Shown here: positions 1 through 64,000 of the stretch, one piece after another | Position numbering within the stretch: the stretch's first letter is position 1 | Layout: every line of letters begins with the position of its first letter | Assembly (NCBI RefSeq): GCF_000143685.1 | Contig: NC_014328.1 | Location: 124,001-188,000 of the forward strand | From: Clostridium ljungdahlii DSM 13528 | GTDB taxonomy: Bacteria; Bacillota; Clostridia; Clostridiales; Clostridiaceae | DNA: 64,000 nucleotides | Direction of reading: 5' to 3' | Made by a program: the position numbers and the translations under genes | Notes under the pieces: generated by a model | What the model was told of the DNA's origin: nothing | Databases searched by the model: none | Seen by the model: the letters and a program-made list of their open reading frames with translations, nothing else

Positions 1-474
1 GATAGAGTAAAGATTGCATGTCTTGCACAATTAATTAATGTAATAGCACCTATTACAACGCAGAGAAATGGAGGAGTTTTAAAACAGTCGACTTATTATC
101 CATTTAGTATGGTTAGTAATTATGGTAGAGGAACTGTACTTAAACCATCTGTTAATGGTGCAAGCTACAAATGTGATTTTGGTGAATTACCTTTAGTAGA
201 AGCAGCTACTGTTTATGATAAAGAATCTGATGAAATTAGAGTATTTGCATTAAATTGTAACCAGGATGAAGACACAGAATTAGACCTTCAATTTAATGGA
301 TTTGGAGATCGTAAAATCTCTAAGCAATTTGTATTATCTGGAGATGACTTAGAACTTAGAAATACATTTGAAAGTCCTGATAACGTTACTGTAAAGGAAA
401 AAGATCTTTCAAATTGTGATGGTACGAAAGTTGTTCTTCCAAAGCTTTCTTGGAATGTTTTAATTATAAAGTAA
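1..474 (+). CDS. alpha-L-arabinofuranosidase (GH51), C-terminal part only
   Basis: The reading frame is open from base 1 and the 5' end lies outside the window; 157 codons remain. The opening stretch (DRVKIACLAQLINVIAPI, then TYYPFSMVSNYGRG) is the conserved end of the GH51 catalytic barrel, followed by the C-terminal beta-sandwich domain. GH51 enzymes are normally about 500 residues and release terminal L-arabinose from arabino-oligosaccharides in the cytoplasm. No signal peptide can be judged. It lies 33 bases upstream of a GPH-type sugar symporter and probably shares its transcript, which suggests uptake of arabinosides followed by internal cleavage. The family is confident; the exact substrate is inferred. 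Confidence 0.88.
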   Translation, partial: DRVKIACLAQLINVIAPITTQRNGGVLKQSTYYPFSMVSNYGRGTVLKPSVNGASYKCDFGELPLVEAATVYDKESDEIRVFALNCNQDEDTELDLQFNGFGDRKISKQFVLSGDDLELRNTFESPDNVTVKEKDLSNCDGTKVVLPKLSWNVLIIK

Positions 475-507
475 TTTCAATAAATTATGAAGGGAGTGGG
501 AAGGTAA

Positions 508-1887
508 GTGGATATGAAAGTACAAGATAAAGATGTTTTTAAAGAAAATTTAAAATTTAGTGAGAAGTTTGGTTATGGATGTGGTGATTTAGCCATTAAC
601 TTTACTTGGGCTTCTTTGGGAATGTTTGTAGTTTATTTCTATACTGATGTTGTTGGTATGTCTGCTGCTATTATTGGAACTATTATGTTGTTCTCACGTT
701 GTTTAGATGGTGTCTTAGATGTTATAATGGGCACAATTGTTGATAAAACTAATTCAAAGTATGGTAAAGCTCGTCCTTGGATATTATGGGGATCAATTCC
801 TTTTGTTGTTTTAACAGTATCAATATTTATGGTACCAAACATAAGCACTTTTGGAAAGATAGTGTATATTGTAATATCGTATAATTTACTTATGATAGCG
901 TTTACTGCAATTGCTATTCCTTATGGTACATTAAATTCATTGGTTACTCAAGATCAACATCAGAGAGAAGTATTAAATCTTTTTAGAATGTTTTTGGCAC
1001 AAATAGGAGTATTAATTGTTACTAATCTTACAATGCCATTGGTAAATTTATTTGGAGGAAAACAACCTGGATGGGCTTTAACTTATTCAGTTTTAGGAGT
1101 AGTTTCTCTATTATTATTTGTTTATGTTTTTAAAACGCAAAAAGAAAGAGTAAAACCAATTAAAAAGGAAAAAATTCCTTTGAAGATTAGTCTAAAGGCT
1201 TTATGTCAAAATAAATATTGGTTTATAGCAACTATATTTTTTATAGTTTATAGTATTGGATATGCTATAAATCAAGGTAGTACGGTATATTATGCTAAAT
1301 ATCTTCTTGGTAATTCTTCTCTAGTTGGAGGATTAACTATTGCATATTTAGCTCCAGTATTAGTGGGATTCCTTATGATCTCAAAAGTTTATGATAAATA
1401 CGGAAAAAGAAATGCTATGATCATTGGTTCAATAATAAGCATAGGTGGTTACTTAATTACAATAATAAATCCGTATAGTTTAACAGTTGTTATGGTTTCT
1501 CAAATTGTTAAAGGTTTTGGCCAAGCTTTCTTGCTAGGAGGAGTGTGGGCATTATTCCCTGATACTATAGAATATGGTGAATGGAAAACAGGCATAAGAA
1601 ATGAAGGATTGCTTTATAGCGGAGGTAGTTTAGGACAAAAGATGGGTATAGGTTTTGGTACAGCCATAACAGGATGGATTTTAGCTTGGGGAGGATATAA
1701 TGGTGCACAAGCAGTACAAGCTAGTTCTGCGGTATTTTCAATAAAAGCATTGTTTATTCATGTTCCAATAATAATATATGTTGCTCAAATTATATTATTG
1801 CTCTGTTATGGACTTGACAAAGAGTATCCACGCATTATGAAGGATTTACAATTAAGAAAAAGTAAAATGAGTGCAGAAAATAACTAA
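508..1887 (+). CDS. GPH-family sodium/proton:glycoside symporter
   Basis: 459 residues with about 12 hydrophobic segments, typical of the glycoside-pentoside-hexuronide:cation symporter family (MelB, XynB, XylP relatives). The family loop between TM2 and TM3 is visible around residues 65-97 (LDGVLDVIMGTIVDKT, then KYGKARPW), and the C-terminal half has the expected WALFPDTIEYGEWKTG stretch. It imports sugars or glycosides coupled to a cation gradient. GTG at 508 follows an AGGGAG site; an in-frame ATG at 514 is an alternative start. It follows the GH51 gene closely, so arabino-oligosaccharides or arabinosides are the likely substrate (inference). A hairpin terminator closes the unit. Confidence 0.9.
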   Translation: MDMKVQDKDVFKENLKFSEKFGYGCGDLAINFTWASLGMFVVYFYTDVVGMSAAIIGTIMLFSRCLDGVLDVIMGTIVDKTNSKYGKARPWILWGSIPFVVLTVSIFMVPNISTFGKIVYIVISYNLLMIAFTAIAIPYGTLNSLVTQDQHQREVLNLFRMFLAQIGVLIVTNLTMPLVNLFGGKQPGWALTYSVLGVVSLLLFVYVFKTQKERVKPIKKEKIPLKISLKALCQNKYWFIATIFFIVYSIGYAINQGSTVYYAKYLLGNSSLVGGLTIAYLAPVLVGFLMISKVYDKYGKRNAMIIGSIISIGGYLITIINPYSLTVVMVSQIVKGFGQAFLLGGVWALFPDTIEYGEWKTGIRNEGLLYSGGSLGQKMGIGFGTAITGWILAWGGYNGAQAVQASSAVFSIKALFIHVPIIIYVAQIILLLCYGLDKEYPRIMKDLQLRKSKMSAENN

Positions 1888-1994
1888 TAAATGTACTTGC
1901 AGATTTTATACAATATTGTAACTGACATATAAAAATGAATAAGTGAAATAAGGTTTTAGTTTCAATAAAATAACAAATAAATAAGAAGTAAATA

Positions 1995-2055
1995 ATAGGG
2001 AGTGTCTTTTCTGATGGTTTTTTTATCATTAGAGATGATACTCTCTATATTTTTT
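1995..2055 (+). terminator. Rho-independent terminator after the GH51-GPH unit
   Basis: An imperfect hairpin pairs ATAGGGAGTGTC with GATACTCTCTAT (two G-T pairs) and is followed by a run of six T. It separates the arabinosidase-symporter unit from the ABC importer. Confidence 0.75.
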
Positions 2056-2165
2056 AATTTGAATGTCAAAATATGCCATTAAAATTCAAAAGATAATAAT
2101 TAATAGAAAGTAGGTTAATTTTATGACAAAATATAAAAATTAATACTGATAATCACAAAAAACAA

Positions 2166-2216
2166 TTGACATTTGTACGAACAAATATTATTATAAATTT
2201 AAGAAATCGCTTTCAT
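2166..2216 (+). promoter_or_regulatory. ABC importer promoter with AraR-like operator and cre site
   Basis: A perfect -35 TTGACA sits at 2166-2171, with an A/T-rich -10 (TTATAA or TATAAA) near 2191-2197. Directly after the -35, at 2171-2186, is the palindrome ATTTGTACGAACAAAT, which matches the Bacillus AraR operator (ATTTGTACGTACAAAT) except at one central base. At 2201-2216, AAGAAATCGCTTTCAT matches the CcpA cre consensus WTGNAANCGNWWNCAW at all but one position. This arrangement predicts repression by AraR without arabinose and carbon catabolite repression by CcpA. The motifs are seen directly; the regulators are inferred and are not encoded in the window. Confidence 0.72.
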
Positions 2217-2344
2217 TTAATGGAATATAAGGGACTAATATGGATACAATGAAGACCATAACAGTAATTACAATTGTTAAGATTAGTAATAAAAATTTAC
2301 AATATAAACTTGATTTTTTAATTAAAAGGAGAGGGGATTTAAAA

Positions 2345-3331
2345 ATGATTAAATTTAAATCAATTAGAAAAAGCATGAGGTCAATTCTATTATGTGGACT
2401 TGTATTAGTTCTAAGTGTAGGTCTCATGGCATGTGGAAGTACAAGTACTTCAAGTTCTGGTACAAGCAGTAAAAAGAAAACGATAGCATTTATTCCACCA
2501 TCACTTGTAAGCCCATTTTATACTCAGGCTGTTACAGGAGCAAAGCAAGAAGCAGCTAAAGAAGGATTTAACATAAAAGTATTGGCTCCTCAAACAGAAG
2601 ACGATTTCAATGGATTATTAAAAATAGTTGAAGACGTTATAACTCAGCAAGTTGATGCTATTGCAATATGTACCACAGATGATAAAACTATGGCTGCTGT
2701 TGTAAAAAAAGCAAATGATGCAAAGATACCAGTTATTGTATTTAACTCATTAAGTCCAATAAAGGGTGCAGATGTTTATGCTTATGTTGGATATGACCAA
2801 AAACAAGCAGGAGCTCAGGCTGCAGACTATTTAGGAACTAAACTTAAAGACAAGCAATTCAATGTTGGTGTATTAGAGGGTCTTCCTGGTGTATTTACAG
2901 ACAATAGAAAAGGTGGATTTGTAAATGAAGCTAAAAAATATTCAAATGTAAAGATTGTAGCTACACAACCAGCTGATTGGCAGAGAGAAAAAGGCATGAA
3001 TGTTGCAACTAACCTTTATCAAGCTAATAAGGCTATAAATATGTTTTATGGATTGAGTGATGAAATGGCAATAGGTGCAGCCCAAGCTTTTAAATCAGCA
3101 GGGGTTAAGGATGGAGTTACTATTGGTATAGATGGAAATCCAGCTACTTTAGATTCAATCGCACAGGGAGAAACTACTGCTACAATTTATACAGATCCAA
3201 AACAAATTGGTAAAGAAAGTATAATAGATTGTTCTAAAGCTTTAAAAGGTGAAAAAATGGCAAATAAATTAGATCAGACAAAGACTTTTGTAGTAGACAA
3301 GAGTAACGTTAGTACTTATAAAGCAAAATAA
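2345..3331 (+). CDS. sugar ABC transporter substrate-binding lipoprotein (RbsB/AraF-like)
   Basis: 328 residues. It starts with a basic n-region and a hydrophobic stretch ending in the lipobox LMAC (Cys30), so it is a lipid-anchored extracellular binding protein. The mature part is a type 1 periplasmic-binding fold of the ribose/arabinose/galactose class (IAFIPPSLVSPFYTQAVTGA near the start, DAIAICTTDD, then AYVGYDQKQAG and TIGIDGNP). The ATG at 2345 follows an AGGAGAGGGG ribosome site; the frame is open further upstream to 2240, but no better start exists there. It is the first gene of a binding protein-ATPase-permease operon. The AraR-like operator upstream favours L-arabinose; ribose or xylose remain possible. 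Confidence 0.9.
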   Translation: MIKFKSIRKSMRSILLCGLVLVLSVGLMACGSTSTSSSGTSSKKKTIAFIPPSLVSPFYTQAVTGAKQEAAKEGFNIKVLAPQTEDDFNGLLKIVEDVITQQVDAIAICTTDDKTMAAVVKKANDAKIPVIVFNSLSPIKGADVYAYVGYDQKQAGAQAADYLGTKLKDKQFNVGVLEGLPGVFTDNRKGGFVNEAKKYSNVKIVATQPADWQREKGMNVATNLYQANKAINMFYGLSDEMAIGAAQAFKSAGVKDGVTIGIDGNPATLDSIAQGETTATIYTDPKQIGKESIIDCSKALKGEKMANKLDQTKTFVVDKSNVSTYKAK

Positions 3332-3342
3332 TTCTATATTTG

Positions 3343-3378
3343 CTCTTAGAAAATGTTAGCTTTAACATTTTCTAAGAG
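3343..3378 (+). promoter_or_regulatory. intra-operon hairpin, perfect 16-bp stem
   Basis: Arms 3343-3358 and 3363-3378 are exact inverted repeats around a four-base loop. No T-run follows, so it looks like an mRNA-stabilising or processing hairpin rather than a terminator. Such structures behind a binding-protein gene typically raise its level over the ATPase and permease. Confidence 0.7.
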
Positions 3379-3422
3379 TAAAATATTTAGTTACGTAATT
3401 TGTGGCAAAAGGGGGGGTAATA

Positions 3423-4922
3423 TTGTCAGAAACTATATTGAAAATGGAGAACATAACTAAAAGTTTTTCAGGAGTTACAGTTCTTAAAAATTCGGGAATT
3501 GAAGTTAAAAAAGGAGAAGTTCATATTTTACTTGGTGAAAATGGTGCAGGTAAATCAACTCTTATGAAGATACTTTCTGGAGCATATTCAAAAGATAGTG
3601 GAGACATTATACTAAACGGAAACAAAGTAGAGATAAATTCTCCAAAAGATGCTGAGAAACTTGGAATAAGCATAATTTATCAGGAATTTAATTTAGTTCC
3701 CTATATGACTGTTGCTGAGAATATATATCTTGGAAGAGAACCTGAATCCAAGGTACCTGGTAAGGTTAATTTCAAAAAAATGTACAATGATGCACAAAAG
3801 ATGATTGATTACTTAAATGTAGATATACCTGTAGATAAACCAATAAAGAATTTAGGAATTGCCCAGCAACAAATGGTTGAGATAGCAAAAGCACTATCGG
3901 TTCATTCTGATATCATAATAATGGATGAGCCAACAGCGGCACTGACAGAAAAAGAAATAGATAATTTATTTAAAATAATGAGAAAAATTAAATCTGAAGG
4001 AGTTTCTATAATATACATTTCTCATAGACTTGAGGAATTTGCTCAAATTGGTGATAGAGTTACTGTTATGAGAGATGGAGAAACTGTAGAAACAGTTAAT
4101 ATCAAAGGTACATCTATAGATGAACTTATAAAATTAATGGTAGGAAGAGAAATTAAAGAAAAATTTCCTAAAATAAAGGTTGATTTAGGAGAAGAAATAT
4201 TAAGGGTTAAGGGATTAACCAAAAAAGGAGTTTTTGAAAATATAAATTTCAGTTTGAGATCAGGCGAAATACTAGGATTTTCTGGTCTTATGGGTGCGGG
4301 AAGAACAGAAGTAATGAGGGCTATATTTGGTATAGATTCATTTGATTCTGGTGAAATATATTTAAAAGGTAAAAAAGTTGAAATAAATTCCCCTATGAAA
4401 GCAATAAAAAATGGTATAGGATTTGTAACGGAAAATAGAAGAGATGAAGGTCTTGTTTTACAGATGGGTGTAGGTCAAAATATAACCTTAGCATCCCTTG
4501 GCAAATATATTAGTAATCCTATAAAATTAAATCTTAGAAAAGAAGTCAAGGAAATAAAAGATTATATATCTAAATTGTCAATTAAGTCTTCAGGATATAG
4601 ACAAATTGCAGGTACACTGAGCGGTGGAAACCAACAAAAGATTGTTATAGCAAAGTGGCTATTATCTGATTCAAAGGTTTTAATTGTGGATGAACCTACT
4701 CGTGGAATAGATGTAGGTGCTAAAATAGAAATTTATAATATTATGAATGATTTAGTTAAAAGTGGGGTAGGAATAATTATGGTTTCTTCAGAACTTCCTG
4801 AAGTACTTGGCATGAGTGATAGAATATTAGTTATGTGTAGAGGGAAAATAACTGGAGAATTAAATAAGGATGAGGCTACTCAAGAAAAAATAATGCATTA
4901 TGCAACAGGAGGTATAGAATGA
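3423..4922 (+). CDS. sugar ABC transporter ATP-binding protein (RbsA/AraG/XylG-like)
   Basis: About 499 residues with two fused ATPase domains, as usual in the ribose/arabinose importer class. Domain 1 has Walker A GENGAGKST at residues 38-46 and Walker B followed by DEPTAALTE. Domain 2 has the degenerate Walker A GLMGAGRTE, signature LSGGNQQK and DEPTRGIDVG, all family hallmarks. I chose TTG at 3423 because a run of seven G lies about five bases upstream; an upstream in-frame GTG at 3402 would fall before that ribosome site. It ends in an ATGA overlap with the permease gene, implying translational coupling. It energises pentose uptake at the inner face of the membrane. Confidence 0.92.
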   Translation: MSETILKMENITKSFSGVTVLKNSGIEVKKGEVHILLGENGAGKSTLMKILSGAYSKDSGDIILNGNKVEINSPKDAEKLGISIIYQEFNLVPYMTVAENIYLGREPESKVPGKVNFKKMYNDAQKMIDYLNVDIPVDKPIKNLGIAQQQMVEIAKALSVHSDIIIMDEPTAALTEKEIDNLFKIMRKIKSEGVSIIYISHRLEEFAQIGDRVTVMRDGETVETVNIKGTSIDELIKLMVGREIKEKFPKIKVDLGEEILRVKGLTKKGVFENINFSLRSGEILGFSGLMGAGRTEVMRAIFGIDSFDSGEIYLKGKKVEINSPMKAIKNGIGFVTENRRDEGLVLQMGVGQNITLASLGKYISNPIKLNLRKEVKEIKDYISKLSIKSSGYRQIAGTLSGGNQQKIVIAKWLLSDSKVLIVDEPTRGIDVGAKIEIYNIMNDLVKSGVGIIMVSSELPEVLGMSDRILVMCRGKITGELNKDEATQEKIMHYATGGIE

Positions 4923-5893
4923 TGAATCAGTTAGAAGATACTGAAAAAAAGAAAAAGACTAGTATAAATGACATACTGGATAAGCTAGGGGTTGTCATTG
5001 CATTAGTTGTTTTAATTGTAGTTATGGCTGTGTTGTCTCCAGATTTTCTTACTGTAAAAAATGTATTTAACATATTGCAGCAGATTGCACAAATTGGAAT
5101 AATATCTGTTGGTATGACTTTTGTAATATTACTTGGAGGAATCGACTTATCTGTTGGTTCAATTATTGCATTTACAGGACTTATTATGGCATTATGCATG
5201 AAAGCAGGAATGTCTGTTGTGTTAGCTATTTTAGTAGGTATTATACTAGGTGCAGCTATTGGTTTCTTAAATGGAATTTTAATATCAAAGGTTAAACTCC
5301 AACCTTTTATAGCTACACTAGGAACTATGACTATGGCTAGAGGACTTGCATATACTATAACAAATGGACAACCAGTATATTCTTTCTCAGCTGGGTTTAA
5401 AAGCTTTGCTGGATTTATTGGAGTTGTTCCAATTCCTGCAATTATTATGGCAGTAATATTTGCATTAGGTTATTATGTGCTTAAATACACAAAGTTTGGA
5501 AGATACATGTATGCTATTGGAGGAAATAGAGTAGCAAGTAAGCTTTCAGGAATAAATGTGGATAAATATGAGATGTTGGTTTATACGATTTCAGGAATAT
5601 GCTGTGCTATAGCTGCTATAATTTTAACAGCAAGGCTTGATTCAGCAGTACCAGTTGCAGGTGATGGAAACGAACTTGATGCTATAGCGGCAGTAGCTAT
5701 AGGTGGAACAAGTATGACCGGTGGAGAAGGCGGTATAGTTGGAACACTTATTGGTGCCTTAATTATGGGAGTAATTGCGAATGGAATGAACCTACTAGAT
5801 GTGCAACAGGGACCACAGAGGTTTGCTAAAGGTGCAATTATAATTTTAGCTGTAGGAATTGATGTAATAAGAAAGAAAAGAACTTCTAAATAA
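4919..5893 (+). CDS. sugar ABC transporter permease (RbsC/AraH-like)
   Basis: 324 residues, about 8-10 membrane segments. Typical BPD_transp_2 family stretches are present: GMTFVILLGGIDLSVGS near residue 70 and AIGGTSMTGGEGG near 260. Its ATG overlaps the ATPase stop codon (ATGA); a second ATG follows immediately, so the start may shift by one codon. It forms the channel with the upstream ATPase and receives sugar from the lipoprotein. It is the last gene of the importer operon and is followed by a strong terminator. Confidence 0.92.
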   Translation: MMNQLEDTEKKKKTSINDILDKLGVVIALVVLIVVMAVLSPDFLTVKNVFNILQQIAQIGIISVGMTFVILLGGIDLSVGSIIAFTGLIMALCMKAGMSVVLAILVGIILGAAIGFLNGILISKVKLQPFIATLGTMTMARGLAYTITNGQPVYSFSAGFKSFAGFIGVVPIPAIIMAVIFALGYYVLKYTKFGRYMYAIGGNRVASKLSGINVDKYEMLVYTISGICCAIAAIILTARLDSAVPVAGDGNELDAIAAVAIGGTSMTGGEGGIVGTLIGALIMGVIANGMNLLDVQQGPQRFAKGAIIILAVGIDVIRKKRTSK

Positions 5894-5932
5894 TACTTTG
5901 GATAAATTCACAAGGTGCTTATTAATTTTTAT

Positions 5933-5968
5933 TAAAAAAGTTTCAGATTATATCCGAAACTTTTTTTG
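5933..5968 (+). terminator. terminator of the sugar ABC importer operon
   Basis: AAAAAAGTTTC pairs with GAAACTTTTTT around an 11-base loop, giving a classic A-stem-T hairpin just downstream of the permease gene. Confidence 0.88.
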
Positions 5969-6301
5969 TATTTAAATACTATAGTTTTATCTCCAATCCT
6001 AAAAGAAATTTGTTTATTAGGGTTATTTAATGATATGTAATAGGTATCATATTTATTAAAAATGGGTAATATAGTTCTCTGTTAGAATAAATTAAGTATA
6101 AACATATCCATGTGTATCTATGTAAGAAAAATGGTGAATATAAGTAGTATAAAGGAGAAAATGCAAATTAAGTTATAAAAATACCGGAGTAAGTGAACTG
6201 AGTTAAGTATAAGCTGTGATATAATAAATTTCGTTGTCATGGAGATTACAGAAACAGATTAAATCAATAGTTTTTTATTTAAAGAAAAATAATAAAACGT
6301 A

Positions 6302-6330
6302 TTGACAGATGTAATTTAAAATGATATACT
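6302..6330 (+). promoter_or_regulatory. rrn operon promoter
   Basis: TTGACA at 6302-6307 and TATACT at 6325-6330 with exactly 17 bases between. A weaker upstream TATAAT near 6220 may be a second promoter. The rest of 5970-6300 is A/T-rich with no gene visible. After the start point, the leader carries an antitermination/processing motif near 6360-6383 that resembles the spacer motif at 8176-8196. Confidence 0.88.
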
Positions 6331-6486
6331 ATAAAGGCTGTCGAAGTGAGACGGCAAAATGATCCTTGAAAATTAAACAGAGGAAGATATAAGTACAACT
6401 TATTTAGAATAAACCAGCAATTCTTTTGAGCTGCGAGAGCAGCTAAAAAAGTAATTTCGTAATAAGAAGAGTCAATACAAACTTTT

Positions 6487-7996
<1,510 letters not shown>

Positions 7997-8285
7997 TAGG
8001 GAGTCGAAAGATAGAGTATAATCTATCTTATAAATTGATGGTTTAAGTAAGTTAGAAAGTCTACTCTGTTTAATTTCCAGGGATTATTTACATGTTGACC
8101 AAAATTGATCGACATGATATTATATGTATCCCAGGTGAGTTAAACATTATTGTTTAACCACTGAAAAAATTTGTCCTTTGAAAATTGCACAGTAAATAAG
8201 AAATAAAGTAAAGCAAAGGTTATAATATAACCTTTGTAGTAGATGTATATTATTTTAAAGATTTAAGATAATATATGGAACTAAG

Positions 8286-8403
8286 AAAATTGGCAGTAAC
8301 GAGTACAGCAAGGAAAAGACCGAATGAGGAGCGGAGTTTACTTATGTAAATGAGCACCGGAATGAGGTATTTGACGAAGCTGGACGAAGTTAATGACGAT
8401 TTT
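8286..8403 (+). repeat. rrn spacer stem-loop, copy 1 (16S-23S spacer)
   Basis: In the tRNA-less 16S-23S spacer, 8286-8300 pairs imperfectly with 8389-8403, enclosing about 90 bases. The central block (8321-8360, including GTTTACTTATGTAAATGAGC) recurs almost unchanged in the 23S-5S spacer at 11419-11458. It probably serves rRNA processing. The spacer also holds 8181-8196, the 5' arm of the 23S processing stem. Confidence 0.75.
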
Positions 8404-8413
8404 CGACAATAAA

Positions 8414-11303
<2,890 letters not shown>

Positions 11304-11381
11304 ATAAAAACGAAAGAAAAAAAGTTTACTGTGCAATTTTGAGAGGACAGAGTAATTTGAACTCTTAAAAGTTAATATATA

Positions 11382-11501
11382 AGAAAATTGATAGAAGCGA
11401 TCAGATTGGGGAAAGGCTTGAATGAGGAGCAGAGTTTACTTATGTAAATGAGCACCGCAATGAAAGACTTGACGAAAATATGAGAAGCTTATAGCAATTT
11501 T
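11382..11501 (+). repeat. rrn spacer stem-loop, copy 2 (23S-5S spacer)
   Basis: 11382-11395 pairs with 11487-11501 (three mismatches). The inner block is nearly identical to copy 1 in the 16S-23S spacer. It lies just upstream of 5S and so could present the 5S precursor for maturation; the RNase M5 gene is at 50313 in this window. Confidence 0.75.
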
Positions 11502-11510
11502 CGATGATAA

Positions 11511-11627
11511 TCTGGTGGTAATGACGTGAAGGTAACACCCCTTTCCATACCGAACAGGAAGGTTAAGCTTCAGGGTGCCGATGGTACTGCAGGGGAGGCC
11601 CTGTGGGAGAATAGGTCGCTGCCAGGT
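11511..11627 (+). rRNA. 5S ribosomal RNA
   Basis: About 117 bases, beginning TCTGGTGGTAATGACGTGAAGG and ending GTCGCTGCCAGGTA, with complementary ends and the conserved CCGAACAGGAAGGTTAAG loop. It is the last gene of the rrn operon. Confidence 0.96.
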
Positions 11628-11664
11628 AAAAAAAATAGAGTACTGATTAGCACTCTATTTTTTT
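11628..11664 (+). terminator. rrn operon terminator
   Basis: AAAAAATAGAGT pairs with ACTCTATTTTTT around a ten-base loop directly behind 5S. Confidence 0.92.
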
Positions 11665-11682
11665 ATCATAATTTAATTTTAT

Positions 11683-11870
11683 CTGATGATTATGAGCTCT
11701 AATACTCACACGCATTTTGTAACAGTTGCTTTTCTCCAAGTGTACGTTGAGAGAAGCTACGTTTCTTGATAATCTCCTAAAGGATAAAGACTTAAGTGCT
11801 AAAGTACTAAGAAGCCTGTTAATAAGGTATCACAAGTGGAGTTTTAAACTCCACTTGATGTCAAGAACTC
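11683..11870. repeat. dispersed structured repeat, copy A
   Basis: This sits between the rrn terminator and the 3' end of the minus-strand sirtuin gene. It contains a perfect 12-bp hairpin around 11834-11858 (CAAGTGGAGTTT and its complement). Positions 11776-11855 align closely with 59930-60001 (shared blocks CCTAAAG, AGTGCTAAAG, CTGTTAATAAG, TGGAG, ACTCCAC). Its 5' block (11683-11718) resembles 33271-33310. No convincing ORF is present. Confidence 0.6.
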
Positions 11871-11893
11871 TGTTTATTAAAAAGAATAAAATC

Positions 11894-12619
11894 TTACAAT
11901 ATACTTTTTAGAACTTTTCCTATACTGTCATGTATAACTATATTAGCCTCATTATCATAAGAAGTAGAAGATTTATTTATAAGAACTAAATATTTTCCCT
12001 TAAAATAATTAATTAACCCTGCAGCAGGATATACTATTAGGGAAGTACCTCCTACAATTAACATATCAGCTTGTTGGATGTATTCTACGGATTTATTTAA
12101 TGTGTCCATGTTTAGACTTTCTTCGTATAAAATTACGTCTGGTTTTATTGTTCCATTACATTTATCACATTTTGGTATAAGACCTGGGGTATTTAGTACA
12201 TAATCTAAATCAAAAGATTTTCCACATTTAGTGCAATGATTTCTATGAATGGAACCATGTAATTCTAATACATTATTTGACCCTGCCATTTGATGGAGAC
12301 CATCTATATTTTGAGTTACTATAGCTTTTAACTTTCCCATTTTTTCTAATTCTGCAAGAGCGTAATGGGCGTCATTTGGCTTTGCATCTTTGTATATCAT
12401 TTTTGCCCTATAAAAATCAAAGAAATCCTCAGTATGAGACATAAAAAAACTATGACTTAGCATTACTTCAGGGGGATATGAAAAATTATTTTTAGTTTTA
12501 TATAATCCTGTTTCGGATCTAAAATCAGGTATTTGCGATTCTGTAGAAACTCCTGCACCACCCAAAAATACAATATTAGTACTTGAATTTACAGCGGATT
12601 TTAAATTCTCATAACTCAT
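11894..12619 (-). CDS. cobB: NAD-dependent protein deacylase (Sir2 family)
   Basis: 241 residues, a full small sirtuin. The Rossmann motif GAGVST is at 21-26, followed by IPDFRS. The NAD motif TQNIDGLHQMAGS is near 102-114, the catalytic histidine is His121 in LELHGS, and a zinc ribbon is formed by Cys129, Cys132, Cys151 and Cys154. It removes acetyl or other acyl groups from lysines using NAD, for example from acyl-CoA synthetases. It reads alone on the minus strand. The ATG at 12619 has AGGTGA seven bases upstream. Substrate class is not determined by the sequence. Confidence 0.93.
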   Translation of the reverse strand: MSYENLKSAVNSSTNIVFLGGAGVSTESQIPDFRSETGLYKTKNNFSYPPEVMLSHSFFMSHTEDFFDFYRAKMIYKDAKPNDAHYALAELEKMGKLKAIVTQNIDGLHQMAGSNNVLELHGSIHRNHCTKCGKSFDLDYVLNTPGLIPKCDKCNGTIKPDVILYEESLNMDTLNKSVEYIQQADMLIVGGTSLIVYPAAGLINYFKGKYLVLINKSSTSYDNEANIVIHDSIGKVLKSIL

Positions 12620-12795
12620 AAAATCACCTCTGATTAATATTATAGCATATACTTTTTATATGTTTAATTGTTTAGCAAATATTAGCATGTTTTATGTATA
12701 AGAGTAATTCATTTTATTTAGCAGCGGGTTTTTTAGTAATTGGAGTTGACAAAAAGTATTTAAAATGATATCATAAACTCTGTTAAAAAAAGTAT

Positions 12796-12869
<74 letters not shown>

Positions 12870-12879
12870 AAAAGATACA

Positions 12880-12928
12880 GAAGTAATCTGGTTGCTGATT
12901 TTTCAGTAGATAGGTTACTTCTTTTTTA
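12880..12928 (+). terminator. terminator after tRNA-Cys
   Basis: GAAGTAATC pairs with GGTTACTTC, followed by TTTTTTATT. Confidence 0.75.
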
Positions 12929-12929
12929 T

Positions 12930-13250
12930 TGTTTATAGCACTTTGGTATATTGTAGTATAATTATTATTGTATTAATATACCAAAGAAAAGATATGATAT
13001 TACTATTTGTCAAACTGTACTACAGCATATTCCTGACCCTATTAAGATATTAGAAAAACTGAATTTAAGTTATCATCTAAAACCCAAAATAAGAAGTAAT
13101 ATAAATAAATGACTTATGAATATTGCCCATCTCACTTTTGATTTTCCTCGTTTATCGTTCTATTTCAACTTATTTGATAATTTTATTAGGTCTTAGAGCA
13201 ATATTTTCTGCAGACAAATACTATTGTATAATTTTTTATGGAAAGTATAC
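12930..13250. other. gene-free stretch with an 11-bp inverted repeat
   Basis: 12942-12952 and 12975-12985 (TTTGGTATATT and complement) form a hairpin. A short open frame follows (about 12984-13110, encoding HIPDPIKILEKLNL) but it has no start codon or ribosome site, so it looks like gene debris. Nothing else is recognisable. Confidence 0.5.
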
Positions 13251-13299
13251 TTGACATCTATACTATGTGGTAGTAACATAAAAATGTAAAGTTAACTTT
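13251..13299 (+). promoter_or_regulatory. promoter and palindromic operator candidate for the small membrane protein
   Basis: TTGACA at 13251-13256 and TAACAT at 13274-13279 are 17 bases apart. Just downstream is the perfect palindrome AAAGTTAACTTT (13288-13299), a plausible operator over the transcript start. The regulator is unknown. Confidence 0.55.
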
Positions 13300-13372
13300 C
13301 CGTACAATTTAGGAAAATAGTTGTTATGTGAAAAATAGCTTATAAGAAGTATTAGCTATGAGGAGGAAAAAA

Positions 13373-13810
13373 ATGAAAAGTAAGAGTGCTGCAAGGTATT
13401 TAATATTTTCACTCATTGGTTTTGTAATTTTGGCTGCAGGTGCTATATTAGCAAAACTTACAAGAAATGATCAAGGTATCATTGAGACTTTACCATATAT
13501 TCTTATTGGAATTGGAGGTGGGGTCTTTGGACAAAATCTTGGTACTGCCTTTGACATCTATACTATGAAAAAAAATCCCGAGATAGCTAAGCAAAGGGAA
13601 ATTGATGAAAAAGATGAGAGAAATATAGCAATAAGAAATAAAGCTAAAGCTAAAGCATATGATCTTATGATATTGGTATTCGGGGCATTGATGATGGCAT
13701 TTGCACTGATGGGTGTCAGTTGGTCAGTAGTTTTAGCCATTGTTATTGCGTACCTGTTTGTTGTATTTTCAAATATATATTTTATAAGTAAATATGATAA
13801 GGATATGTAA
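13373..13810 (+). CDS. small four-helix membrane protein of unknown function
   Basis: 145 residues with two hydrophobic helices near the N-terminus, a charged central loop containing DEKDERNIAIRNKAKAKAYD, then two more helices and a short tail. Similar small membrane proteins in Firmicutes (DUF2178-like) often sit beside XRE regulators; none is seen here. I chose ATG 13373 because the AGGAGG ribosome site lies six bases upstream, whereas the ATG at 13358 precedes that site. The gene lies between an intact tRNA-Cys and a decayed tRNA-Cys copy, so it may be cargo of an old integration or duplication. Function not assigned. Confidence 0.75.
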   Translation: MKSKSAARYLIFSLIGFVILAAGAILAKLTRNDQGIIETLPYILIGIGGGVFGQNLGTAFDIYTMKKNPEIAKQREIDEKDERNIAIRNKAKAKAYDLMILVFGALMMAFALMGVSWSVVLAIVIAYLFVVFSNIYFISKYDKDM

Positions 13811-13831
13811 AATTGTATATAATAGGAGTTT

Positions 13832-13891
13832 GCCAACTAGATTAGCTGAGGAAAACATTTCTTCCTAGTTCAAATCTGGATGGCGCCTCTA
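13832..13891 (+). pseudogene. decayed tRNA-Cys copy / possible att remnant
   Basis: The 22 bases at 13868-13889 are identical to the T-arm and acceptor end of the intact tRNA-Cys (12846-12867). Weaker similarity extends back to a GCCAA at 13832, but about five bases covering the anticodon (TCTGC) are missing. It cannot be a functional tRNA. Either it is a decayed duplicate, or the second attachment site of an element inserted into the tRNA 3' end. Confidence 0.72.
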
Positions 13892-13934
13892 TAGTATAAA
13901 AAATTGGTGTGTTTTATATTTGTAAATAAATGAT

Positions 13935-14858
13935 CTATTTCACTACAGATTCTAATACATGTATTTCTCCTTCTTTAAAATTTACTTCTACATTACTCCC
14001 AATTGGTAAAGTTATTCTTGGATATGAATGGCCAGATTGAAAGTTGATTAAAGTTGGTTTTTTTAAGCTAAGTATCCTGTCTTCAAGTATTTCGGTTAAA
14101 GTTAAACTTCGTTCATAATGTGGAAGTTCACAATTTGTAAACTGTCCTAGAATAAAACCTGAACATTTTTGCAGGTCTCCACTTAGTGTTAATTGAGTAA
14201 GCATTCTATCAATTCTATAGGGTTCTTCTCCTACATCTTCTATAAAGAGTATTTTATTTTCAGTATTTAGAGCATAAGGAGTACCTAGAAGACTAGATAT
14301 AAGGCATAGGTTACCACCTATAAGAGTACCAGCTGCGTACTCTCCATTAAAATACCGTGTGGGGATGTCCTCAGGGTTTTTTATAGTAAAGGGAGCATAT
14401 CCACACATTAGGGTATCTAAAAAACTTTTTAATGTAAAATCATCAAAAGTAGAAGTACACATTGGAGAATGAAAGGTAATCATATGGCATTTGTTGTAGA
14501 TATTGTTTAATAAAGTGGTTATATCACTAAATCCTGCAAATATTTTAGGATTTTCTTCTATAATGTTAAAATCAATAAGAGGAAGAAGCCTCATGCTGCC
14601 GTATCCACCTCTTGTGCATAATATCATATCTACACTTTTGTCTGAGAACATATCCATAATATCGGAAGCCCTGTCCACATCCTTACCAGCTAAATAACCC
14701 CATTTGTCATATATATGTTTCCCTTCTTTAACATTAAAACCAAAGTCTTTTAAAAATTCAATTTTTCCTTTGATTTTTTCAGGTTTCTCTGCACTCGCCG
14801 GAGATACAAGGCCTATAGTATCTCCTTTTTTTAATCTTTTTCCAATCAAAATCATCAC
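13935..14858 (-). CDS. ldcA: LD-carboxypeptidase (peptidase S66, LdcA/MccF type)
   Basis: 307 residues, usual length for the family. The nucleophile motif RGGYGS is at 83-88 (Ser88), the middle has GGNLCLISSLLGTPY and LFIEDVGEEPYRIDRML (Glu of the triad), and SGHSYPRITLP near the end gives the histidine. S66 enzymes act in the cytoplasm, cutting the L,D bond of recycled muropeptides, or in the MccF branch inactivating microcin C-like peptides. The gene follows corA by nine bases on the same strand. Start is GTG 14858 or ATG 14855; the upstream AGGA does not decide between them. Recycling role is the default guess. Confidence 0.88.
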   Translation of the reverse strand: MMILIGKRLKKGDTIGLVSPASAEKPEKIKGKIEFLKDFGFNVKEGKHIYDKWGYLAGKDVDRASDIMDMFSDKSVDMILCTRGGYGSMRLLPLIDFNIIEENPKIFAGFSDITTLLNNIYNKCHMITFHSPMCTSTFDDFTLKSFLDTLMCGYAPFTIKNPEDIPTRYFNGEYAAGTLIGGNLCLISSLLGTPYALNTENKILFIEDVGEEPYRIDRMLTQLTLSGDLQKCSGFILGQFTNCELPHYERSLTLTEILEDRILSLKKPTLINFQSGHSYPRITLPIGSNVEVNFKEGEIHVLESVVK

Positions 14859-14867
14859 ATCCTAAAA

Positions 14868-15809
14868 TTAAAATAAGTTTTTTTTCTTTAAAAATAATAT
14901 ACACACCAGGCAAATTGAAGCTGTTATGACATATACCATCCAGAAGCCATTTGGAGATTTAGCAAAAGGTATTCCATATAAATTCATGCCAAAGGAACCA
15001 AATATTATATTTGGAATTGCCATAACTATAGTTACTGAAGCTAGGAGTTTCATGACTATGTTTAAGTTATTTGATATAACTGAGGCAAATGCATCCATAG
15101 TTCCTGTTAAGATATTACTATATATGTTTGTCATTTCTATGGCTTGTTTATTTTCAATAATAACATCTTCTAGAATATCTTGATCTTCAGGATATTTCTG
15201 TAAAAGTTCTAACTTTAACATTTTTTCTAAAGTCATTTCATTAGCTTTTAGGGATGTTGAAAAATAAACAAGAGACTTTTGTAAAGATAAAAGTTGAATA
15301 AACTCTTTATTTTTCATAGATCTATGAAGTCTTTGCTCAATCATTACACTTTTTTTGTCTATTTGTCTTAAATAGAGCAAGTAATAGCTCGCTATTCTAT
15401 AAAGTATTTGTAAAATAAACCTAGAACGTTTAAATGTGAAAAAGGATTTAACTTTCCCATTTATAAAATCAGTAAGAATATTACTGTTTTTTAAACAAAC
15501 CGTAATTAAAGTAGATTCTGTATGGATTATAGCTAATGGATAAGAATCATAGGTTAAAGAATTAACTTCCATTTCTGTAAAAGGAATATCAACTATTACT
15601 AGTAGATTATTATCTTCAGTATCTATACGTGACGTTTCTTCTTCATCTAGAGCAGCTTTTAAAAAATCCATTGAAACACCAGACTTCTTTGATATTAAAA
15701 GTAAATCTTCATCTGAAGGTGCTACAACGTTAATCCAGCAGCCATGTTCTATGGTATCTACAGATTGAATGTTATTTGATTCGTCTATAGTTTTATAAAT
15801 TGAAATCAT
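14868..15809 (-). CDS. corA: CorA-family magnesium transporter
   Basis: 313 residues. A long cytoplasmic N-terminal domain with coiled-coil helices is followed by two C-terminal membrane helices. The CorA signature GMN occurs in FGSFGMNLYGIPF just after TM1, and a basic KKKNLF tail ends the protein. CorA homopentamers move Mg2+ (or Co2+/Ni2+) through the membrane. ATG 15809 has AAGGAGG eight bases upstream. It is the first gene of a two-gene unit with ldcA. I see no Mg riboswitch upstream. Confidence 0.93.
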   Translation of the reverse strand: MISIYKTIDESNNIQSVDTIEHGCWINVVAPSDEDLLLISKKSGVSMDFLKAALDEEETSRIDTEDNNLLVIVDIPFTEMEVNSLTYDSYPLAIIHTESTLITVCLKNSNILTDFINGKVKSFFTFKRSRFILQILYRIASYYLLYLRQIDKKSVMIEQRLHRSMKNKEFIQLLSLQKSLVYFSTSLKANEMTLEKMLKLELLQKYPEDQDILEDVIIENKQAIEMTNIYSNILTGTMDAFASVISNNLNIVMKLLASVTIVMAIPNIIFGSFGMNLYGIPFAKSPNGFWMVYVITASICLVCILFLKKKNLF

Positions 15810-16113
15810 GTAATGCCTCCTTGTAAAAATTAGCAGAGTATCTTGGTTGGTTTATTTATATAGTATATTTATATTATATCTTATGAAAACATACTTTTGA
15901 ATATATCATTATAAGATATTAATATAAATGCTACTATTTAAATTTATTTATGTGGACAAAATAAGTTTAAGGGTAGAACTGAATAGTATATATTATAGAA
16001 TATAAAAATGAGAAAGAATTTTTTAAATTGAATATTTTATGTATTAAGGGTAAAAATTTAAATAACAAAAGTAATAATATTAATTTGTAAGTAGTGCCGC
16101 TAGGAGGATGTAG
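15810..16113. other. divergent intergenic region, corA and gin
   Basis: About 300 A/T-rich bases between divergent genes. It must hold the promoters for corA (leftward) and gin (rightward), but I see no vegetative promoter of good match, hairpin or repeat. Gin is made under a forespore sigma factor in Bacillus, so a non-vegetative promoter would be expected. Confidence 0.5.
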
Positions 16114-16326
16114 ATGAAAAAAAAATATTGTATCATATGTGGAAAACCTTTGAGTGATGGTATAATAATATATGGTAGAGGAATATGTAAAAGTTGTGAA
16201 GAAAGATTAATAAAATTAGAAAATGATTTAGATTTTTACGAATACTATAAAGAAAGAATAAGTAAAACTATAGCACGTTTTATTATAAGAGGAGAGATAA
16301 CTCATTGTCAGAATTACCACTTTTAG
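16114..16326 (+). CDS. csfB: anti-sigma-G factor Gin (CsfB)
   Basis: 70 residues with two zinc-knuckle pairs, Cys6/Cys9 and Cys25/Cys28 (CIICGKPL and GICKSC), followed by an acidic then basic helix. This is the Gin pattern: a small zinc protein that binds sigma G (and sigma E in Bacillus) to delay late sporulation gene expression. Position supports the call: csfB stands upstream of yaaO-tmk-yaaQ-holB in Bacillus as here. ATG 16114 follows AGGAGG by six bases. Its end overlaps the next gene by 22 bases, implying translational coupling. Confidence 0.85.
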   Translation: MKKKYCIICGKPLSDGIIIYGRGICKSCEERLIKLENDLDFYEYYKERISKTIARFIIRGEITHCQNYHF

Positions 16327-17753
16327 AAGGAGTTTTAAAATATATTAAGGAAAATAATATATCATTTTGTATGCCAGGTCATAAAAATGGAAGAGGTTTT
16401 TATAATACTTCAATAGGAAGAGAATTTATATCTAATATTTTAAAATTTGATATTACTGAAGTAGATGGTGTAGACAATCTTCATAATCAAAAAAGTATAA
16501 TATTAGATGCAAGTAAGCGTCTTTCAAAGCTTTATGGAAGTAAAAAGTCTTATTTTTTAGTTAATGGAAGTACGTCTGGAAATATGATAATGTTGTTTAG
16601 TAGTTTTAATGAGGGGGATAAAATTTTAGTAGAAAGAAATTGCCATAGTTCTATACTAAATGGAATAATTATGAGGAAGTTAATTCCTATATATTTAGAA
16701 AATATTATAAGTGAAAAAATAAATGCTCCTATTTGCGTAAATTTGGAGCATTTTTTACAAGCACTAAAGAGAAACAAGAATATAAAGGGAATAGTAGTTA
16801 CATATCCCAATTATTATGGAATATGCAGCAATCTTAAGTTTATAATAAAGGAGGCAAAAAAGCTTAACATAAAGGTATTAGTTGATTGTGCTCATGGCGC
16901 ACATTTTGGTGTTAATAAAAATTTACCGGAAAGTGCAGTAACACTTGGTGCAGATATGGTAGTTACTAGTTCGCATAAAACGCTGCCTAGTTTAACTCAA
17001 ACTGCTTATTTACATGTAAACAATGAGAAATATATAGATAAAGTAGACTTTTATTATAATGCGTTTTTAAGTACAAGTCCTTCATACATAGCACTTTGTT
17101 CTATGGATTATGCTCGATTTTACCTTGAAGAGTATGGCAGCAGTGATTACGAAAAACTTATAGAGATAGCTGAATTCTATAGAGATAAGATAAACTCTAT
17201 AAGAGGATTGCAGGTAATTGGCAGAAAGGATATAATACAATTTAATTCTAAAGAAAGGAAGGCAGTACCAAGTGTAGCAGATATAGATTTAACAAGATAT
17301 ACTATAAATCTAGAACCAGGATACAGTGGCAATTTACTTTTAAATTATTTAAGAAAACTAAATATACAGTGTGAAATGAGTGACAATTCCAACCTAGTAT
17401 TGATTCTTTCTCCCTTTAATGAAAAAGAGGAGTTTGAAAGATTATATACTGTATTAAAGAATTGTGATTTAGAAAGAATTAAATGTAAAAAAACAAATAG
17501 GATAAAATATGGAATACCTCAATCCAAGATGATTCCATTTCAAGTTATAGATGTAGAAAAGGAAATGGTGGATTTAAATGATTCGTGTGGAAAGATAAGT
17601 GGGGCAAGTGTAATACCATATCCTCCGGGAGTTCCTGTATTGTCTATAGGAGAGCTGATAGATAAGAATGTAATTCAAGTTATTAAATATTATATAAAAA
17701 ATAGTATGGATTTAATTGGAGTAAAAGATAATAAAATAAAAGTTGTAAAATAA
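16305..17753 (+). CDS. yaaO: Orn/Lys/Arg decarboxylase family protein (YaaO-like)
   Basis: 482 residues, PLP fold type I. The schiff-base lysine is Lys225 in SSHKTLPSLTQTA; DCAHGAHFG lies just upstream and the C-terminal domain ends with YPPGVPVLSIGE, typical of basic amino acid decarboxylases. It is shorter than the roughly 700-residue enterobacterial enzymes because it lacks the N-terminal wing domain, as in the Bacillus YaaO/SpeA group. The TTG start at 16305 has AGGAGAG ten bases upstream and lies within the end of gin. Likely arginine or lysine decarboxylation leading to polyamines; the exact substrate is not fixed by sequence. Confidence 0.88.
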   Translation: MSELPLLEGVLKYIKENNISFCMPGHKNGRGFYNTSIGREFISNILKFDITEVDGVDNLHNQKSIILDASKRLSKLYGSKKSYFLVNGSTSGNMIMLFSSFNEGDKILVERNCHSSILNGIIMRKLIPIYLENIISEKINAPICVNLEHFLQALKRNKNIKGIVVTYPNYYGICSNLKFIIKEAKKLNIKVLVDCAHGAHFGVNKNLPESAVTLGADMVVTSSHKTLPSLTQTAYLHVNNEKYIDKVDFYYNAFLSTSPSYIALCSMDYARFYLEEYGSSDYEKLIEIAEFYRDKINSIRGLQVIGRKDIIQFNSKERKAVPSVADIDLTRYTINLEPGYSGNLLLNYLRKLNIQCEMSDNSNLVLILSPFNEKEEFERLYTVLKNCDLERIKCKKTNRIKYGIPQSKMIPFQVIDVEKEMVDLNDSCGKISGASVIPYPPGVPVLSIGELIDKNVIQVIKYYIKNSMDLIGVKDNKIKVVK

Positions 17754-17770
17754 ATTTTGGAGGAAAGCGA

Positions 17771-18454
17771 ATGAGTTTACAAAAAGGAAAACTTATAGTC
17801 ATAGAAGGATGTGACGGCAGCGGAAAAGCTACGCAGACAGAAAAACTTTATAAAAGGCTTTTAAATGAAAATTATAATTTAAAAAAAATAGAATATCCTA
17901 ATTATAATAGTGAATCTTCAGCTTTAGTAAGAATGTATTTAAATGGAGATTTTGGAAAAAAACCTGAAGATGTAAGTGCATATGCGGCATCAACATTTTA
18001 TGCAGTAGATAGATTTGCATCTTATAAGATGGAGTGGAAAAAGTTTTATGAAAATGGTGGAATAATACTTGCAGATAGATATACAACAGCTAATATGATA
18101 CATCAAGCTTCTAAAATTGATGATTTAGAAGAGAAAAATAAGTTTTTAAAATGGCTCTGGAATTTTGAATTTGATATATTTAGACTTCCTGTACCAGATT
18201 GTGTTATATTTTTGGATATGCCTCCTGAATATAGTAAAAAACTTATGACTAAGAGGAATAATAAATTTACGGGTAATGCAGAAAAGGACATACATGAGAG
18301 AGATTATGAGTATCTGGTTAATTCTTATAAAAATGCTATACATATTGTAGATAAATATAATTGGAATAAAATTTCATGTATAGAAGGTAGTGAAATAAAG
18401 ACTGTAGATAAAATTCACGAAGATATATATGATTTGATAAAAAAAATACTATAG
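17771..18454 (+). CDS. tmk: thymidylate kinase
   Basis: 227 residues. The P-loop GCDGSGKATQ is at 13-22, the DR motif is in ILADRYTTANMIHQ, and the dTMP-binding region matches the family. It phosphorylates dTMP to dTDP. Odd point: the usual Ser/Thr after the P-loop lysine is Ala20, with Thr21 next. The protein is longer than Bacillus Tmk (about 212). Identity is supported by place, between yaaO and yaaQ as in Bacillus. ATG 17771 has GGAGG about eight bases upstream. Confidence 0.88.
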   Translation: MSLQKGKLIVIEGCDGSGKATQTEKLYKRLLNENYNLKKIEYPNYNSESSALVRMYLNGDFGKKPEDVSAYAASTFYAVDRFASYKMEWKKFYENGGIILADRYTTANMIHQASKIDDLEEKNKFLKWLWNFEFDIFRLPVPDCVIFLDMPPEYSKKLMTKRNNKFTGNAEKDIHERDYEYLVNSYKNAIHIVDKYNWNKISCIEGSEIKTVDKIHEDIYDLIKKIL

Positions 18455-18584
18455 TAAAAAGTTAATGTATTAATTAAAAGTTTCAGTTATATGAGATAAT
18501 AAGTACTTATGGTATAATAAATATAAGCTAATTTGAGAAATTTAGGCAATTATTTGTAAAATAAATTACAAGAGGTGATGTTTT

Positions 18585-18914
18585 ATGAAATTAATTATAG
18601 CCATTGTTCAAGATGATGATGCTACTGATCTCTTGGAAATTTTAACAGAAGGTGGATTTAGGGTTACTAAACTTGCAACTACAGGCGGATTTTTAAGAGC
18701 TGGTAATACAACTTTGCTCATAGGAGTGGAAGAAGAAGACGTTGATAAAGTAATAGCCCATATAGAGGACGTATGTAAAACAAGAAATCAAATTATAACA
18801 ACTCCTTCATCTGTAGCAAGTTCCACAGGGGTATATATGCCCTATCCTGTGGAGGTAGAAGTTGGAGGAGCAAATATATTTGTAGTAGATGTAGATAAGT
18901 TTGTAAAGATTTAA
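18585..18914 (+). CDS. darA: PII-like cyclic-di-AMP receptor DarA/PstA (YaaQ)
   Basis: 109 residues of the YaaQ (DUF970) family. The N-terminus MKLIIAIVQDDDATDLLEIL, the TTGGFLRAGNTTLLIGV stretch and the C-terminal strand NIFVVDVDKF match the PII-like fold known to bind c-di-AMP as a trimer. It is a cytosolic signalling protein whose partner is not settled. Flanked by tmk and holB exactly as in Bacillus. ATG 18585 follows AGAGGTGATG. A 130-base gap separates it from tmk and may hold its own promoter. Confidence 0.9.
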   Translation: MKLIIAIVQDDDATDLLEILTEGGFRVTKLATTGGFLRAGNTTLLIGVEEEDVDKVIAHIEDVCKTRNQIITTPSSVASSTGVYMPYPVEVEVGGANIFVVDVDKFVKI

Positions 18915-18930
18915 TGGGAGGTATACTGAG

Positions 18931-19875
18931 TTGGAATTTTGCAATATAATAGGGCATGAGAATATAAAACTCCAGATAAAAAATTCTGTAACTTCCAATA
19001 GGTTTTCTCATGCCCATATTTTTGTAGGAGAAGATGGGATAGGTAAAAGTCTTCTTGCTAAAGAAATAGCTTTAGATATATTGGGAAAAAAGCAAATGAA
19101 ACAGTATGTGGATATAATTGAATTTAAAATAGCAAAAGGTAAAAAGTCCGTTGGAATAGAAGAAGTAAAAAATATAATAGAAGAAATAAATAAAAAACCT
19201 TACGAAGGTGACAAAAAAGTAATAATACTATATAATTCTGATAAAATGACAGAAGCAGCTCAAAATGCGTTATTAAAAACTATAGAGGAACCTCCCAGTG
19301 GAAGCTTTATGTTACTTTTATGTGAAAAGCTAGATGGAATATTGGACACCATAAAGTCGAGATGTCAAGTATATAAACTTAATAGGTTAAGTCAAAAAGA
19401 AATGGAGACTTTTTTAAATGCCAAATTTCCTAACTTATCTACTGAAGAATTAAGATCTGTCTTAGCGTTTAGTGATGGAATACCTGGAAGAGCACAAAAA
19501 TTTATTTCGGATATATCTTTAAGTGAAATGAGAAATATAATTTTAAATATATTTAAAGAATTATGTCATGAGAATTTTAGTTCCTGTTTAAAGCTGTCAG
19601 ATTATATAGCTAAAGACAATTATGAATGGGAGGAAGTACTAACCTGTATTTTGTCATATATAAGAGATGTACTTGTATACAAAGAAACGGGTAATAGGAA
19701 GTTTATTATAAATATTGATAAATTTGAAGATATAAAGACCATAGGAGAAATGTTTTCATTTAATAAGTTGAATGATATTATTAATATAGTAAAGGATACT
19801 AGAGAAAAGTTAGAAAGCAATGTAAATAGAACTTTAGTTTTTAATTCTATGTTGGTGAAAATGCAGGAGGTATAA
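18931..19875 (+). CDS. holB: DNA polymerase III delta-prime subunit
   Basis: 314 residues, AAA+ clamp-loader fold. The P-loop VGEDGIGKS is at 32-40, then ALLKTIEEPPSGSFMLLL and the sensor region TIKSRCQVYKL. It loads the beta clamp as part of the delta-gamma/tau complex. The four-cysteine zinc module found after the P-loop in E. coli is absent here, as the region after Lys39 has no cysteine. TTG 18931 is preceded by GGGAGG; the start is not certain. It overlaps nothing and is followed four bases later by ricT. Confidence 0.9.
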   Translation: MEFCNIIGHENIKLQIKNSVTSNRFSHAHIFVGEDGIGKSLLAKEIALDILGKKQMKQYVDIIEFKIAKGKKSVGIEEVKNIIEEINKKPYEGDKKVIILYNSDKMTEAAQNALLKTIEEPPSGSFMLLLCEKLDGILDTIKSRCQVYKLNRLSQKEMETFLNAKFPNLSTEELRSVLAFSDGIPGRAQKFISDISLSEMRNIILNIFKELCHENFSSCLKLSDYIAKDNYEWEEVLTCILSYIRDVLVYKETGNRKFIINIDKFEDIKTIGEMFSFNKLNDIINIVKDTREKLESNVNRTLVFNSMLVKMQEV

Positions 19876-19879
19876 AAAT

Positions 19880-20785
19880 ATGGTAACAGTTATAGGAGTA
19901 CGTTTTAAAAAGGCCGGTAAAATATATTATTTTTCACCAGGTAATTTAAATATAAAAAGAGAAAATAGTGTAATAGTAGAAACAGCAAGGGGAATAGAAT
20001 TTGGTGAGTGTGTCATAGAACCAAAAGATATAAGAGAGAGTGATATAGTTTCACCACTTAAAAGTGTTTTAAGAATAGCTACAGAAGAAGATATACAAAA
20101 ATATAATGAAAATAAAGAAAAAGAGAAAAAGGCTTTTGATATATGTATTGAAAAAATACAACAACATGAATTAAATATGAAGCTTATAGATGTAGAATAT
20201 ACTTTTGACAACAATAAAGTTATATTCTATTTTATAGCTGACGGACGAGTAGATTTTAGAGAATTGGTGAAAGATCTTGCATCCATATTTAGAACAAGAA
20301 TAGAACTTAGACAAATAGGAGTAAGAGATGAGGCAAAAATGATAGGGGGCCTTGGGCCTTGTGGCAGAGCTATGTGTTGTTCTACGTTTTTAGGCGATTT
20401 TGTACCTGTTTCTATAAAAATGGCAAAAGAACAAAATTTGTCATTGAATCCTACTAAAATATCAGGAATATGCGGAAGACTTATGTGTTGTTTGAATTAT
20501 GAACAAGATACTTATGAAAAAATAAGACAGAAGTTGCCTAAGGTAGGGTCTGTAGTTAGTACACCTGATGGAAGGGGAGAAGTTATAGATAACTCTGTAG
20601 TAAAGGAAAGCATTAAAATAAAGATAAAAGTTGAAGATGGTGATGATATAGTAAAAGAAGTGCCTATAAGTGAAATTAAAGTAATTTCAGGAGGATTTGA
20701 AGGCAATATAGATGAAAATGAGATAAAAATTGATGAAGAAACAGAAGATGCAGATATGATTAAACAATTGTTTAAGGAGGATTAA
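19880..20785 (+). CDS. ricT: PSP1-domain regulator RicT (YaaT)
   Basis: 301 residues. The PSP1 domain occupies about 60-150 (ARGIEFGECVIEP upstream) and two cysteine-rich motifs, GPCGRAMCC and GICGRLMCC, lie near 160-200. In Bacillus, RicT works with RicA and RicF as a complex carrying [4Fe-4S] clusters that aids RNase Y and Spo0A activation. The neighbour holB supports the call. ATG 19880 with AGGAGG upstream. The C-terminal tail is acidic. Confidence 0.9.
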   Translation: MVTVIGVRFKKAGKIYYFSPGNLNIKRENSVIVETARGIEFGECVIEPKDIRESDIVSPLKSVLRIATEEDIQKYNENKEKEKKAFDICIEKIQQHELNMKLIDVEYTFDNNKVIFYFIADGRVDFRELVKDLASIFRTRIELRQIGVRDEAKMIGGLGPCGRAMCCSTFLGDFVPVSIKMAKEQNLSLNPTKISGICGRLMCCLNYEQDTYEKIRQKLPKVGSVVSTPDGRGEVIDNSVVKESIKIKIKVEDGDDIVKEVPISEIKVISGGFEGNIDENEIKIDEETEDADMIKQLFKED

Positions 20786-20795
20786 GGAGGAACAT

Positions 20796-20999
20796 ATGAA
20801 ATCAGTATTTAAAATTCCTAATATACGTACTTCTGAGGATGTTAATAAAATAAGAAAAGTTATTTCCAGTAGTGAAGGGGTAATAGCCTGCCAAATAAAT
20901 AAAGAAAAAGGAAAAGTAAGTATAGTATATGATAATTACTTTATAACAGAGAATAAAATTATCCAGTGTATAGAAGATTTAGGTTATGCAGTATTATAA
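20796..20999 (+). CDS. HMA-like small protein without metal-binding cysteines
   Basis: 67 residues with the beta-alpha-beta-beta-alpha-beta pattern of heavy-metal-associated domains (FKIPNIRTSEDVNKIRKVI, then GVIACQINKEKGKVSIVYD, then IIQCIEDLGYAVL). The canonical CxxC of copper chaperones is replaced by IRTS, so copper binding is doubtful. AAGGAGG lies six bases before ATG 20796, ten bases after ricT, so it is the last gene of the operon. An inverted-repeat element begins immediately after its stop codon. Confidence 0.72.
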   Translation: MKSVFKIPNIRTSEDVNKIRKVISSSEGVIACQINKEKGKVSIVYDNYFITENKIIQCIEDLGYAVL

Positions 21000-21158
21000 G
21001 GCATTTTCAAAGAAATAACTAGTCAGTATGCTAGCCTATTTTTTATCATATTGCGTGGGTAGAACCCTTAGATAGGATTCACTATCTGCGGAACCTGCCT
21101 CCTTATCTGATAAAAAATATTCGCTGCATCTTTGACTTGTTATTTTCTTTCAAATGCC
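21000..21158. repeat. 159-bp palindromic intergenic element (MITE-like)
   Basis: It starts GGCATTT and ends AAATGCC. The outer 50 bases of each end are imperfect inverted repeats (shared blocks GAAATAAC/GAAAATAAC, AGTCA, ATGC, TATTTTTTATCA). The inner part folds further (AGATAG/CTATCT). No ORF. It abuts the stop codon of the preceding gene. Confidence 0.72.
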
Positions 21159-21244
21159 TAAAATTATCTTTTAAAATTATAACAAATGTGATAAAATACA
21201 GGGGATGAAAACATTATCTAAAAATTAAGGAGGTGTTACATAAG

Positions 21245-21418
21245 ATGGCATATAAAATTACAGAGGATTGTGTAAGTTGTGGTTCATGTGCTTCAGAATG
21301 TCCAGCTGATGCTATAAGCCAAGGAGATAGTCAATTTGTAATAGATCCAGAAAAATGTATAGAATGTGGAAACTGTGCTAATGTTTGTCCAGTAGGAGCA
21401 CCAGTTGAAGAAAGCTAG
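21245..21418 (+). CDS. 2[4Fe-4S] ferredoxin, clostridial type
   Basis: 57 residues with two CxxCxxCxxxCP motifs, beginning at Cys9 (CVSCGSCASECP) and near Cys39 (CIECGNCANVCP). This is a small soluble electron carrier for pyruvate:ferredoxin oxidoreductase, hydrogenase and related enzymes. ATG 21245 lies nine bases after AAGGAGGTG; the frame extends upstream to 21233 but that codon is inside the ribosome site. A single-gene unit with its own terminator. Confidence 0.95.
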   Translation: MAYKITEDCVSCGSCASECPADAISQGDSQFVIDPEKCIECGNCANVCPVGAPVEES

Positions 21419-21423
21419 TTGTT

Positions 21424-21450
21424 AGGAGGTCACCATAAGGTGGCCTTTTT
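21424..21450 (+). terminator. ferredoxin gene terminator
   Basis: GGTCACC pairs with GGTGGCC across ATAA, then TTTTT. Confidence 0.8.
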
Positions 21451-21564
21451 AATTTATATAAATATCAAATTCTGTATAAAGAGTAAGTTATTTTACACGA
21501 ATAATTAATATAGATAGGAGATTAAATAAATTATAGTTAGAAAATGTACTAGATGGAGGGAAAA

Positions 21565-22359
21565 ATGGATATATCTGTTGTCATATTTACGATATTTGGA
21601 ATTGCTGCAGTAACAGCTGGTTTTGTGATGGATGGAGGAAACCCAACGGCACTTTTCGGCGGTGCAGCAGCTGTAATAGTTTTTGGTGGAACGTTTGGAG
21701 CTGTAGCTTTATCATTTCCGTTAGATGTATTAAAAAGAGTGCCTAAAATATTTAAAGTAATTTTTAATCCTAGAAAAGCAAGTTTAGTTGATTTAATTTT
21801 ATATTTTAAAGATGTATCCTATAAAACTAGAAAAAATGGTTTGTTAAGTTTGGAAGGCGAAATATCCAATGACCCTAATTTAGATCCTTTTATAAAAAAA
21901 GGTCTTCAGCTTGTAGTAGACGGGGTAGATCCTCAAGCTGTAAGAGATATACTAGAATTGGAACTTGAATCTACATCTGAGAGACATAAGCAGGGGGCAA
22001 GTGTATTTGAGAGTGCAGGAGGATATGGGCCTACGATGGGTATTATAGGTACAGTTATGGGAATGGTTCATATTTTAGGTAGCCTTACAGATACAGCTAG
22101 CTTAGGTGGTAAAATAGGAAGTGCATTTTTGGCTACATTATATGGTATAGGATCTGCAAATTTATTATGGCTTCCATTAGGTAATAGATTAAAGCAGCAA
22201 GATGAAAAGGAAGTTAAGGAAAAAACTCTTATAATTGAAGCAATATTATATATTCAAGAAGGCATAAATCCAAATACTATAGCAGAAAAATTAAAAGGAT
22301 TTTTGAACAAGCAGGAATTGGCAAAATATGAAGGAATGGATGGGAAGGCTGAATTATGA
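21565..22359 (+). CDS. motA: flagellar motor stator protein MotA
   Basis: 264 residues with four membrane helices in the MotA arrangement: two near the N-terminus, a cytoplasmic domain with charged residues that meets FliG, and two near 150-200 (GPTMGIIGTVMGMVHIL and GKIGSAFLATLYGIGSANLLWLPLGN). It forms the stator channel with MotB. ATG 21565 is used because GGAGGG lies just upstream; the ATG at 21553 overlaps that site. The stop codon overlaps the motB start. No other flagellar gene is in the window. Confidence 0.93.
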   Translation: MDISVVIFTIFGIAAVTAGFVMDGGNPTALFGGAAAVIVFGGTFGAVALSFPLDVLKRVPKIFKVIFNPRKASLVDLILYFKDVSYKTRKNGLLSLEGEISNDPNLDPFIKKGLQLVVDGVDPQAVRDILELELESTSERHKQGASVFESAGGYGPTMGIIGTVMGMVHILGSLTDTASLGGKIGSAFLATLYGIGSANLLWLPLGNRLKQQDEKEVKEKTLIIEAILYIQEGINPNTIAEKLKGFLNKQELAKYEGMDGKAEL

Positions 22360-23207
22360 AGAAGAAAAATAAAAAACCAGATGAAGGACCAAGTGCAGAA
22401 AGATGGATGCTTAGTTATGCTGATTTTATGACGCTTCTTATGATATTCTTTGTAGTTATGTATGCTATGAGCCAGGTAGATCAAACTAAATATAATAAAC
22501 TTTCTCAATCTCTCAGTATAGCAATGGGAGGAGGAAAAACAATAATAGGTGCTGATAATACTTCTAGTGTTAAAGATAGTGTTAAAACAGTAGATAAGCC
22601 AACTGAGAGTGACCAATCTGAAGAACAGGTTAAGATGGAAGCAAATAAATTAAAGCAATTAAAAAAGCAAGTGGACTCATATCTTGCAGCTAACGGATTA
22701 AGTCAAAGTGTAAGCTCACAGATAGATGAAAGAGGTCTTGTTGTTAGTTTAAGTAATACCTTGTTTTTTGATACAGGAAAAGCAGAAATAAAACCTGAAA
22801 TCCAAAATACATTAATGGGAATAGGAAAAATGATAAATCAAATGGGAAATTCCATAAGGGTGGAAGGACATACGGATAATGTGCCTATTAGCAATAATGA
22901 ATATGCATCTAATTGGCAGTTATCTTGTGCTAGAGCAGCTAATGTAACTCAATTTTTACAAAATAAAGTAGGTATTAAACCTGAAAAACTTACATCAGTA
23001 GGCTATGGAGAATACAGATCAGTTACTGATAACTCTACAGATGCAAATAGAGCTAAAAATAGGAGAGTAGATATAATTATAGAAAGCAATAAATTTAACA
23101 GTATTGAACGTGGAAATAGTACAAGCAGCAGCACCAACAGTTCGCAGGGTACCTCACAGATTACAACTACAGATCAACAAAAGGTAAATCAATCTCAACA
23201 ACATTAA
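22356..23207 (+). CDS. motB: flagellar motor stator protein MotB
   Basis: 283 residues. A short basic N-terminus leads into a single membrane helix with the proton-binding aspartate in MLSYADFMTLLMIFFVV. A linker follows, then an OmpA-like peptidoglycan-binding domain (VEGHTDNVPI near 170, NRRVDIIIE near 230). The tail after 245 is rich in Ser, Thr and Gln. MotB anchors the stator to the wall and carries the ion. It overlaps motA by four bases (ATGA). Confidence 0.94.
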   Translation: MKKKNKKPDEGPSAERWMLSYADFMTLLMIFFVVMYAMSQVDQTKYNKLSQSLSIAMGGGKTIIGADNTSSVKDSVKTVDKPTESDQSEEQVKMEANKLKQLKKQVDSYLAANGLSQSVSSQIDERGLVVSLSNTLFFDTGKAEIKPEIQNTLMGIGKMINQMGNSIRVEGHTDNVPISNNEYASNWQLSCARAANVTQFLQNKVGIKPEKLTSVGYGEYRSVTDNSTDANRAKNRRVDIIIESNKFNSIERGNSTSSSTNSSQGTSQITTTDQQKVNQSQQH

Positions 23208-23232
23208 ACATAGTTAGTAATATACTATTTAT

Positions 23233-23266
23233 TAAATCCCTTAATTTTAATGGGATTTTATTTTTT
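23233..23266 (+). terminator. motAB terminator
   Basis: TAAATCCC pairs with GGGATTTTA across a TTAATTTTAAT loop, followed by TTTTTT. Confidence 0.82.
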
Positions 23267-23381
23267 ACAAAAATTAATGATAGTTAAGTATCTAGTATTT
23301 GACAACATATTTTATTTAAATTACAATTTAAGTTAATGTGTAAACTTGTGTAAAATAAATTTTATAAGTGAGGATGTTTAA

Positions 23382-24134
23382 GTGAAATTGAAGTTAGTGA
23401 GAAGTGATGAAACATTAGATGATCTACAAATAAATGGAATATGTATTATACAGAAAAAAAATAGCTTTAGGTTTGGAGTGGATGCTGTTTTACTTGCAAA
23501 TTTTGCTAAGATTAAACCTAAAATGAATATAATTGATTTGTGCAGTGGAACAGGGATAGTACCATTTATAATAGCTGGTAAAACAAAGGCTCAGCATATA
23601 ACAGGTATGGAAATTCAAAAAGATATGGTAGATATGGCAACTCGTTCTGTAATTTTTAATGGCATGGAGAAAAAAGTTGAATTTATTCACAGAGATTTAG
23701 TAGATTTTGAATTTTTAAAAAAGTTACCAAAAGCGGATGTAGTAACGGTAAATCCACCTTATAAATTAAAAAATTCGGGAATCACAAATGACCAATACGA
23801 AAATGCAATATCAAGGCATGAAATATGCTGTACATTAGAAGATGTTATAAAGGCAGCAAAGATTTTATTAAAAGATAATGGAAAGTTATATATGATCCAT
23901 AGACCGGATAGGCTTGTAGACATAATGTACACTATGAGGAAATACAATATAGAACCAAAGCTGATGACAATGGTACAGCCATGTGTTAACAAGGCACCTA
24001 ATATGGTACTTATAGAGGGACAAAATAATGGAAAGCCATTTTTAAAATGGGAAGTACCTATATGTGTACATAAATTAGATGGAAGCTATACAGATGAAAT
24101 TGATAGAATATACGGAAGATGTTTAAGGAGATAA
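23382..24134 (+). CDS. tRNA1(Val) A37 N6-methyltransferase-like protein (YabB/TrmN6 family)
   Basis: 250 residues, class I SAM-dependent methyltransferase. The N-terminus has the YfiC/YabB pattern RFGVDAVLLANFAKIK, the SAM site is IIDLCSGTGIVPF near 47-58, and the catalytic NPPY motif is VNPPYKLKNSG near 124. NPPY enzymes of this group methylate exocyclic amines of adenine in tRNA. It stands directly before rsmI, as yabB does near yabC in Bacillus. GTG 23382 is the start offered by the frame; its ribosome site (GAGGATG) is modest. The exact tRNA substrate is inferred from the family. Confidence 0.85.
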   Translation: MKLKLVRSDETLDDLQINGICIIQKKNSFRFGVDAVLLANFAKIKPKMNIIDLCSGTGIVPFIIAGKTKAQHITGMEIQKDMVDMATRSVIFNGMEKKVEFIHRDLVDFEFLKKLPKADVVTVNPPYKLKNSGITNDQYENAISRHEICCTLEDVIKAAKILLKDNGKLYMIHRPDRLVDIMYTMRKYNIEPKLMTMVQPCVNKAPNMVLIEGQNNGKPFLKWEVPICVHKLDGSYTDEIDRIYGRCLRR

Positions 24135-24140
24135 TGTGTG

Positions 24141-24980
24141 ATGGGAAAACTTTTTTTAGTGGCAACTCCTATAGGAAATTTAAGTGATATAACCTTAAGA
24201 GCTCTTGATACCCTTAAAAATGTAGATTTAATAGCAGCAGAAGATACCAGACAGAGTTTAAAGCTATTAAATCATTTCAATATAAAAAAACCACTTATAA
24301 GTTGCCATAAATACAACGAAAATGAGAAAAGCAAATTATTAATACAAAAGTTGAAAGATGGTAAAGATATAGCATTAGTAAGTGATGCTGGGACACCAGG
24401 TATATCAGATCCAGGAAGCATTATGGTAAAAAGTTGTATAGAACAGGGAATAGAATTTGAAGTCCTGCCTGGTGCCACTGCAGTAACAACGGCTTTGGTT
24501 TACTCGGGTCTGGATACGTCAAGGTTTACATTCATTGGATTTTTACCTAGGGAAAATAAAGATAGGAGAAGTATACTAGAGGGTGTAAAAAATAGAACTG
24601 AAACATTGATATTTTATGAAGCACCACATAGACTGACAAGCACCTTAGAAGTATTAGCAACCGTCCTAGGTAATAGACATATAGGCATTTGTAGAGAGCT
24701 TACAAAAGTTCATGAAGAAATATTGAGATTTACATTAGAAGAAGCTATGAATTATTATGAAAGTAATAATGCAAAAGGGGAATTTGTACTGGTAGTAGAA
24801 GGTAAGGATGAAAAAGAACTTTTAAGAGAAGAAAGTGAAAAATGGATAAACTTGTCTATAGAAAAACATATAAAAATGTATATGGAAGATGGATTAGATA
24901 AAAAAGAAGCTATAAAAAAAGTAGCTAAGGATAGAAAACTTTCGAAATCTGAAGTTTATAAGTATTCTTTAAACCTATAA
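24141..24980 (+). CDS. rsmI: 16S rRNA (cytidine-1402-2'-O)-methyltransferase
   Basis: 279 residues, tetrapyrrole-methylase fold. GKLFLVATPIGNLSDITLRAL at the N-terminus, AEDTRQSLKLLNHF, VSDAGTPGISDPG and FIGFLPR are all RsmI hallmarks. It methylates C1402 in the ribosomal P site. The C-terminal helical tail (residues 225-279) is Lys-rich. ATG 24141 is chosen over the adjoining GTG 24138 because AAGGAGA is then nine bases away. It follows the yabB-like gene by six bases. B. subtilis has abrB next; here two wall hydrolases intervene. Confidence 0.94.
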   Translation: MGKLFLVATPIGNLSDITLRALDTLKNVDLIAAEDTRQSLKLLNHFNIKKPLISCHKYNENEKSKLLIQKLKDGKDIALVSDAGTPGISDPGSIMVKSCIEQGIEFEVLPGATAVTTALVYSGLDTSRFTFIGFLPRENKDRRSILEGVKNRTETLIFYEAPHRLTSTLEVLATVLGNRHIGICRELTKVHEEILRFTLEEAMNYYESNNAKGEFVLVVEGKDEKELLREESEKWINLSIEKHIKMYMEDGLDKKEAIKKVAKDRKLSKSEVYKYSLNL

Positions 24981-25121
24981 TAAGAAAAAAGTAAGCTTAA
25001 AAATTGTATAAAATTTATTAAATATCGTTAATAGATATAGAATATAAGTAACAAATTACTAAAAAAGAAGCTGATTTTATTAGAAACTTATAATGTCTCT
25101 GATATAAATTTTATATATGTG

Positions 25122-25151
25122 TTGAGGTATATACCAATTTAATGGTATAAT
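25122..25151 (+). promoter_or_regulatory. promoter of first NlpC/P60 gene
   Basis: TTGAGG (25122-25127) and TATAAT (25146-25151), 18 bases apart. The same promoter recurs before the second copy at 26606-26635. Confidence 0.65.
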
Positions 25152-25244
25152 GGAAACATGTTATTTGCGAATTTGAGTTTTTTATGGTTATAAGGGGCTG
25201 AAATTTGTAAGCTGTTAAGTATTTTACGAGGAGGTAGAAAAGTT

Positions 25245-26282
25245 TTGAATAAAAGAACCTTATCTGTTGCAATTGCATTAACTTTGGCATTGTCAACAGG
25301 GGCAAATGTTTTAGCTGCGCCAAGTGCATCAAGTTCATCGACTTCATTAGAGCAGGTTAAACAACAAAAGCAGGAATTGGAAATTAAAGCTGAAAAAATG
25401 GACAACCAAGTAATACAAACTATGAATGACTTAGAAAATAATAAAAAAAGTATTGCCTCAGTTTCTAATAGTATAAAACAAACTCAAGCTAACATAGATT
25501 CTGTGCAAGCTAGTATAGAAAGCCAGCAGAAAGTATTTAATCAAAGAGCAAAGGCTATGTATACAAATAACATGAGTGGTTACCTGGGAGCAATATTAAA
25601 TGCAAGTAATTTAAACGATTTTATATCTAGAGTAGATAATGTTGGAAAAGTAATGAGTTTTGACAAGAATGTTGTAGGCGATTTAAAAAGTAAAAAAGAG
25701 CAATTAGCTAGTGGAAAAGAAAAACTAAATAATGAAAATAATAAGCTATTGGCACTAAAGTCAGAAAATGAAAAAAAGTTGGCCAAGCTTAATAGTGATA
25801 AAGAAAGTGCAAAAAATGTAATAGCATCTTTAGATGCACAAGAAAAGTCTTTAGAAATTACTGATCAAGCAACTTTAAAGGCAATTGCTTCAGCTGCAAG
25901 TAATGTTAGTGCTTCAAGAGGAGGTACCATAATATCATCTGATGCAGTAGTAGCATATGCTTCTAACTTTTTAGGAGTCCCTTATGTATATGGAGGAACA
26001 TCTCCTTCAGGGTTTGATTGTTCAGGATTAGTTCAATATGTATATGCAAACTTTGGAATTAATTTGCCAAGAACTTCAGAGGAACAGCAAAATGTGGGCA
26101 CACCTGTATCAAGAGATGAGCTTAAGCCAGGAGATTTAGTTTTCTTTGGTTCTCCAGCATATCATGTAGGAATGTATGTAGGTGATGGTCAGTTTATTGA
26201 AGCACCACGTACTGGGCTTTCAGTTAGAATAGCAGCTTTAGATAACAGATCAGATTTTACAGGTGGAAGAAGAGTTAAATAA
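25245..26282 (+). CDS. secreted NlpC/P60 peptidoglycan endopeptidase, copy 1
   Basis: 345 residues. A signal peptide (TTLALSTGANVLAAPSA region, cut near residue 25) leads into about 170 residues of coiled coil rich in Lys, Glu and Gln, then a NlpC/P60 domain from about 228. The catalytic pair is Cys259 (GFDCSGLVQYVY) and His307 (AYHVGMYV). The layout is that of CwlO/PcsB-type D,L-endopeptidases, which cut stem peptides and need FtsEX-type control. TTG 25245 lies after AGGAGGT, nine bases. It is tandemly duplicated with the next gene, including promoter and terminator. Confidence 0.93.
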   Translation: MNKRTLSVAIALTLALSTGANVLAAPSASSSSTSLEQVKQQKQELEIKAEKMDNQVIQTMNDLENNKKSIASVSNSIKQTQANIDSVQASIESQQKVFNQRAKAMYTNNMSGYLGAILNASNLNDFISRVDNVGKVMSFDKNVVGDLKSKKEQLASGKEKLNNENNKLLALKSENEKKLAKLNSDKESAKNVIASLDAQEKSLEITDQATLKAIASAASNVSASRGGTIISSDAVVAYASNFLGVPYVYGGTSPSGFDCSGLVQYVYANFGINLPRTSEEQQNVGTPVSRDELKPGDLVFFGSPAYHVGMYVGDGQFIEAPRTGLSVRIAALDNRSDFTGGRRVK

Positions 26283-26320
26283 TAATTTAGTGACATATTA
26301 TTTTAAATTTCAGTATACAT

Positions 26321-26368
26321 ACATAGCTAAATCCATTTTGTACTCGAGAGTTTAGCTATGTTTTTTTA
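26321..26368 (+). terminator. terminator of NlpC/P60 copy 1
   Basis: ACATAGCTAAA pairs with TTTAGCTATGT, followed by seven T. The 240 bases beyond it up to 26600 are A/T-rich and hold no gene. Confidence 0.85.
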
Positions 26369-26605
26369 TTTTACAGATATAAACATAAAAGACACGATGT
26401 GGCAAATAGGGAACAGAAAACTTTTCAAATGTGAATTTTATAAGAATTTTTAGGCCTATAGTTAGAAAATAAAGGCAAGTTTAAAATTTACATATTTTTT
26501 ATGAAAAATTGTTAATAAACATAAAATATAATTAATAAATTATTAAAATAATATTTGGCTTTATTTAAAATTTGCAATATTTCTTCTGAAAATTTTATAC
26601 ATGTG

Positions 26606-26635
26606 TTGAGGTACATATCAATTTAATGTTATAAT
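26606..26635 (+). promoter_or_regulatory. promoter of second NlpC/P60 gene
   Basis: TTGAGG (26606-26611) and TATAAT (26630-26635), 18 bases apart, copied with the gene. About 95 bases of leader separate it from the start codon in both copies. Confidence 0.65.
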
Positions 26636-26728
26636 AGATATACGTTACTTACTAATCTCAGATTTTAGGGGTTATGAGAAGTTCAAATTTGTAAGCTATT
26701 AAATATTTTACGAGGAGGTAGAAAAGTT

Positions 26729-27775
26729 TTGAATAAAAGAACCTTATCTGTTGCAATTGCGTTAACTTTGGCATTGTCAACAGGGGCAAATGTTTTAGCC
26801 GCGCCAAGTGCATCAAGTTCATCGACTTCATTAGAGCAGGTTAAACAACAAAAGCAGGAATTGGAAGTTAAAGCTGAAAAAATGGACAACCAGATAACAC
26901 AGACTATGAATGACTTAGAAAATAATAAGAAGAGTATTGCCTCAATTTCTAATAATATAAAACAAACTCAAGCTAATATAGATTCCGCCCAAAAAAATAT
27001 GGAAAATCAGCAGCAAGTGTTCAATCAAAGAGTAAAGGCTATGTACATAAATGGCATAAGTAGTTACCTGGGAGTAATATTGAATGCAGATAATTTAAAT
27101 GATTTTATATCTAGGGTAGATAATGTTAAAAAAGTAATGGGTTTTGATAAGAATGTTATAGGAAATTTAAAAGATAAAAAAGAGCAATTAGCTAATGGAA
27201 AAGAAAAATTAAATAATGAAAATAATAAGCTATTGGCACTAAAGTCAGAAAATGAAAAAAAGTTGGCCAAGCTTAATAGTGATAAAGAAAGTGCAAAAAA
27301 TGTAATAGCATCCTTAGATGCACAAGAAAAGTCTTTAGAAGTTGCTAATCAAGCAACTCTAAAAGCAGTTGCTTCAGCTGCAAGTAATGTTCAACAAAGT
27401 GCTTCAAGAGGCGGAAGTTCTATAGCATCATCTGATGCAGTAGTAGCATATGCTTCTAACTTTTTAGGAGTTCCATATGTATGGGGAGGAACATCTCCTT
27501 CAGGATTTGATTGTTCAGGATTGGTTCAATATGTATATGCCCATTTTGGAATTGATTTGCCAAGAACTTCGCAGGAACAGCAAACGGTAGGTACAGCTGT
27601 GTCAAGAGATGAACTTCAGCCAGGAGATTTGGTTTTCTTTGGTTCTCCAGCGTATCATGTAGGAATATATGTAGGTGGTGGACAGTTTATTAATGCACCT
27701 AAAACAGGAGATGTAGTTAAAATAGCATCTTTGGACAATAGATCAGATTTTACGGGTGGAAGAAGAGTTAGATAA
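26729..27775 (+). CDS. secreted NlpC/P60 peptidoglycan endopeptidase, copy 2
   Basis: 348 residues, paralogue of the previous gene. The signal peptide and first 55 residues are almost identical, the coiled coil has diverged (the start of the NlpC/P60 linker gains three residues, QQS), and the catalytic Cys262 and the AYHVGIYV histidine are kept. The two genes start 1484 bases apart in the same orientation. Same TTG start and AGGAGGT site. The pair probably differs in timing or in its coiled-coil partner rather than in chemistry (inference). Confidence 0.93.
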   Translation: MNKRTLSVAIALTLALSTGANVLAAPSASSSSTSLEQVKQQKQELEVKAEKMDNQITQTMNDLENNKKSIASISNNIKQTQANIDSAQKNMENQQQVFNQRVKAMYINGISSYLGVILNADNLNDFISRVDNVKKVMGFDKNVIGNLKDKKEQLANGKEKLNNENNKLLALKSENEKKLAKLNSDKESAKNVIASLDAQEKSLEVANQATLKAVASAASNVQQSASRGGSSIASSDAVVAYASNFLGVPYVWGGTSPSGFDCSGLVQYVYAHFGIDLPRTSQEQQTVGTAVSRDELQPGDLVFFGSPAYHVGIYVGGGQFINAPKTGDVVKIASLDNRSDFTGGRRVR

Positions 27776-27814
27776 TAATTTAATGACATATTATTTTTAA
27801 ATTTAAATATACAT

Positions 27815-27863
27815 ACATAGTTAAATCCATTTTGTATTTAGGAAATTTAGCTATGTTTTTTTT
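27815..27863 (+). terminator. terminator of NlpC/P60 copy 2
   Basis: CATAGTTAAAT pairs with ATTTAGCTATG, then eight T; a diverged copy of the first terminator. Confidence 0.82.
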
Positions 27864-27922
27864 ACCTTAAATTGTTCAATGGCTATCTTAACGTAATATT
27901 CATTTATAAGTTGAATATAGAA

Positions 27923-27958
27923 AAAAGACCTACATTATAATTATAATGCAGGTCTTTT
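27923..27958 (-). terminator. bidirectional terminator between NlpC/P60 and abrB
   Basis: AAAAGACCTACATTATA and its near-perfect complement TATAATGCAGGTCTTTT form a 16-17 bp stem. On the minus strand it ends the abrB transcript with a T-run. Confidence 0.85.
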
Positions 27959-27967
27959 AAATAATAA

Positions 27968-28213
27968 TTATTTGCCTTCTTTTAATTCATTTAAACAACT
28001 TTTGCAGATGTTCTTACCTCTATAATTTACAACGTCTCTTGCGTCACCGCAGAAGATACATGCAGGCTCATACTTCTTTAATATAATTTGTTCACCATCT
28101 ACATATATTTCTAAGGCATCTTTTTCAGCAATGTCTAAAGTTCTCCTCAATTCTATAGGAATGACAATTCTTCCTAGCTCGTCTACTCTTCTTACAACAC
28201 CTGTTGATTTCAT
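27968..28213 (-). CDS. abrB: transition-state regulator AbrB with C-terminal zinc finger
   Basis: 81 residues. The N-terminal swapped-hairpin DNA-binding domain is textbook AbrB (GVVRRVDELGRIVIPIELRR). The C-terminal half differs from Bacillus AbrB: it has Cys52/Cys55 and Cys70/Cys73, a likely treble-clef zinc site, as in other clostridial AbrB proteins. It represses stationary-phase, sporulation and solvent genes during growth. ATG 28213 follows GAGGAGG; the frame extends 11 codons further up but without a ribosome site. Its promoter carries a Spo0A box. Location near metG-tatD matches Bacillus. Confidence 0.93.
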   Translation of the reverse strand: MKSTGVVRRVDELGRIVIPIELRRTLDIAEKDALEIYVDGEQIILKKYEPACIFCGDARDVVNYRGKNICKSCLNELKEGK

Positions 28214-28238
28214 TGATTTTCCTCCTCTAATTCCATAA

Positions 28239-28287
28239 TTCGACACGACTATAATTAGATAATAGCAAAAATTACATTAAAAGTCAA
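28239..28287 (-). promoter_or_regulatory. abrB promoter with Spo0A box
   Basis: Reading the minus strand, TTGACT (28287-28282) and TATTAT (28264-28259) are 17 bases apart. TGTCGAA, a perfect Spo0A box, lies at 28245-28239, just after the expected start point and before the ribosome site. This mirrors Bacillus, where Spo0A~P represses abrB from boxes downstream of the promoter. Confidence 0.75.
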
Positions 28288-28755
28288 TATAATTTCATAA
28301 AACATTTTACAAATTTCTAATCAAATTCCATCTAAAGTTAATATACTACCATAATATTCAAAAGTCAATAACAATATTAATAAAAGTTTATAATATATGA
28401 TAAACAAGGATTTAAATGTAAGAAATTAATATTAAAATTAAGTACAAAATCAGGAAATTTGAAAAAATATTTTTTATAAAATAGTAACTAAATGGATAAT
28501 TAAATATTTAAAGTCGAAATTTTCGATAAGAAATTTAATATTGATAATCTATATGGATATAAGAGAGTATTTATATTAAAATAAGAGATGTATGATTTAA
28601 TAAATAGAAGTAGAGCAGGTTGTATGGGAATTAGTTTTGCAAAAATATATCTGTAATTTAGACACATAATGTTGATAATTTTAAAAAAAGGAAATTTTAT
28701 TTATAGAAATAGAGTATTTCTATGTGATAAAATAATAAGTAAGTAGGTGATTAAT
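28288..28755. other. gene-free A/T-rich stretch between abrB and the CCA-adding-enzyme homologue
   Basis: About 470 very A/T-rich bases. I see no ORF, strong hairpin or repeat. It must contain the promoter of the rightward gene at 28756, but no convincing match was found. Confidence 0.5.
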
Positions 28756-30156
28756 TTGGATTATGTGAAAGACTTTATTAAAAGCACAAGAGAAGTAATA
28801 AGTAAAGTAGGAGGAGAAGTTTATTTAGTTGGTGGGTATATAAGAGATAGATTAATTAGTATAACAGCTCAACCAAAGGATATAGATTTTATATTTAACG
28901 GAAATATTGAAAAATTTATGGAGGAACTCGAAAATAGACAATATAAATTTTTCCCTATAAAGCAGGAAATAGGTATATATAGATGTATGCTAGGAAATAA
29001 TTCGATAGATATATCTCTCATGGAGGGGGATTCTATTGAGGAGGATTTGAAGAAAAGAGATTTTACTATGAACGCTATAGCTATAAAACTTAGTGGAGAT
29101 AAAGTTAAAGTTATTGATCCCTTTTATGGAAGAAGATCTATTGATAATAGAATAATTAAAAGTGTAACGGATATGAGCTTAGAAAATGATCCCATCAGGA
29201 TACTTAGAGGTATTAGATTTTGTATATCTTATGGAATGCATTTTAATTTAGATACGGAAAAATGCATTGAAAAATTATGTTACAAAATAATGGATATGCC
29301 TATGGAAAGAGTCTTTAAAGAATTTATGCTTATATTGGAAAGGGATGATTATGGAAAGGCTTTTGAAGTTTTAGATAACTATGGAATACTAAAAAATATT
29401 ATACCTTATATAGAAGAATTAAAAACTATAGGAAAATGTGCATATCATATAGAAGACGTATTTACTCATATGAATTTAACTTATTGTGTATTTAAGGATA
29501 TCTTAAATGGTAAGGTAAGTGTTAAGGGATTAAATTTACATGTGTTTCAAGATAAAATAGGTGACTTTAAGTTGAGAGAGTATATGTCTTTAGCTTGCTT
29601 TTTGCATGATATTGGTAAATATGAGGCTTATAGAAAGGACGGAGACAAAGTAAGTTTTTGGGGACATGAAATGAAAGGAGCTGCTATAGCTAGGAATTTC
29701 TGTAGGAACATGAAATTCCCAAAAAAAGCAGAAAGCTATATAGAGAATATAGTAGAGGGCCATATGTATCCGCTAAAGATTTTTAAACAAAATTCTAAAG
29801 ATAAGAAGAATGATTTTTATAAGTTTTTTTCAAAATATGATGGATATATAATAGAAATACTAACTGCTGCATATTGTGATAACTATGCTACAAGAATGCT
29901 TTTGGATGTTGAAAATGAGAAAGTTAGATTTAAAATGTTTATTGAAGATATGCTAAAAGAGTATGAATTATACTGCAGTATAAACGAGAATAAGATTTTA
30001 AATGGAAATGATGTTATTCAGATTTTAAATATATCAGGGCCTGAGGTAAAAAATGCTCTTGAAGATGTGATAAGACTTAGATATTTAGGAAAAATACAAA
30101 CTAGAGAAGAAGCATTAAATTATTTAAGAGTTAAGATAAATAACAATTATATTTAA
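28756..30156 (+). CDS. CCA tRNA nucleotidyltransferase / poly(A) polymerase family protein with HD domain
   Basis: About 466 residues. Class II nucleotidyltransferase head: LVGGYIRDRL near 22, catalytic DIDF near 39, then LKKRDFTMNAIAI and LENDPIRILRGIRF. A C-terminal HD domain is visible (CFLHDIGKYEAY, then FWGHEMKGA). It either adds CCA to tRNA 3' ends or, in some clostridia, acts as an A- or CC-adding partial enzyme. The tRNA-Cys here has encoded CCA, so a repair role is likely. TTG 28756 is preferred over GTG 28747, which lies in the AGGTGA ribosome site. A perfect hairpin follows. Confidence 0.87.
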   Translation: MDYVKDFIKSTREVISKVGGEVYLVGGYIRDRLISITAQPKDIDFIFNGNIEKFMEELENRQYKFFPIKQEIGIYRCMLGNNSIDISLMEGDSIEEDLKKRDFTMNAIAIKLSGDKVKVIDPFYGRRSIDNRIIKSVTDMSLENDPIRILRGIRFCISYGMHFNLDTEKCIEKLCYKIMDMPMERVFKEFMLILERDDYGKAFEVLDNYGILKNIIPYIEELKTIGKCAYHIEDVFTHMNLTYCVFKDILNGKVSVKGLNLHVFQDKIGDFKLREYMSLACFLHDIGKYEAYRKDGDKVSFWGHEMKGAAIARNFCRNMKFPKKAESYIENIVEGHMYPLKIFKQNSKDKKNDFYKFFSKYDGYIIEILTAAYCDNYATRMLLDVENEKVRFKMFIEDMLKEYELYCSINENKILNGNDVIQILNISGPEVKNALEDVIRLRYLGKIQTREEALNYLRVKINNNYI

Positions 30157-30158
30157 AC

Positions 30159-30199
30159 TAAGCAAGAACTTATCCACATTGTGGATAAGTTCTTGCTTA
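30159..30199 (+). terminator. perfect 19-bp hairpin holding two inverted DnaA boxes
   Basis: 30159-30177 and 30181-30199 are exact complements with a 3-base loop. It sits right behind the preceding gene like a terminator but is not followed by a T-run. TTATCCACA at 30170-30178 and its complement at 30180-30188 are perfect DnaA boxes. Confidence 0.7.
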
Positions 30200-30295
30200 T
30201 GACACTATGAATTGATAAATTAGAATTTTGTTTATGCTAATATATAAAAGTTGAAATTTGATTAGAAGTGTTGTATTAATATCAATATTTATAAC

Positions 30296-30340
30296 TTATC
30301 CACAGAAAATGTTGATAAGTTCATGATTTCTGTGGACAAG
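30296..30340. promoter_or_regulatory. hairpin with inverted DnaA-box pair
   Basis: CTTATCCACAGAAA (30296-30309) pairs with TTTCTGTGGACAAG (30327-30340), one G-T pair. The left arm holds a perfect DnaA box (30297-30305), the right arm a one-mismatch box (30331-30339), and TGTTGATAA in the loop is another one-mismatch box. Confidence 0.65.
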
Positions 30341-30355
30341 TGTCTGAAAATTCGT

Positions 30356-31009
30356 TTATTCTTCTATACTTTGAAAAGTTGAGACTATAAAGTCAAATTC
30401 TTCTGCATCGGAAATTTCTCCATAACTGTCTTCTGAAATCCCAGGATAATAATACAGAATAAATTTTTCTTTAGATAAGGTATTTTCTATTATTATATAC
30501 TTTCTGTCTAATTGTACATCTTGAAGAACGGCTAGTACTGTATACCTATCACTTTCACCAGTTTTATCGTTAGTAAGATTTAAAGAAAAGCTATCATGCC
30601 TTGTAATGTTTATTTTCTTTTTATCACAATTTACGATTTTAGAACCACTTTTACATCCAAGGCAACTGTCAAATTTACAATCTGAAGTACAGTTAAGGCA
30701 TTGACAGGTGCTGCATTTCTCAAGTTGGAATAAAGATTCTAAATTATCATTTTTATAATCTTCTAGTAAAGAAATATATTTATCACTTTTTAGCTTGTTT
30801 AAAAAGCCTCCTGTATCAAGTTCACCTTGTGCAGCTTCAATTAAATCTATATATTTTTTTAAGGTTGATATTTTGGATACATATTTTCTCCTATTTAAAA
30901 TATCTTTATCTAAAAAAGGAGAAATGTTATCTATAGCATAATTTATAGCTACAAATATTTTGCCGTACTTATCTTTTTCACATTTTAAGAACTGGTCAGC
31001 TTTACTCAT
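30356..31009 (-). CDS. cysteine-rich protein with DUF1292-like C-terminal domain
   Basis: 217 residues, not confidently assigned. The first 95 residues are charged helices. A central block (about 96-126) has nine cysteines in a CxxC-rich pattern (CSTCQCLNC, then CLGC), suggesting a metal site. The C-terminal part (YTVLAVLQDVQLDRKYIIIEN, then FILYYYPG and DAEEFDFIVSTF) resembles the small DUF1292/YrzB fold. It is the last gene of a unit with a Ser-rich secreted protein and PspA (eight-base gap). It could be a regulator or zinc/redox partner of the PspA system; this is inference from position only. Confidence 0.72.
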   Translation of the reverse strand: MSKADQFLKCEKDKYGKIFVAINYAIDNISPFLDKDILNRRKYVSKISTLKKYIDLIEAAQGELDTGGFLNKLKSDKYISLLEDYKNDNLESLFQLEKCSTCQCLNCTSDCKFDSCLGCKSGSKIVNCDKKKINITRHDSFSLNLTNDKTGESDRYTVLAVLQDVQLDRKYIIIENTLSKEKFILYYYPGISEDSYGEISDAEEFDFIVSTFQSIEE

Positions 31010-31017
31010 GATATCAC

Positions 31018-31668
31018 CTAATTTTGTTTATATTTTTCCAATTCTTTATCAAGGTCAACTTCATCTAATTTTTTAAATTCTTTTTCTAAAGAATCTTCTT
31101 CTCTTAAATCTCCAAGGCCTTCAGCCAAAGATTCTTTCTTTTGAATTTTTCTTTCGATGTCATCAATATTTATTTTATTGCTTCCTGTTTCTACATTAGA
31201 TAGTATTTCATTTACTTTTTTAGAGGCTTCTGCATTATTAAATCTTGCTGCAGCCTCATCTCTATATACTCTAGTTTTGTGTATTTCTTCTTCTAGTTCT
31301 TTTAACTTACTTTTAACTGCTTCAGCTTTTTGGCAAGCATCTTTGTAACTGGCTTCTAAAGAACTGTAACTTTTATCAGCTTCTAATTTCCTAGCTAGAG
31401 CCTTTTTAGCTAATTCTTCATTTCCTTTACTCATTGCAAGTTTTACTTTTTCATCAAATTCAGTAGATACTCTTTTTGATTCTTCCATTTTCTTTTCAAT
31501 TTCATGAACATTACCTAGTATTTGTGCTGATGATAATTTAGCTTTGTTTAGGCTGTCATCCATATCCCTTAGTTTTTGATCAAGTAATTCAATAGGGTTT
31601 TCAATATCATCTAAAGTATTGTTTACTTTTGCCCTAAAAATATTTGATACTCTTTTTAATACTCCCAT
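31018..31668 (-). CDS. pspA: PspA/IM30 family envelope-stress protein
   Basis: 216 residues, almost all helical coiled coil. The N-terminal amphipathic helix (MGVLKRVSNIFRAKVNNTLD), then ENPIELLDQKLRDMDDSLNKAK, match PspA/IM30/Vipp1. These ESCRT-III-like proteins polymerise on the inner membrane when it is damaged. The ribosome site AGGAGG lies upstream of ATG 31668. It is the middle gene of a three-gene unit without the PspF/PspBC partners of enterobacteria; the flanking genes may take their place. Confidence 0.9.
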   Translation of the reverse strand: MGVLKRVSNIFRAKVNNTLDDIENPIELLDQKLRDMDDSLNKAKLSSAQILGNVHEIEKKMEESKRVSTEFDEKVKLAMSKGNEELAKKALARKLEADKSYSSLEASYKDACQKAEAVKSKLKELEEEIHKTRVYRDEAAARFNNAEASKKVNEILSNVETGSNKINIDDIERKIQKKESLAEGLGDLREEDSLEKEFKKLDEVDLDKELEKYKQN

Positions 31669-31683
31669 AAAAAATCCTCCTCA

Positions 31684-32274
31684 TTATTTTCTATTTTTAA
31701 ATTTTTTTATCTTTCTTATAATAAATAGTAATATTAAAATTAATATTACAAATTTAACAAAGCCCCAAAAGAAGTTTGCTAAAAGACTATGACCTCCACC
31801 ATATCCATAATAGCTAGAGCTGTGTCCCCAGGGTATAGGGATGGGTATAGGTATAGGAAAAAAGGACCTATGACTTCTACTGCTATAATTTTGACCGGAG
31901 CCAGAATTATTTTGGTTAGTATTTTGATTACTAGATTTTGAAGAAGAATTAGGTGTATTAGAAAAACTGCCTGACTTAAAATCTCCTCCAGAACTATTAC
32001 TGCTATTTTTTTGTTTATAGGTAGAATTAGGGGAAGAAAAGCTACCCGATTTAAAACTACCACCAGAAGATTTGGAACTACTACTATGTGAAAAACTACT
32101 TGTGCTGTGTGAAAATCCACTTGATTTAAATCCACCAGAGCTTCTTGCATATGCAGTATTGTTATTTATGTTTAAGATATTTCCCTGTGGTGTAAACAAA
32201 TCTACTGATAAGAACAAAAAAGCCATCACTAATGATATAATAAAAAGTTTTTTATTTAACTTAACTTTAGCCAC
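31684..32274 (-). CDS. Ser/Gly-rich secreted protein with C-terminal membrane anchor
   Basis: 196 residues. An N-terminal hydrophobic segment (LFIISLVMAFLFLSVDLF) is followed by about 100 residues of low complexity with repeated SGGxFKSGSFS units, an FPIPIPIPIPW stretch, a GYGGG patch, and one C-terminal membrane helix with a basic KIKKFKNRK end. The repeat region is predicted outside the membrane. No family name is certain; similar proteins occur beside pspA in clostridia. The GTG start at 32274 directly abuts a G-run, so the true start is uncertain. First gene of the pspA unit. Confidence 0.75.
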   Translation of the reverse strand: MAKVKLNKKLFIISLVMAFLFLSVDLFTPQGNILNINNNTAYARSSGGFKSSGFSHSTSSFSHSSSSKSSGGSFKSGSFSSPNSTYKQKNSSNSSGGDFKSGSFSNTPNSSSKSSNQNTNQNNSGSGQNYSSRSHRSFFPIPIPIPIPWGHSSSYYGYGGGHSLLANFFWGFVKFVILILILLFIIRKIKKFKNRK

Positions 32275-32598
32275 CCCCTTAAAGAAAATAATCTTTTCTT
32301 ATATGGTAACATAATATTTATAGCTAGTGGATATTAATATTATTAAATTTTTATAACATTAAGTATGAGAGCATTATACAGTATTATATAACTTATAACA
32401 AGTATTAGATTAACTTATTTTAGGCAATTTAAGACGGTTTAATAGGATTTATTATGGTTTATCATGATATATATAGAAAATGTAACAAATTCCCGTGGAT
32501 TTAATAAATAGTTAGTTTGTAAAGAATATATATATAACATATAATATTAATATGGTTTTTTAAGGTTAAAATAACTGTTATTTTGGAGGTTGTAAATA
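32275..32598. other. divergent intergenic region, pspA unit and DUF1836 gene
   Basis: 324 A/T-rich bases between divergent genes. Around 32433-32468 three short GGTTTA/GGATTTA units recur about every 11 bases. A small hairpin (AAAATAACTGTTATTTT) overlaps the approach to the rightward ribosome site. No gene is seen. Confidence 0.45.
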
Positions 32599-33192
32599 AT
32601 GAAAGAACACAAATTTGGCATGGAATATATAAACAAAATTGCTAAGAATATATCAGATAATACTATAGTACCTTATGAGGATTTGCCAAGGTATGATTTA
32701 TTTTTATCTCAAGTTACAGACTATCTAAATGATAAGTTTCAGGGTGAAAAATACACAAATAATATAGTACAAAATTATATTAAAAATGAAGTCATATCTA
32801 AACCCGAAGATGGGAAAAAAAGGGGATATACAAAAGTTCATTTGACACAGCTTATTTTATTAAGTTATATGAGACCTATATTAACCACAGAGGAAATAAA
32901 AAAGGTTTTTAGACTTGCCTTTAATGAGATAAACGATGGAGAAGATGATATAATATCTTGGGAAAAAGCCTATAAGATATTTTCAGATTTGCATAACAAT
33001 AGCCTTGATGATTTGATGAGTAAAGAACATTTTAATGAACAAAAATTTCAAGACATGGTAAAGGATATGGACTTAAAATCTGATGATGAAGAGAGGATAG
33101 GTATCTTTTTTGTGGTAATGTCTTTAATTTGCCAGGCGAGTGCAATTAAGAAACTAGTTCAAAATATAGTAAATAACTATGAAGGAAAGTAG
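32599..33192 (+). CDS. DUF1836 family protein (putative HTH regulator)
   Basis: 197 residues. The early segment PYEDLPRYDLFLSQVTDYLND followed by IKNEVISKPEDGKKRGYTKVHLTQLILLSYM is the DUF1836 signature; the motif resembles a MerR-like winged helix. The family is found in Firmicutes and its DNA target is unknown. ATG 32599 has TGGAGG upstream. Single-gene unit closed by a strong terminator. Confidence 0.8.
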   Translation: MKEHKFGMEYINKIAKNISDNTIVPYEDLPRYDLFLSQVTDYLNDKFQGEKYTNNIVQNYIKNEVISKPEDGKKRGYTKVHLTQLILLSYMRPILTTEEIKKVFRLAFNEINDGEDDIISWEKAYKIFSDLHNNSLDDLMSKEHFNEQKFQDMVKDMDLKSDDEERIGIFFVVMSLICQASAIKKLVQNIVNNYEGK

Positions 33193-33228
33193 AAGGGATA
33201 AAAATGAGTTTATCGTGATACTTCATGC

Positions 33229-33274
33229 AACTTACCTAGATTTATCAAATTAAATTTAGGTAAGTTATTTTTTA
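33229..33274 (+). terminator. terminator of the DUF1836 gene
   Basis: AACTTACCTAGATTTA pairs with TAAATTTAGGTAAGTT (one mismatch), followed by ATTTTTTAT. Confidence 0.85.
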
Positions 33275-33320
33275 TCCGATGACTACCTGATATAGCACTC
33301 CCATGCACCCTGTTTATGGG
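33271..33320. repeat. short dispersed repeat, copy B (5' block only)
   Basis: TATCCGATGACTACCTGATA then TAGCACTCCCATGCACCCTG. The layout TATNYGATG...ACTC..CAYGCA recurs at 11686-11716 and, less exactly, at 59871-59903. It lies at the 3' end of ispF (minus strand). Confidence 0.4.
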
Positions 33321-33324
33321 CAGC

Positions 33325-33804
33325 TTATTTTGAATTAGCTGTTAACAAACAGATGCTTTGAGCGGCTATGCCTTCTCCTTTGCCGGTAAAGCCAAGACCT
33401 TCCTCTGTAGTGGCTTTTACACTTATTACGGCTGTAGTTACATTTAGAGTTTTAGCTATATTTACCCTCATATCTTGTATGTATGAAGAAAGTTTAGGCT
33501 TTTCGGCTATTATAATAGAATCTATGTTCCCTATAGTATATCCTTTTTCATTAATCAAAGCTGATACATGTGACAGCAATTTAAGACTACATATGTTCTT
33601 ATATTTATTATCATTATCAGGGAAATGCTTGCCGATATCACCTAGACACAAGGCTCCAAGGAGACTATCCATTATTGCATGAAGAAGTACATCTGCATCT
33701 GAATGTCCCATAAGACCTTTTTCAAAAGGGATATTTACGCCTCCTAAAATAAGAGGTCTATTATAAACTAATTTATGGACATCATAACCAAGCCCGATTT
33801 TCAC
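33325..33804 (-). CDS. ispF: 2-C-methyl-D-erythritol 2,4-cyclodiphosphate synthase
   Basis: 159 residues, full length. Metal ligands Asp8 and His10 in GYDVHKL and His42 in the motif [18 protein letters not shown]; the end [18 protein letters not shown] is the family signature. It makes the cyclodiphosphate of the MEP isoprenoid pathway. ATG 33804 follows TAGGAGG. It stands alone on the minus strand, without ispD next to it. Confidence 0.96.
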
Positions 33805-33848
33805 ATTTAATTCCTCCTAGATATTTTTATTATATTTTAACACACATA

Positions 33849-33873
33849 ATAAAAAGGTGCACTTAATGGCACC
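33849..33873 (-). terminator. terminator of the small minus-strand gene
   Basis: On the minus strand GGTGC and GCACC enclose a short loop, followed by TTTTTATTATG. Confidence 0.65.
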
Positions 33874-34050
33874 TTAAGATATATCTTTAAAACTTCGAAT
33901 TATATTTTTATTATTTTTATCTTTTGTTTTATAGGATTTAAACATAGAGTAAAAGAATTTTTTATAAGTTTTCTTTATTAGTAATAGAAGTGAAAATGGA
34001 TCTTTTTTCCTATTTCTTGAAAAATCTACCTTGATAACGTTATCTTTCAT
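33874..34050 (-). CDS. small basic protein of unknown function
   Basis: 58 residues, very rich in Lys and Arg (KVDFSRNRKKDPF near the N-terminus). No family recognised. It is taken as real because AAGGTGAGG lies six bases before ATG 34050 and a terminator follows its stop; the frame also allows a GTG at 34062 but that is inside the ribosome site. It borders the DnaA-box region, and its basic character would suit a nucleic-acid-binding role, which is speculation. Confidence 0.55.
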   Translation of the reverse strand: MKDNVIKVDFSRNRKKDPFSLLLLIKKTYKKFFYSMFKSYKTKDKNNKNIIRSFKDIS

Positions 34051-34151
34051 AAATAACCTCACCTTCCATAAAAAGATCTTACTATAATAATAACATAAGT
34101 TTAAAAATATGTTAAGAAAATTACCAAAAATATTTAATCAATTGCAATTAT

Positions 34152-34186
34152 AAAATTAAGGGGACAGGTAATCCCCTTAATTTTTG
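34152..34186. terminator. isolated bidirectional terminator-like hairpin
   Basis: ATTAAGGGGA and TCCCCTTAAT are perfect complements around CAGGTAA, with a T-run on both strands. No gene ends here, so it may insulate the DnaA-box region to its right. Confidence 0.65.
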
Positions 34187-34304
34187 AGATAAAAAGGTAT
34201 ATTGTTTTGTATTGGAAAATGTTAGTTGTGTTTTATGAGCTTTGTGACTATGTGGTTAATAATATTATATGGATATAGGGTTAAATTTGTTACTAAATAA
34301 TATG

Positions 34305-34646
34305 TTATCCACATATTGTCCACAAAATTGTGGATAATGTGGATAAATGATATAAAAATAACATGTAAACAAATTTTGTTTTATAGATAATACGTTAATA
34401 ACACAACTTATTAACATATTATCTGTGGATAATGTGGAAAAGTCAACAACTAGTAGTATTTATCATATTATTAGATATGCAGTACCTATGGCTATTATTC
34501 GGAGGTATTTTTTTAATATAGCAGTAATAAGATACTTGTATTATATTTTAAATTTTATCCTAGATAGAAAATTAGAGGAAAAAGATAACTTATATTATTT
34601 AAAAATAACATGTTATCCACAAAATATGTAATAATGTTGTGGATAA
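34305..34646. promoter_or_regulatory. DnaA-box cluster
   Basis: Six perfect DnaA boxes (TTATCCACA): plus strand at 34305-34313 and 34613-34621, minus strand at 34329-34337, 34338-34346, 34424-34432 and 34638-34646. One-mismatch boxes are at 34316-34324 and 34433-34441. The first four (34305-34346) form an imperfect palindrome; 34613-34646 is another inverted pair. A/T-rich DNA (34347-34423) lies between. The 780-base gap 34051-34832 holds no credible gene. It resembles an origin or a DnaA-titration cluster, but dnaA and dnaN are not in the window. Confidence 0.72.
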
Positions 34647-34832
34647 TGTTGAATATAGTTTTTATTTCGAATCAAACGTACAATAGGTCTTATAAATGTA
34701 ACGAAAGCTAAAATAATTTACACTTTGTTAATATTTTGCTTAACAAAAATGAAGATACATGTTTTAATATGTTAGAGAAAGGATTTTTATGCGGAGTTTA
34801 ATTTAATAAAAGTGGATGGGAGATAATATATA

Positions 34833-35786
34833 ATGACAACAAGGAACAACTTTAGTAAGATTTTAAAAAATGGTGGATTGATGTTACTTGGATTAATTGT
34901 AGTCTTTGGCTTGTCCTATGAAGGATATAATTATTTTCATGGGAATAAATCAAAAACTAATAAGGTAATATCTGCTGATAAAAAAGCTGGGAGTGAAGTT
35001 AGTGAGAAAAAGACATCTAAAAGTAATGTGAAAAGTAGTAATAAACAAGATTCAGATAAGAACAAAAACATTAGACATAATGTATCTGAAGATGGAATGA
35101 AATATACTTATGATGCACAAAAAGTAAAAGATATATTGGACAATAAAGCTCCAAATGATGGAAAGAAGATAGCATTTCTAACTTTTGATGATGGACCTTC
35201 TACTACTGTGACACCAATAATATTGAATACTTTGAAAAATTATAATGTGAAAGCAACTTTTTGTCTGCTAGGAGAAAATGTAGAAAAAAATGAAAAAAGT
35301 AAGGAACTAGTAAAAGAAATACTAAAAGAGGGACATGCTATTGGAAATCATACTTATACACACAGCATGAGAAAGTTGTATCCTGGGAATAGACTTGATG
35401 TAGGTACTGTTATGGCAGAAGTTGAACAGGATAATACAGCTATAAGAAATATTGTTGGACAAGACTTTAATACTAGAGTACTAAGACTTCCAGGAGGTTA
35501 TATGTCAAGGGCATACTATCACGATCCTAATTTAAATGAATTTAATGCAAGACTAAAGGAAAAAGGTATGTACAGCATAGATTGGAATGCCTATGATTTT
35601 GATGCAGAAGGAAGAAGAAAAAATGCAGATCAGCTTTTAGAACACGTAAAAAGAAGTGTGGGTTCACAACAAAAAGTTGTTATACTTATGCATGATACTT
35701 ATGGTAAAGAAGAAACAGCTAGAGCATTACCTCAGATTATCGAATATCTAAAAGATCAGGGATATGAATTTAAAACAATAGCTTAA
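34833..35786 (+). CDS. membrane-anchored polysaccharide deacetylase (PgdA-like)
   Basis: 317 residues. One N-terminal membrane helix (about 13-31), a Lys/Ser-rich spacer to about 85, then a NodB/CE4 domain. Motif 1 is FLTFDDGPS, motif 2 GNHTYTHS, motif 3 LRLPGG, motif 4 DWNAYDFD, motif 5 LMHDTYGK; all catalytic and metal-binding residues are kept. It probably removes N-acetyl groups from peptidoglycan GlcNAc, giving lysozyme resistance. ATG 34833 follows GGGAGAT. Paralogous to the next gene. Confidence 0.92.
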   Translation: MTTRNNFSKILKNGGLMLLGLIVVFGLSYEGYNYFHGNKSKTNKVISADKKAGSEVSEKKTSKSNVKSSNKQDSDKNKNIRHNVSEDGMKYTYDAQKVKDILDNKAPNDGKKIAFLTFDDGPSTTVTPIILNTLKNYNVKATFCLLGENVEKNEKSKELVKEILKEGHAIGNHTYTHSMRKLYPGNRLDVGTVMAEVEQDNTAIRNIVGQDFNTRVLRLPGGYMSRAYYHDPNLNEFNARLKEKGMYSIDWNAYDFDAEGRRKNADQLLEHVKRSVGSQQKVVILMHDTYGKEETARALPQIIEYLKDQGYEFKTIA

Positions 35787-35956
35787 AGCAAAAAATCAGC
35801 TTATAGACTTTTGAAATTAAACTTTTTATGTATATGATTGTTTGATATAATAAATTTAGGAAAAAGCCTACTTTATTTACTGGAAAATTTGTAATCTATA
35901 TAACTAATGAGAAAAGTGAGGGTACCATCCAGGTTAGGTTGGAAAGAAGCGATAAT

Positions 35957-36856
35957 ATGAAAAATAAAAATATAAAAGGTTTAATTGCTCTAGTTTTATT
36001 GATTTTCTTTATAATTGGCGCACATAGTGTTTACAAAAATAAACTTGTATCTTCAAATGACCAAAAAAAGGTCGATAATAAATCAAATGTAAAGTCTGAT
36101 AAAAAAAATCAAACAAATATAAAAAAGGTAGAACACGTTAAGGATAGAGAATTTACAGGGAAAAATATAAAATATAACTCTCAATCTATTCCTATTTTAT
36201 ATTATCATTCCATAGATTATGAAAAGGGAAATGAATTAAGGGTGCCAAAGGAAAGATTTAGAGAACAGATGAAGTATTTAAAGGATAATGGATATACCAC
36301 CCTTACTTTAAATGAACTTTATAATTTTTTAGCTTATAATAAACCAGTACCTAATAAATCTGTAGTGATAACTCTTGATGACGGATATAAGGATAACTAT
36401 GAAAATGCTTTTCCTGTTTTAAAGGAGTTTGGATTTAAGGCTACCGTGTTTATGATTACAAGTAGTATAAATAATGAGAAAGATTTTTTAACTTCTAGTG
36501 AGTTGAAGCAGATGGATAGTTATGGTATGGATATTGAAAGCCACACCGTAAATCATGATAAGCTGGATAGGTTAACTTATGACAAACAAATACAGACTTT
36601 AAAAGATTCAAAGGAATTCTTAGAAAAACTTCTTAATAAAAAAGTAAAGTATATTGCATATCCTTATGGCAAATGGAATGAAAATGCTATAAAAGCTTTA
36701 AAGGCAGAAGGATATAGCATGGCTTTTACTACAGCAGAGACCAGCTATGAGAAGTCAATAGATTTTATAAAAAAATTTGTAATATGTTTAAAATATATAA
36801 ATACTTTAATTCGCAAGAGTAAGATTTTGCGAATTAAAAATATTAACTTGATTTAA
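35957..36856 (+). CDS. second polysaccharide deacetylase, C-terminus altered
   Basis: About 299 residues: N-terminal membrane helix, charged spacer, then a CE4 domain of the IcaB/PgaB-like type (ILYYHSID, VITLDDGYKDNY, DIESHTVNHDKL, YIAYPYGKWNE). After FTTAETSYEKS the expected last strand is replaced by a basic, low-complexity tail (IRKSKILRIKN) that overlaps a hairpin at 36815-36836. The end may be a frameshift or replaced sequence, so activity is uncertain. ATG 35957 is taken; an in-frame TTG at 35939 is possible. 170 bases downstream of its paralogue. Confidence 0.8.
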   Translation: MKNKNIKGLIALVLLIFFIIGAHSVYKNKLVSSNDQKKVDNKSNVKSDKKNQTNIKKVEHVKDREFTGKNIKYNSQSIPILYYHSIDYEKGNELRVPKERFREQMKYLKDNGYTTLTLNELYNFLAYNKPVPNKSVVITLDDGYKDNYENAFPVLKEFGFKATVFMITSSINNEKDFLTSSELKQMDSYGMDIESHTVNHDKLDRLTYDKQIQTLKDSKEFLEKLLNKKVKYIAYPYGKWNENAIKALKAEGYSMAFTTAETSYEKSIDFIKKFVICLKYINTLIRKSKILRIKNINLI

Positions 36857-36927
36857 ACCCACTACTATGCTAAATTAGATTTATAAGTTGTAACTTATAA
36901 ATTATAAAAAAGTTTATATATTTGAGT

Positions 36928-37048
36928 TTTCTAGGGTTCCGCAGTTTGTAACTGGCTGGTCCGAGAGGAAGCGCACATTTAATTGTGTACACGGAAGGAT
37001 AAAAGCCTGGGAGATATTTTTGTAATATTTCCTTAGGCTTTTTGTTTT
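36928..37048 (+). promoter_or_regulatory. guanidine-I riboswitch (ykkC) with terminator
   Basis: The aptamer core is plain: CTAGGGTTCCGC (36931), CTGGTCCGAGAGG (36956), a variable stem, then ACACGGAAGGATAAAAGCC (37000). The expression platform is a terminator, AAAGCCT...AGGCTTTTTG (37002-37046), overlapping the aptamer's 3' end. Guanidine binding should prevent termination and switch on the exporter gene downstream. Confidence 0.93.
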
Positions 37049-37120
37049 ATTTTCTTTTAAATAAGCCATGAAATATTACTATACTAATCTTAATTAATAA
37101 AATTTAGGGAGGTAAAGTTT

Positions 37121-37441
37121 ATGGAATGGATTTATTTAGTTATAGCAGGTTTTTTCGAAATAAGCTGGGCAATAGGGCTGAAGTACTCGCAGGGATTTAC
37201 AAAAATATTACCTAGCATCCTAACTGTTATAGGAATGATTGCAAGCTTCTATTTTTTATCATTGTCTTTAAAAAGATTACCATTAGGCAATGCATATGCA
37301 ATTTGGACAGGGATAGGAACTGTTGGCACTGTAGTGTTAGGTGTTATTTTATTTAAAGAACCAATTAATGTAATGCGTATGAGTTGTATTGTATTTATAG
37401 TTCTTGGAATCGTTGGTTTAAAATTAATATCAATAGACTAA
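37121..37441 (+). CDS. gdx: guanidinium exporter Gdx (SMR family)
   Basis: 106 residues, four membrane helices. The essential Glu13 is in GFFEISWAIGLKYSQGFT, a match to the Gdx/SugE branch rather than EmrE. It is a dual-topology dimer exchanging guanidinium for protons. The guanidine-I riboswitch immediately upstream fixes the substrate. ATG 37121 has GGGAGG eight bases upstream. Confidence 0.95.
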   Translation: MEWIYLVIAGFFEISWAIGLKYSQGFTKILPSILTVIGMIASFYFLSLSLKRLPLGNAYAIWTGIGTVGTVVLGVILFKEPINVMRMSCIVFIVLGIVGLKLISID

Positions 37442-37550
37442 TAATTGTATATAGCTTATAAATAACAAAAATAAATATAATTTTAATTAAAGAAAAGTGA
37501 TAAGAAGAAAATATGCAGTTATTTAGCTTTAATATGAAGGAGGAATTTTA

Positions 37551-38258
37551 ATGAAAAAGTTTGTTATTGAAGATGATTTTTGGAGTCTGTTTCCAGGTGC
37601 AAGGATAGGAATTATAGTTTGTCATGGCATAGATAACTTTATAAAAGATGAAGATCAATACAAGAATATGATTAGTAAGTCAGAAAAGGAAGCATTAAAA
37701 TATTTGGAGAATGTAGAATTCAGCAGCAATGAAGTCATAAAAGTATGGAGAGAAGCCTTCCAAAAGTTTAAAACAAAGAAAGGTGCAAGATCATCTATTG
37801 AAGCATTGTTAAAACGAGTTGATAAAGGAACTCATATAGGAACTATTAATCCGCTAGTTGATATTTACAATTCTATTTCTTTAACATATGCATTGCCTTG
37901 TGGTGGAGAGGATATGGATAAATTTGCTGGTGATATAAGATTGACTAAGGCAGTTGGAGATGAAAGCTTTATTACATTAGGAACAGATGAGAGTGCACTA
38001 CCATATGAAGGTGAAATAGTATATAAAGATAACGAAGGAGCAATTTGCAGATGTTTTAATTGGCGTGAATCAGTAAGAACAATGCTCACTGAAAATACAA
38101 GGAATGCTTTTTTGTGCATTGAATTAGTTGATGAGAGAAGAGTTAAAGATTTTGAGAATGCTTTAAAAGATTTAGCAAAAATAGTACAGGATAATTTAGG
38201 TGGAACGTGCAAGATTTCAATTCTTGATATTAACAATAAAGAAGTATTAATAGATTAA
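37551..38258 (+). CDS. B3/B4 tRNA-binding domain protein
   Basis: 235 residues matching the stand-alone B3/B4 (tRNA editing) domain of phenylalanyl-tRNA synthetase beta: NPLVDIYNSISLTYALPCGGEDMDK in the middle and LGTDESALPYEGEIVY later. Stand-alone copies are thought to edit or bind mis-charged tRNA, but substrates are unknown. ATG 37551 after AGGAGG. It lies 110 bases behind gdx and may be read with it. Confidence 0.85.
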   Translation: MKKFVIEDDFWSLFPGARIGIIVCHGIDNFIKDEDQYKNMISKSEKEALKYLENVEFSSNEVIKVWREAFQKFKTKKGARSSIEALLKRVDKGTHIGTINPLVDIYNSISLTYALPCGGEDMDKFAGDIRLTKAVGDESFITLGTDESALPYEGEIVYKDNEGAICRCFNWRESVRTMLTENTRNAFLCIELVDERRVKDFENALKDLAKIVQDNLGGTCKISILDINNKEVLID

Positions 38259-38358
38259 TTTGAGGTTAAAGGTCTAAATGACCTTTAACGAGTAACTCGT
38301 GAGCGAAAGCGGTCAGGATTGCTTGTCCCATGGTTATACGAAAGGAGAAAAAAAGGTA

Positions 38359-39048
38359 ATGAGTGGTTTTAGTTATAAAGATATTTATATGGAAGATGGA
38401 AGAAGGGTACTGGAGATTAATGTACTTCCAGAAAAGTATTGTAATTTTGATTGCATATTTTGTCCTATTGGAAGGTCGAAAAATAAGGTAGATACAAAAA
38501 TGTCATTTGATGAAATAGACAGCTCATTGATTGAACTTGGAAACAGGATAGAAAGTACAAAAGCAGAATTAGTTTTTATTAACTCAAAAGGAGAAGCCTT
38601 AGTAAATGATAAAATTGGTGATATTATTGACTTTATCAAAGACAAAGGTTTGCCTGTAAGACTACTTTCTAATGGATATTTACTAGGTAGAGATGAATAT
38701 ATGAAAATTGCTAATAAATGTGATGAGGTTGTTGGAGAAATAAAAATAATAACAGAAGAAGGCTTTCAAAAAGTTCAAAGACCTATTGAAGGATATACAT
38801 TAGCAGAATATATTTCAAACATGGTTTCTTTTAATAAACAATACAAAGGAAAATTTATATTTGAAATTACTATCATTAAAGGCTATAACGATGATGAAGA
38901 ATCAATTGAGAAGATAAAAAATATTATTAAAGCAATATCTCCTGACAAAATAATTGTAGCAAGAATGGAAGATGAAAAATTTAAGAAAAAACTTGGTATA
39001 AATGATGAACGATTTGAGGAAATTTCAAGTACATTATTAAATATTTAG
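38359..39048 (+). CDS. radical SAM protein
   Basis: About 229 residues. The [4Fe-4S] motif is CxxxCxxC at Cys28, Cys32 and Cys35 (CNFDCIFC), followed by RSKNKVD and a short TIM-barrel (LVFINSKGEALVND, VRLLSNGYLL). There is no SPASM extension. Substrate unknown; it resembles small pyruvate-formate-lyase-activase-like proteins. ATG 38359 follows AAAGGAG; a 20-codon in-frame extension to 38299 has no ribosome site. It follows the B3/B4 gene by 100 bases. Confidence 0.85.
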   Translation: MSGFSYKDIYMEDGRRVLEINVLPEKYCNFDCIFCPIGRSKNKVDTKMSFDEIDSSLIELGNRIESTKAELVFINSKGEALVNDKIGDIIDFIKDKGLPVRLLSNGYLLGRDEYMKIANKCDEVVGEIKIITEEGFQKVQRPIEGYTLAEYISNMVSFNKQYKGKFIFEITIIKGYNDDEESIEKIKNIIKAISPDKIIVARMEDEKFKKKLGINDERFEEISSTLLNI

Positions 39049-39162
39049 TAATGCTAATATATTATATTTTTATAAAACGTCGTAAGTGTAAATTGTAATA
39101 TTTAATCAAGAATTGCAGTAAATGATAAGAAATAAAATAGCGAAAGAATTAGAGGTGTAATT

Positions 39163-39651
39163 ATGTTTAGAGATATGAGAAGAAAAAAACAATTATTATC
39201 CAAAGAAGAGACAATTGAAATTCTAAAGTTATGTACATCTGGCGTCTTAGGTGTAATTGGTGACGATGATTATCCATATACCGTTCCAATAAGTTATGTT
39301 TTTAAAGACGGCAAACTATTTATGCATGGTGCAAAACAAGGGCATAAGATTGACAGCATTAAAAGGAATGATAAAGTGACATTTTGTGTTATAGAAAAAG
39401 ACGAAGTAATACAAAAAACTTTTACTACCCATTTTCGGAGTGTTTCCATATTTGGCAGAGCAAGGATTCTTACAAACGATTCCGATAGGAGATATGCCAT
39501 TGAAAGTTTAGTTGAAAAATATTCACCTGACTATATTAAAGAAGGGCAGCAAGAAATTGAAAGAGAATGGAATAGAGTATGTTTAATTGAAGTCAAAATC
39601 GAACATATGACAGGTAAGGCAGCTATAGAAATTGTTAATAGTAATAAATAA
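39163..39651 (+). CDS. pyridoxamine 5'-phosphate oxidase-like flavoprotein (NimA-like)
   Basis: 162 residues with a split-barrel FMN fold: SGVLGVIGDDDYPYTVPISYVFKDGKLFMHGA and then HKIDSIKRNDKVTFCVI match the PPOX/NimA group, which includes 5-nitroimidazole reductases. Likely an FMN- or F420-binding reductase of unknown substrate. ATG 39163 after AGAGGTG. Closed by a terminator; the IS110 element begins shortly after. Confidence 0.87.
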   Translation: MFRDMRRKKQLLSKEETIEILKLCTSGVLGVIGDDDYPYTVPISYVFKDGKLFMHGAKQGHKIDSIKRNDKVTFCVIEKDEVIQKTFTTHFRSVSIFGRARILTNDSDRRYAIESLVEKYSPDYIKEGQQEIEREWNRVCLIEVKIEHMTGKAAIEIVNSNK

Positions 39652-39685
39652 ACCAGTTCGTATTATTCTTATTTTGTTTACTAAT

Positions 39686-39712
39686 AAAAAGGCAGAGTTA
39701 TGCCTTTTTTAT
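39686..39712 (+). terminator. terminator after the PPOX gene
   Basis: AAAAAGGCA pairs with TGCCTTTTT, ending in a T-run. Confidence 0.88.
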
Positions 39713-39829
39713 TTTATATGAAGATTAAAAACGAATAATAAGAAAGTATTTTGAGCAAAGCAAATAAACTATTAAAATAATTAATAGTTAAAATTTTACA
39801 TAAAACTATTAGTCTAGTTATAATATTGC

Positions 39830-41002
39830 TTAGTTAATAGGGACATAATCCTTGTTATCTCTCATAACAGCAAAAACAATGCGTGTTAATTTATTAGCTG
39901 TAGCTCCTATTGCAACTAAGTGATGTTTACCCTCACTTCGTTTTTTATTATAATATTCATTAAGAGGACTGTCATGTAAGACACATGTTGAAGCAGATAA
40001 AAATAAGGCACGTCTAAGATACGGTGAACCTCTTTTGGACATTTTATTGTTATTAGATAGAAATTGTCCTGATTGCTTAACAGTAGGATCAATGCCAGCA
40101 TAAGCTACAAGACTAGAAGAGTTTTTAAAACGTTTAATATCACCAATTTCACTAAGAATAATAGCAGCAGTTACGGAACCAATTCCAGGAATAGTTGTTA
40201 GATGGCAGTCAAATTTACTATAATAAAACTCAATTTCTGAATCTAGAGATTTCATTTGTTTTTCAAGGAATAGTATTTGACTAATAAGTTGTTTTATTTG
40301 AAATTTAAAAGCTTTTTTAGCTATCTTAATGCCAAAGGTATTTTTAGCTGCATTTTGAATCTCATCAGCCTTATTAAAACCAAGTCTTCCCTTACTTTTT
40401 GTTTTCAATAGTTTAGTTAAATCATTTATATCCAATTCTAATATTCCTTCTGGAGTTTGGCATTTTTCGAGAACAGCTTTAGAACTTGCACCCCAAATAT
40501 CAGAAAATAGTTTATCATATTCAGGGAAAATTTGGTCAAGTACTGTAATTATTCTGCATTTAAGTTCAGAAATTTCAGTAGTTAAAGAAAGTTTATATCT
40601 GCAAAGCTGTCTTAGAGCAAGAAGTTTATCATCACAAAGTTTTGTATTAGTAAATTTACCAAATCTAATAACTTCAGCAATTATAAAAGAATCTTTCGTA
40701 TCGTTTTTAGTTTTACGAATATACAAATTTCTAAAACTATCTGATTGAATAGGATTAATAACGTTTATCTCATATCCCTTTGTTAGTAAAAATGAATATA
40801 ATGACAGCCAATAATGCCCCGTAGCTTCAAGTCCAAATATAACTTTAGAATTGCCAGTATATTTTTTTATATGTTCAATTAATTTATTTCCACCGCTATG
40901 GGAATTAGCAAACTTTATAGATTTGCCGATTATGGAGCCAGTATCATCAATAATAGTAGCTTCATGATTATTCTTACCAATATCAACACCAACAATATAC
41001 AT
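39830..41002 (-). CDS. IS110-family transposase (DEDD/serine recombinase)
   Basis: 390 residues, intact. The N-terminal RuvC-like DEDD domain starts GVDIGKNNHEATIID and has GLEATGHYW, then a helical middle and the C-terminal Transposase_20 domain with LTTIPGIGSVTAAIILSEIGD and the conserved serine region SKRGSPYLRRALFLSAS. These enzymes use a bridge RNA to choose donor and target. The frame is unbroken, so the copy may be active. ATG 41002. Confidence 0.95.
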   Translation of the reverse strand: MYIVGVDIGKNNHEATIIDDTGSIIGKSIKFANSHSGGNKLIEHIKKYTGNSKVIFGLEATGHYWLSLYSFLLTKGYEINVINPIQSDSFRNLYIRKTKNDTKDSFIIAEVIRFGKFTNTKLCDDKLLALRQLCRYKLSLTTEISELKCRIITVLDQIFPEYDKLFSDIWGASSKAVLEKCQTPEGILELDINDLTKLLKTKSKGRLGFNKADEIQNAAKNTFGIKIAKKAFKFQIKQLISQILFLEKQMKSLDSEIEFYYSKFDCHLTTIPGIGSVTAAIILSEIGDIKRFKNSSSLVAYAGIDPTVKQSGQFLSNNNKMSKRGSPYLRRALFLSASTCVLHDSPLNEYYNKKRSEGKHHLVAIGATANKLTRIVFAVMRDNKDYVPIN

Positions 41003-41039
41003 AAAAAGTCACCTTCATTTAAAAGATTATTTAGATAGA

Positions 41040-41260
41040 ATCCTCTCATCTATGCAAGTTACAGCCTAGTTCGATATACGAAAAATTGTAAAAATACAAT
41101 TGACATCCAGCTCATACGCAACATCTCGCAAAGAAGAGGCAGCAGTCTCTGCTCCGAGGTCAAAAAGCCTCATGGGGGTGAGCGTAAACCTCTATCTATA
41201 CGAGAATATTGTCTCAAAAGATGAGTTATTAAACAATAGTTATATAAATGAACTTTAGAA
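41040..41260 (-). ncRNA. putative IS110 bridge RNA region
   Basis: The IS110 leader upstream of the transposase (minus strand) is G/C-richer than its surroundings and holds nested hairpins: GGAGCAG/CTGCTGCC (about 41139-41160) and GAGGTTTACGCTCACC/ATGAGGC (41166-41195). In this family a 150-200-base bridge RNA is read from exactly this place. Limits and loops are not resolved here. Confidence 0.55.
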
Positions 41261-41303
41261 CTATAAAGATGTTATATAGATTAAAGTTTTAGGCAGGAAA
41301 ACT

Positions 41304-41530
41304 ATTATTTAATGTTTACATGTTTATCATACTAGGGGGGTGGGCTAATAAAGACCAAGGAATATATACTTTGCACAGAGTATATGTAAGTGAAAGATAT
41401 GGAATGAATGAATTTAAAAGACGACTTACAAATAGTAATTACGAAAATGCCAATAAGTAAAGACTTTTATCTAGGGTAATACGTTCAAGTAATAGGATAA
41501 TTATAATTAAGATATTTTGGGGGGTAAAAA
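41304..41530. other. upstream region of the glucosaminidase gene
   Basis: Between the IS110 end and the gene at 41531. A run of G at 41335-41342 and again at 41518-41524 (ribosome site). No known riboswitch is recognised and no ORF is convincing. Confidence 0.4.
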
Positions 41531-43027
41531 TTGAATAAGAATGTAAAGACACTTATAATAACAGCAGCTTTTGCACTAGTGGCTTTTCAATTTAAGGTAT
41601 CTGCAGATTCTTCGCTGGGATCTCCTAGGATAAATATTGACACCAATAAAGAGTGGACTGTTAAATTCAGCAGCAATTTGGAGCCAAGTACTGTAAATAG
41701 TACTAATATACAAGTTACTGATAAAAATAATGTTCAGGTTCCTGTGGCAGTAACTTTGGGAAATGATCCAAGTACTGTATTGGTAAGTCCTAAGGTATCA
41801 GGATATGATCCAAGTGAAAAATATAATCTTGTTATAGGGGAAGGATTAAAATCAGTTTCAGGAAAAAATTTGTCCAACCCTTTAAGTATGCAGTTTACTA
41901 CAAGTAATAAATATTCAGATGGGACAAGTTATACAGATCTTCCTAAGATAACTTCCAATAAATTTGAATATGAACCACTTTTGTCATCTGAGAAACAAGG
42001 GTTTTTTATACAATGTGATAGCTCATCAGATGTACAGTACAGAATTTTTGTAAATGGACAAAATGACAAGGATGGAAATTATACTGAACTTACAAATGGA
42101 TACACTAGCGAGGATAGCGGAAAAATAACAGCTTTAAAAACGTTGAGTGCAGGTACTAACGGTCAAAAATACAAAGCGGTAATTTATGTGAAAAGGACAG
42201 GAGCTACTGGAGCCCATAAAGATGGAAATACAGAGTATGATAATTATTTTGTAGATTACTTTAGATGTGTGGATAGTATAGATGCTGGGTCAAATGAATA
42301 TGCAAACTATGATATATCTTTAGATGATATGGTAAATACGCAATTAAATTCAGATAGTACACCTGTATTTGTAGCAGCTAATGTAATGGACAATGCTGCA
42401 ACTAAAAATCAGATAAAATATTATGCGGATCCTAATAATTTTCTTGACAGTTATGGTAAATATCAATTTTTAAAGCTTACATATGCTGATGGCGTTACAG
42501 CAGATAGCCTAAATAATTTTCTAAAAGGAAAAGGAATCTTTGATGGAAAAGGACAAGCATTTTTAGATGCAGCTAAAAATAATAATATAAGCGTAGCTTA
42601 TTTAGTTTCACATGCTATGCTTGAAACAGGAAATGGTACTTCTAAGCTTGCAAATGGTGGAGCAACGGATAGCAATGGAAATTATATTTATGGAGTACCT
42701 GTATATAATTTCTTTGGAATAAATGCTACAGACGATAATGCTGTTTTAAATGGGACTAAAACTGCATATGAGAATGGATGGACTACTGTAGAGAGTGCTA
42801 TTTCAGGTGGAGCACAGTGGATAGGAAAGTGGTATATAAACAATCCATCAACAAATCAAAACACTCTTTATAAAATGAGGTGGGATCCTGGAAATCCCGG
42901 ACAGCATGAGTATGCTACAGATATATCTTGGGCATATAAACAAATACCAAATATAATAAAGGAAATGCAGGATATAACAGCAGGTTCTAATTTAACATTA
43001 GAATTTGAAATACCTAAATATAAGTAA
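41531..43027 (+). CDS. secreted glucosaminidase with N-terminal Ig-like domain
   Basis: 498 residues. A signal peptide (to about residue 25, VSADS) precedes a SbsA/Big_5-type Ig domain (about 30-130; IDTNKEWTVKFSSNLEPSTV, then SGKNLSNPLSMQF), a middle beta-rich region, and a GH73-type glucosaminidase domain (about 330-480) with SHAMLETGNGTSKLANG giving the catalytic Glu. It cuts GlcNAc-MurNAc bonds in the wall. The Ig domain is homologous to that of the amidase at 60820. TTG 41531 after GGGGGG. Confidence 0.88.
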   Translation: MNKNVKTLIITAAFALVAFQFKVSADSSLGSPRINIDTNKEWTVKFSSNLEPSTVNSTNIQVTDKNNVQVPVAVTLGNDPSTVLVSPKVSGYDPSEKYNLVIGEGLKSVSGKNLSNPLSMQFTTSNKYSDGTSYTDLPKITSNKFEYEPLLSSEKQGFFIQCDSSSDVQYRIFVNGQNDKDGNYTELTNGYTSEDSGKITALKTLSAGTNGQKYKAVIYVKRTGATGAHKDGNTEYDNYFVDYFRCVDSIDAGSNEYANYDISLDDMVNTQLNSDSTPVFVAANVMDNAATKNQIKYYADPNNFLDSYGKYQFLKLTYADGVTADSLNNFLKGKGIFDGKGQAFLDAAKNNNISVAYLVSHAMLETGNGTSKLANGGATDSNGNYIYGVPVYNFFGINATDDNAVLNGTKTAYENGWTTVESAISGGAQWIGKWYINNPSTNQNTLYKMRWDPGNPGQHEYATDISWAYKQIPNIIKEMQDITAGSNLTLEFEIPKYK

Positions 43028-43037
43028 TAAATATAGT

Positions 43038-43080
43038 AAAAACACTATCAAAATCAATGATGATTAGATAGTGTTTTTTT
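43038..43080 (+). terminator. bidirectional terminator after glucosaminidase gene
   Basis: AAAAACACTATC pairs with GATAGTGTTTTT; T-runs on both strands. It can also end the leftward two-gene unit at 43083. Confidence 0.88.
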
Positions 43081-43082
43081 AT

Positions 43083-43268
43083 TTAAATAATTCCTTCACT
43101 TTTTAGTATATTTTCCAATTCGTTTACTTTGTCGTAAAGAAGATGAAATTTGTCTTTCAATACCTGATTCTGTGAGCTGTCGCTTACTATGGCCTTTTCC
43201 AAACTTTCAATAACTGACAGAGCTTCGTCGATATCTCGTTGAGCCAAATTTAAAGTGTTTTCTTTCAT
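43083..43268 (-). CDS. small coiled-coil protein of unknown function
   Basis: 61 residues, helical, acidic, with heptad-like spacing (DEALSVIESLEKAI, then YDKVNELENILKSEGI). No family recognised. AAGGAG lies nine bases before ATG 43268; it follows the next gene (43523) by 12 bases on the same strand, so both are probably real and co-transcribed. Confidence 0.6.
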   Translation of the reverse strand: MKENTLNLAQRDIDEALSVIESLEKAIVSDSSQNQVLKDKFHLLYDKVNELENILKSEGII

Positions 43269-43280
43269 TAATAATTCTCC

Positions 43281-43523
43281 TTAATTTAATATATTTTTTA
43301 TTTTTGATAAATCTTCATCTTCTACAAATGGTGCACAAAATTGAAAAGTTTTTTCATGGCCGCATTCTGAACATACACAATTACAAATATCGTAGGGGAT
43401 ACCATCAACTATGGATACATTTGAATTTTCAGCTAAATATTCTCCTCCACATATTTCACAGGGAGTATCATTTATAACTAGATATTCACTTTCTATATAT
43501 TTCATTATATCTCTAATGGTCAT
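43281..43523 (-). CDS. small zinc-ribbon-like protein of unknown function
   Basis: 80 residues with two cysteine pairs, CEICGG near 22-25 and CNCVCSECG near 48-54, a likely zinc ribbon. No family name is certain. GGAGG lies six bases before ATG 43523. First gene of a two-gene unit; divergent from spmA. Confidence 0.65.
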   Translation of the reverse strand: MTIRDIMKYIESEYLVINDTPCEICGGEYLAENSNVSIVDGIPYDICNCVCSECGHEKTFQFCAPFVEDEDLSKIKNILN

Positions 43524-43703
43524 TATTAACCTCCAATTTAAAAATTATCACAACATAAATGGTAACACTATTAAAGGGGATTTTCAATGATTTCATCTCT
43601 ATAAAATCCATCTGCTTATAGGTAATTTTATATTCTTATTATCATATATTAGTTATATGATAAATATTTGTATATTTTGGATTATAGGGGGAGTGGTTAT
43701 ATT

Positions 43704-44279
43704 GTGATAAACATTATATGGTTTTTTATTTTAGCTTTTGGAATAGGGTTTGGAATATTATCTGGAAGGGGAGAGGCAGTGTCTAAGTCTATTATAGCTT
43801 CTTCAGATGCTTCAGTAAAACTTATGATAAGTCTTTTGGGAATAATGTGTCTCTGGTGTGGAGTAATGAAAATAGCAGAGAAAAGTGGCCTTATGAATAA
43901 AATAGCAAGTTTAATGAGACCCATTTTGAAAGTTTTGTTTAAGGATGCCTCTAAAGATGAAAGAGCTATAGGACCAATAGTTATGAACTTAACTGCTAAT
44001 ATGATGGGATTATCTAATGCAGCCACTCCTTTTGGAATAAAAGCTATGGATCAGCTTAGTAATCTCAATAAAAAGAAAGAAGAAGCAAGTGATGATATGG
44101 CGCTTTTTTTAGTTTTAAATGCAGCTTGCATACAGCTTGTTCCAACTACAGTTATATCCATAAGAGCGGCAATGGGATCTAAAAATCCTGCAGAAACAAT
44201 AATACCAGCCATAATTACAACTACTATATCTGCAGTAGTAGGAGTAGTATGTTGTAAAATTCTCCAGAGGTATTTTTAA
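43704..44279 (+). CDS. spmA: spore maturation protein SpmA
   Basis: 191 residues, polytopic. Hydrophobic helices with MKIAEKSGLMNKIASLMRPI and NLTANMMGLSNAATPFGIKAMDQL match SpmA. With SpmB it is needed for full core dehydration of spores. The GTG at 43704 is chosen because AGGGGG lies upstream; the frame could extend to 43668 without a ribosome site. spmB follows after 25 bases. Confidence 0.92.
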   Translation: MINIIWFFILAFGIGFGILSGRGEAVSKSIIASSDASVKLMISLLGIMCLWCGVMKIAEKSGLMNKIASLMRPILKVLFKDASKDERAIGPIVMNLTANMMGLSNAATPFGIKAMDQLSNLNKKKEEASDDMALFLVLNAACIQLVPTTVISIRAAMGSKNPAETIIPAIITTTISAVVGVVCCKILQRYF

Positions 44280-44304
44280 CTTTATTTAAAAGGAGTAGAG
44301 TAGT

Positions 44305-44823
44305 GTGAAGTACATAATAAAAGCTATAATACCAATAATTATTATATTTATGGTTACCTATGGTCAAATGAAAAAAGTTAGAGTATATGAATGTTTTGTA
44401 GAAGGAGCCAAGGAAGGGATAGATATATGTATTAAGATATTTCCGTACCTACTAGCTATGATAATAGCAGTAGGAGTTTTTAGAGAATCTAAAGCTTTAG
44501 ATTACTTTATAGGATTTGTAAAGCCTGTAGTAAAATTTATAGGGCTTCCTCCTGAAGTAGTACCTCTTGTGCTTGTAAAGCCATTATCAGGCAGTGGAGC
44601 TCTTGGAATATTTGCTGAAACTTTAAGCAAATTTGGACCAGATAGTTACATAGGTAGAATTTCTTCTATAATTATGGGTTCTACGGAAACCATATTTTAT
44701 ACTCTTACAGTTTATTTTGGAGCGGTTGGTATAAAAAAAATAAGGCATACCCTCTGGGCAGCAGTAATGGCAGATATAACTGCAATAATCACAGCAGTTA
44801 TAGTAACTAGAATTATGTTTTAA
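44305..44823 (+). CDS. spmB: spore maturation protein SpmB
   Basis: 172 residues, polytopic, with VKPLSGSGALGIFAE and DSYIGRISSIIMGSTETIFYTLTVYFG, the SpmB signature of the nucleoside-recognition (Gate) domain family. It acts with SpmA in the spore membranes. GTG 44305 after AGGAGTAG. Confidence 0.93.
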   Translation: MKYIIKAIIPIIIIFMVTYGQMKKVRVYECFVEGAKEGIDICIKIFPYLLAMIIAVGVFRESKALDYFIGFVKPVVKFIGLPPEVVPLVLVKPLSGSGALGIFAETLSKFGPDSYIGRISSIIMGSTETIFYTLTVYFGAVGIKKIRHTLWAAVMADITAIITAVIVTRIMF

Positions 44824-44916
44824 TTGAAAATTGGTATGAAATTTTATATTTTACCTTATAATAATTAGTTGTATAATATATAGTATAATTCATAATTATT
44901 CGGGATGTGAGTTAAG

Positions 44917-45495
44917 TTGTTAAGGTGGAAAGAGCTCTATGAAGAATGTTTAAGTTGTTCTAAATGTAGTTTAGGAGATAACAGAACTAATATGGTTTTT
45001 GGAGATGGAAATCCTAAGGCACATATCATGTTTATAGGAGAAGCACCAGGAGCAGATGAGGATAGAACGGGAATACCTTTTGTAGGTAGGGCAGGTCAGC
45101 TTTTGACGAAAGCTCTTCTTGCTCTGGATTTACATAGAGAAAGAGATTACTACATATGTAATATTTGCAAGTGCAGACCCAAGAACAATAGGACACCTTA
45201 TGAAGAAGAAGAAAAAGCTTGTATTCCTTATTTAAGAAATCAAGTAGCACTTGTAAGGCCCAAAATAATAGTTTGTCTTGGTGCAACTGCCATGGGATGT
45301 ATATTGGGAAAGGAATGGAGAATTACAAGAGATAGGGGAAAGTGGATTGAAAGAAAAGGCTTTTATATGACTGCAACTTTTCATCCTTCAGCAGTTTTGA
45401 GAGATGCGAATAAAAAAGCTGCATTTTGGGAAGATTTAAAAAGTATAAAAGAGAAAAATGAAGAAATTTTTCAAACAAAAAATGTTGACACATAA
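44917..45495 (+). CDS. type-4 uracil-DNA glycosylase
   Basis: 192 residues. Motif [21 protein letters not shown] near 38-57 and motif B HPSAVLR near 152-158 are those of family 4/5 Fe-S uracil-DNA glycosylases. The cluster ligands are an early CLSCSKC and a central CNICKCRP. It removes uracil from DNA after cytosine deamination. TTG 44917 is the best start; the ribosome site is weak (GGGATG). It stands before the metG T-box. Confidence 0.9.
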
Positions 45496-45521
45496 AATTA
45501 TATGACATATTATATTGTTAA

Positions 45522-45790
45522 ATACTGTGAAGGAAAGAGTAGTAAATTAGTTTGCACAAAGAGAGTCGGCAGATTTTGGTGAGAGCCGAATGCAATGAAA
45601 TTTATGAATATGGCTCTAGAGTATATCGCTTGAAATAATAGTAGAGTGGTACGGTAGTAACCGTTACATTACAAGGTAATGAATAGTTACTTAATGATGC
45701 TTTTATTGTGAAGTAAAAGTAAAGTAGAGTGGTAAAGCGTAATTTACGCCTCTATGTGGAAAAAATTTTTCCATATGGGGGTTTTTTTAT
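45522..45790 (+). promoter_or_regulatory. T-box leader of metG (Met specifier)
   Basis: Stem I carries GAGAGTCGG and TTTTGGTGAGAGCCGA (45560-45589). The specifier position reads ATG at 45610-45612 (GAATATGGCTC). The T-box antiterminator is AGAGTGGTAAAGCG...CGCCTCT (45726-45752), competing with the terminator CCTCTATGTGGAAAAA/TTTTTCCATATGGGGG and a T-run (45749-45788). Uncharged tRNA-Met should favour read-through. An additional T-box-like AGAGTGGTACGG occurs at 45643-45654. Confidence 0.88.
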
Positions 45791-45844
45791 ATGAAAAAAT
45801 AATTAGAAATACAATAAAACTAGAAGAAAAAGGGAGAGAAAAAC

Positions 45845-47779
45845 ATGACCAAGAAAACTTATTATATTACTACGCCAATTTATTATCCATCTGCAAAACT
45901 TCATATAGGAAACACCTATACTACTGTAGCAGCAGATGCTCTTGCAAGATTTAAAAGGCTTACAGGTTATGATGTTATGCTTTTGACAGGAACAGATGAA
46001 CATGGACAGAAGATTCAGAGGTTAGCTGAAGCAAAGGGTGTTACTCCTATAGAATATGTAGACGAAATAGTGGCTGGAATTAAAAAGTTGTGGGATATGA
46101 TGAATATAAGCTATGACAAGTTTATACGAACTACAGAGGACTACCATGTTAAGGCAGTTCAAAAAATATTTAAGAAATTGTATGATCAAGGTGATATATA
46201 TAAGGGAAGTTATGAAGGGTTATATTGTACACCTTGTGAATCCTTTTGGACAGAAACCCAAGCAGCAGACGGTAAGTGTCCTGATTGTGGAAGGCCAGTA
46301 GAAAAAACTAAAGAAGAAGCATATTTCTTTAAAATGTCAAAATATGCGCCTAAACTTATAAAGTATATTGAGGATCATCCTGACTTTATACAGCCTGAAT
46401 CTAGAAAAAATGAAATGTTAAATAACTTCTTAAGGCCTGGACTCCAGGATTTGTGTGTTTCTAGGACATCTTTTAATTGGGGAATACCTGTAACTTTTGA
46501 TGAAAAACACGTGATATATGTTTGGATAGATGCTCTTGCAAATTATATAACAGCTCTTGGATATGGCAGTAAAAATGAAGAATTGTATAATAAGTATTGG
46601 CCGGCAGATGTACATCTAGTTGGTAAAGACATACTGAGATTTCATACGATTTATTGGCCTATAATGCTTATGGCATTGGGACTTCCTGTTCCTAAAAAGG
46701 TATTCGGACATGGATGGCTTTTGGTAGATGGGGGAAAAATGTCAAAGTCGAAGGGAAATGTAGTAGATCCTGTAGTTTTAGTAGATAATTTTGGTGCAGA
46801 TGCTGTTAGATATTATCTATTGAGAGAAATACCATTTGGTTCAGATGGATTGTTTAATAATGAAATATTTATAAAAAGAATTAATGCAGATTTAGCTAAT
46901 GATTTGGGAAACTTGTTATCTAGAACTTGTGCTATGGTTGAAAAATATTTTGATGGAGTAGTACAAGAACCAACAAAAAAAGAGCAAATTGATGATGAAC
47001 TTATAAAGTTAGCATTAGAAACTCCTGAAAAAGTAGAAAAGAATATGAATGATTTAAGAATACCAGAAGCTTTAGATAATATATGGGATCTTATAACTAG
47101 ATCAAATAAATATATAGATGAAACTACACCATGGATATTAGCTAAAGATGAGTCTAAAAAAGATAGGCTTGGAACAGTGCTTTACAATCTTTTAGAGTCA
47201 CTTAGAATAATATCTATATGTGTTTCTCCATATTTACCTGAAACAAGTGCTAAAATGTATAAACAACTTAATACAAACGTTGTTTCCTGGGATAGTATAA
47301 CTTCTTTTAATGGAACCAAGGCTGGAACAAAGATAAGCAAGGGAGAACTATTATTTCCTAGAATAGATGTAGATAAAAAAATAGAGGAGTTAAATAAATT
47401 AAAAGAAGAAAAAAAAGCAGCACAGAATTCCAATGAAAAATCTTTAAAAAAACAAATAACTATAGATGATTTTGATAAAATAGATTTAAGAGTTGCTAAA
47501 GTTTTAAAATGTGAAAACATAAAAGGATCCAATAAACTACTTAAATTTCAACTTCAAATGGGAAAGGAACAGAGGCAGGTAGTTTCAGGAATTGCAAAGT
47601 ATTATAAGCCAGAAGAGCTTGTGGGCAAATATGTAGTATTTGTAGCGAATTTAAAACCTGTAAAATTGAAAGGCGAAATTTCAGAAGGAATGATATTATC
47701 TGCAGCTTCAGATGATGATAGTAAATTATCCATACTATCACTTTCTGATGAAATCCCAAGTGGAAGCACAGTAAGGTAA
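45845..47779 (+). CDS. metG: methionyl-tRNA synthetase
   Basis: 644 residues, class I. The HIGH-type motif is LHIGN in PIYYPSAKLHIGNTYTT, the zinc knuckle is CTPC...CPDCG near 127-147, KMSKS occurs as KMSKSKGN near 300, and a C-terminal EMAP-II-like tRNA-binding domain (about 545-644, IDLRVAKVLKCENIKGSNKLLKF) dimerises the enzyme. It charges tRNA-Met. The ATG at 45845 follows AGGGAGAG. Controlled by the T-box upstream. tatD follows as in Bacillus. Confidence 0.97.
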   Translation: MTKKTYYITTPIYYPSAKLHIGNTYTTVAADALARFKRLTGYDVMLLTGTDEHGQKIQRLAEAKGVTPIEYVDEIVAGIKKLWDMMNISYDKFIRTTEDYHVKAVQKIFKKLYDQGDIYKGSYEGLYCTPCESFWTETQAADGKCPDCGRPVEKTKEEAYFFKMSKYAPKLIKYIEDHPDFIQPESRKNEMLNNFLRPGLQDLCVSRTSFNWGIPVTFDEKHVIYVWIDALANYITALGYGSKNEELYNKYWPADVHLVGKDILRFHTIYWPIMLMALGLPVPKKVFGHGWLLVDGGKMSKSKGNVVDPVVLVDNFGADAVRYYLLREIPFGSDGLFNNEIFIKRINADLANDLGNLLSRTCAMVEKYFDGVVQEPTKKEQIDDELIKLALETPEKVEKNMNDLRIPEALDNIWDLITRSNKYIDETTPWILAKDESKKDRLGTVLYNLLESLRIISICVSPYLPETSAKMYKQLNTNVVSWDSITSFNGTKAGTKISKGELLFPRIDVDKKIEELNKLKEEKKAAQNSNEKSLKKQITIDDFDKIDLRVAKVLKCENIKGSNKLLKFQLQMGKEQRQVVSGIAKYYKPEELVGKYVVFVANLKPVKLKGEISEGMILSAASDDDSKLSILSLSDEIPSGSTVR

Positions 47780-47831
47780 TGTGAATTTTATGTAATTCAA
47801 CTTTGGAACATAAGAAATTTTGATTTAATAT

Positions 47832-48018
47832 AAAAAGTTGCAAAGCAAAGCTTTTGAAAATAACAAAGTTCAAATAGCAAAGAACAGATAAAGATAATTT
47901 CCCTCGTACCTCAGGAAATCTATAATTTAAATATTTTCTGATGTTAGAAAGAAAATTATCCTTATTTGATATTTGAACTTTGAACTTTGTTCTTTAAAAA
48001 AATTGCTTTGCAATTTTT
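47832..48018. repeat. 187-bp giant imperfect palindrome, family with CTCGTACCTCA apex (copy 1)
   Basis: Outer arms AAAAAGTTGCAAAGCAA and TTGCTTTGCAATTTTTT; inner arms ACAAAGTTCAAATA/TATTTGAACTTTG and GATAATTTCC/GAAAATTATC; apex CTCGTACCTCA at 47903-47913. It lies between metG and tatD and could be a terminator, but its length far exceeds that need. Confidence 0.7.
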
Positions 48019-48061
48019 TTAAACTGCGAAAGAATTTAAAATTAGGTTAGGAGAAAATCAT

Positions 48062-48838
48062 ATGGAACTGAACATATTTGATGCCCATGCGCATTATGAT
48101 GATGAAGAATTTGACGAAGATAGGGACAAAGTAATAGAAGAGTTGAAAAAAAACAATATAGTTGGAGTATTAAATTGTGGGTCTTCTATTGAAGGAGCTA
48201 GAGCATCTGTTAAATTAGCGGATAAACATGATATGTTTTATGCAGCAGTAGGAGTGCATCCTGAATATTCAGACATATTTACTGATGATATATTAGAAGA
48301 ATTAAAAATTTTAGCTAAAAATAAAAAAGTAAAGGCAATTGGGGAGATAGGGCTTGACTATTATTACAAAGAAAATCCTCCGAAAGAAGTACAAAAAGCT
48401 GTATTTATAAAGCAGATGAAATTAGCGGATGAATTAAAATTACCAGTAATTATACACGATAGGGAAGCTCATGAAGATACTTTAAATATAGTAAAACAGT
48501 TTAAGAATGTTATTGGAGAAATACATTGTTTTTCTGGAAGTGTTGAAATTGCAAGGGAATTTTTAAAATTAGGATATTACATAGGATTTACAGGGGTAGT
48601 AACTTTCAAAAATGCAAAGAAAGCTGTTGAAGTTGCAAGGGAAGTACCCTTTGATAGAATTTTAGTTGAGACAGATTGTCCCTATATGGCTCCGGTTCCT
48701 TTTAGAGGAAAGAGAAATAGATCTGAATATATAAAATTTATTATAGCTAAAATAGCTGAAATCAAAGGCGTAGAGGATAGTAAAATAAGCCAATTAACAA
48801 TTTTTAACATGAAACAGTTGCTTAATATGGTAAAATAG
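48062..48838 (+). CDS. tatD: TatD-family metal-dependent deoxyribonuclease
   Basis: 258 residues. Metal ligands are visible in order: DAHAHYDDEEFD (HxH), AIGEIGLDYYY (Glu), PVIIHDREAHEDT, IHCFSGS and VETDCPYMAPVPFRGKRN (Asp). TatD/YabD are Mg-dependent 3'-5' nucleases active in DNA repair and turnover. Adjacent to metG and before the yabE-like gene as in Bacillus. ATG 48062 after TTAGGAG. Confidence 0.94.
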   Translation: MELNIFDAHAHYDDEEFDEDRDKVIEELKKNNIVGVLNCGSSIEGARASVKLADKHDMFYAAVGVHPEYSDIFTDDILEELKILAKNKKVKAIGEIGLDYYYKENPPKEVQKAVFIKQMKLADELKLPVIIHDREAHEDTLNIVKQFKNVIGEIHCFSGSVEIAREFLKLGYYIGFTGVVTFKNAKKAVEVAREVPFDRILVETDCPYMAPVPFRGKRNRSEYIKFIIAKIAEIKGVEDSKISQLTIFNMKQLLNMVK

Positions 48839-49099
48839 TGTAAAATTAAAGAGAGGTTTTATTAAATCTATTTTTAGTAATAAAAAAACATTTAACAGCA
48901 TAATTTATATAATAGGCACTTTAAACCACCAAAAAATAGCATAGACTGTAAGTTGAGTAGGGAACTCTAATTAGTAGATTTAATGCGAGTTATTTACTCA
49001 TGAAGTATAATATCGGAATCATAAATAATTATTTTATTTATAGTTTTATGCACAAGGCTGCATTTAACATTTTATAACAGTCTTAATGCAGAGTGATAT
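48839..49099. other. intergenic region before the 3D-domain protein
   Basis: No gene. One hairpin (CTGCATT near 49053 with AATGCAG near 49085). In Bacillus an antisense RNA crosses the start of yabE; I see no clear convergent promoter here. Confidence 0.4.
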
Positions 49100-49128
49100 T
49101 TGACATGATTTTGGGTTCCATTTATAAT
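49100..49128 (+). promoter_or_regulatory. consensus vegetative promoter of the yabE-like gene
   Basis: TTGACA (49100-49105) and TATAAT (49123-49128), exactly 17 bases apart: the best promoter match in the window. Confidence 0.85.
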
Positions 49129-49163
49129 GGAGTATGTCGCTCTCGCCCAGAGGAGGTATTTTT

Positions 49164-50204
49164 ATGGTGGAAAAGTTTAAGACTTACTTGAAAAAATATT
49201 TTCCAATTGGCCTTAGAGTAGAAATTATTGCAGTTGTAATTTTATCTGTTTTAATCGGAGTAATATTTAGTACAAGAAAGACAATAGTTGTTTCAGTAGA
49301 TGGAAGAAGTAAGAAGATTACCACGTTTTGTAGTACCTATAGAAAAGTTCTCGATAATAGTGGAATTAGCATAGGGCCTAAGGATAAAGTGAAGCCTAGT
49401 CTAGACAGTAGGGTGGAGAATAACACCACGTTGAAAATCAAAAGAGTAGTAAAAGTTAAAGTAGAAGCTGACAATAAAAAGTTGAATTTAGAGTCTGCCG
49501 AGGATAATGTTGAAGATATGTTAAAGGCAGAAAAGATAGGAATTTCAAAACTTGATATAGTATATCCATCCAGGAAGCATGAGTTGAAAAAAGGAATGAA
49601 TGTAGTAGTGACTAGGGTTAAAACAAAAGACATAAAAGAGGACAGACCTATAAACTATGACACAATTTTGAAAAGTGACGAGCAGGTTGAAAATGGAACT
49701 AAAAAGGTTGTGCAAGAAGGACAAAATGGAGAGAAGGAGACTGTGACTAGGGTTGTATACCAAAATGGTAAAGAGGTTTCGAAAAAAGTAATTAGCGAAA
49801 TCATAAAAAAGCAGCCGGTACAAAAAGTTATAGCCATAGGAACATTGACTAATTATACTCCGTCTAGAGGAACTAATCTTAACTATGTTGAATCACTGCA
49901 AATGAGGGCAACTGCATATACTGCAGATTATGCCAGTACAGGTAAGAATCCTGGAGATCCAGCATTTGGTATAACTGCATCTGGCACTGTAGCCAGGAGA
50001 AATAATGGAGATTATAGCTCAGTAGCAGTTGATCCTAGAGTAATACCACTTGGTACGAAGCTTTATATAGAAGGTTATGGTTATGCTATAGCAGAAGATA
50101 CAGGTGGAGCTATCAAGGGAAATAGATTAGATTTATTTTTTGATTCTAGCTCAGAAGTAGACAACTGGGGTGTAAGATGGGTTAATGTTTATGTAATTAG
50201 GTAG
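49164..50204 (+). CDS. secreted G5 and 3D-domain cell-wall protein (YabE-like)
   Basis: 346 residues. An N-terminal signal/anchor helix (about 15-38) leads to two DUF348 repeats, a G5 domain (about 165-235; VVQEGQNGEKETVTRVVYQNG), and a C-terminal 3D domain with the three aspartates in the double-psi barrel (VDPRVIPLGTKLYIEGYG and AEDTGGAIKGNRLDLFF). Such proteins are stationary-phase wall-remodelling factors related to Rpf and are thought to be lytic transglycosylase-like. ATG 49164 after GAGGAGG. Synteny with yabE. Confidence 0.9.
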   Translation: MVEKFKTYLKKYFPIGLRVEIIAVVILSVLIGVIFSTRKTIVVSVDGRSKKITTFCSTYRKVLDNSGISIGPKDKVKPSLDSRVENNTTLKIKRVVKVKVEADNKKLNLESAEDNVEDMLKAEKIGISKLDIVYPSRKHELKKGMNVVVTRVKTKDIKEDRPINYDTILKSDEQVENGTKKVVQEGQNGEKETVTRVVYQNGKEVSKKVISEIIKKQPVQKVIAIGTLTNYTPSRGTNLNYVESLQMRATAYTADYASTGKNPGDPAFGITASGTVARRNNGDYSSVAVDPRVIPLGTKLYIEGYGYAIAEDTGGAIKGNRLDLFFDSSSEVDNWGVRWVNVYVIR

Positions 50205-50226
50205 GAGCATATGCTCCTATTTTTTC
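50201..50226 (+). terminator. terminator of the yabE-like gene
   Basis: TAGGAGCATATGCTCCTA is a perfect palindrome followed by TTTTTT; it overlaps the stop codon end. Confidence 0.88.
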
Positions 50227-50312
50227 TTTTAATTTTATGAAAATACTTTCGAGTATAAGTATAAGGTATCTATTATCTATAATAATAGATTTAATAAAAT
50301 AGGAGGACATTT

Positions 50313-50876
50313 ATGATTAAGGAAGTAATAGTGGTTGAAGGAAGAGATGATATAACTGCAGTTAAAAGGGCGGTTGATGCTCAACTTATAGCTGTAGGGG
50401 GTTTTGGAATAAATAAAAAAATTATAGATAAAATAAAAGAAGCTCAAAAAAGACAGGGCGTCATAGTGCTTACGGATCCGGATTTTGCAGGAAATAAAAT
50501 AAGGCAGATTATATCTAAAAGGGTAAAGGGAATAAAGCATGCTTATATATCTCAGAAAGATGGTATAAAAAATGGAGATATTGGGGTTGAAAATGCTTCC
50601 CCAGAAACTATAATAAAGGCTTTAAAAAATGCCAAGTATGAGGTAAAGGAAAAAAGAGAGGAATTTGAAATAAGTGATATGGTGTTCTTTGGTTTGACAG
50701 GAAAATCAAATTCCAAGGCGAAGAGGGATATGATGGGAAAAGAACTTGGAATAGGATATTGTAATACTTCTCAGTTTTTAAATAGACTAAATGATTATGG
50801 AATAACAAAAGAGGAATTTAAAAAGGCTATAAGTAAAGTAAATAATATAATAGACAAGGAGAAGTACAATGAATGA
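50313..50876 (+). CDS. rnmV: ribonuclease M5
   Basis: 187 residues with a Toprim domain: catalytic Glu in VVEGRDD (about residue 10) and DPDFAG near 56. It matures the 5S rRNA precursor. ATG 50313 after AGGAGG. It overlaps rsmA by eight bases, the conserved Firmicutes pair. Its substrate, the 5S precursor, lies at 11382-11627 in this window. Confidence 0.95.
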
Positions 50877-51711
50877 TTTATCTACTGCAGATGTAGTAAA
50901 AAAATATGGATTTAAATTTTCAAAAAGTTTAGGGCAAAATTTTTTAATAGACAATACAGTATTGGATGACATAGTAAATAGTGCTGATATAAGTAAAGAG
51001 GATTTTATTATAGAAATAGGACCTGGAGTGGGAACTTTAACAAGAGAACTTTTAAAAAAAGCAGGTAAAGTATGTGCTATTGAATTGGATTCAGATTTAA
51101 TTCCAATTTTAAAGGAAGAACTAAAGGACTTTAAAAATTTTGAGTTGATACATAAAGATGCGCTTAAAATAGATTTTAATAAAATAATAGATGATGAAAA
51201 AAATGTGAAAATTGTTGCAAATTTACCTTACTATGTTACAACTCCTATTATTACACGACTGCTGAATGAAAACTACAATTTTAAAACTCTTACTATAATG
51301 ATACAAAAAGAAGTGGGTGAGAGAATCTCATCAGAACCTAATTGCAAACAATATGGAGCACTTTCGATTCTAGTGCAATATTATTGCGATGTTGAAGTAA
51401 TAAGAAAAGTAAGTCCTTTATCGTTTATTCCAAGGCCCAAAGTGGAATCTATAGTTATAAAGTTAACCAAACTTGATGAACCTAGAGTTAAGGTGAAAGA
51501 TAAAAAATTATTTTTTAAGGTAGTAAGATGTTCATTTAATATGAGAAGAAAAACTCTCTGGAATGCTGTAAAGACCTTAAAAGTTCCTAAAGAAGATATG
51601 GAAGCTGCTTTTAAAAAAGCTGAAATTGATGAAAAGAGAAGGGGCGAAACGCTATCTATAGAAGAGTTTGGAAGACTATCTGATTGTATATATGACATAT
51701 GTATACATTAA
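50869..51711 (+). CDS. rsmA: 16S rRNA A1518/A1519 dimethyladenosine transferase
   Basis: 280 residues. Conserved SLGQNFLID at 23-31, SAM site [13 protein letters not shown], and catalytic [11 protein letters not shown] near 118. It methylates two adenines in helix 45 of 16S rRNA; loss gives kasugamycin resistance. Translationally coupled to rnmV by overlap. ATG 50869 after AAGGAG. Confidence 0.97.
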
Positions 51712-51809
51712 AATGCGACATGTTTTTGAAGATAAGTTAAAACTATTTGTTCACTTTTTGAAAGTTATCTCATATATTATAATGAATATAATATATGGAG
51801 GTATAGAAG

Positions 51810-53114
51810 TTGGCACAAAAAAAGAGTTATAGTAGATATTTTATAATATTACAAGAAGATGAAAAAGGATACTCTTTAGCTTCTGACAAAATTGCTTCAG
51901 GATATGCAAAGTTGGAGATGAAAAATGATAAGTGTAAAATATCTTATTATGTACAAAATTTAAAAAAAGAAAAAACACCCTATTACATGATGTTAATATG
52001 TAATAAAAAAGATATAAAAAATATAATCAAAATTGGTGAAATGAACATAGATGATTATGGAAGAGCAGATATAAGTTATGAATATGCTGCAAATGATGTA
52101 GCAGGAAGTGGTATAGCTATGGATAAGGTGTCAGGAGCTGCTATAGTGAGAATGGTGGATGATAACATAATATCTGTAATGAGCGGGTTTGCAAGTACGG
52201 AAATACCTGAGTGGAAAGCATTTCCCGTATCTCAAAATAAAAACAAAGATTTAGAAGAAACCGAAGTAAGTGAAATAGAAAAATCTGAAAAAACTGAAAC
52301 AAAGAGTGTGTTTGATCAGTATGAGGATATTATAGAGAAAGCCAAAGAAGACGAAGAAGAAGTTAAAGAAAATATAGAAATAGAAGAAAAAGATTCGTAT
52401 AGAGAAGAACAAGAAGAAGAGCAAGAGGAATCTGAGGAAGTTAATAAATCGGAAAGTGAAGAACAAAATAAGGAAGTTCAAGTAGATGCTGAAGTGATGG
52501 AAGAAGAGATTATCGAAGATAACTCAAAATCTAATGATACAGGAAAAAATGAAGACAGAAACATAAATTCTAAAGAAGATAGAAATAATGATAGCTCAAT
52601 ATATGTGGATAAATCCCGACTACGATGCCATAAAAAATTAAACTTAAATAGATGTCAGAGAGAATGTGAAAAAGATAATGTATCTAGAAGTTATCCTAAA
52701 GGTCCAGAAGGAAAGTTTTTTACACAACTTATGAGTGGCTTTAAAGAAATAAAAGATATAAATAAGGAATTAAAAAGGTGTGTATGGAATAAGGTACCTG
52801 TAAGTTCTATGGATGATATGTATAATATAACTGATTATAATAAATATTCTTATATATATTATCCTATGGTACAATATTATCCATATATAAAAAAATATAA
52901 TTATTATCTAGCAGGTTATAAATGTGATAAAAATGACAGGGTAAAATATTTGATATATGGAATTCCGGGAACTAAAAGCAGAAAGGATCAACCTTATGGA
53001 GGAAAATCTGGATTTGTTACGTGGATACCCCTAAAGGATAAAGACACGATGGGCCATTGGCTTATGTTTTATGACTTTAGAGCAAATACTATAGTAATAC
53101 CTGTTAGAAAGTAA
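51810..53114 (+). CDS. clostridial protein of unknown function with acidic linker
   Basis: 434 residues, not recognised. Residues 1-135 look like a compact beta-rich domain (SRYFIILQEDEKGYSLASDK, then YDYGRADISYEY-like strands). About 150-265 is a disordered Glu-rich linker. A short cysteine block (CHKKLNLNRCQREC) precedes a C-terminal domain (about 300-434) with YYLAGYKCDKNDRVKYLIYGIPGTK and HWLMFYDFRANTIVIPV. No signal peptide or membrane helix. It occupies the place of yabG in Bacillus but has no YabG similarity that I can see. TTG 51810 after GGAGGT. Confidence 0.75.
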   Translation: MAQKKSYSRYFIILQEDEKGYSLASDKIASGYAKLEMKNDKCKISYYVQNLKKEKTPYYMMLICNKKDIKNIIKIGEMNIDDYGRADISYEYAANDVAGSGIAMDKVSGAAIVRMVDDNIISVMSGFASTEIPEWKAFPVSQNKNKDLEETEVSEIEKSEKTETKSVFDQYEDIIEKAKEDEEEVKENIEIEEKDSYREEQEEEQEESEEVNKSESEEQNKEVQVDAEVMEEEIIEDNSKSNDTGKNEDRNINSKEDRNNDSSIYVDKSRLRCHKKLNLNRCQRECEKDNVSRSYPKGPEGKFFTQLMSGFKEIKDINKELKRCVWNKVPVSSMDDMYNITDYNKYSYIYYPMVQYYPYIKKYNYYLAGYKCDKNDRVKYLIYGIPGTKSRKDQPYGGKSGFVTWIPLKDKDTMGHWLMFYDFRANTIVIPVRK

Positions 53115-53129
53115 TATTGGTCACTTATT

Positions 53130-53714
53130 ATGAGATTAATAGTAATAGATAAAAAAAAAATTGGGGTTACTATAATTATAATAGGACTTATGATAGTGCT
53201 TTTAGGACTTGAAAAAAATTTTGATATGAGGTTAAAGTTTACAGCTCTTATTCAAAATAATATGGAATCTCTTACTCAATATAAAGGTCTGGAAGGCAGG
53301 TTACTATATAAGCTGCCATCACGATGGACCTGTAGAAATCAGGACACATTTGGAGATGAAATATTATATCATAGTGATTTTAAGAGTGATGACAATGCCA
53401 TAAATGGTTTTGTAGAAGTATGGAATTTAAAAGGTGACTTAAAATTATTTTTACAAAATAGCAAGAGTATATCCGAAAAACAAAATTTGTACAAAGAGTA
53501 TTCTATAAAACAAATTTGTATGAATGGCAGAAAAGGATATTTACTTAAGTATACAATTACAAAGGAAATCGGAGATAGTTATAAGTGTATAGAATACTTT
53601 ACAGAAGAAGGAAAACAATTTTGCAGATTTTCTTTTTTTGTAAAAGAATCAAATTTCAAAGAAAACATGCCTACTATATTTGAGGTTATTGTTAAAACTT
53701 TAGAATATAATTAG
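53130..53714 (+). CDS. membrane-anchored protein of unknown function
   Basis: 194 residues. One N-terminal membrane helix (KIGVTIIIIGLMIVLLGL) followed by about 165 residues predicted outside, with a mixed alpha/beta pattern (KLPSRWTCRNQDTFGD, then NGRKGYLLKYTITKEIGDS) that recalls PsbP/Mog1-like lipid-bound proteins, but I cannot assign it. It follows the preceding gene by 15 bases. No good ribosome site; ATG 53130. Confidence 0.65.
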   Translation: MRLIVIDKKKIGVTIIIIGLMIVLLGLEKNFDMRLKFTALIQNNMESLTQYKGLEGRLLYKLPSRWTCRNQDTFGDEILYHSDFKSDDNAINGFVEVWNLKGDLKLFLQNSKSISEKQNLYKEYSIKQICMNGRKGYLLKYTITKEIGDSYKCIEYFTEEGKQFCRFSFFVKESNFKENMPTIFEVIVKTLEYN

Positions 53715-53728
53715 AAAATATAAGGTTT

Positions 53729-53766
53729 ATCCCCTTCAGGTTTATTATATGAAAGGGGATTTTTTT
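53729..53766 (+). terminator. terminator of the two-gene unit of unknown function
   Basis: ATCCCCTTC pairs with GAAAGGGGAT, then TTTTTT. Confidence 0.85.
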
Positions 53767-53894
53767 ATACTAATTATGGTATAATAATCATAGATTTCAT
53801 TAAGATAGAAAGGGGTGAGAATCCCTCGCTGTATACTAGAATGTATTTGTAAATATAATTTTTACATATTAAATTCTTAAAAATTCTGCAGTGG

Positions 53895-54752
53895 GTGAAA
53901 ACATTGGACAAGATTACCAAAAAAAGATTAAATATATTTATAATATCCTGCATTTTAATACCTGTAACCTTATTGTGTGGATGTAGTAAATTGGATCAAT
54001 TAAAAGTTAAGGCAGGTTTAAAAAATTCAGATTTTGAATATATGAAACAGCAGGGAAAAGTTAAACAGATAATTATTCAAAATACAAGGGATCAGGGATT
54101 TAAATTTGTAGTTACTGATCAAAGTACCATTAAAAATTTGTACGATATACTATCTTCTGCTAAAAAAGTATCAAAAAAATCATCATTGGATCCTGATTAT
54201 GTATTCGAAATAGATGAAGGAAACAATAAAGTTCACAAGTTTAGTTATATAGCAGGACTTGATAAGAAAGATTTAGGAAATCTCTATAGCAAAGGTCAAG
54301 TATATATAGTATCAAATAGAATAGACAACGATATGATAAATAATTTTTGGAATACAAGGATGCCGCCAAGTGACTTTAAATCTGTGTACTATGGGTCCAT
54401 AATGGATACGTTAAATAAATATTTTAGTGAAAAGGATAAAACTAAGAAAATAGGAATAAATTTAAAAGATGATATAGAGGCACAAAGATTTATACTTTCC
54501 ACTGAACAGGAAGAATTTAAATCGGATCTTACTAGTAAATTTAAAAATGCAAACATTGGAAATAATGATGAAGATAATTATGATGTATGGGTAACAATAA
54601 AGACAGAAGGCTATAAATCCACATTGTATAAAATGACTGTTACACTTTTTGATAGACAAAATCAAAGTGAGAAGGTTTATTATGTACAGGATACATACAG
54701 CAGTGGCGGATGGAACAAGAGCATATCGGAAAATAAGCCTAATGGTTTTTAA
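53895..54752 (+). CDS. lipoprotein of unknown function
   Basis: About 285 residues. N-terminal signal with lipobox LCGC near residue 30 (ILIPVTLLCGCSK), so a lipid-anchored surface protein. The rest is mixed alpha/beta with no recognised family (WNTRMPPSDFKSVYYG, then VYYVQDTYSSGGW at the end). GTG 53895 or TTG 53904; a GGGTG site slightly favours the latter. A single-gene unit. Confidence 0.7.
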   Translation: MKTLDKITKKRLNIFIISCILIPVTLLCGCSKLDQLKVKAGLKNSDFEYMKQQGKVKQIIIQNTRDQGFKFVVTDQSTIKNLYDILSSAKKVSKKSSLDPDYVFEIDEGNNKVHKFSYIAGLDKKDLGNLYSKGQVYIVSNRIDNDMINNFWNTRMPPSDFKSVYYGSIMDTLNKYFSEKDKTKKIGINLKDDIEAQRFILSTEQEEFKSDLTSKFKNANIGNNDEDNYDVWVTIKTEGYKSTLYKMTVTLFDRQNQSEKVYYVQDTYSSGGWNKSISENKPNGF

Positions 54753-54815
54753 AAATATAGGAAATGTTGCTTAAAATTTAATGTGGATTAACTATATAAA
54801 AGGAGGAGAAATGAT

Positions 54816-55664
54816 TTGAGTAATTGCGATGGTTGTTCAAGTAAATCAAAGTGCAGTAAAGAGGATAAAGGTGGATGTAAATACATATTGCCTAAGTATG
54901 GGAACGTAAAGCATATAATAGGTATTATGAGTGGAAAAGGTGGAGTAGGTAAGTCTACAGTTACGGGAATAATGGCATCAAAATTAAGAAACTCTGGATA
55001 TAAGGTGGGAGTACTTGATGGAGATATAACAGGTCCATCTATGCCTAGATTTTTTGGAATAAACGATAAAAGGGCGGATATACTACAAGTGGGGGAAAGT
55101 GAAGAAATAAAGTTTTCTCCAGTAGAATCTTCTTCGGGAATAAAAGTTATATCCTTAAATCTTTTGACAGAAGAGGAAGAACAACCTGTTATATGGAGAG
55201 CACCTATGATAACAGGAGTGTTAAAACAGATGTATTCAGATACAAGTTGGGGAGAATTAGATTATTTGCTTATAGATATGCCTCCAGGTACTGGAGATGT
55301 AGCTCTTACTGTAATGCAGGAAATTCCAATGGAAGGTGTTATAATAGTATCTACTCCTCAGGATATGGTATCTATGATAGTAAAAAAGGTTGTTATAATG
55401 GCAGAAGACCTAAAGGTAAATATATTAGGTGTAGTAGAGAATATGTCCTATGTTAAATGTGGAAAATGTGGTGAAAAAGTAAGGCTATTTAGTGAAAATT
55501 CAGCGAAAGAACAAGCTGATTATCTTGGATTAGAACTTCTTGCTGAAATGCCCATAAATTCTGATTTGGTAAAAAATATGGAAGCTAAGAAGGCAGAAGA
55601 ATACATATCAAAATCATTGGAATATAATGATTTACTTAATAACTTTATAAAAAAATTAAAGTAG
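54816..55664 (+). CDS. mrp: Mrp/NBP35-family Fe-S cluster carrier ATPase
   Basis: 282 residues. A deviant Walker A, GKGGVGKST near 39-47, DGDITGPSMP, and LIDMPPGTGDVALT identify the family. Four cysteines in the N-terminal extension (Cys4, Cys7, Cys13, Cys21) resemble NBP35, and CxxC near 213 (YVKCGKCGEK) is the cluster ligand of the dimer. It delivers [4Fe-4S] clusters to target proteins. TTG 54816 after AGGAGG. Two ferredoxins and anaerobic enzymes in the window are possible clients. Confidence 0.92.
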   Translation: MSNCDGCSSKSKCSKEDKGGCKYILPKYGNVKHIIGIMSGKGGVGKSTVTGIMASKLRNSGYKVGVLDGDITGPSMPRFFGINDKRADILQVGESEEIKFSPVESSSGIKVISLNLLTEEEEQPVIWRAPMITGVLKQMYSDTSWGELDYLLIDMPPGTGDVALTVMQEIPMEGVIIVSTPQDMVSMIVKKVVIMAEDLKVNILGVVENMSYVKCGKCGEKVRLFSENSAKEQADYLGLELLAEMPINSDLVKNMEAKKAEEYISKSLEYNDLLNNFIKKLK

Positions 55665-55770
55665 AAATTATTATAATAAGCATTATTTTTGGGATAATAT
55701 AAAGTGTACTTTAAAGTAACTAATTATATAGCGAGGAGTGAAAACTTGTTATTAATAACAGGGAAATAGT

Positions 55771-55959
55771 ATGAAAGCTGTAGTTGATAAAGACACTTGT
55801 ATAGGATGTGGGCTATGTCCAAGTATATGTCCGGAGGTTTTTCAGATGGATGATGACGAAAAAGCTAAGGCAATTGAAGATAATGTCCCAGGAGAAACAG
55901 AGGACGCTGCGAAAGATGCAGAGGACAGTTGTCCTGTTTGCGCTATTAAGGTAAATTAA
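55771..55959 (+). CDS. single [4Fe-4S] ferredoxin
   Basis: 62 residues. Cluster ligands Cys10, Cys13, Cys16 and Cys54 (CIGCGLCPSIC and SCPVCAI); Cys20 and Cys57 could form a disulfide, as in Desulfovibrio-type ferredoxins. The middle is acidic. ATG 55771 with a weak AGGGAAA site. A hairpin follows. Confidence 0.92.
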   Translation: MKAVVDKDTCIGCGLCPSICPEVFQMDDDEKAKAIEDNVPGETEDAAKDAEDSCPVCAIKVN

Positions 55960-55960
55960 G

Positions 55961-55996
55961 AAAAGGGGATTGTGTAAAAAATTACATAATCCCCTA
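55961..55996 (+). terminator. hairpin after ferredoxin
   Basis: GGGGATTGTGTAA pairs with TTACATAATCCCC (one G-T pair) around AAAA. The T-run is weak, so termination is likely but not certain. Confidence 0.6.
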
Positions 55997-56060
55997 AACT
56001 TTCAAAAACTATTTGTGATAAAAATGTACCACAGTTTTTCACACAGCATATCAATTAGGG

Positions 56061-56246
56061 TTAAAACAAAACTGGATGCTGTTTATACTTGTCATTTAAT
56101 GTAACTTCAGATATTGGATGGATATTTATTCTATCACCTATTTTAGAATCGGGTGGTAAATGAGTAGCTCCCACATTAGCAGTAGTACCATCCTGAAAGC
56201 TTACAAGTGCGTCTGTAATATTCATATCAATTATTTTGCCGATCAT
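56061..56246 (-). CDS. small protein of unknown function (OB-fold-like)
   Basis: 61 residues, beta-rich (MIGKIIDMNITDALVSFQDG, then NIHPISEVTLND). No family recognised; it may be a small ligand-binding protein. AGGAGG lies six bases before ATG 56246, which supports it. A single-gene unit convergent with the ferredoxin gene. Confidence 0.6.
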   Translation of the reverse strand: MIGKIIDMNITDALVSFQDGTTANVGATHLPPDSKIGDRINIHPISEVTLNDKYKQHPVLF

Positions 56247-56408
56247 GAAAGTCCTCCTAAAGATAAGATTATATATGTTATTTTTATCTGTATTTTTAAA
56301 TATTATTCCTAGAAATTTTATCTTATAGGTATTTGATGCATTTCAATTAAAAAGTGTGCTTTATAGGTTTTTATAGGTTTAAAGTAAAAATAAAGCTCAA
56401 TTTATAAA

Positions 56409-56464
56409 TTGCTTTTTTATATATGGCAAGGTATAATAATCAAGTCGTTTATACAATATATAGT
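56409..56464 (+). promoter_or_regulatory. nrdDG promoter with possible NrdR box
   Basis: TTGCTT (56409-56414) and TATAAT (56432-56437) are 17 bases apart. Just downstream ACAATATATAGT (56453-56464) resembles the NrdR box core; only one box is seen, whereas two are usual. Confidence 0.45.
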
Positions 56465-56481
56465 AGTTGGGAGGAAGGTAT

Positions 56482-58587
56482 ATGCTACATGTTGTGAAAA
56501 GAGATGGTAGAAGGGTTCCCTTTGATTCCATTAAGATAACCAATGCCATAAAAGGATCTTGTGATGAAATAGGTTTTGATTTAAAAGAAAGTGAATTTAT
56601 TGATTTAACTCAAAAGGTCACAGAAAATATAGAAAATCTTAATCTTAAGGAAGTAAATGTAGAAGATATACAAAATATAGTTGAAGAAGTACTTATGAAG
56701 AAAGGCTATGTTAAAATTGGGCTAGCTTATTCAAATTATAGAAGAGAACGAAATGATATAAGAGAAATAAAGTCTGATCTTATGAAGGCTATTGATAAAA
56801 TAGGAGTTCAAACAGACAGGGATAATGCAAATGTTGGAAATAACTTTAGTGCAAAGCTCTTGAGGATTGCCAGTGAGTCTAACAAGTGGCATAATTTAGC
56901 TACAATGCCTAAACATTTAGCTAAGGCTCATGAAAATGGTGATATATATTATCATGACTTAGATTCTTATAACTTAACTGTAAATTGTCTTCATATACCA
57001 ACAAAGGAAATGCTTTTAGATGGATTTAATACAGGATATGGAAATATAAGGACTCCTAAGAGAATAGAATCTGCTGCAGAACTTTCTTGTATATTACTGC
57101 AGTCAGCACAAAATGATATGTTTGGTGGACAGTCTCACCCAGACTTTGATAATGATATGGCCATTTTTGTTGAACCTACAAGAAAGGAAATATTGAAGAA
57201 CCTGAAGCAAATGGGAGTAGGAGAGGAAAAAATAAAAGATATTTCTGAAAAGAAATTAAGAAGAAGTATAGAACAGGCTATGCAGGGAATAATCTACAAT
57301 CTTAATACCATGCACTCTAGGGCAGGATCACAGGTACCTTTTAGCTCACTAAATATAGGTATACCAACCTCAAAGGATGCAGCTCTTGTATGTGAGGTAT
57401 TTTTGACGGAATATGAAAAAGGACTTGGAAGAGGAGAACAACCTATATTCCCTAATATAATATTTAGGGTTAAAAAAGGCGTAAATAAGAATCAGGAAGA
57501 TCCTTATTATTATTTATTTAAAATTGCATGTAGGGTAGCTTCAAAGAGAATGAATCCTACTTTTATGAATTTAGATGCTGATTTTAATAAAGCATATTAT
57601 GATAAAGGTGTAATACCTGCAACTATGGGATGCCGTACCTATGTCTGCTCAAATGTAAATGGAGATCCAGGGGTAAAGGGTAGAGGTAATATAGCTCCTG
57701 TTACTATTAATTTACCTAGGCTTGGAATTTTATCTAAGGGAAATGTAAGTAAATTTTTTGGATTATTACAAGGAAAGTTAGAGTTAGCAAGGGAATCTTT
57801 AATGCATAGATATGGTATTCTAAAGAGGCTCAGAGTTAAAGATTTACCTTTTGTAGCAGGTCAGAAACTTATGAAAGGTGCAGAGAACTTAAAGTCAGAA
57901 GATTCGATAGAACCAATATTGAAGCAGGGTACTTGGGCTATTGGGTTTATAGGACTTGCTGAAACATTAATTGCATTAACTGGGAAACATCATGGTGAGG
58001 ATGAGAGTTCAAGGGAACTTGGGATAAAGATAATTACATATATAAGAAATTATACAGATAAACTTATAGAGGAAACACATTTAAATTGGAGCTGCTATGC
58101 TACACCAGCTGAAGGCTTAAGTGGAAAGTTTATAGTACATGATAAGAAGATATTTGGAGAAATACCTGGAGTTACAGACAAAGAGTATTATACTAATTCC
58201 TACCATATACCTGTAGGATATCCAATATCTATAAAAGACAAAATTGATATAGAGGCTCCTTATCACAAACTTTGTAATGGAGGTCACATAAGTTATATAG
58301 AAGTTGATGATTATCCATCGGAAGAGGTTGTTAAAAGTATAATTGACTATGCCTACGATAATACAAATATAAGTTATATAGGGATAAACTTTCACATAAG
58401 ATATTGTAAAGAATGTGGAACCTATATGCACGGGGAAGATGTCTGTCCTAAATGTGGAAGCAACAATATACAGGGTATATCAAGGGTTACAGGGTATCTA
58501 TCTTTAGATGAAAGATTTGGAGAAGGTAAGACAGCAGAAAGAAGGGATAGAATATCCCAGGGAAGTAGCAAACATGTATATTGCTAA
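56482..58587 (+). CDS. nrdD: anaerobic ribonucleoside-triphosphate reductase
   Basis: 701 residues. An ATP-cone (about 1-90, VVKRDGRRVPFDSIKITNAI) is followed by the class III reductase barrel. Near the C-terminus a zinc site has CKECG...CPKCG, and the glycyl radical is Gly671 in RVTGYL. It makes dNTPs without oxygen using formate as reductant. ATG 56482 after GGGAGG; an upstream in-frame TTG at 56467 lies before the ribosome site. Its activase follows after 45 bases. Confidence 0.97.
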   Translation: MLHVVKRDGRRVPFDSIKITNAIKGSCDEIGFDLKESEFIDLTQKVTENIENLNLKEVNVEDIQNIVEEVLMKKGYVKIGLAYSNYRRERNDIREIKSDLMKAIDKIGVQTDRDNANVGNNFSAKLLRIASESNKWHNLATMPKHLAKAHENGDIYYHDLDSYNLTVNCLHIPTKEMLLDGFNTGYGNIRTPKRIESAAELSCILLQSAQNDMFGGQSHPDFDNDMAIFVEPTRKEILKNLKQMGVGEEKIKDISEKKLRRSIEQAMQGIIYNLNTMHSRAGSQVPFSSLNIGIPTSKDAALVCEVFLTEYEKGLGRGEQPIFPNIIFRVKKGVNKNQEDPYYYLFKIACRVASKRMNPTFMNLDADFNKAYYDKGVIPATMGCRTYVCSNVNGDPGVKGRGNIAPVTINLPRLGILSKGNVSKFFGLLQGKLELARESLMHRYGILKRLRVKDLPFVAGQKLMKGAENLKSEDSIEPILKQGTWAIGFIGLAETLIALTGKHHGEDESSRELGIKIITYIRNYTDKLIEETHLNWSCYATPAEGLSGKFIVHDKKIFGEIPGVTDKEYYTNSYHIPVGYPISIKDKIDIEAPYHKLCNGGHISYIEVDDYPSEEVVKSIIDYAYDNTNISYIGINFHIRYCKECGTYMHGEDVCPKCGSNNIQGISRVTGYLSLDERFGEGKTAERRDRISQGSSKHVYC

Positions 58588-58632
58588 ATCTCAGTAGTTA
58601 ATTAAGCCATGCATAAGAAGGAGGAAAAATCA

Positions 58633-59142
58633 ATGGGTTGCAAAAAAATTAGATTGGCAGGTATTGCATATGAGAGCCTAGTTAATGGCCCTGGAATGAG
58701 ACGGGTATTTTTTGCCCAGGGATGTAGACATAATTGTAAAGGATGTTTTAACCCATCTACCCATGATTTCAAAGGCGGTCAGCTAAAAGATATAGATAAA
58801 CTGGTTTGTGATATTAAAGATAATCCTATGGTAAGTGGAGTTACATTTTCAGGTGGTGACCCATTTGAGCAACCTGAAGAATTTGCATACATGGCTGATA
58901 AAATTAAAGAATTAAATTTAAATATATGGTGTTATACAGGATACACCTTTGAATCTATAGTTAATGGCTCAGATATGGCAAAGAAATGTCTTTTAAATAA
59001 TGTAGATGTGCTAGTGGATGGAAAATTTGAAGAGAACAAAAAAGATACAAAATTAAAATTTAAAGGATCCAGTAATCAGAGAATTATTGATGTAAAGAAA
59101 AGTTTAGATTCCAATGATGTAATAGTATTGACTTTTAGTTGA
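58633..59142 (+). CDS. nrdG: anaerobic ribonucleotide reductase activating protein
   Basis: 169 residues, radical SAM. The [4Fe-4S] motif is CxxxCxxC at Cys31, Cys35 and Cys38 (CRHNCKGC), preceded by ESLVNGPGMRRVFFAQG, the family signature, and with TFSGGDPFEQP near 75. It makes the glycyl radical on NrdD. ATG 58633 is chosen for AGGAGG nine bases upstream; the frame extends to 58609. Confidence 0.96.
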   Translation: MGCKKIRLAGIAYESLVNGPGMRRVFFAQGCRHNCKGCFNPSTHDFKGGQLKDIDKLVCDIKDNPMVSGVTFSGGDPFEQPEEFAYMADKIKELNLNIWCYTGYTFESIVNGSDMAKKCLLNNVDVLVDGKFEENKKDTKLKFKGSSNQRIIDVKKSLDSNDVIVLTFS

Positions 59143-59192
59143 AAAACTTTAGCTAAATATATTATAATACTTCATGACGAGGAGTTGATAAT

Positions 59193-59558
59193 ATGAATAA
59201 CAATTCGGAAATTGAAGTTTGCTCTTGTACTGAAATTCATAAGGATTGCATAGAATGTGTCAGAAAAAGTATGTTGGATGAAAAGACTTTTATGGATTTA
59301 TCAGCACTTTTTAAGGTGCTGGGGGATTATACAAGAATTAAGATTATATATGCATTATTTAAAAAGGAATTATGTGTTTGTGATATTACAGAAATACTCC
59401 AAATGAGTCAGTCTGCAATATCTCATCAACTTAGAATTTTAAAGACTGCAAGGCTAGTTAAGTTTAGAAGAGAGGGAAAGTCGGTGTATTATTCCCTAGA
59501 TGATGAACATATAAATAAGTTGATTAATGCAGGATTAGAACATGTAAAACATAATTAG
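59193..59558 (+). CDS. CadC/SmtB-type ArsR-family metal-responsive repressor
   Basis: 121 residues, winged HTH. The alpha-3 metal motif is ELCVCD (Cys61, Cys63) and the N-terminal arm has Cys10, Cys12, Cys19 and Cys22, the layout of the CadC alpha-3N site that binds Cd, Pb or Zn. The recognition helix is MSQSAISHQLRILKTARLVKF. Such repressors normally control a P-type ATPase, but none is in the window. ATG 59193 after GAGGAG. It lies 50 bases behind nrdG. Confidence 0.88.
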   Translation: MNNNSEIEVCSCTEIHKDCIECVRKSMLDEKTFMDLSALFKVLGDYTRIKIIYALFKKELCVCDITEILQMSQSAISHQLRILKTARLVKFRREGKSVYYSLDDEHINKLINAGLEHVKHN

Positions 59559-59584
59559 AGTGTAGTTATATGAGGTTTATAAGC

Positions 59585-59813
59585 AAAAAATCAACTTATA
59601 CTCCGGATATCTTTTACAATCTTCAGCTCAGTTAAATATTTTGATAAGTCTAAAGGAAAAATTTAAAAAAATACTGAGAACTTTTGAAAACTCGTACCTC
59701 AAACAGTTCAAAAGTTCTAGGTTTTTTAAAAATTTTTACCTAAGATTTATATACAAAATATTTAAAAGAGCTTCTCTATTGTAAAAATATGCCTGCGTAT
59801 AAGTTGATTTTTT
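59585..59813. repeat. 229-bp giant imperfect palindrome, family with CTCGTACCTCA apex (copy 2)
   Basis: AAAAAATCAACTTATAC (59585) pairs with GTATAAGTTGATTTTTT (59797); most of both halves remain complementary (AGTTAAATATTTTG/CAAAATATTTAAAA, GAACTTTTGAA/TTCAAAAGTTC). The apex CTCGTACCTCA is at 59691-59701, identical to the element at 47832. No ORF. Confidence 0.72.
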
Positions 59814-59859
59814 AGTTATAAAATCTTATAAAAAGTTTTTTCAGTAATGAACTTTGTAA

Positions 59860-60005
59860 GTATATTCCTGTATGCGATGGGGGATAAGCACTGCTGCACG
59901 CCTGGATAAGGTCTTCCCCCCTAAAGAATAATATATTCTAAGTGCTAAAGACACTAAGAGTACTGTTAATAAGATTCAGATGGAGAAAAGGTATAACTCC
60001 ACCTA
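59860..60005. repeat. dispersed structured repeat, copy C
   Basis: Closely resembles copy A at 11683-11870: blocks CCTAAAG, AGTGCTAAAG, CTGTTAATAAG, TGGAG and ACTCCAC occur in order. It lies at the 3' end of a minus-strand gene, as A and B do. A hairpin GATGGAG/ACTCCAC is kept. Confidence 0.6.
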
Positions 60006-60033
60006 AACCTAAGAATCACTTAATATTAGTAAG

Positions 60034-60666
60034 TTACTTAAAGTTAAGAATTTTAACTAGATTAAAATCTTCAGGTTTGTTATCTAGAGTTAATGTATTG
60101 CTTTCAATTCTTTCTGTATTTTTCATATATTTAAGAAATTTTTCTAATCCATCTAATTCAAAAGTTAACTGAGAAGTTTTATAATGCATTGGAATTATTA
60201 TGTGGCTATTGATGGATTTTGCAAGTTCAGCAGCCTCTTTTCCATCTATAGTGAAATTTCCTCCTATGGGAATCAAAAGCACATCTATAGACCCTAAACT
60301 TTTTATCTCTTCCGGAGATAATACATATCCAACATCTCCAAGGTGACATATCCTATAATCGTCCATTTCAATGATAAATATTATATTTTCACCTCGTTTT
60401 GCACCTTTAACTTTATCGTGATAAGAAGGTATACCATAGATAGGTATATCACACAGATTAAAAGCGCCTATTTTATTTATAATATGTTTGTAGTTTATCT
60501 TTTCAGTATAACAGTGGTCAAAATGATTGTGGCTTATTGTAACGACATCAACGTCTCCTTTAAAAGTTTTATAGCCTACAGTTTCGTCAAAAGGATCTGT
60601 TAAAAGTTTTCTACCTTTTGAATCTTCAAATAAGAAACTTGAATGACCAAACCATCTTATTTTCAT
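60034..60666 (-). CDS. metallo-beta-lactamase fold hydrolase (UPF0173/YtkL-like)
   Basis: 210 residues. Metal ligands in HSHNHFDH-type motif ISHNHFDH (HxHxDH) near 45-52, HLGDVGYVL and IPMHYKTSQ. UPF0173 proteins are metal-dependent hydrolases of unsettled substrate. ATG 60666 after AAGGGG. Single-gene unit. Confidence 0.88.
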   Translation of the reverse strand: MKIRWFGHSSFLFEDSKGRKLLTDPFDETVGYKTFKGDVDVVTISHNHFDHCYTEKINYKHIINKIGAFNLCDIPIYGIPSYHDKVKGAKRGENIIFIIEMDDYRICHLGDVGYVLSPEEIKSLGSIDVLLIPIGGNFTIDGKEAAELAKSINSHIIIPMHYKTSQLTFELDGLEKFLKYMKNTERIESNTLTLDNKPEDFNLVKILNFK

Positions 60667-60819
60667 AGAATATCGCCCCTTTGTAAAATATGTTTTGATT
60701 ATTTTGAATTAATATGTTAACATAACAATTTTTAAGTACAAAATTCTCATTTTTTATACTATAATTATAATAGTATATGTTACACTAAGGCAATTATTCT
60801 GCTGAACGGGGGTCATTAT

Positions 60820-62631
60820 TTGAAGATTACAAGAATTTCTATGATGATATTATTAAGTCTTATATTTGTATTAATTATGTTTGCAAAAGGAAATACTGTA
60901 CATGCAATTAATTACAGCGGAATTACTATAGGAAATGATGTGGAAACCAATAAGTCCTGGAATATAAAGTTCAACATGAAATTAGACCAAGATACAGTAA
61001 ATGATTCAAACATAGTGGTAACAGATAGTACAGGAAATGCTGTCCCCATATCTTTGCAGGTTGAAAAGGATGGGATGGGTGTAGTAGTTACCCCTAAAAG
61101 CCAGTATGCATATGGTAAAACCTATAATTTAATTGTAAAAAGTGGAGTAAAAGCTGTAAATGGGAAAAATCTGTCCAGCGAAGCTAAGGTGCAATTTGGA
61201 GTGAAATCTAACCCAAGTTCTAATAACAAATATACTGTTACAATTGATGCTGGTCATGGAGGAACTGATGCAGGAAATATAAGTGAAGCAGGATTGAAAG
61301 AAAAAGATGTAGATTTGTCTGTGGCACTAAAGACTGGAAAAATATTAGAGCAAAATGGAGTAAACGTGGTTTACACCAGGAAAGATGATAATGTAACCTG
61401 GAATGATAGTACAAATTTACAAGCTCGTTTTGACATAGCAAATAACGCAAAATCAAATTTGTTTGTCAGTCTGCATGTTAATTGCTATACGGGAAGTGCC
61501 TTGGTGAATGGAATAGAAACTTATTATAGAGCTTCAAATGATTCTGCTAAAAATACAGCAAATAATATTCAAAGTGACTTAATAAGTTATACAGGACTCT
61601 CTAACAGAGGGATTAAAGAAGGGACAGCTCAGCATAAAATACTGATGGGAACTACAGCACCAGCTGTTATGGTTGAACTTGGCTTTATGACTAATCCTAA
61701 GGAAAGCCAATTAATTGGAAGTGAAGATTTTCAAAATAAAAGTGCATCAGCTATTGCAAATGGAATTTTAAAGTCTTTACCATCTCTTCAGGAAGAAAAT
61801 ACAGTAAATGTAAGTTCAATATCTAACTTATCGGATAGTATAATTGTAGGAAGTAAGTATTCTCTGCCAACTAGTGTACAAGCTACCATGAGTGATGGAA
61901 CTAGTAAAAAAGTAAATATTGTATGGAATCCAAACAATGTTGACACATCTAAGGTAGGTATATTTACGTATAAGGGAACTGTAACAGGATATAGTAAAAC
62001 TGTAACATTTACTTTAACTGTAAAAGCAAAACAAATAGAGCCAGTACCAGTAATACCATCGGAAGGTGCACCTGTGATAGTTATAGATCCTGGTCATGGC
62101 ATAGGTAGTGATATAGGTTCAAATGGAAATGGATTTCAAGAGGATGATGTAACTTTAAGTGTTGGCTTAAAAGTTGGGAAAATACTTGAATCCAAGGGAG
62201 TGAAAGTAATTTATACTAGGACTACAGATGAGCGAAAAACAACTTCTTTAACTGTCACTGAAAGTCTTCAAAGACGATGTGATACTGCAAACAATGCAGG
62301 TGCAACCTATATGATTTCAATTCATACCAATGCTTTTGATGATCCAGCTGCAGAAGGAACTGAAACACTGTATTATACAGGAAGTGTAAAGGGAGAGAAA
62401 ATGGCAGAGGCTATACAAAAAAGCTTGTCTAGTGCTCTTGGAACCTATAGCAGGGGACTTAAAGATGGAAGCTGGCTTTATATAGCAAAGCATACTACTG
62501 CACCAACGGTTTTAACGGAGTTAGGTTTTCTTACCAATAAAAATGATGCGGGAATATTAGGAACTGATGGTGGTAGAAGTAAAGCTGCACAAGCCATAGC
62601 AAGTGCTATATTACAGGTTTTAGGAATATAA
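60820..62631 (+). CDS. N-acetylmuramoyl-L-alanine amidase with two amidase_3 domains
   Basis: 603 residues. A signal peptide is followed by a Big_5-type Ig domain (about 25-130) like that of the glucosaminidase at 41531. An amidase_3 domain (about 145-325; TIDAGHGGTDAGNISEAG, VSLHVNCY, MVELGFMTNPKES) then a Big_4 Ig domain (about 330-405) and a second amidase_3 domain (about 420-600; VIDPGHGIGSD, ISIHTNAF, LTELGFLTNKND) follow. Both domains keep zinc ligands His, Glu, His and the catalytic Glu. TTG 60820 after GGGGG. Confidence 0.9.
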   Translation: MKITRISMMILLSLIFVLIMFAKGNTVHAINYSGITIGNDVETNKSWNIKFNMKLDQDTVNDSNIVVTDSTGNAVPISLQVEKDGMGVVVTPKSQYAYGKTYNLIVKSGVKAVNGKNLSSEAKVQFGVKSNPSSNNKYTVTIDAGHGGTDAGNISEAGLKEKDVDLSVALKTGKILEQNGVNVVYTRKDDNVTWNDSTNLQARFDIANNAKSNLFVSLHVNCYTGSALVNGIETYYRASNDSAKNTANNIQSDLISYTGLSNRGIKEGTAQHKILMGTTAPAVMVELGFMTNPKESQLIGSEDFQNKSASAIANGILKSLPSLQEENTVNVSSISNLSDSIIVGSKYSLPTSVQATMSDGTSKKVNIVWNPNNVDTSKVGIFTYKGTVTGYSKTVTFTLTVKAKQIEPVPVIPSEGAPVIVIDPGHGIGSDIGSNGNGFQEDDVTLSVGLKVGKILESKGVKVIYTRTTDERKTTSLTVTESLQRRCDTANNAGATYMISIHTNAFDDPAAEGTETLYYTGSVKGEKMAEAIQKSLSSALGTYSRGLKDGSWLYIAKHTTAPTVLTELGFLTNKNDAGILGTDGGRSKAAQAIASAILQVLGI

Positions 62632-62704
62632 TACAAAAAAATTGTCTAAAAAAATTGACAATAGAAAATTCATATAATATAATAAAAGGAAATTATATAG
62701 GTAG

Positions 62705-62962
62705 TAATTGAAAAACATTGAACAGGAAAAGTATTTAAGTTTGTTTTTATTTACAGAGAGTGGGGGAGTGCTGAAAACCCATAGAAAAGCTTAAAGAAAA
62801 TCACCTGGGAGTTGAAGAATTGAACAGTATTTTTATAATCACTTTAGTAAATTCTTACGTAATTCTACGTTACAGAATAGAGTATGGTAGTACTTAAATT
62901 TATTACCCATAGGTGGTACAGCGAGTTAAACTTCGTCCTATTTGGATGAAGTTTTTTTATTG
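62705..62962 (+). promoter_or_regulatory. T-box leader of ileS (Ile specifier)
   Basis: Stem I carries GAGAGTGGGGG and AGTGCTGAAAACCCA (62756-62782). The specifier reads ATC at 62800-62802 (GAAAATCACC). The T-box is AGGTGGTACAGCG (62911) with CGTCCT, and the terminator AACTTCGTCC/GGATGAAGTT with T-run spans 62928-62958. Uncharged tRNA-Ile should favour read-through into ileS. Confidence 0.9.
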
Positions 62963-63049
62963 CGTATTTTTTAGTTTAAAAATTATATGGTGTATAAACA
63001 TTGAAAAATAGTAAAAACTTAACAATGAGAATAGAAAGGGGTTAAATCC

Positions 63050-64000
63050 ATGTATAAAAAAATTGATAGTGATAAAACTTTTGTACAGATGGAAAAGGAT
63101 GTTTTAAAATTATGGCAAGATAAAAAAGTAGTTGAAAAAAGTTTTAAAGAAAATGAGGATGGTGAATACTTTACTTTTTACGATGGACCTCCAACTGCAA
63201 ATGGCAAACCTCATATAGGACACGTTCTAACTAGAGTTATGAAAGATCTTATACCAAGATATAAGGTTATGAGGGGATATAAAGTATTGAGAAAAGCAGG
63301 TTGGGATACGCATGGGCTTCCTGTTGAACTAGAAGTTGAAAAGAGTCTTGGGATTTCTGGAAAACCACAAATTGAAAAATACGGTGTAGAAGATTTTATA
63401 AAGAAATGTAAGAATAGTGTATTTACTTATGTAAGCCAATGGAAAGAAATGTCTGATAGGTTAGGATTCTGGGTAGACATGGATAATCCATATGTAACAT
63501 ATCACAATGATTACATAGAATCAGAATGGTGGGCACTTAAAAAAATATGGGAAAAGGATCTTTTATATAAAGGTCATAAAATAGTGCCATATTGTCCTAG
63601 ATGTGGAACTGCACTTTCTTCCCATGAAGTTTCTCAAGGATATAAAGATGTAAAAGAGACATCAGTATATGTTAAATTTAAAATTAAGGACCAAGATAAA
63701 TACATGATAGCATGGACAACTACGCCTTGGACACTTCCTAATAATATGGCATTAGCTGTAAATAAAAGCTATGATTATGTAGAAGTTCTTAATCAAGAAC
63801 AACATTTAATACTAGCAGAAGCTATGTTAGAAAAGCTAGAGGGAGAATATGAAGTCTTAAGAAAGTTCAAGGGAGAAGAATTAGTTGGACTTGATTATGA
63901 ACCAATCTTCAATTTCGCATCCTTTGAAGGAAAAGCACATTATGTTGTTCATGCAGATTATGTAACCTTAACAGAAGGTACTGGAATAGTTCATACAGCT
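63050..64000 (+). CDS. ileS: isoleucyl-tRNA synthetase (N-terminal part)
   Basis: 317 codons are present; the gene runs off the right edge (full length about 1040). HIGH motif [16 protein letters not shown] near 47-62, then [18 protein letters not shown], zinc-like [12 protein letters not shown] near 180 and the editing (CP1) domain with [11 protein letters not shown]. The sequence is of the eukaryote-like (clade 2) IleRS type often less sensitive to mupirocin. ATG 63050 after AAAGGGG. Controlled by the T-box upstream. Confidence 0.96.

Follow-up and report, generated by a model that had tools for sequence, protein, structure and literature searches.

What is a dense cluster of DnaA boxes doing far from dnaA? 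The DNA analysed here, referred to throughout as the window, is a 64,000-nucleotide stretch of the Clostridium ljungdahlii DSM 13528 chromosome (genome positions 124,001-188,000), in which a sequence-only reading had reported six perfect and two near DnaA boxes within 342 bases, lacking dnaA or dnaN as neighbours. All eight boxes were located at 34305..34646 by a scan of the 64-kb window. Exact copies of TTATCCACA, given as the consensus DnaA box of low-G+C Firmicutes in an excerpt of PMC5749712, occur at 34305 (+), 34329 (-), 34338 (-), 34424 (-), 34613 (+) and 34638 (-), and boxes with a single mismatch are found at 34316 (+; TTGTCCACA) and 34433 (-; TTTTCCACA). The first four boxes do form an imperfect palindrome of 42 bases (34305-34346); an inverted pair is made up of the last two (34613-34646). 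A further box at 34408 (+; TTATTAACA) had been overlooked and forms a module with those at 34424 and 34433. Also absent from the earlier list is a partner cluster 4 kb away, at 30170-30339; the two are designated here cluster A (30170-30339) and cluster B (34305..34646). The isolation of cluster B from dnaA and dnaN is borne out by the genome, in which the single dnaA match lies at genome positions 68-1450, about 157 kb off.

As had been claimed, this density exceeds chance. The window contains 11 exact boxes, whereas 100 dinucleotide shuffles average 0.72 and never exceed 3; the whole genome contains 102 (two oriC1 boxes included). Cluster B is the densest exact-box site genome-wide, with six in spans of 342 to 1000 bases, and the next densest sites, namely oriC1, oriC2 and the neighbouring cluster at 30170-30339, hold three each; random placement of 102 boxes never brought more than three into 500 bases in 2000 trials. 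Exact boxes are enriched toward the origin, with 31 of the 102 within 250 kb of it compared to 11 expected, and clusters A and B together with oriC itself account for 15 of those 31. Both oriC1 and oriC2 of C. ljungdahlii carry the same box sequence as the clusters, and its DnaA has a standard DNA-binding domain. The modules described below were defined with a looser box, TTRTNMACA, which summarizes the variants seen in relatives; a search for DnaA boxes in C. difficile employed TTWTNCACA with at most one mismatch (PMC7561715, excerpt). Judged from these sequences, clusters A and B are probably DnaA-assembly sites outside the origin that tune the initiation of replication.

The boxes are arranged in modules, each of which contains boxes that face one another. 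Module B1 (34305..34346, +) presents TTATCCACA at 34305 and TTGTCCACA at 34316 on the forward strand and TTATCCACA at both 34329 and 34338 on the reverse strand (geometry +0,+11,-24,-33), its consensus being two boxes, 4 bp and two inverted boxes. Module B2 (34408..34441, +) sets TTATTAACA at 34408 (+) against TTATCCACA at 34424 (-) and TTTTCCACA, with one mismatch, at 34433 (-), in the geometry +0,-16,-25. The consensus of B2 resembles the B1 quartet with the gap widened to 7 bp and the first box degenerate; in the copy of C. ljungdahlii that box is unrecognisable. The last inverted pair of exact boxes (34613..34646, +) places 34613 (+) and 34638 (-) at a spacing of 25. In cluster A, module A1 (30159..30199, unstranded) is a box pair, 30170 (+) and 30180 (-), within a 41-base palindrome with a 19-pair stem, and module A2 (30296..30339, +) is comprised of TTATCCACA at 30296 (+), TTATCAACA at 30310 (-) and TTGTCCACA at 30331 (-), in the geometry +0,-14,-35. 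The gaps between facing boxes are thus 4 bp in B1, 5 bp in A2 and 7 bp in B2. The information contents of the module consensuses are inflated inside the boxes, because the instances had been found by those boxes.

Cluster A follows immediately upon the end of a poly(A)-polymerase/CCA-transferase-like gene (28747..30156, +), and orfX (30356..31009, -), which encodes 217 aa and has no Pfam or NCBIfam match, converges on it from the other side, with a PspA/IM30 family gene beyond (31018..31668, -). The orfX gene accompanies pspA and cluster A in several genera. Cluster B lies between ispF (YgbB family; 33325..33804, -), with respect to which it is upstream, and a deacetylase gene. Beyond cluster B lies the widespread polysaccharide deacetylase copy (35939..36856, +), which 11 of the 12 further genus regions that were read have in the same place; the twelfth (G007) is on a contig that ends earlier. 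An additional polysaccharide deacetylase (34833-35786) intervenes between that copy and cluster B, and of the genus regions read, those of C. ljungdahlii and its two nearest relatives alone contain it. These two relatives lack the block at 36857-41530, in which a gene of the small multidrug-resistance family is accompanied by a B3/4-domain gene, a radical SAM gene and an IS110-type transposase. The holB, abrB and metG order that the earlier reading had taken as origin-proximal could be recovered in part: holB (18931-19875) and metG (45845-47779) were confirmed and abrB was not identified. The interval from the RicT/YaaT gene to the next listed gene (20786-21552) contains only ORFs of 67 and 61 aa; in B. 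subtilis, where the gene order is otherwise similar, the DnaA regulator gene yabA adjoins yaaT.

Since it outnumbers each half of oriC in exact boxes and has AT-rich surroundings, cluster B might be regarded as a second replication origin or an origin-like unwinding site, as had been suggested for it, but such a role is extremely improbable and that part of the sequence-only reading is set aside. A scan for the DnaA-trio found CTACTACTATTATTACTA in oriC2 and none at window positions 29001-36000, the GC skew is positive in all eight 8-kb bins of the window without a change of sign, and dnaA, with its single match near the start of the genome (68-1450), is not adjacent. Outside the clusters and oriC, the scattered exact TTATCCACA boxes also keep a single strand preference per chromosome arm, 5+/36- on the right and 34+/12- on the left. 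The sequence TAGTAGTA at about 34450 was considered as a DnaA-trio and rejected; judged by eye, it lies on the opposite side of the boxes compared to the oriC2 trio, and it belongs to a longer hairpin in one relative. Clusters A and B share the box sequence and the inverted pairs of clostridial oriC1 and oriC2 (C. ljungdahlii oriC; PMC7561715, excerpt), but differ from them in having no adjacent dnaA or dnaN, no DnaA-trio found and another geometry.

The interpretation of the clusters as DnaA-assembly sites can be weighed against the conservation of their modules. Across 13 genomes of the genus, C. ljungdahlii included, A2 is present with identical offsets in all 13 and B1 in nine; G003, G004 and G011 have an inner B1 offset of 15 rather than 13 and miss the first box, and the G007 contig stops short of the B1 site. 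The last pair, at its spacing of 25, occurs among these 13 genomes only in C. ljungdahlii, G006 and G008. Intergenic DNA is otherwise largely dissimilar across the genus (judged by eye), and that the A2 geometry is kept in 13/13 despite an identity of only 51-64% in the neighbouring poly(A)-polymerase-like protein, outside two near relatives, counts for the DnaA-site reading. In the two near relatives themselves, the six exact boxes and those at 34316 and 34408 are unchanged while nearby bases differ, and the near box at 34433 is altered in one of the two. The nearest named relatives among the fetched loci are C. ljungdahlii ERI-2 and C. ragsdalei. One relative locus, L004, bears an insertion of more than 100 bases soon after its last box pair (6260-6293 of that locus) and a long hairpin after B2.

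The outcome that had been named in advance as speaking against the cluster, genes kept and boxes lost among relatives, did not occur: the geometry is met again at the corresponding position across the genus and in further genera of the family. The proposed link to the deacetylase gene at 34833 does not hold, given the narrow distribution of that gene in the genus regions read, and among 80 fetched loci of its homologues the cluster is carried only by those of the two near relatives. The gene was likewise discarded as a conservation anchor, as only the two near relatives share the neighbourhood among the 27 loci compared (L004-L030, of the 80). The right anchors are ispF and the poly(A)-polymerase-like gene.

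Beyond the genus, the modules were sought in a family set of 206 genomes with 46 genus labels, with the reversed pattern as control. The A2 pattern (at most one mismatch) was found in 86/206 genomes from 26 genera, compared to 1/206 for its reverse; B1 (at most two mismatches) in 78/206 from 21 genera, one copy each, compared to 0/206; and exact B2 in 74/206 from 25 genera, again compared to 0/206, the B2 of C. ljungdahlii with its one mismatch standing outside those 74. A class-wide draw of 391 genomes yielded B1 (at most one mismatch) in 9 of the 19 belonging to the family and in none of the 372 others. Viral spread was considered and rejected, as exact B1 had no matches in viral contigs. 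The largest genus, g3, is mostly without these geometries (A2 in 7/68 genomes, B1 in 1/68 and B2 in 0/68). The seven A2 loci of g3 lack the usual neighbours, and one of them, L135, shows weak similarity to a portion of DnaA. Seven g3 regions were read, three of them without a cluster near ispF and four with clusters of other geometry, which are perhaps a reshaped version of the element. Such other-geometry clusters lie about 3-4 kb upstream of ispF at the g3 loci L197, L198, L199 and L255.

The gene context of the modules was read from the flanks of 60 matched loci, a subset comprised of 30 A2 and 30 B1. Of the 30 B1 loci fetched, 27 have ispF inside the 1.5-kb flanks of the module, and 23 of the 30 A2 loci lie beside genes of the neighbourhood (pspA, DUF1836, poly(A)-polymerase-like, nlpC or deacetylase); the seven exceptions all come from g3. 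The reverse approach began from ispF, which is present in 199 of the 206 genomes, and used 58 regions picked by hand, partly for pattern hits, some of them cut by contig ends. Of these 58 regions, 43 contain one or several clusters of at least three boxes and 15 contain none, a proportion that is not a random-sample rate because the regions were chosen partly for hits; together they contain 89 box clusters, compared to 0.4 expected from dinucleotide shuffles. Two loci chosen for hits away from ispF (L215 and L250) were excluded from this count, and loci L086-L091 and L110-L121 contributed little to the analysis.

The constancy with which ispF adjoins B1 raises the alternative that DnaA bound at cluster B acts as a replication-coupled promoter switch for ispF, the deacetylase or both. 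Divergent ORFs flank B1 in 27 of its 61 instances, so transcription control would be possible there, but in 31 of the 61 its setting is tandem (24) or convergent (7), the remaining three being at an edge. Cluster A lies between gene ends: among 53 distinct A2 instances (ORFs called mechanically, as for B1), a set in which the seven hits of g3 and some near-identical copies from closely related species are counted, 31 are flanked by convergent ORFs, 12 by tandem and six by divergent ones, with two inside an ORF and two at an edge, a distribution more in keeping with a DNA site than with a promoter. In addition, in regions of g9, g14, g18 and one of the two of g12, A2 lies near the deacetylase while the genes that flank cluster A here were not found in the fetched stretch, and control of one promoter would leave two clusters unexplained. 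A promoter switch is thus an unlikely account of cluster B.

The comparison with B. subtilis that the earlier reading had drawn holds with respect to position, since the clusters lie 154-158 kb from dnaA (68-1450) in a single-contig genome of 4,630,065 b. Among 23 genomes with a listed dnaA on the same contig, distances being read by hand (G086, G087, G113, G176, G177 and G191, among others, are absent from the list), 16 have all their A2 and B1 hits at 78-230 kb from dnaA, C. ljungdahlii included (G000, G002, G003, G004, G010, G011, G088, G089, G106, G110, G131, G132, G138, G143, G147 and G148). The other seven have hits farther away, at about 317-890 kb: G118 (A2 at about 492 kb), G126 (A2 at about 94 kb, B1 at 890 kb), G130 (B1 at 869 kb), G134 (A2 at 317 kb, B1 at 505 kb), G161 (A2 at about 736 kb), G162 (A2 at 366 kb) and G179 (A2 at 658 kb). 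In G118, G162 and G179 the A2 hits are distant from ispF too and may therefore be other sites. The DnaA-box clusters of B. subtilis are reportedly oriC-proximal as well, to go by the title of a 2012 report by Okumura et al. Deletion of six of them results in early initiation (PMC5295017 and PMC13220808, excerpts), and the excerpt of PMC5295017 also states that no cluster with a significant role has been identified in B. subtilis. Common to the two systems are DnaA boxes outside oriC and close to it; the difference, drawn from the clostridial side and without B. subtilis sequences in the comparison, is the fixed, repeated geometry and the ispF/pspA neighbourhood described here for Clostridiaceae. 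By analogy, the place of clusters A and B fits the B. subtilis precedent of origin-near DnaA holding.

Inverted boxes are by nature able to pair, and all five stretches fold better than their shuffles (z of -9.1 for A1, -4.7 for A2, -5.4 for B1, -2.9 for B2 and -2.7 for the last pair), as inverted boxes must. This is the starting point for the view that the clusters are RNA or cruciform structures, such as bidirectional terminators, with stems that resemble DnaA boxes by chance. A1 would be the best example, as a 19-pair stem between convergent genes, with outer arms that in part of the genus change in sequence and stay complementary. Its arms extend at least 9 bases beyond the boxes in five of nine distinct pairs of the genus, compared to 0-3 bases in nine pairs from g10 and g17, where the box pair is kept nonetheless, and the mean extension over all pairs is 3.9 compared to 0.9 for shuffled partners. 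Long only in part of one genus and short in g10 and g17, the A1 arms look like a local addition; an A1-spaced pair is found upstream of A2 in 19 of 53 A2 instances. The outer flanks also pair slightly above shuffled ones at A2 (boxes 0/14; 1.68 vs 0.76, sd 0.15) and B1 (0/33; 1.40 vs 0.97, sd 0.14), not clearly so at B2 (0.99 vs 0.95, sd 0.02), so that at the former two some constraint on palindrome or structure may reach past the boxes. The variable letters of the facing boxes in A2, B1 and B2, however, mostly match no better than those of shuffled partners: two of 24 tests, in which kinship was ignored, gave p <=0.001 (N5 of A2 0/35 and N5 of B2 0/25), and shared ancestry could also produce these two. 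No terminator-like site overlaps A or B and no Rfam family reached its cut-off; identity with an RNA family was rejected, the only candidates being three microRNA-model matches over A1, A2 and B1, all far below cut-offs. Structures with only fortuitous boxes are, on this evidence, a very unlikely explanation.

How, then, might the clusters act as DnaA-assembly sites? In each module DnaA would bind the box of TTATCCACA type, short DnaA runs would build upon the adjacent weaker boxes, and two such runs would face each other across a fixed gap, from two boxes and two inverted boxes in B1 and from one box and two inverted ones in A2 and B2. What speaks for an ordered DnaA complex is the shared box, the standard DnaA and the constancy of the spacing. 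Being close to oriC, the clusters would double soon after initiation; they would hold DnaA and perhaps change its oligomeric or nucleotide state, and the DnaA available to oriC would in consequence be lowered or reset, which would set the timing and frequency of initiation. Observations that count against a DnaA-site reading are the general lack of the geometries in g3, the 15 of 58 ispF regions without a cluster, the far hits in seven of 23 genomes and the change at 34433.

A more specific relative of this mechanism is a DARS-like one, in which DnaA molecules facing inward on boxes I and II force the release of ADP and so recharge DnaA ahead of the next initiation; by analogy with E. coli this is possible, if doubtful. 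DARS is described as having this orientation of box I, equal spacing at both sites and head-to-head contact, whereby ADP-DnaA loses its nucleotide (PMC5742627, excerpt). In the E. coli K-12 regions, chosen by gene neighbours and geometry, DARS1 has the spacing +0,-14,-26, and the DARS2-core candidate has the same spacing with three mismatches. Like DARS1 and DARS2, A2 and B2 possess a three-box core in which box I is opposite to II and III, in the same order, and the I-II offset of A2, 14 bases with a 5-bp gap, is that of DARS1 and of the DARS2-core candidate. The II-III spacing differs, however, with gaps of 12 bp in A2 and 0 in B2 compared to 3 in DARS1 (-14,-35 and -16,-25 vs -14,-26), and the exact DARS geometry (+0,-14,-26) was found in only 11/206 family genomes, C. 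ljungdahlii not among them. Moreover, the oriC1 of C. ljungdahlii has an inverted triplet of its own (+0,-11,-23, read by eye), so orientation alone is not specific to DARS. E. coli datA is, like clusters A and B, a non-coding DnaA-box cluster outside oriC, but its essential boxes all run in one direction and it requires IHF (PMC5742627, excerpt), whereas the boxes here face each other. Clusters A and B may thus work like a DARS or like a sink, although by spacing they are not a DARS, and the role of a sink seems more likely than that of a nucleotide-exchange site.

In B. subtilis, datA and DARS are absent, as are Hda and SeqA, and both the existence of regulators of the DnaA nucleotide state and the balancing of DnaA-ATP and DnaA-ADP are described as open questions in excerpts of a 2026 review (PMC13220808). 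One tentative proposal, which we would put forward with considerable reserve, is that the paired arrays are DnaA-remodelling elements of Clostridiaceae, independently shaped, whose facing runs would exchange or hydrolyse nucleotide as a Gram-positive counterpart to the datA/DARS cycle. DnaA-box clusters outside oriC are themselves a known kind; in the parts available of the open-access literature matches listed, no description of Clostridiaceae DnaA-box clusters outside oriC appears, nor one of the fixed geometry of repeated modules, their paired arrangement or their spread through Clostridiaceae. Two non-coding elements of fixed geometry, findable with a simple pattern in many Clostridiaceae, constitute a defined DNA target with which a sink or DnaA-remodelling role can be tested in a Gram-positive lineage, and the gaps of 4, 5 and 7 bp between facing boxes offer a natural spacing series for DnaA assembly. 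Relatives also have exact boxes in inverted pairs or triplets at sites apart from those treated above, namely at G004:C1:3054986-3055030 (L113) and at G012:C6:21119 and C40:17694 of the same genome (L119 and L121).
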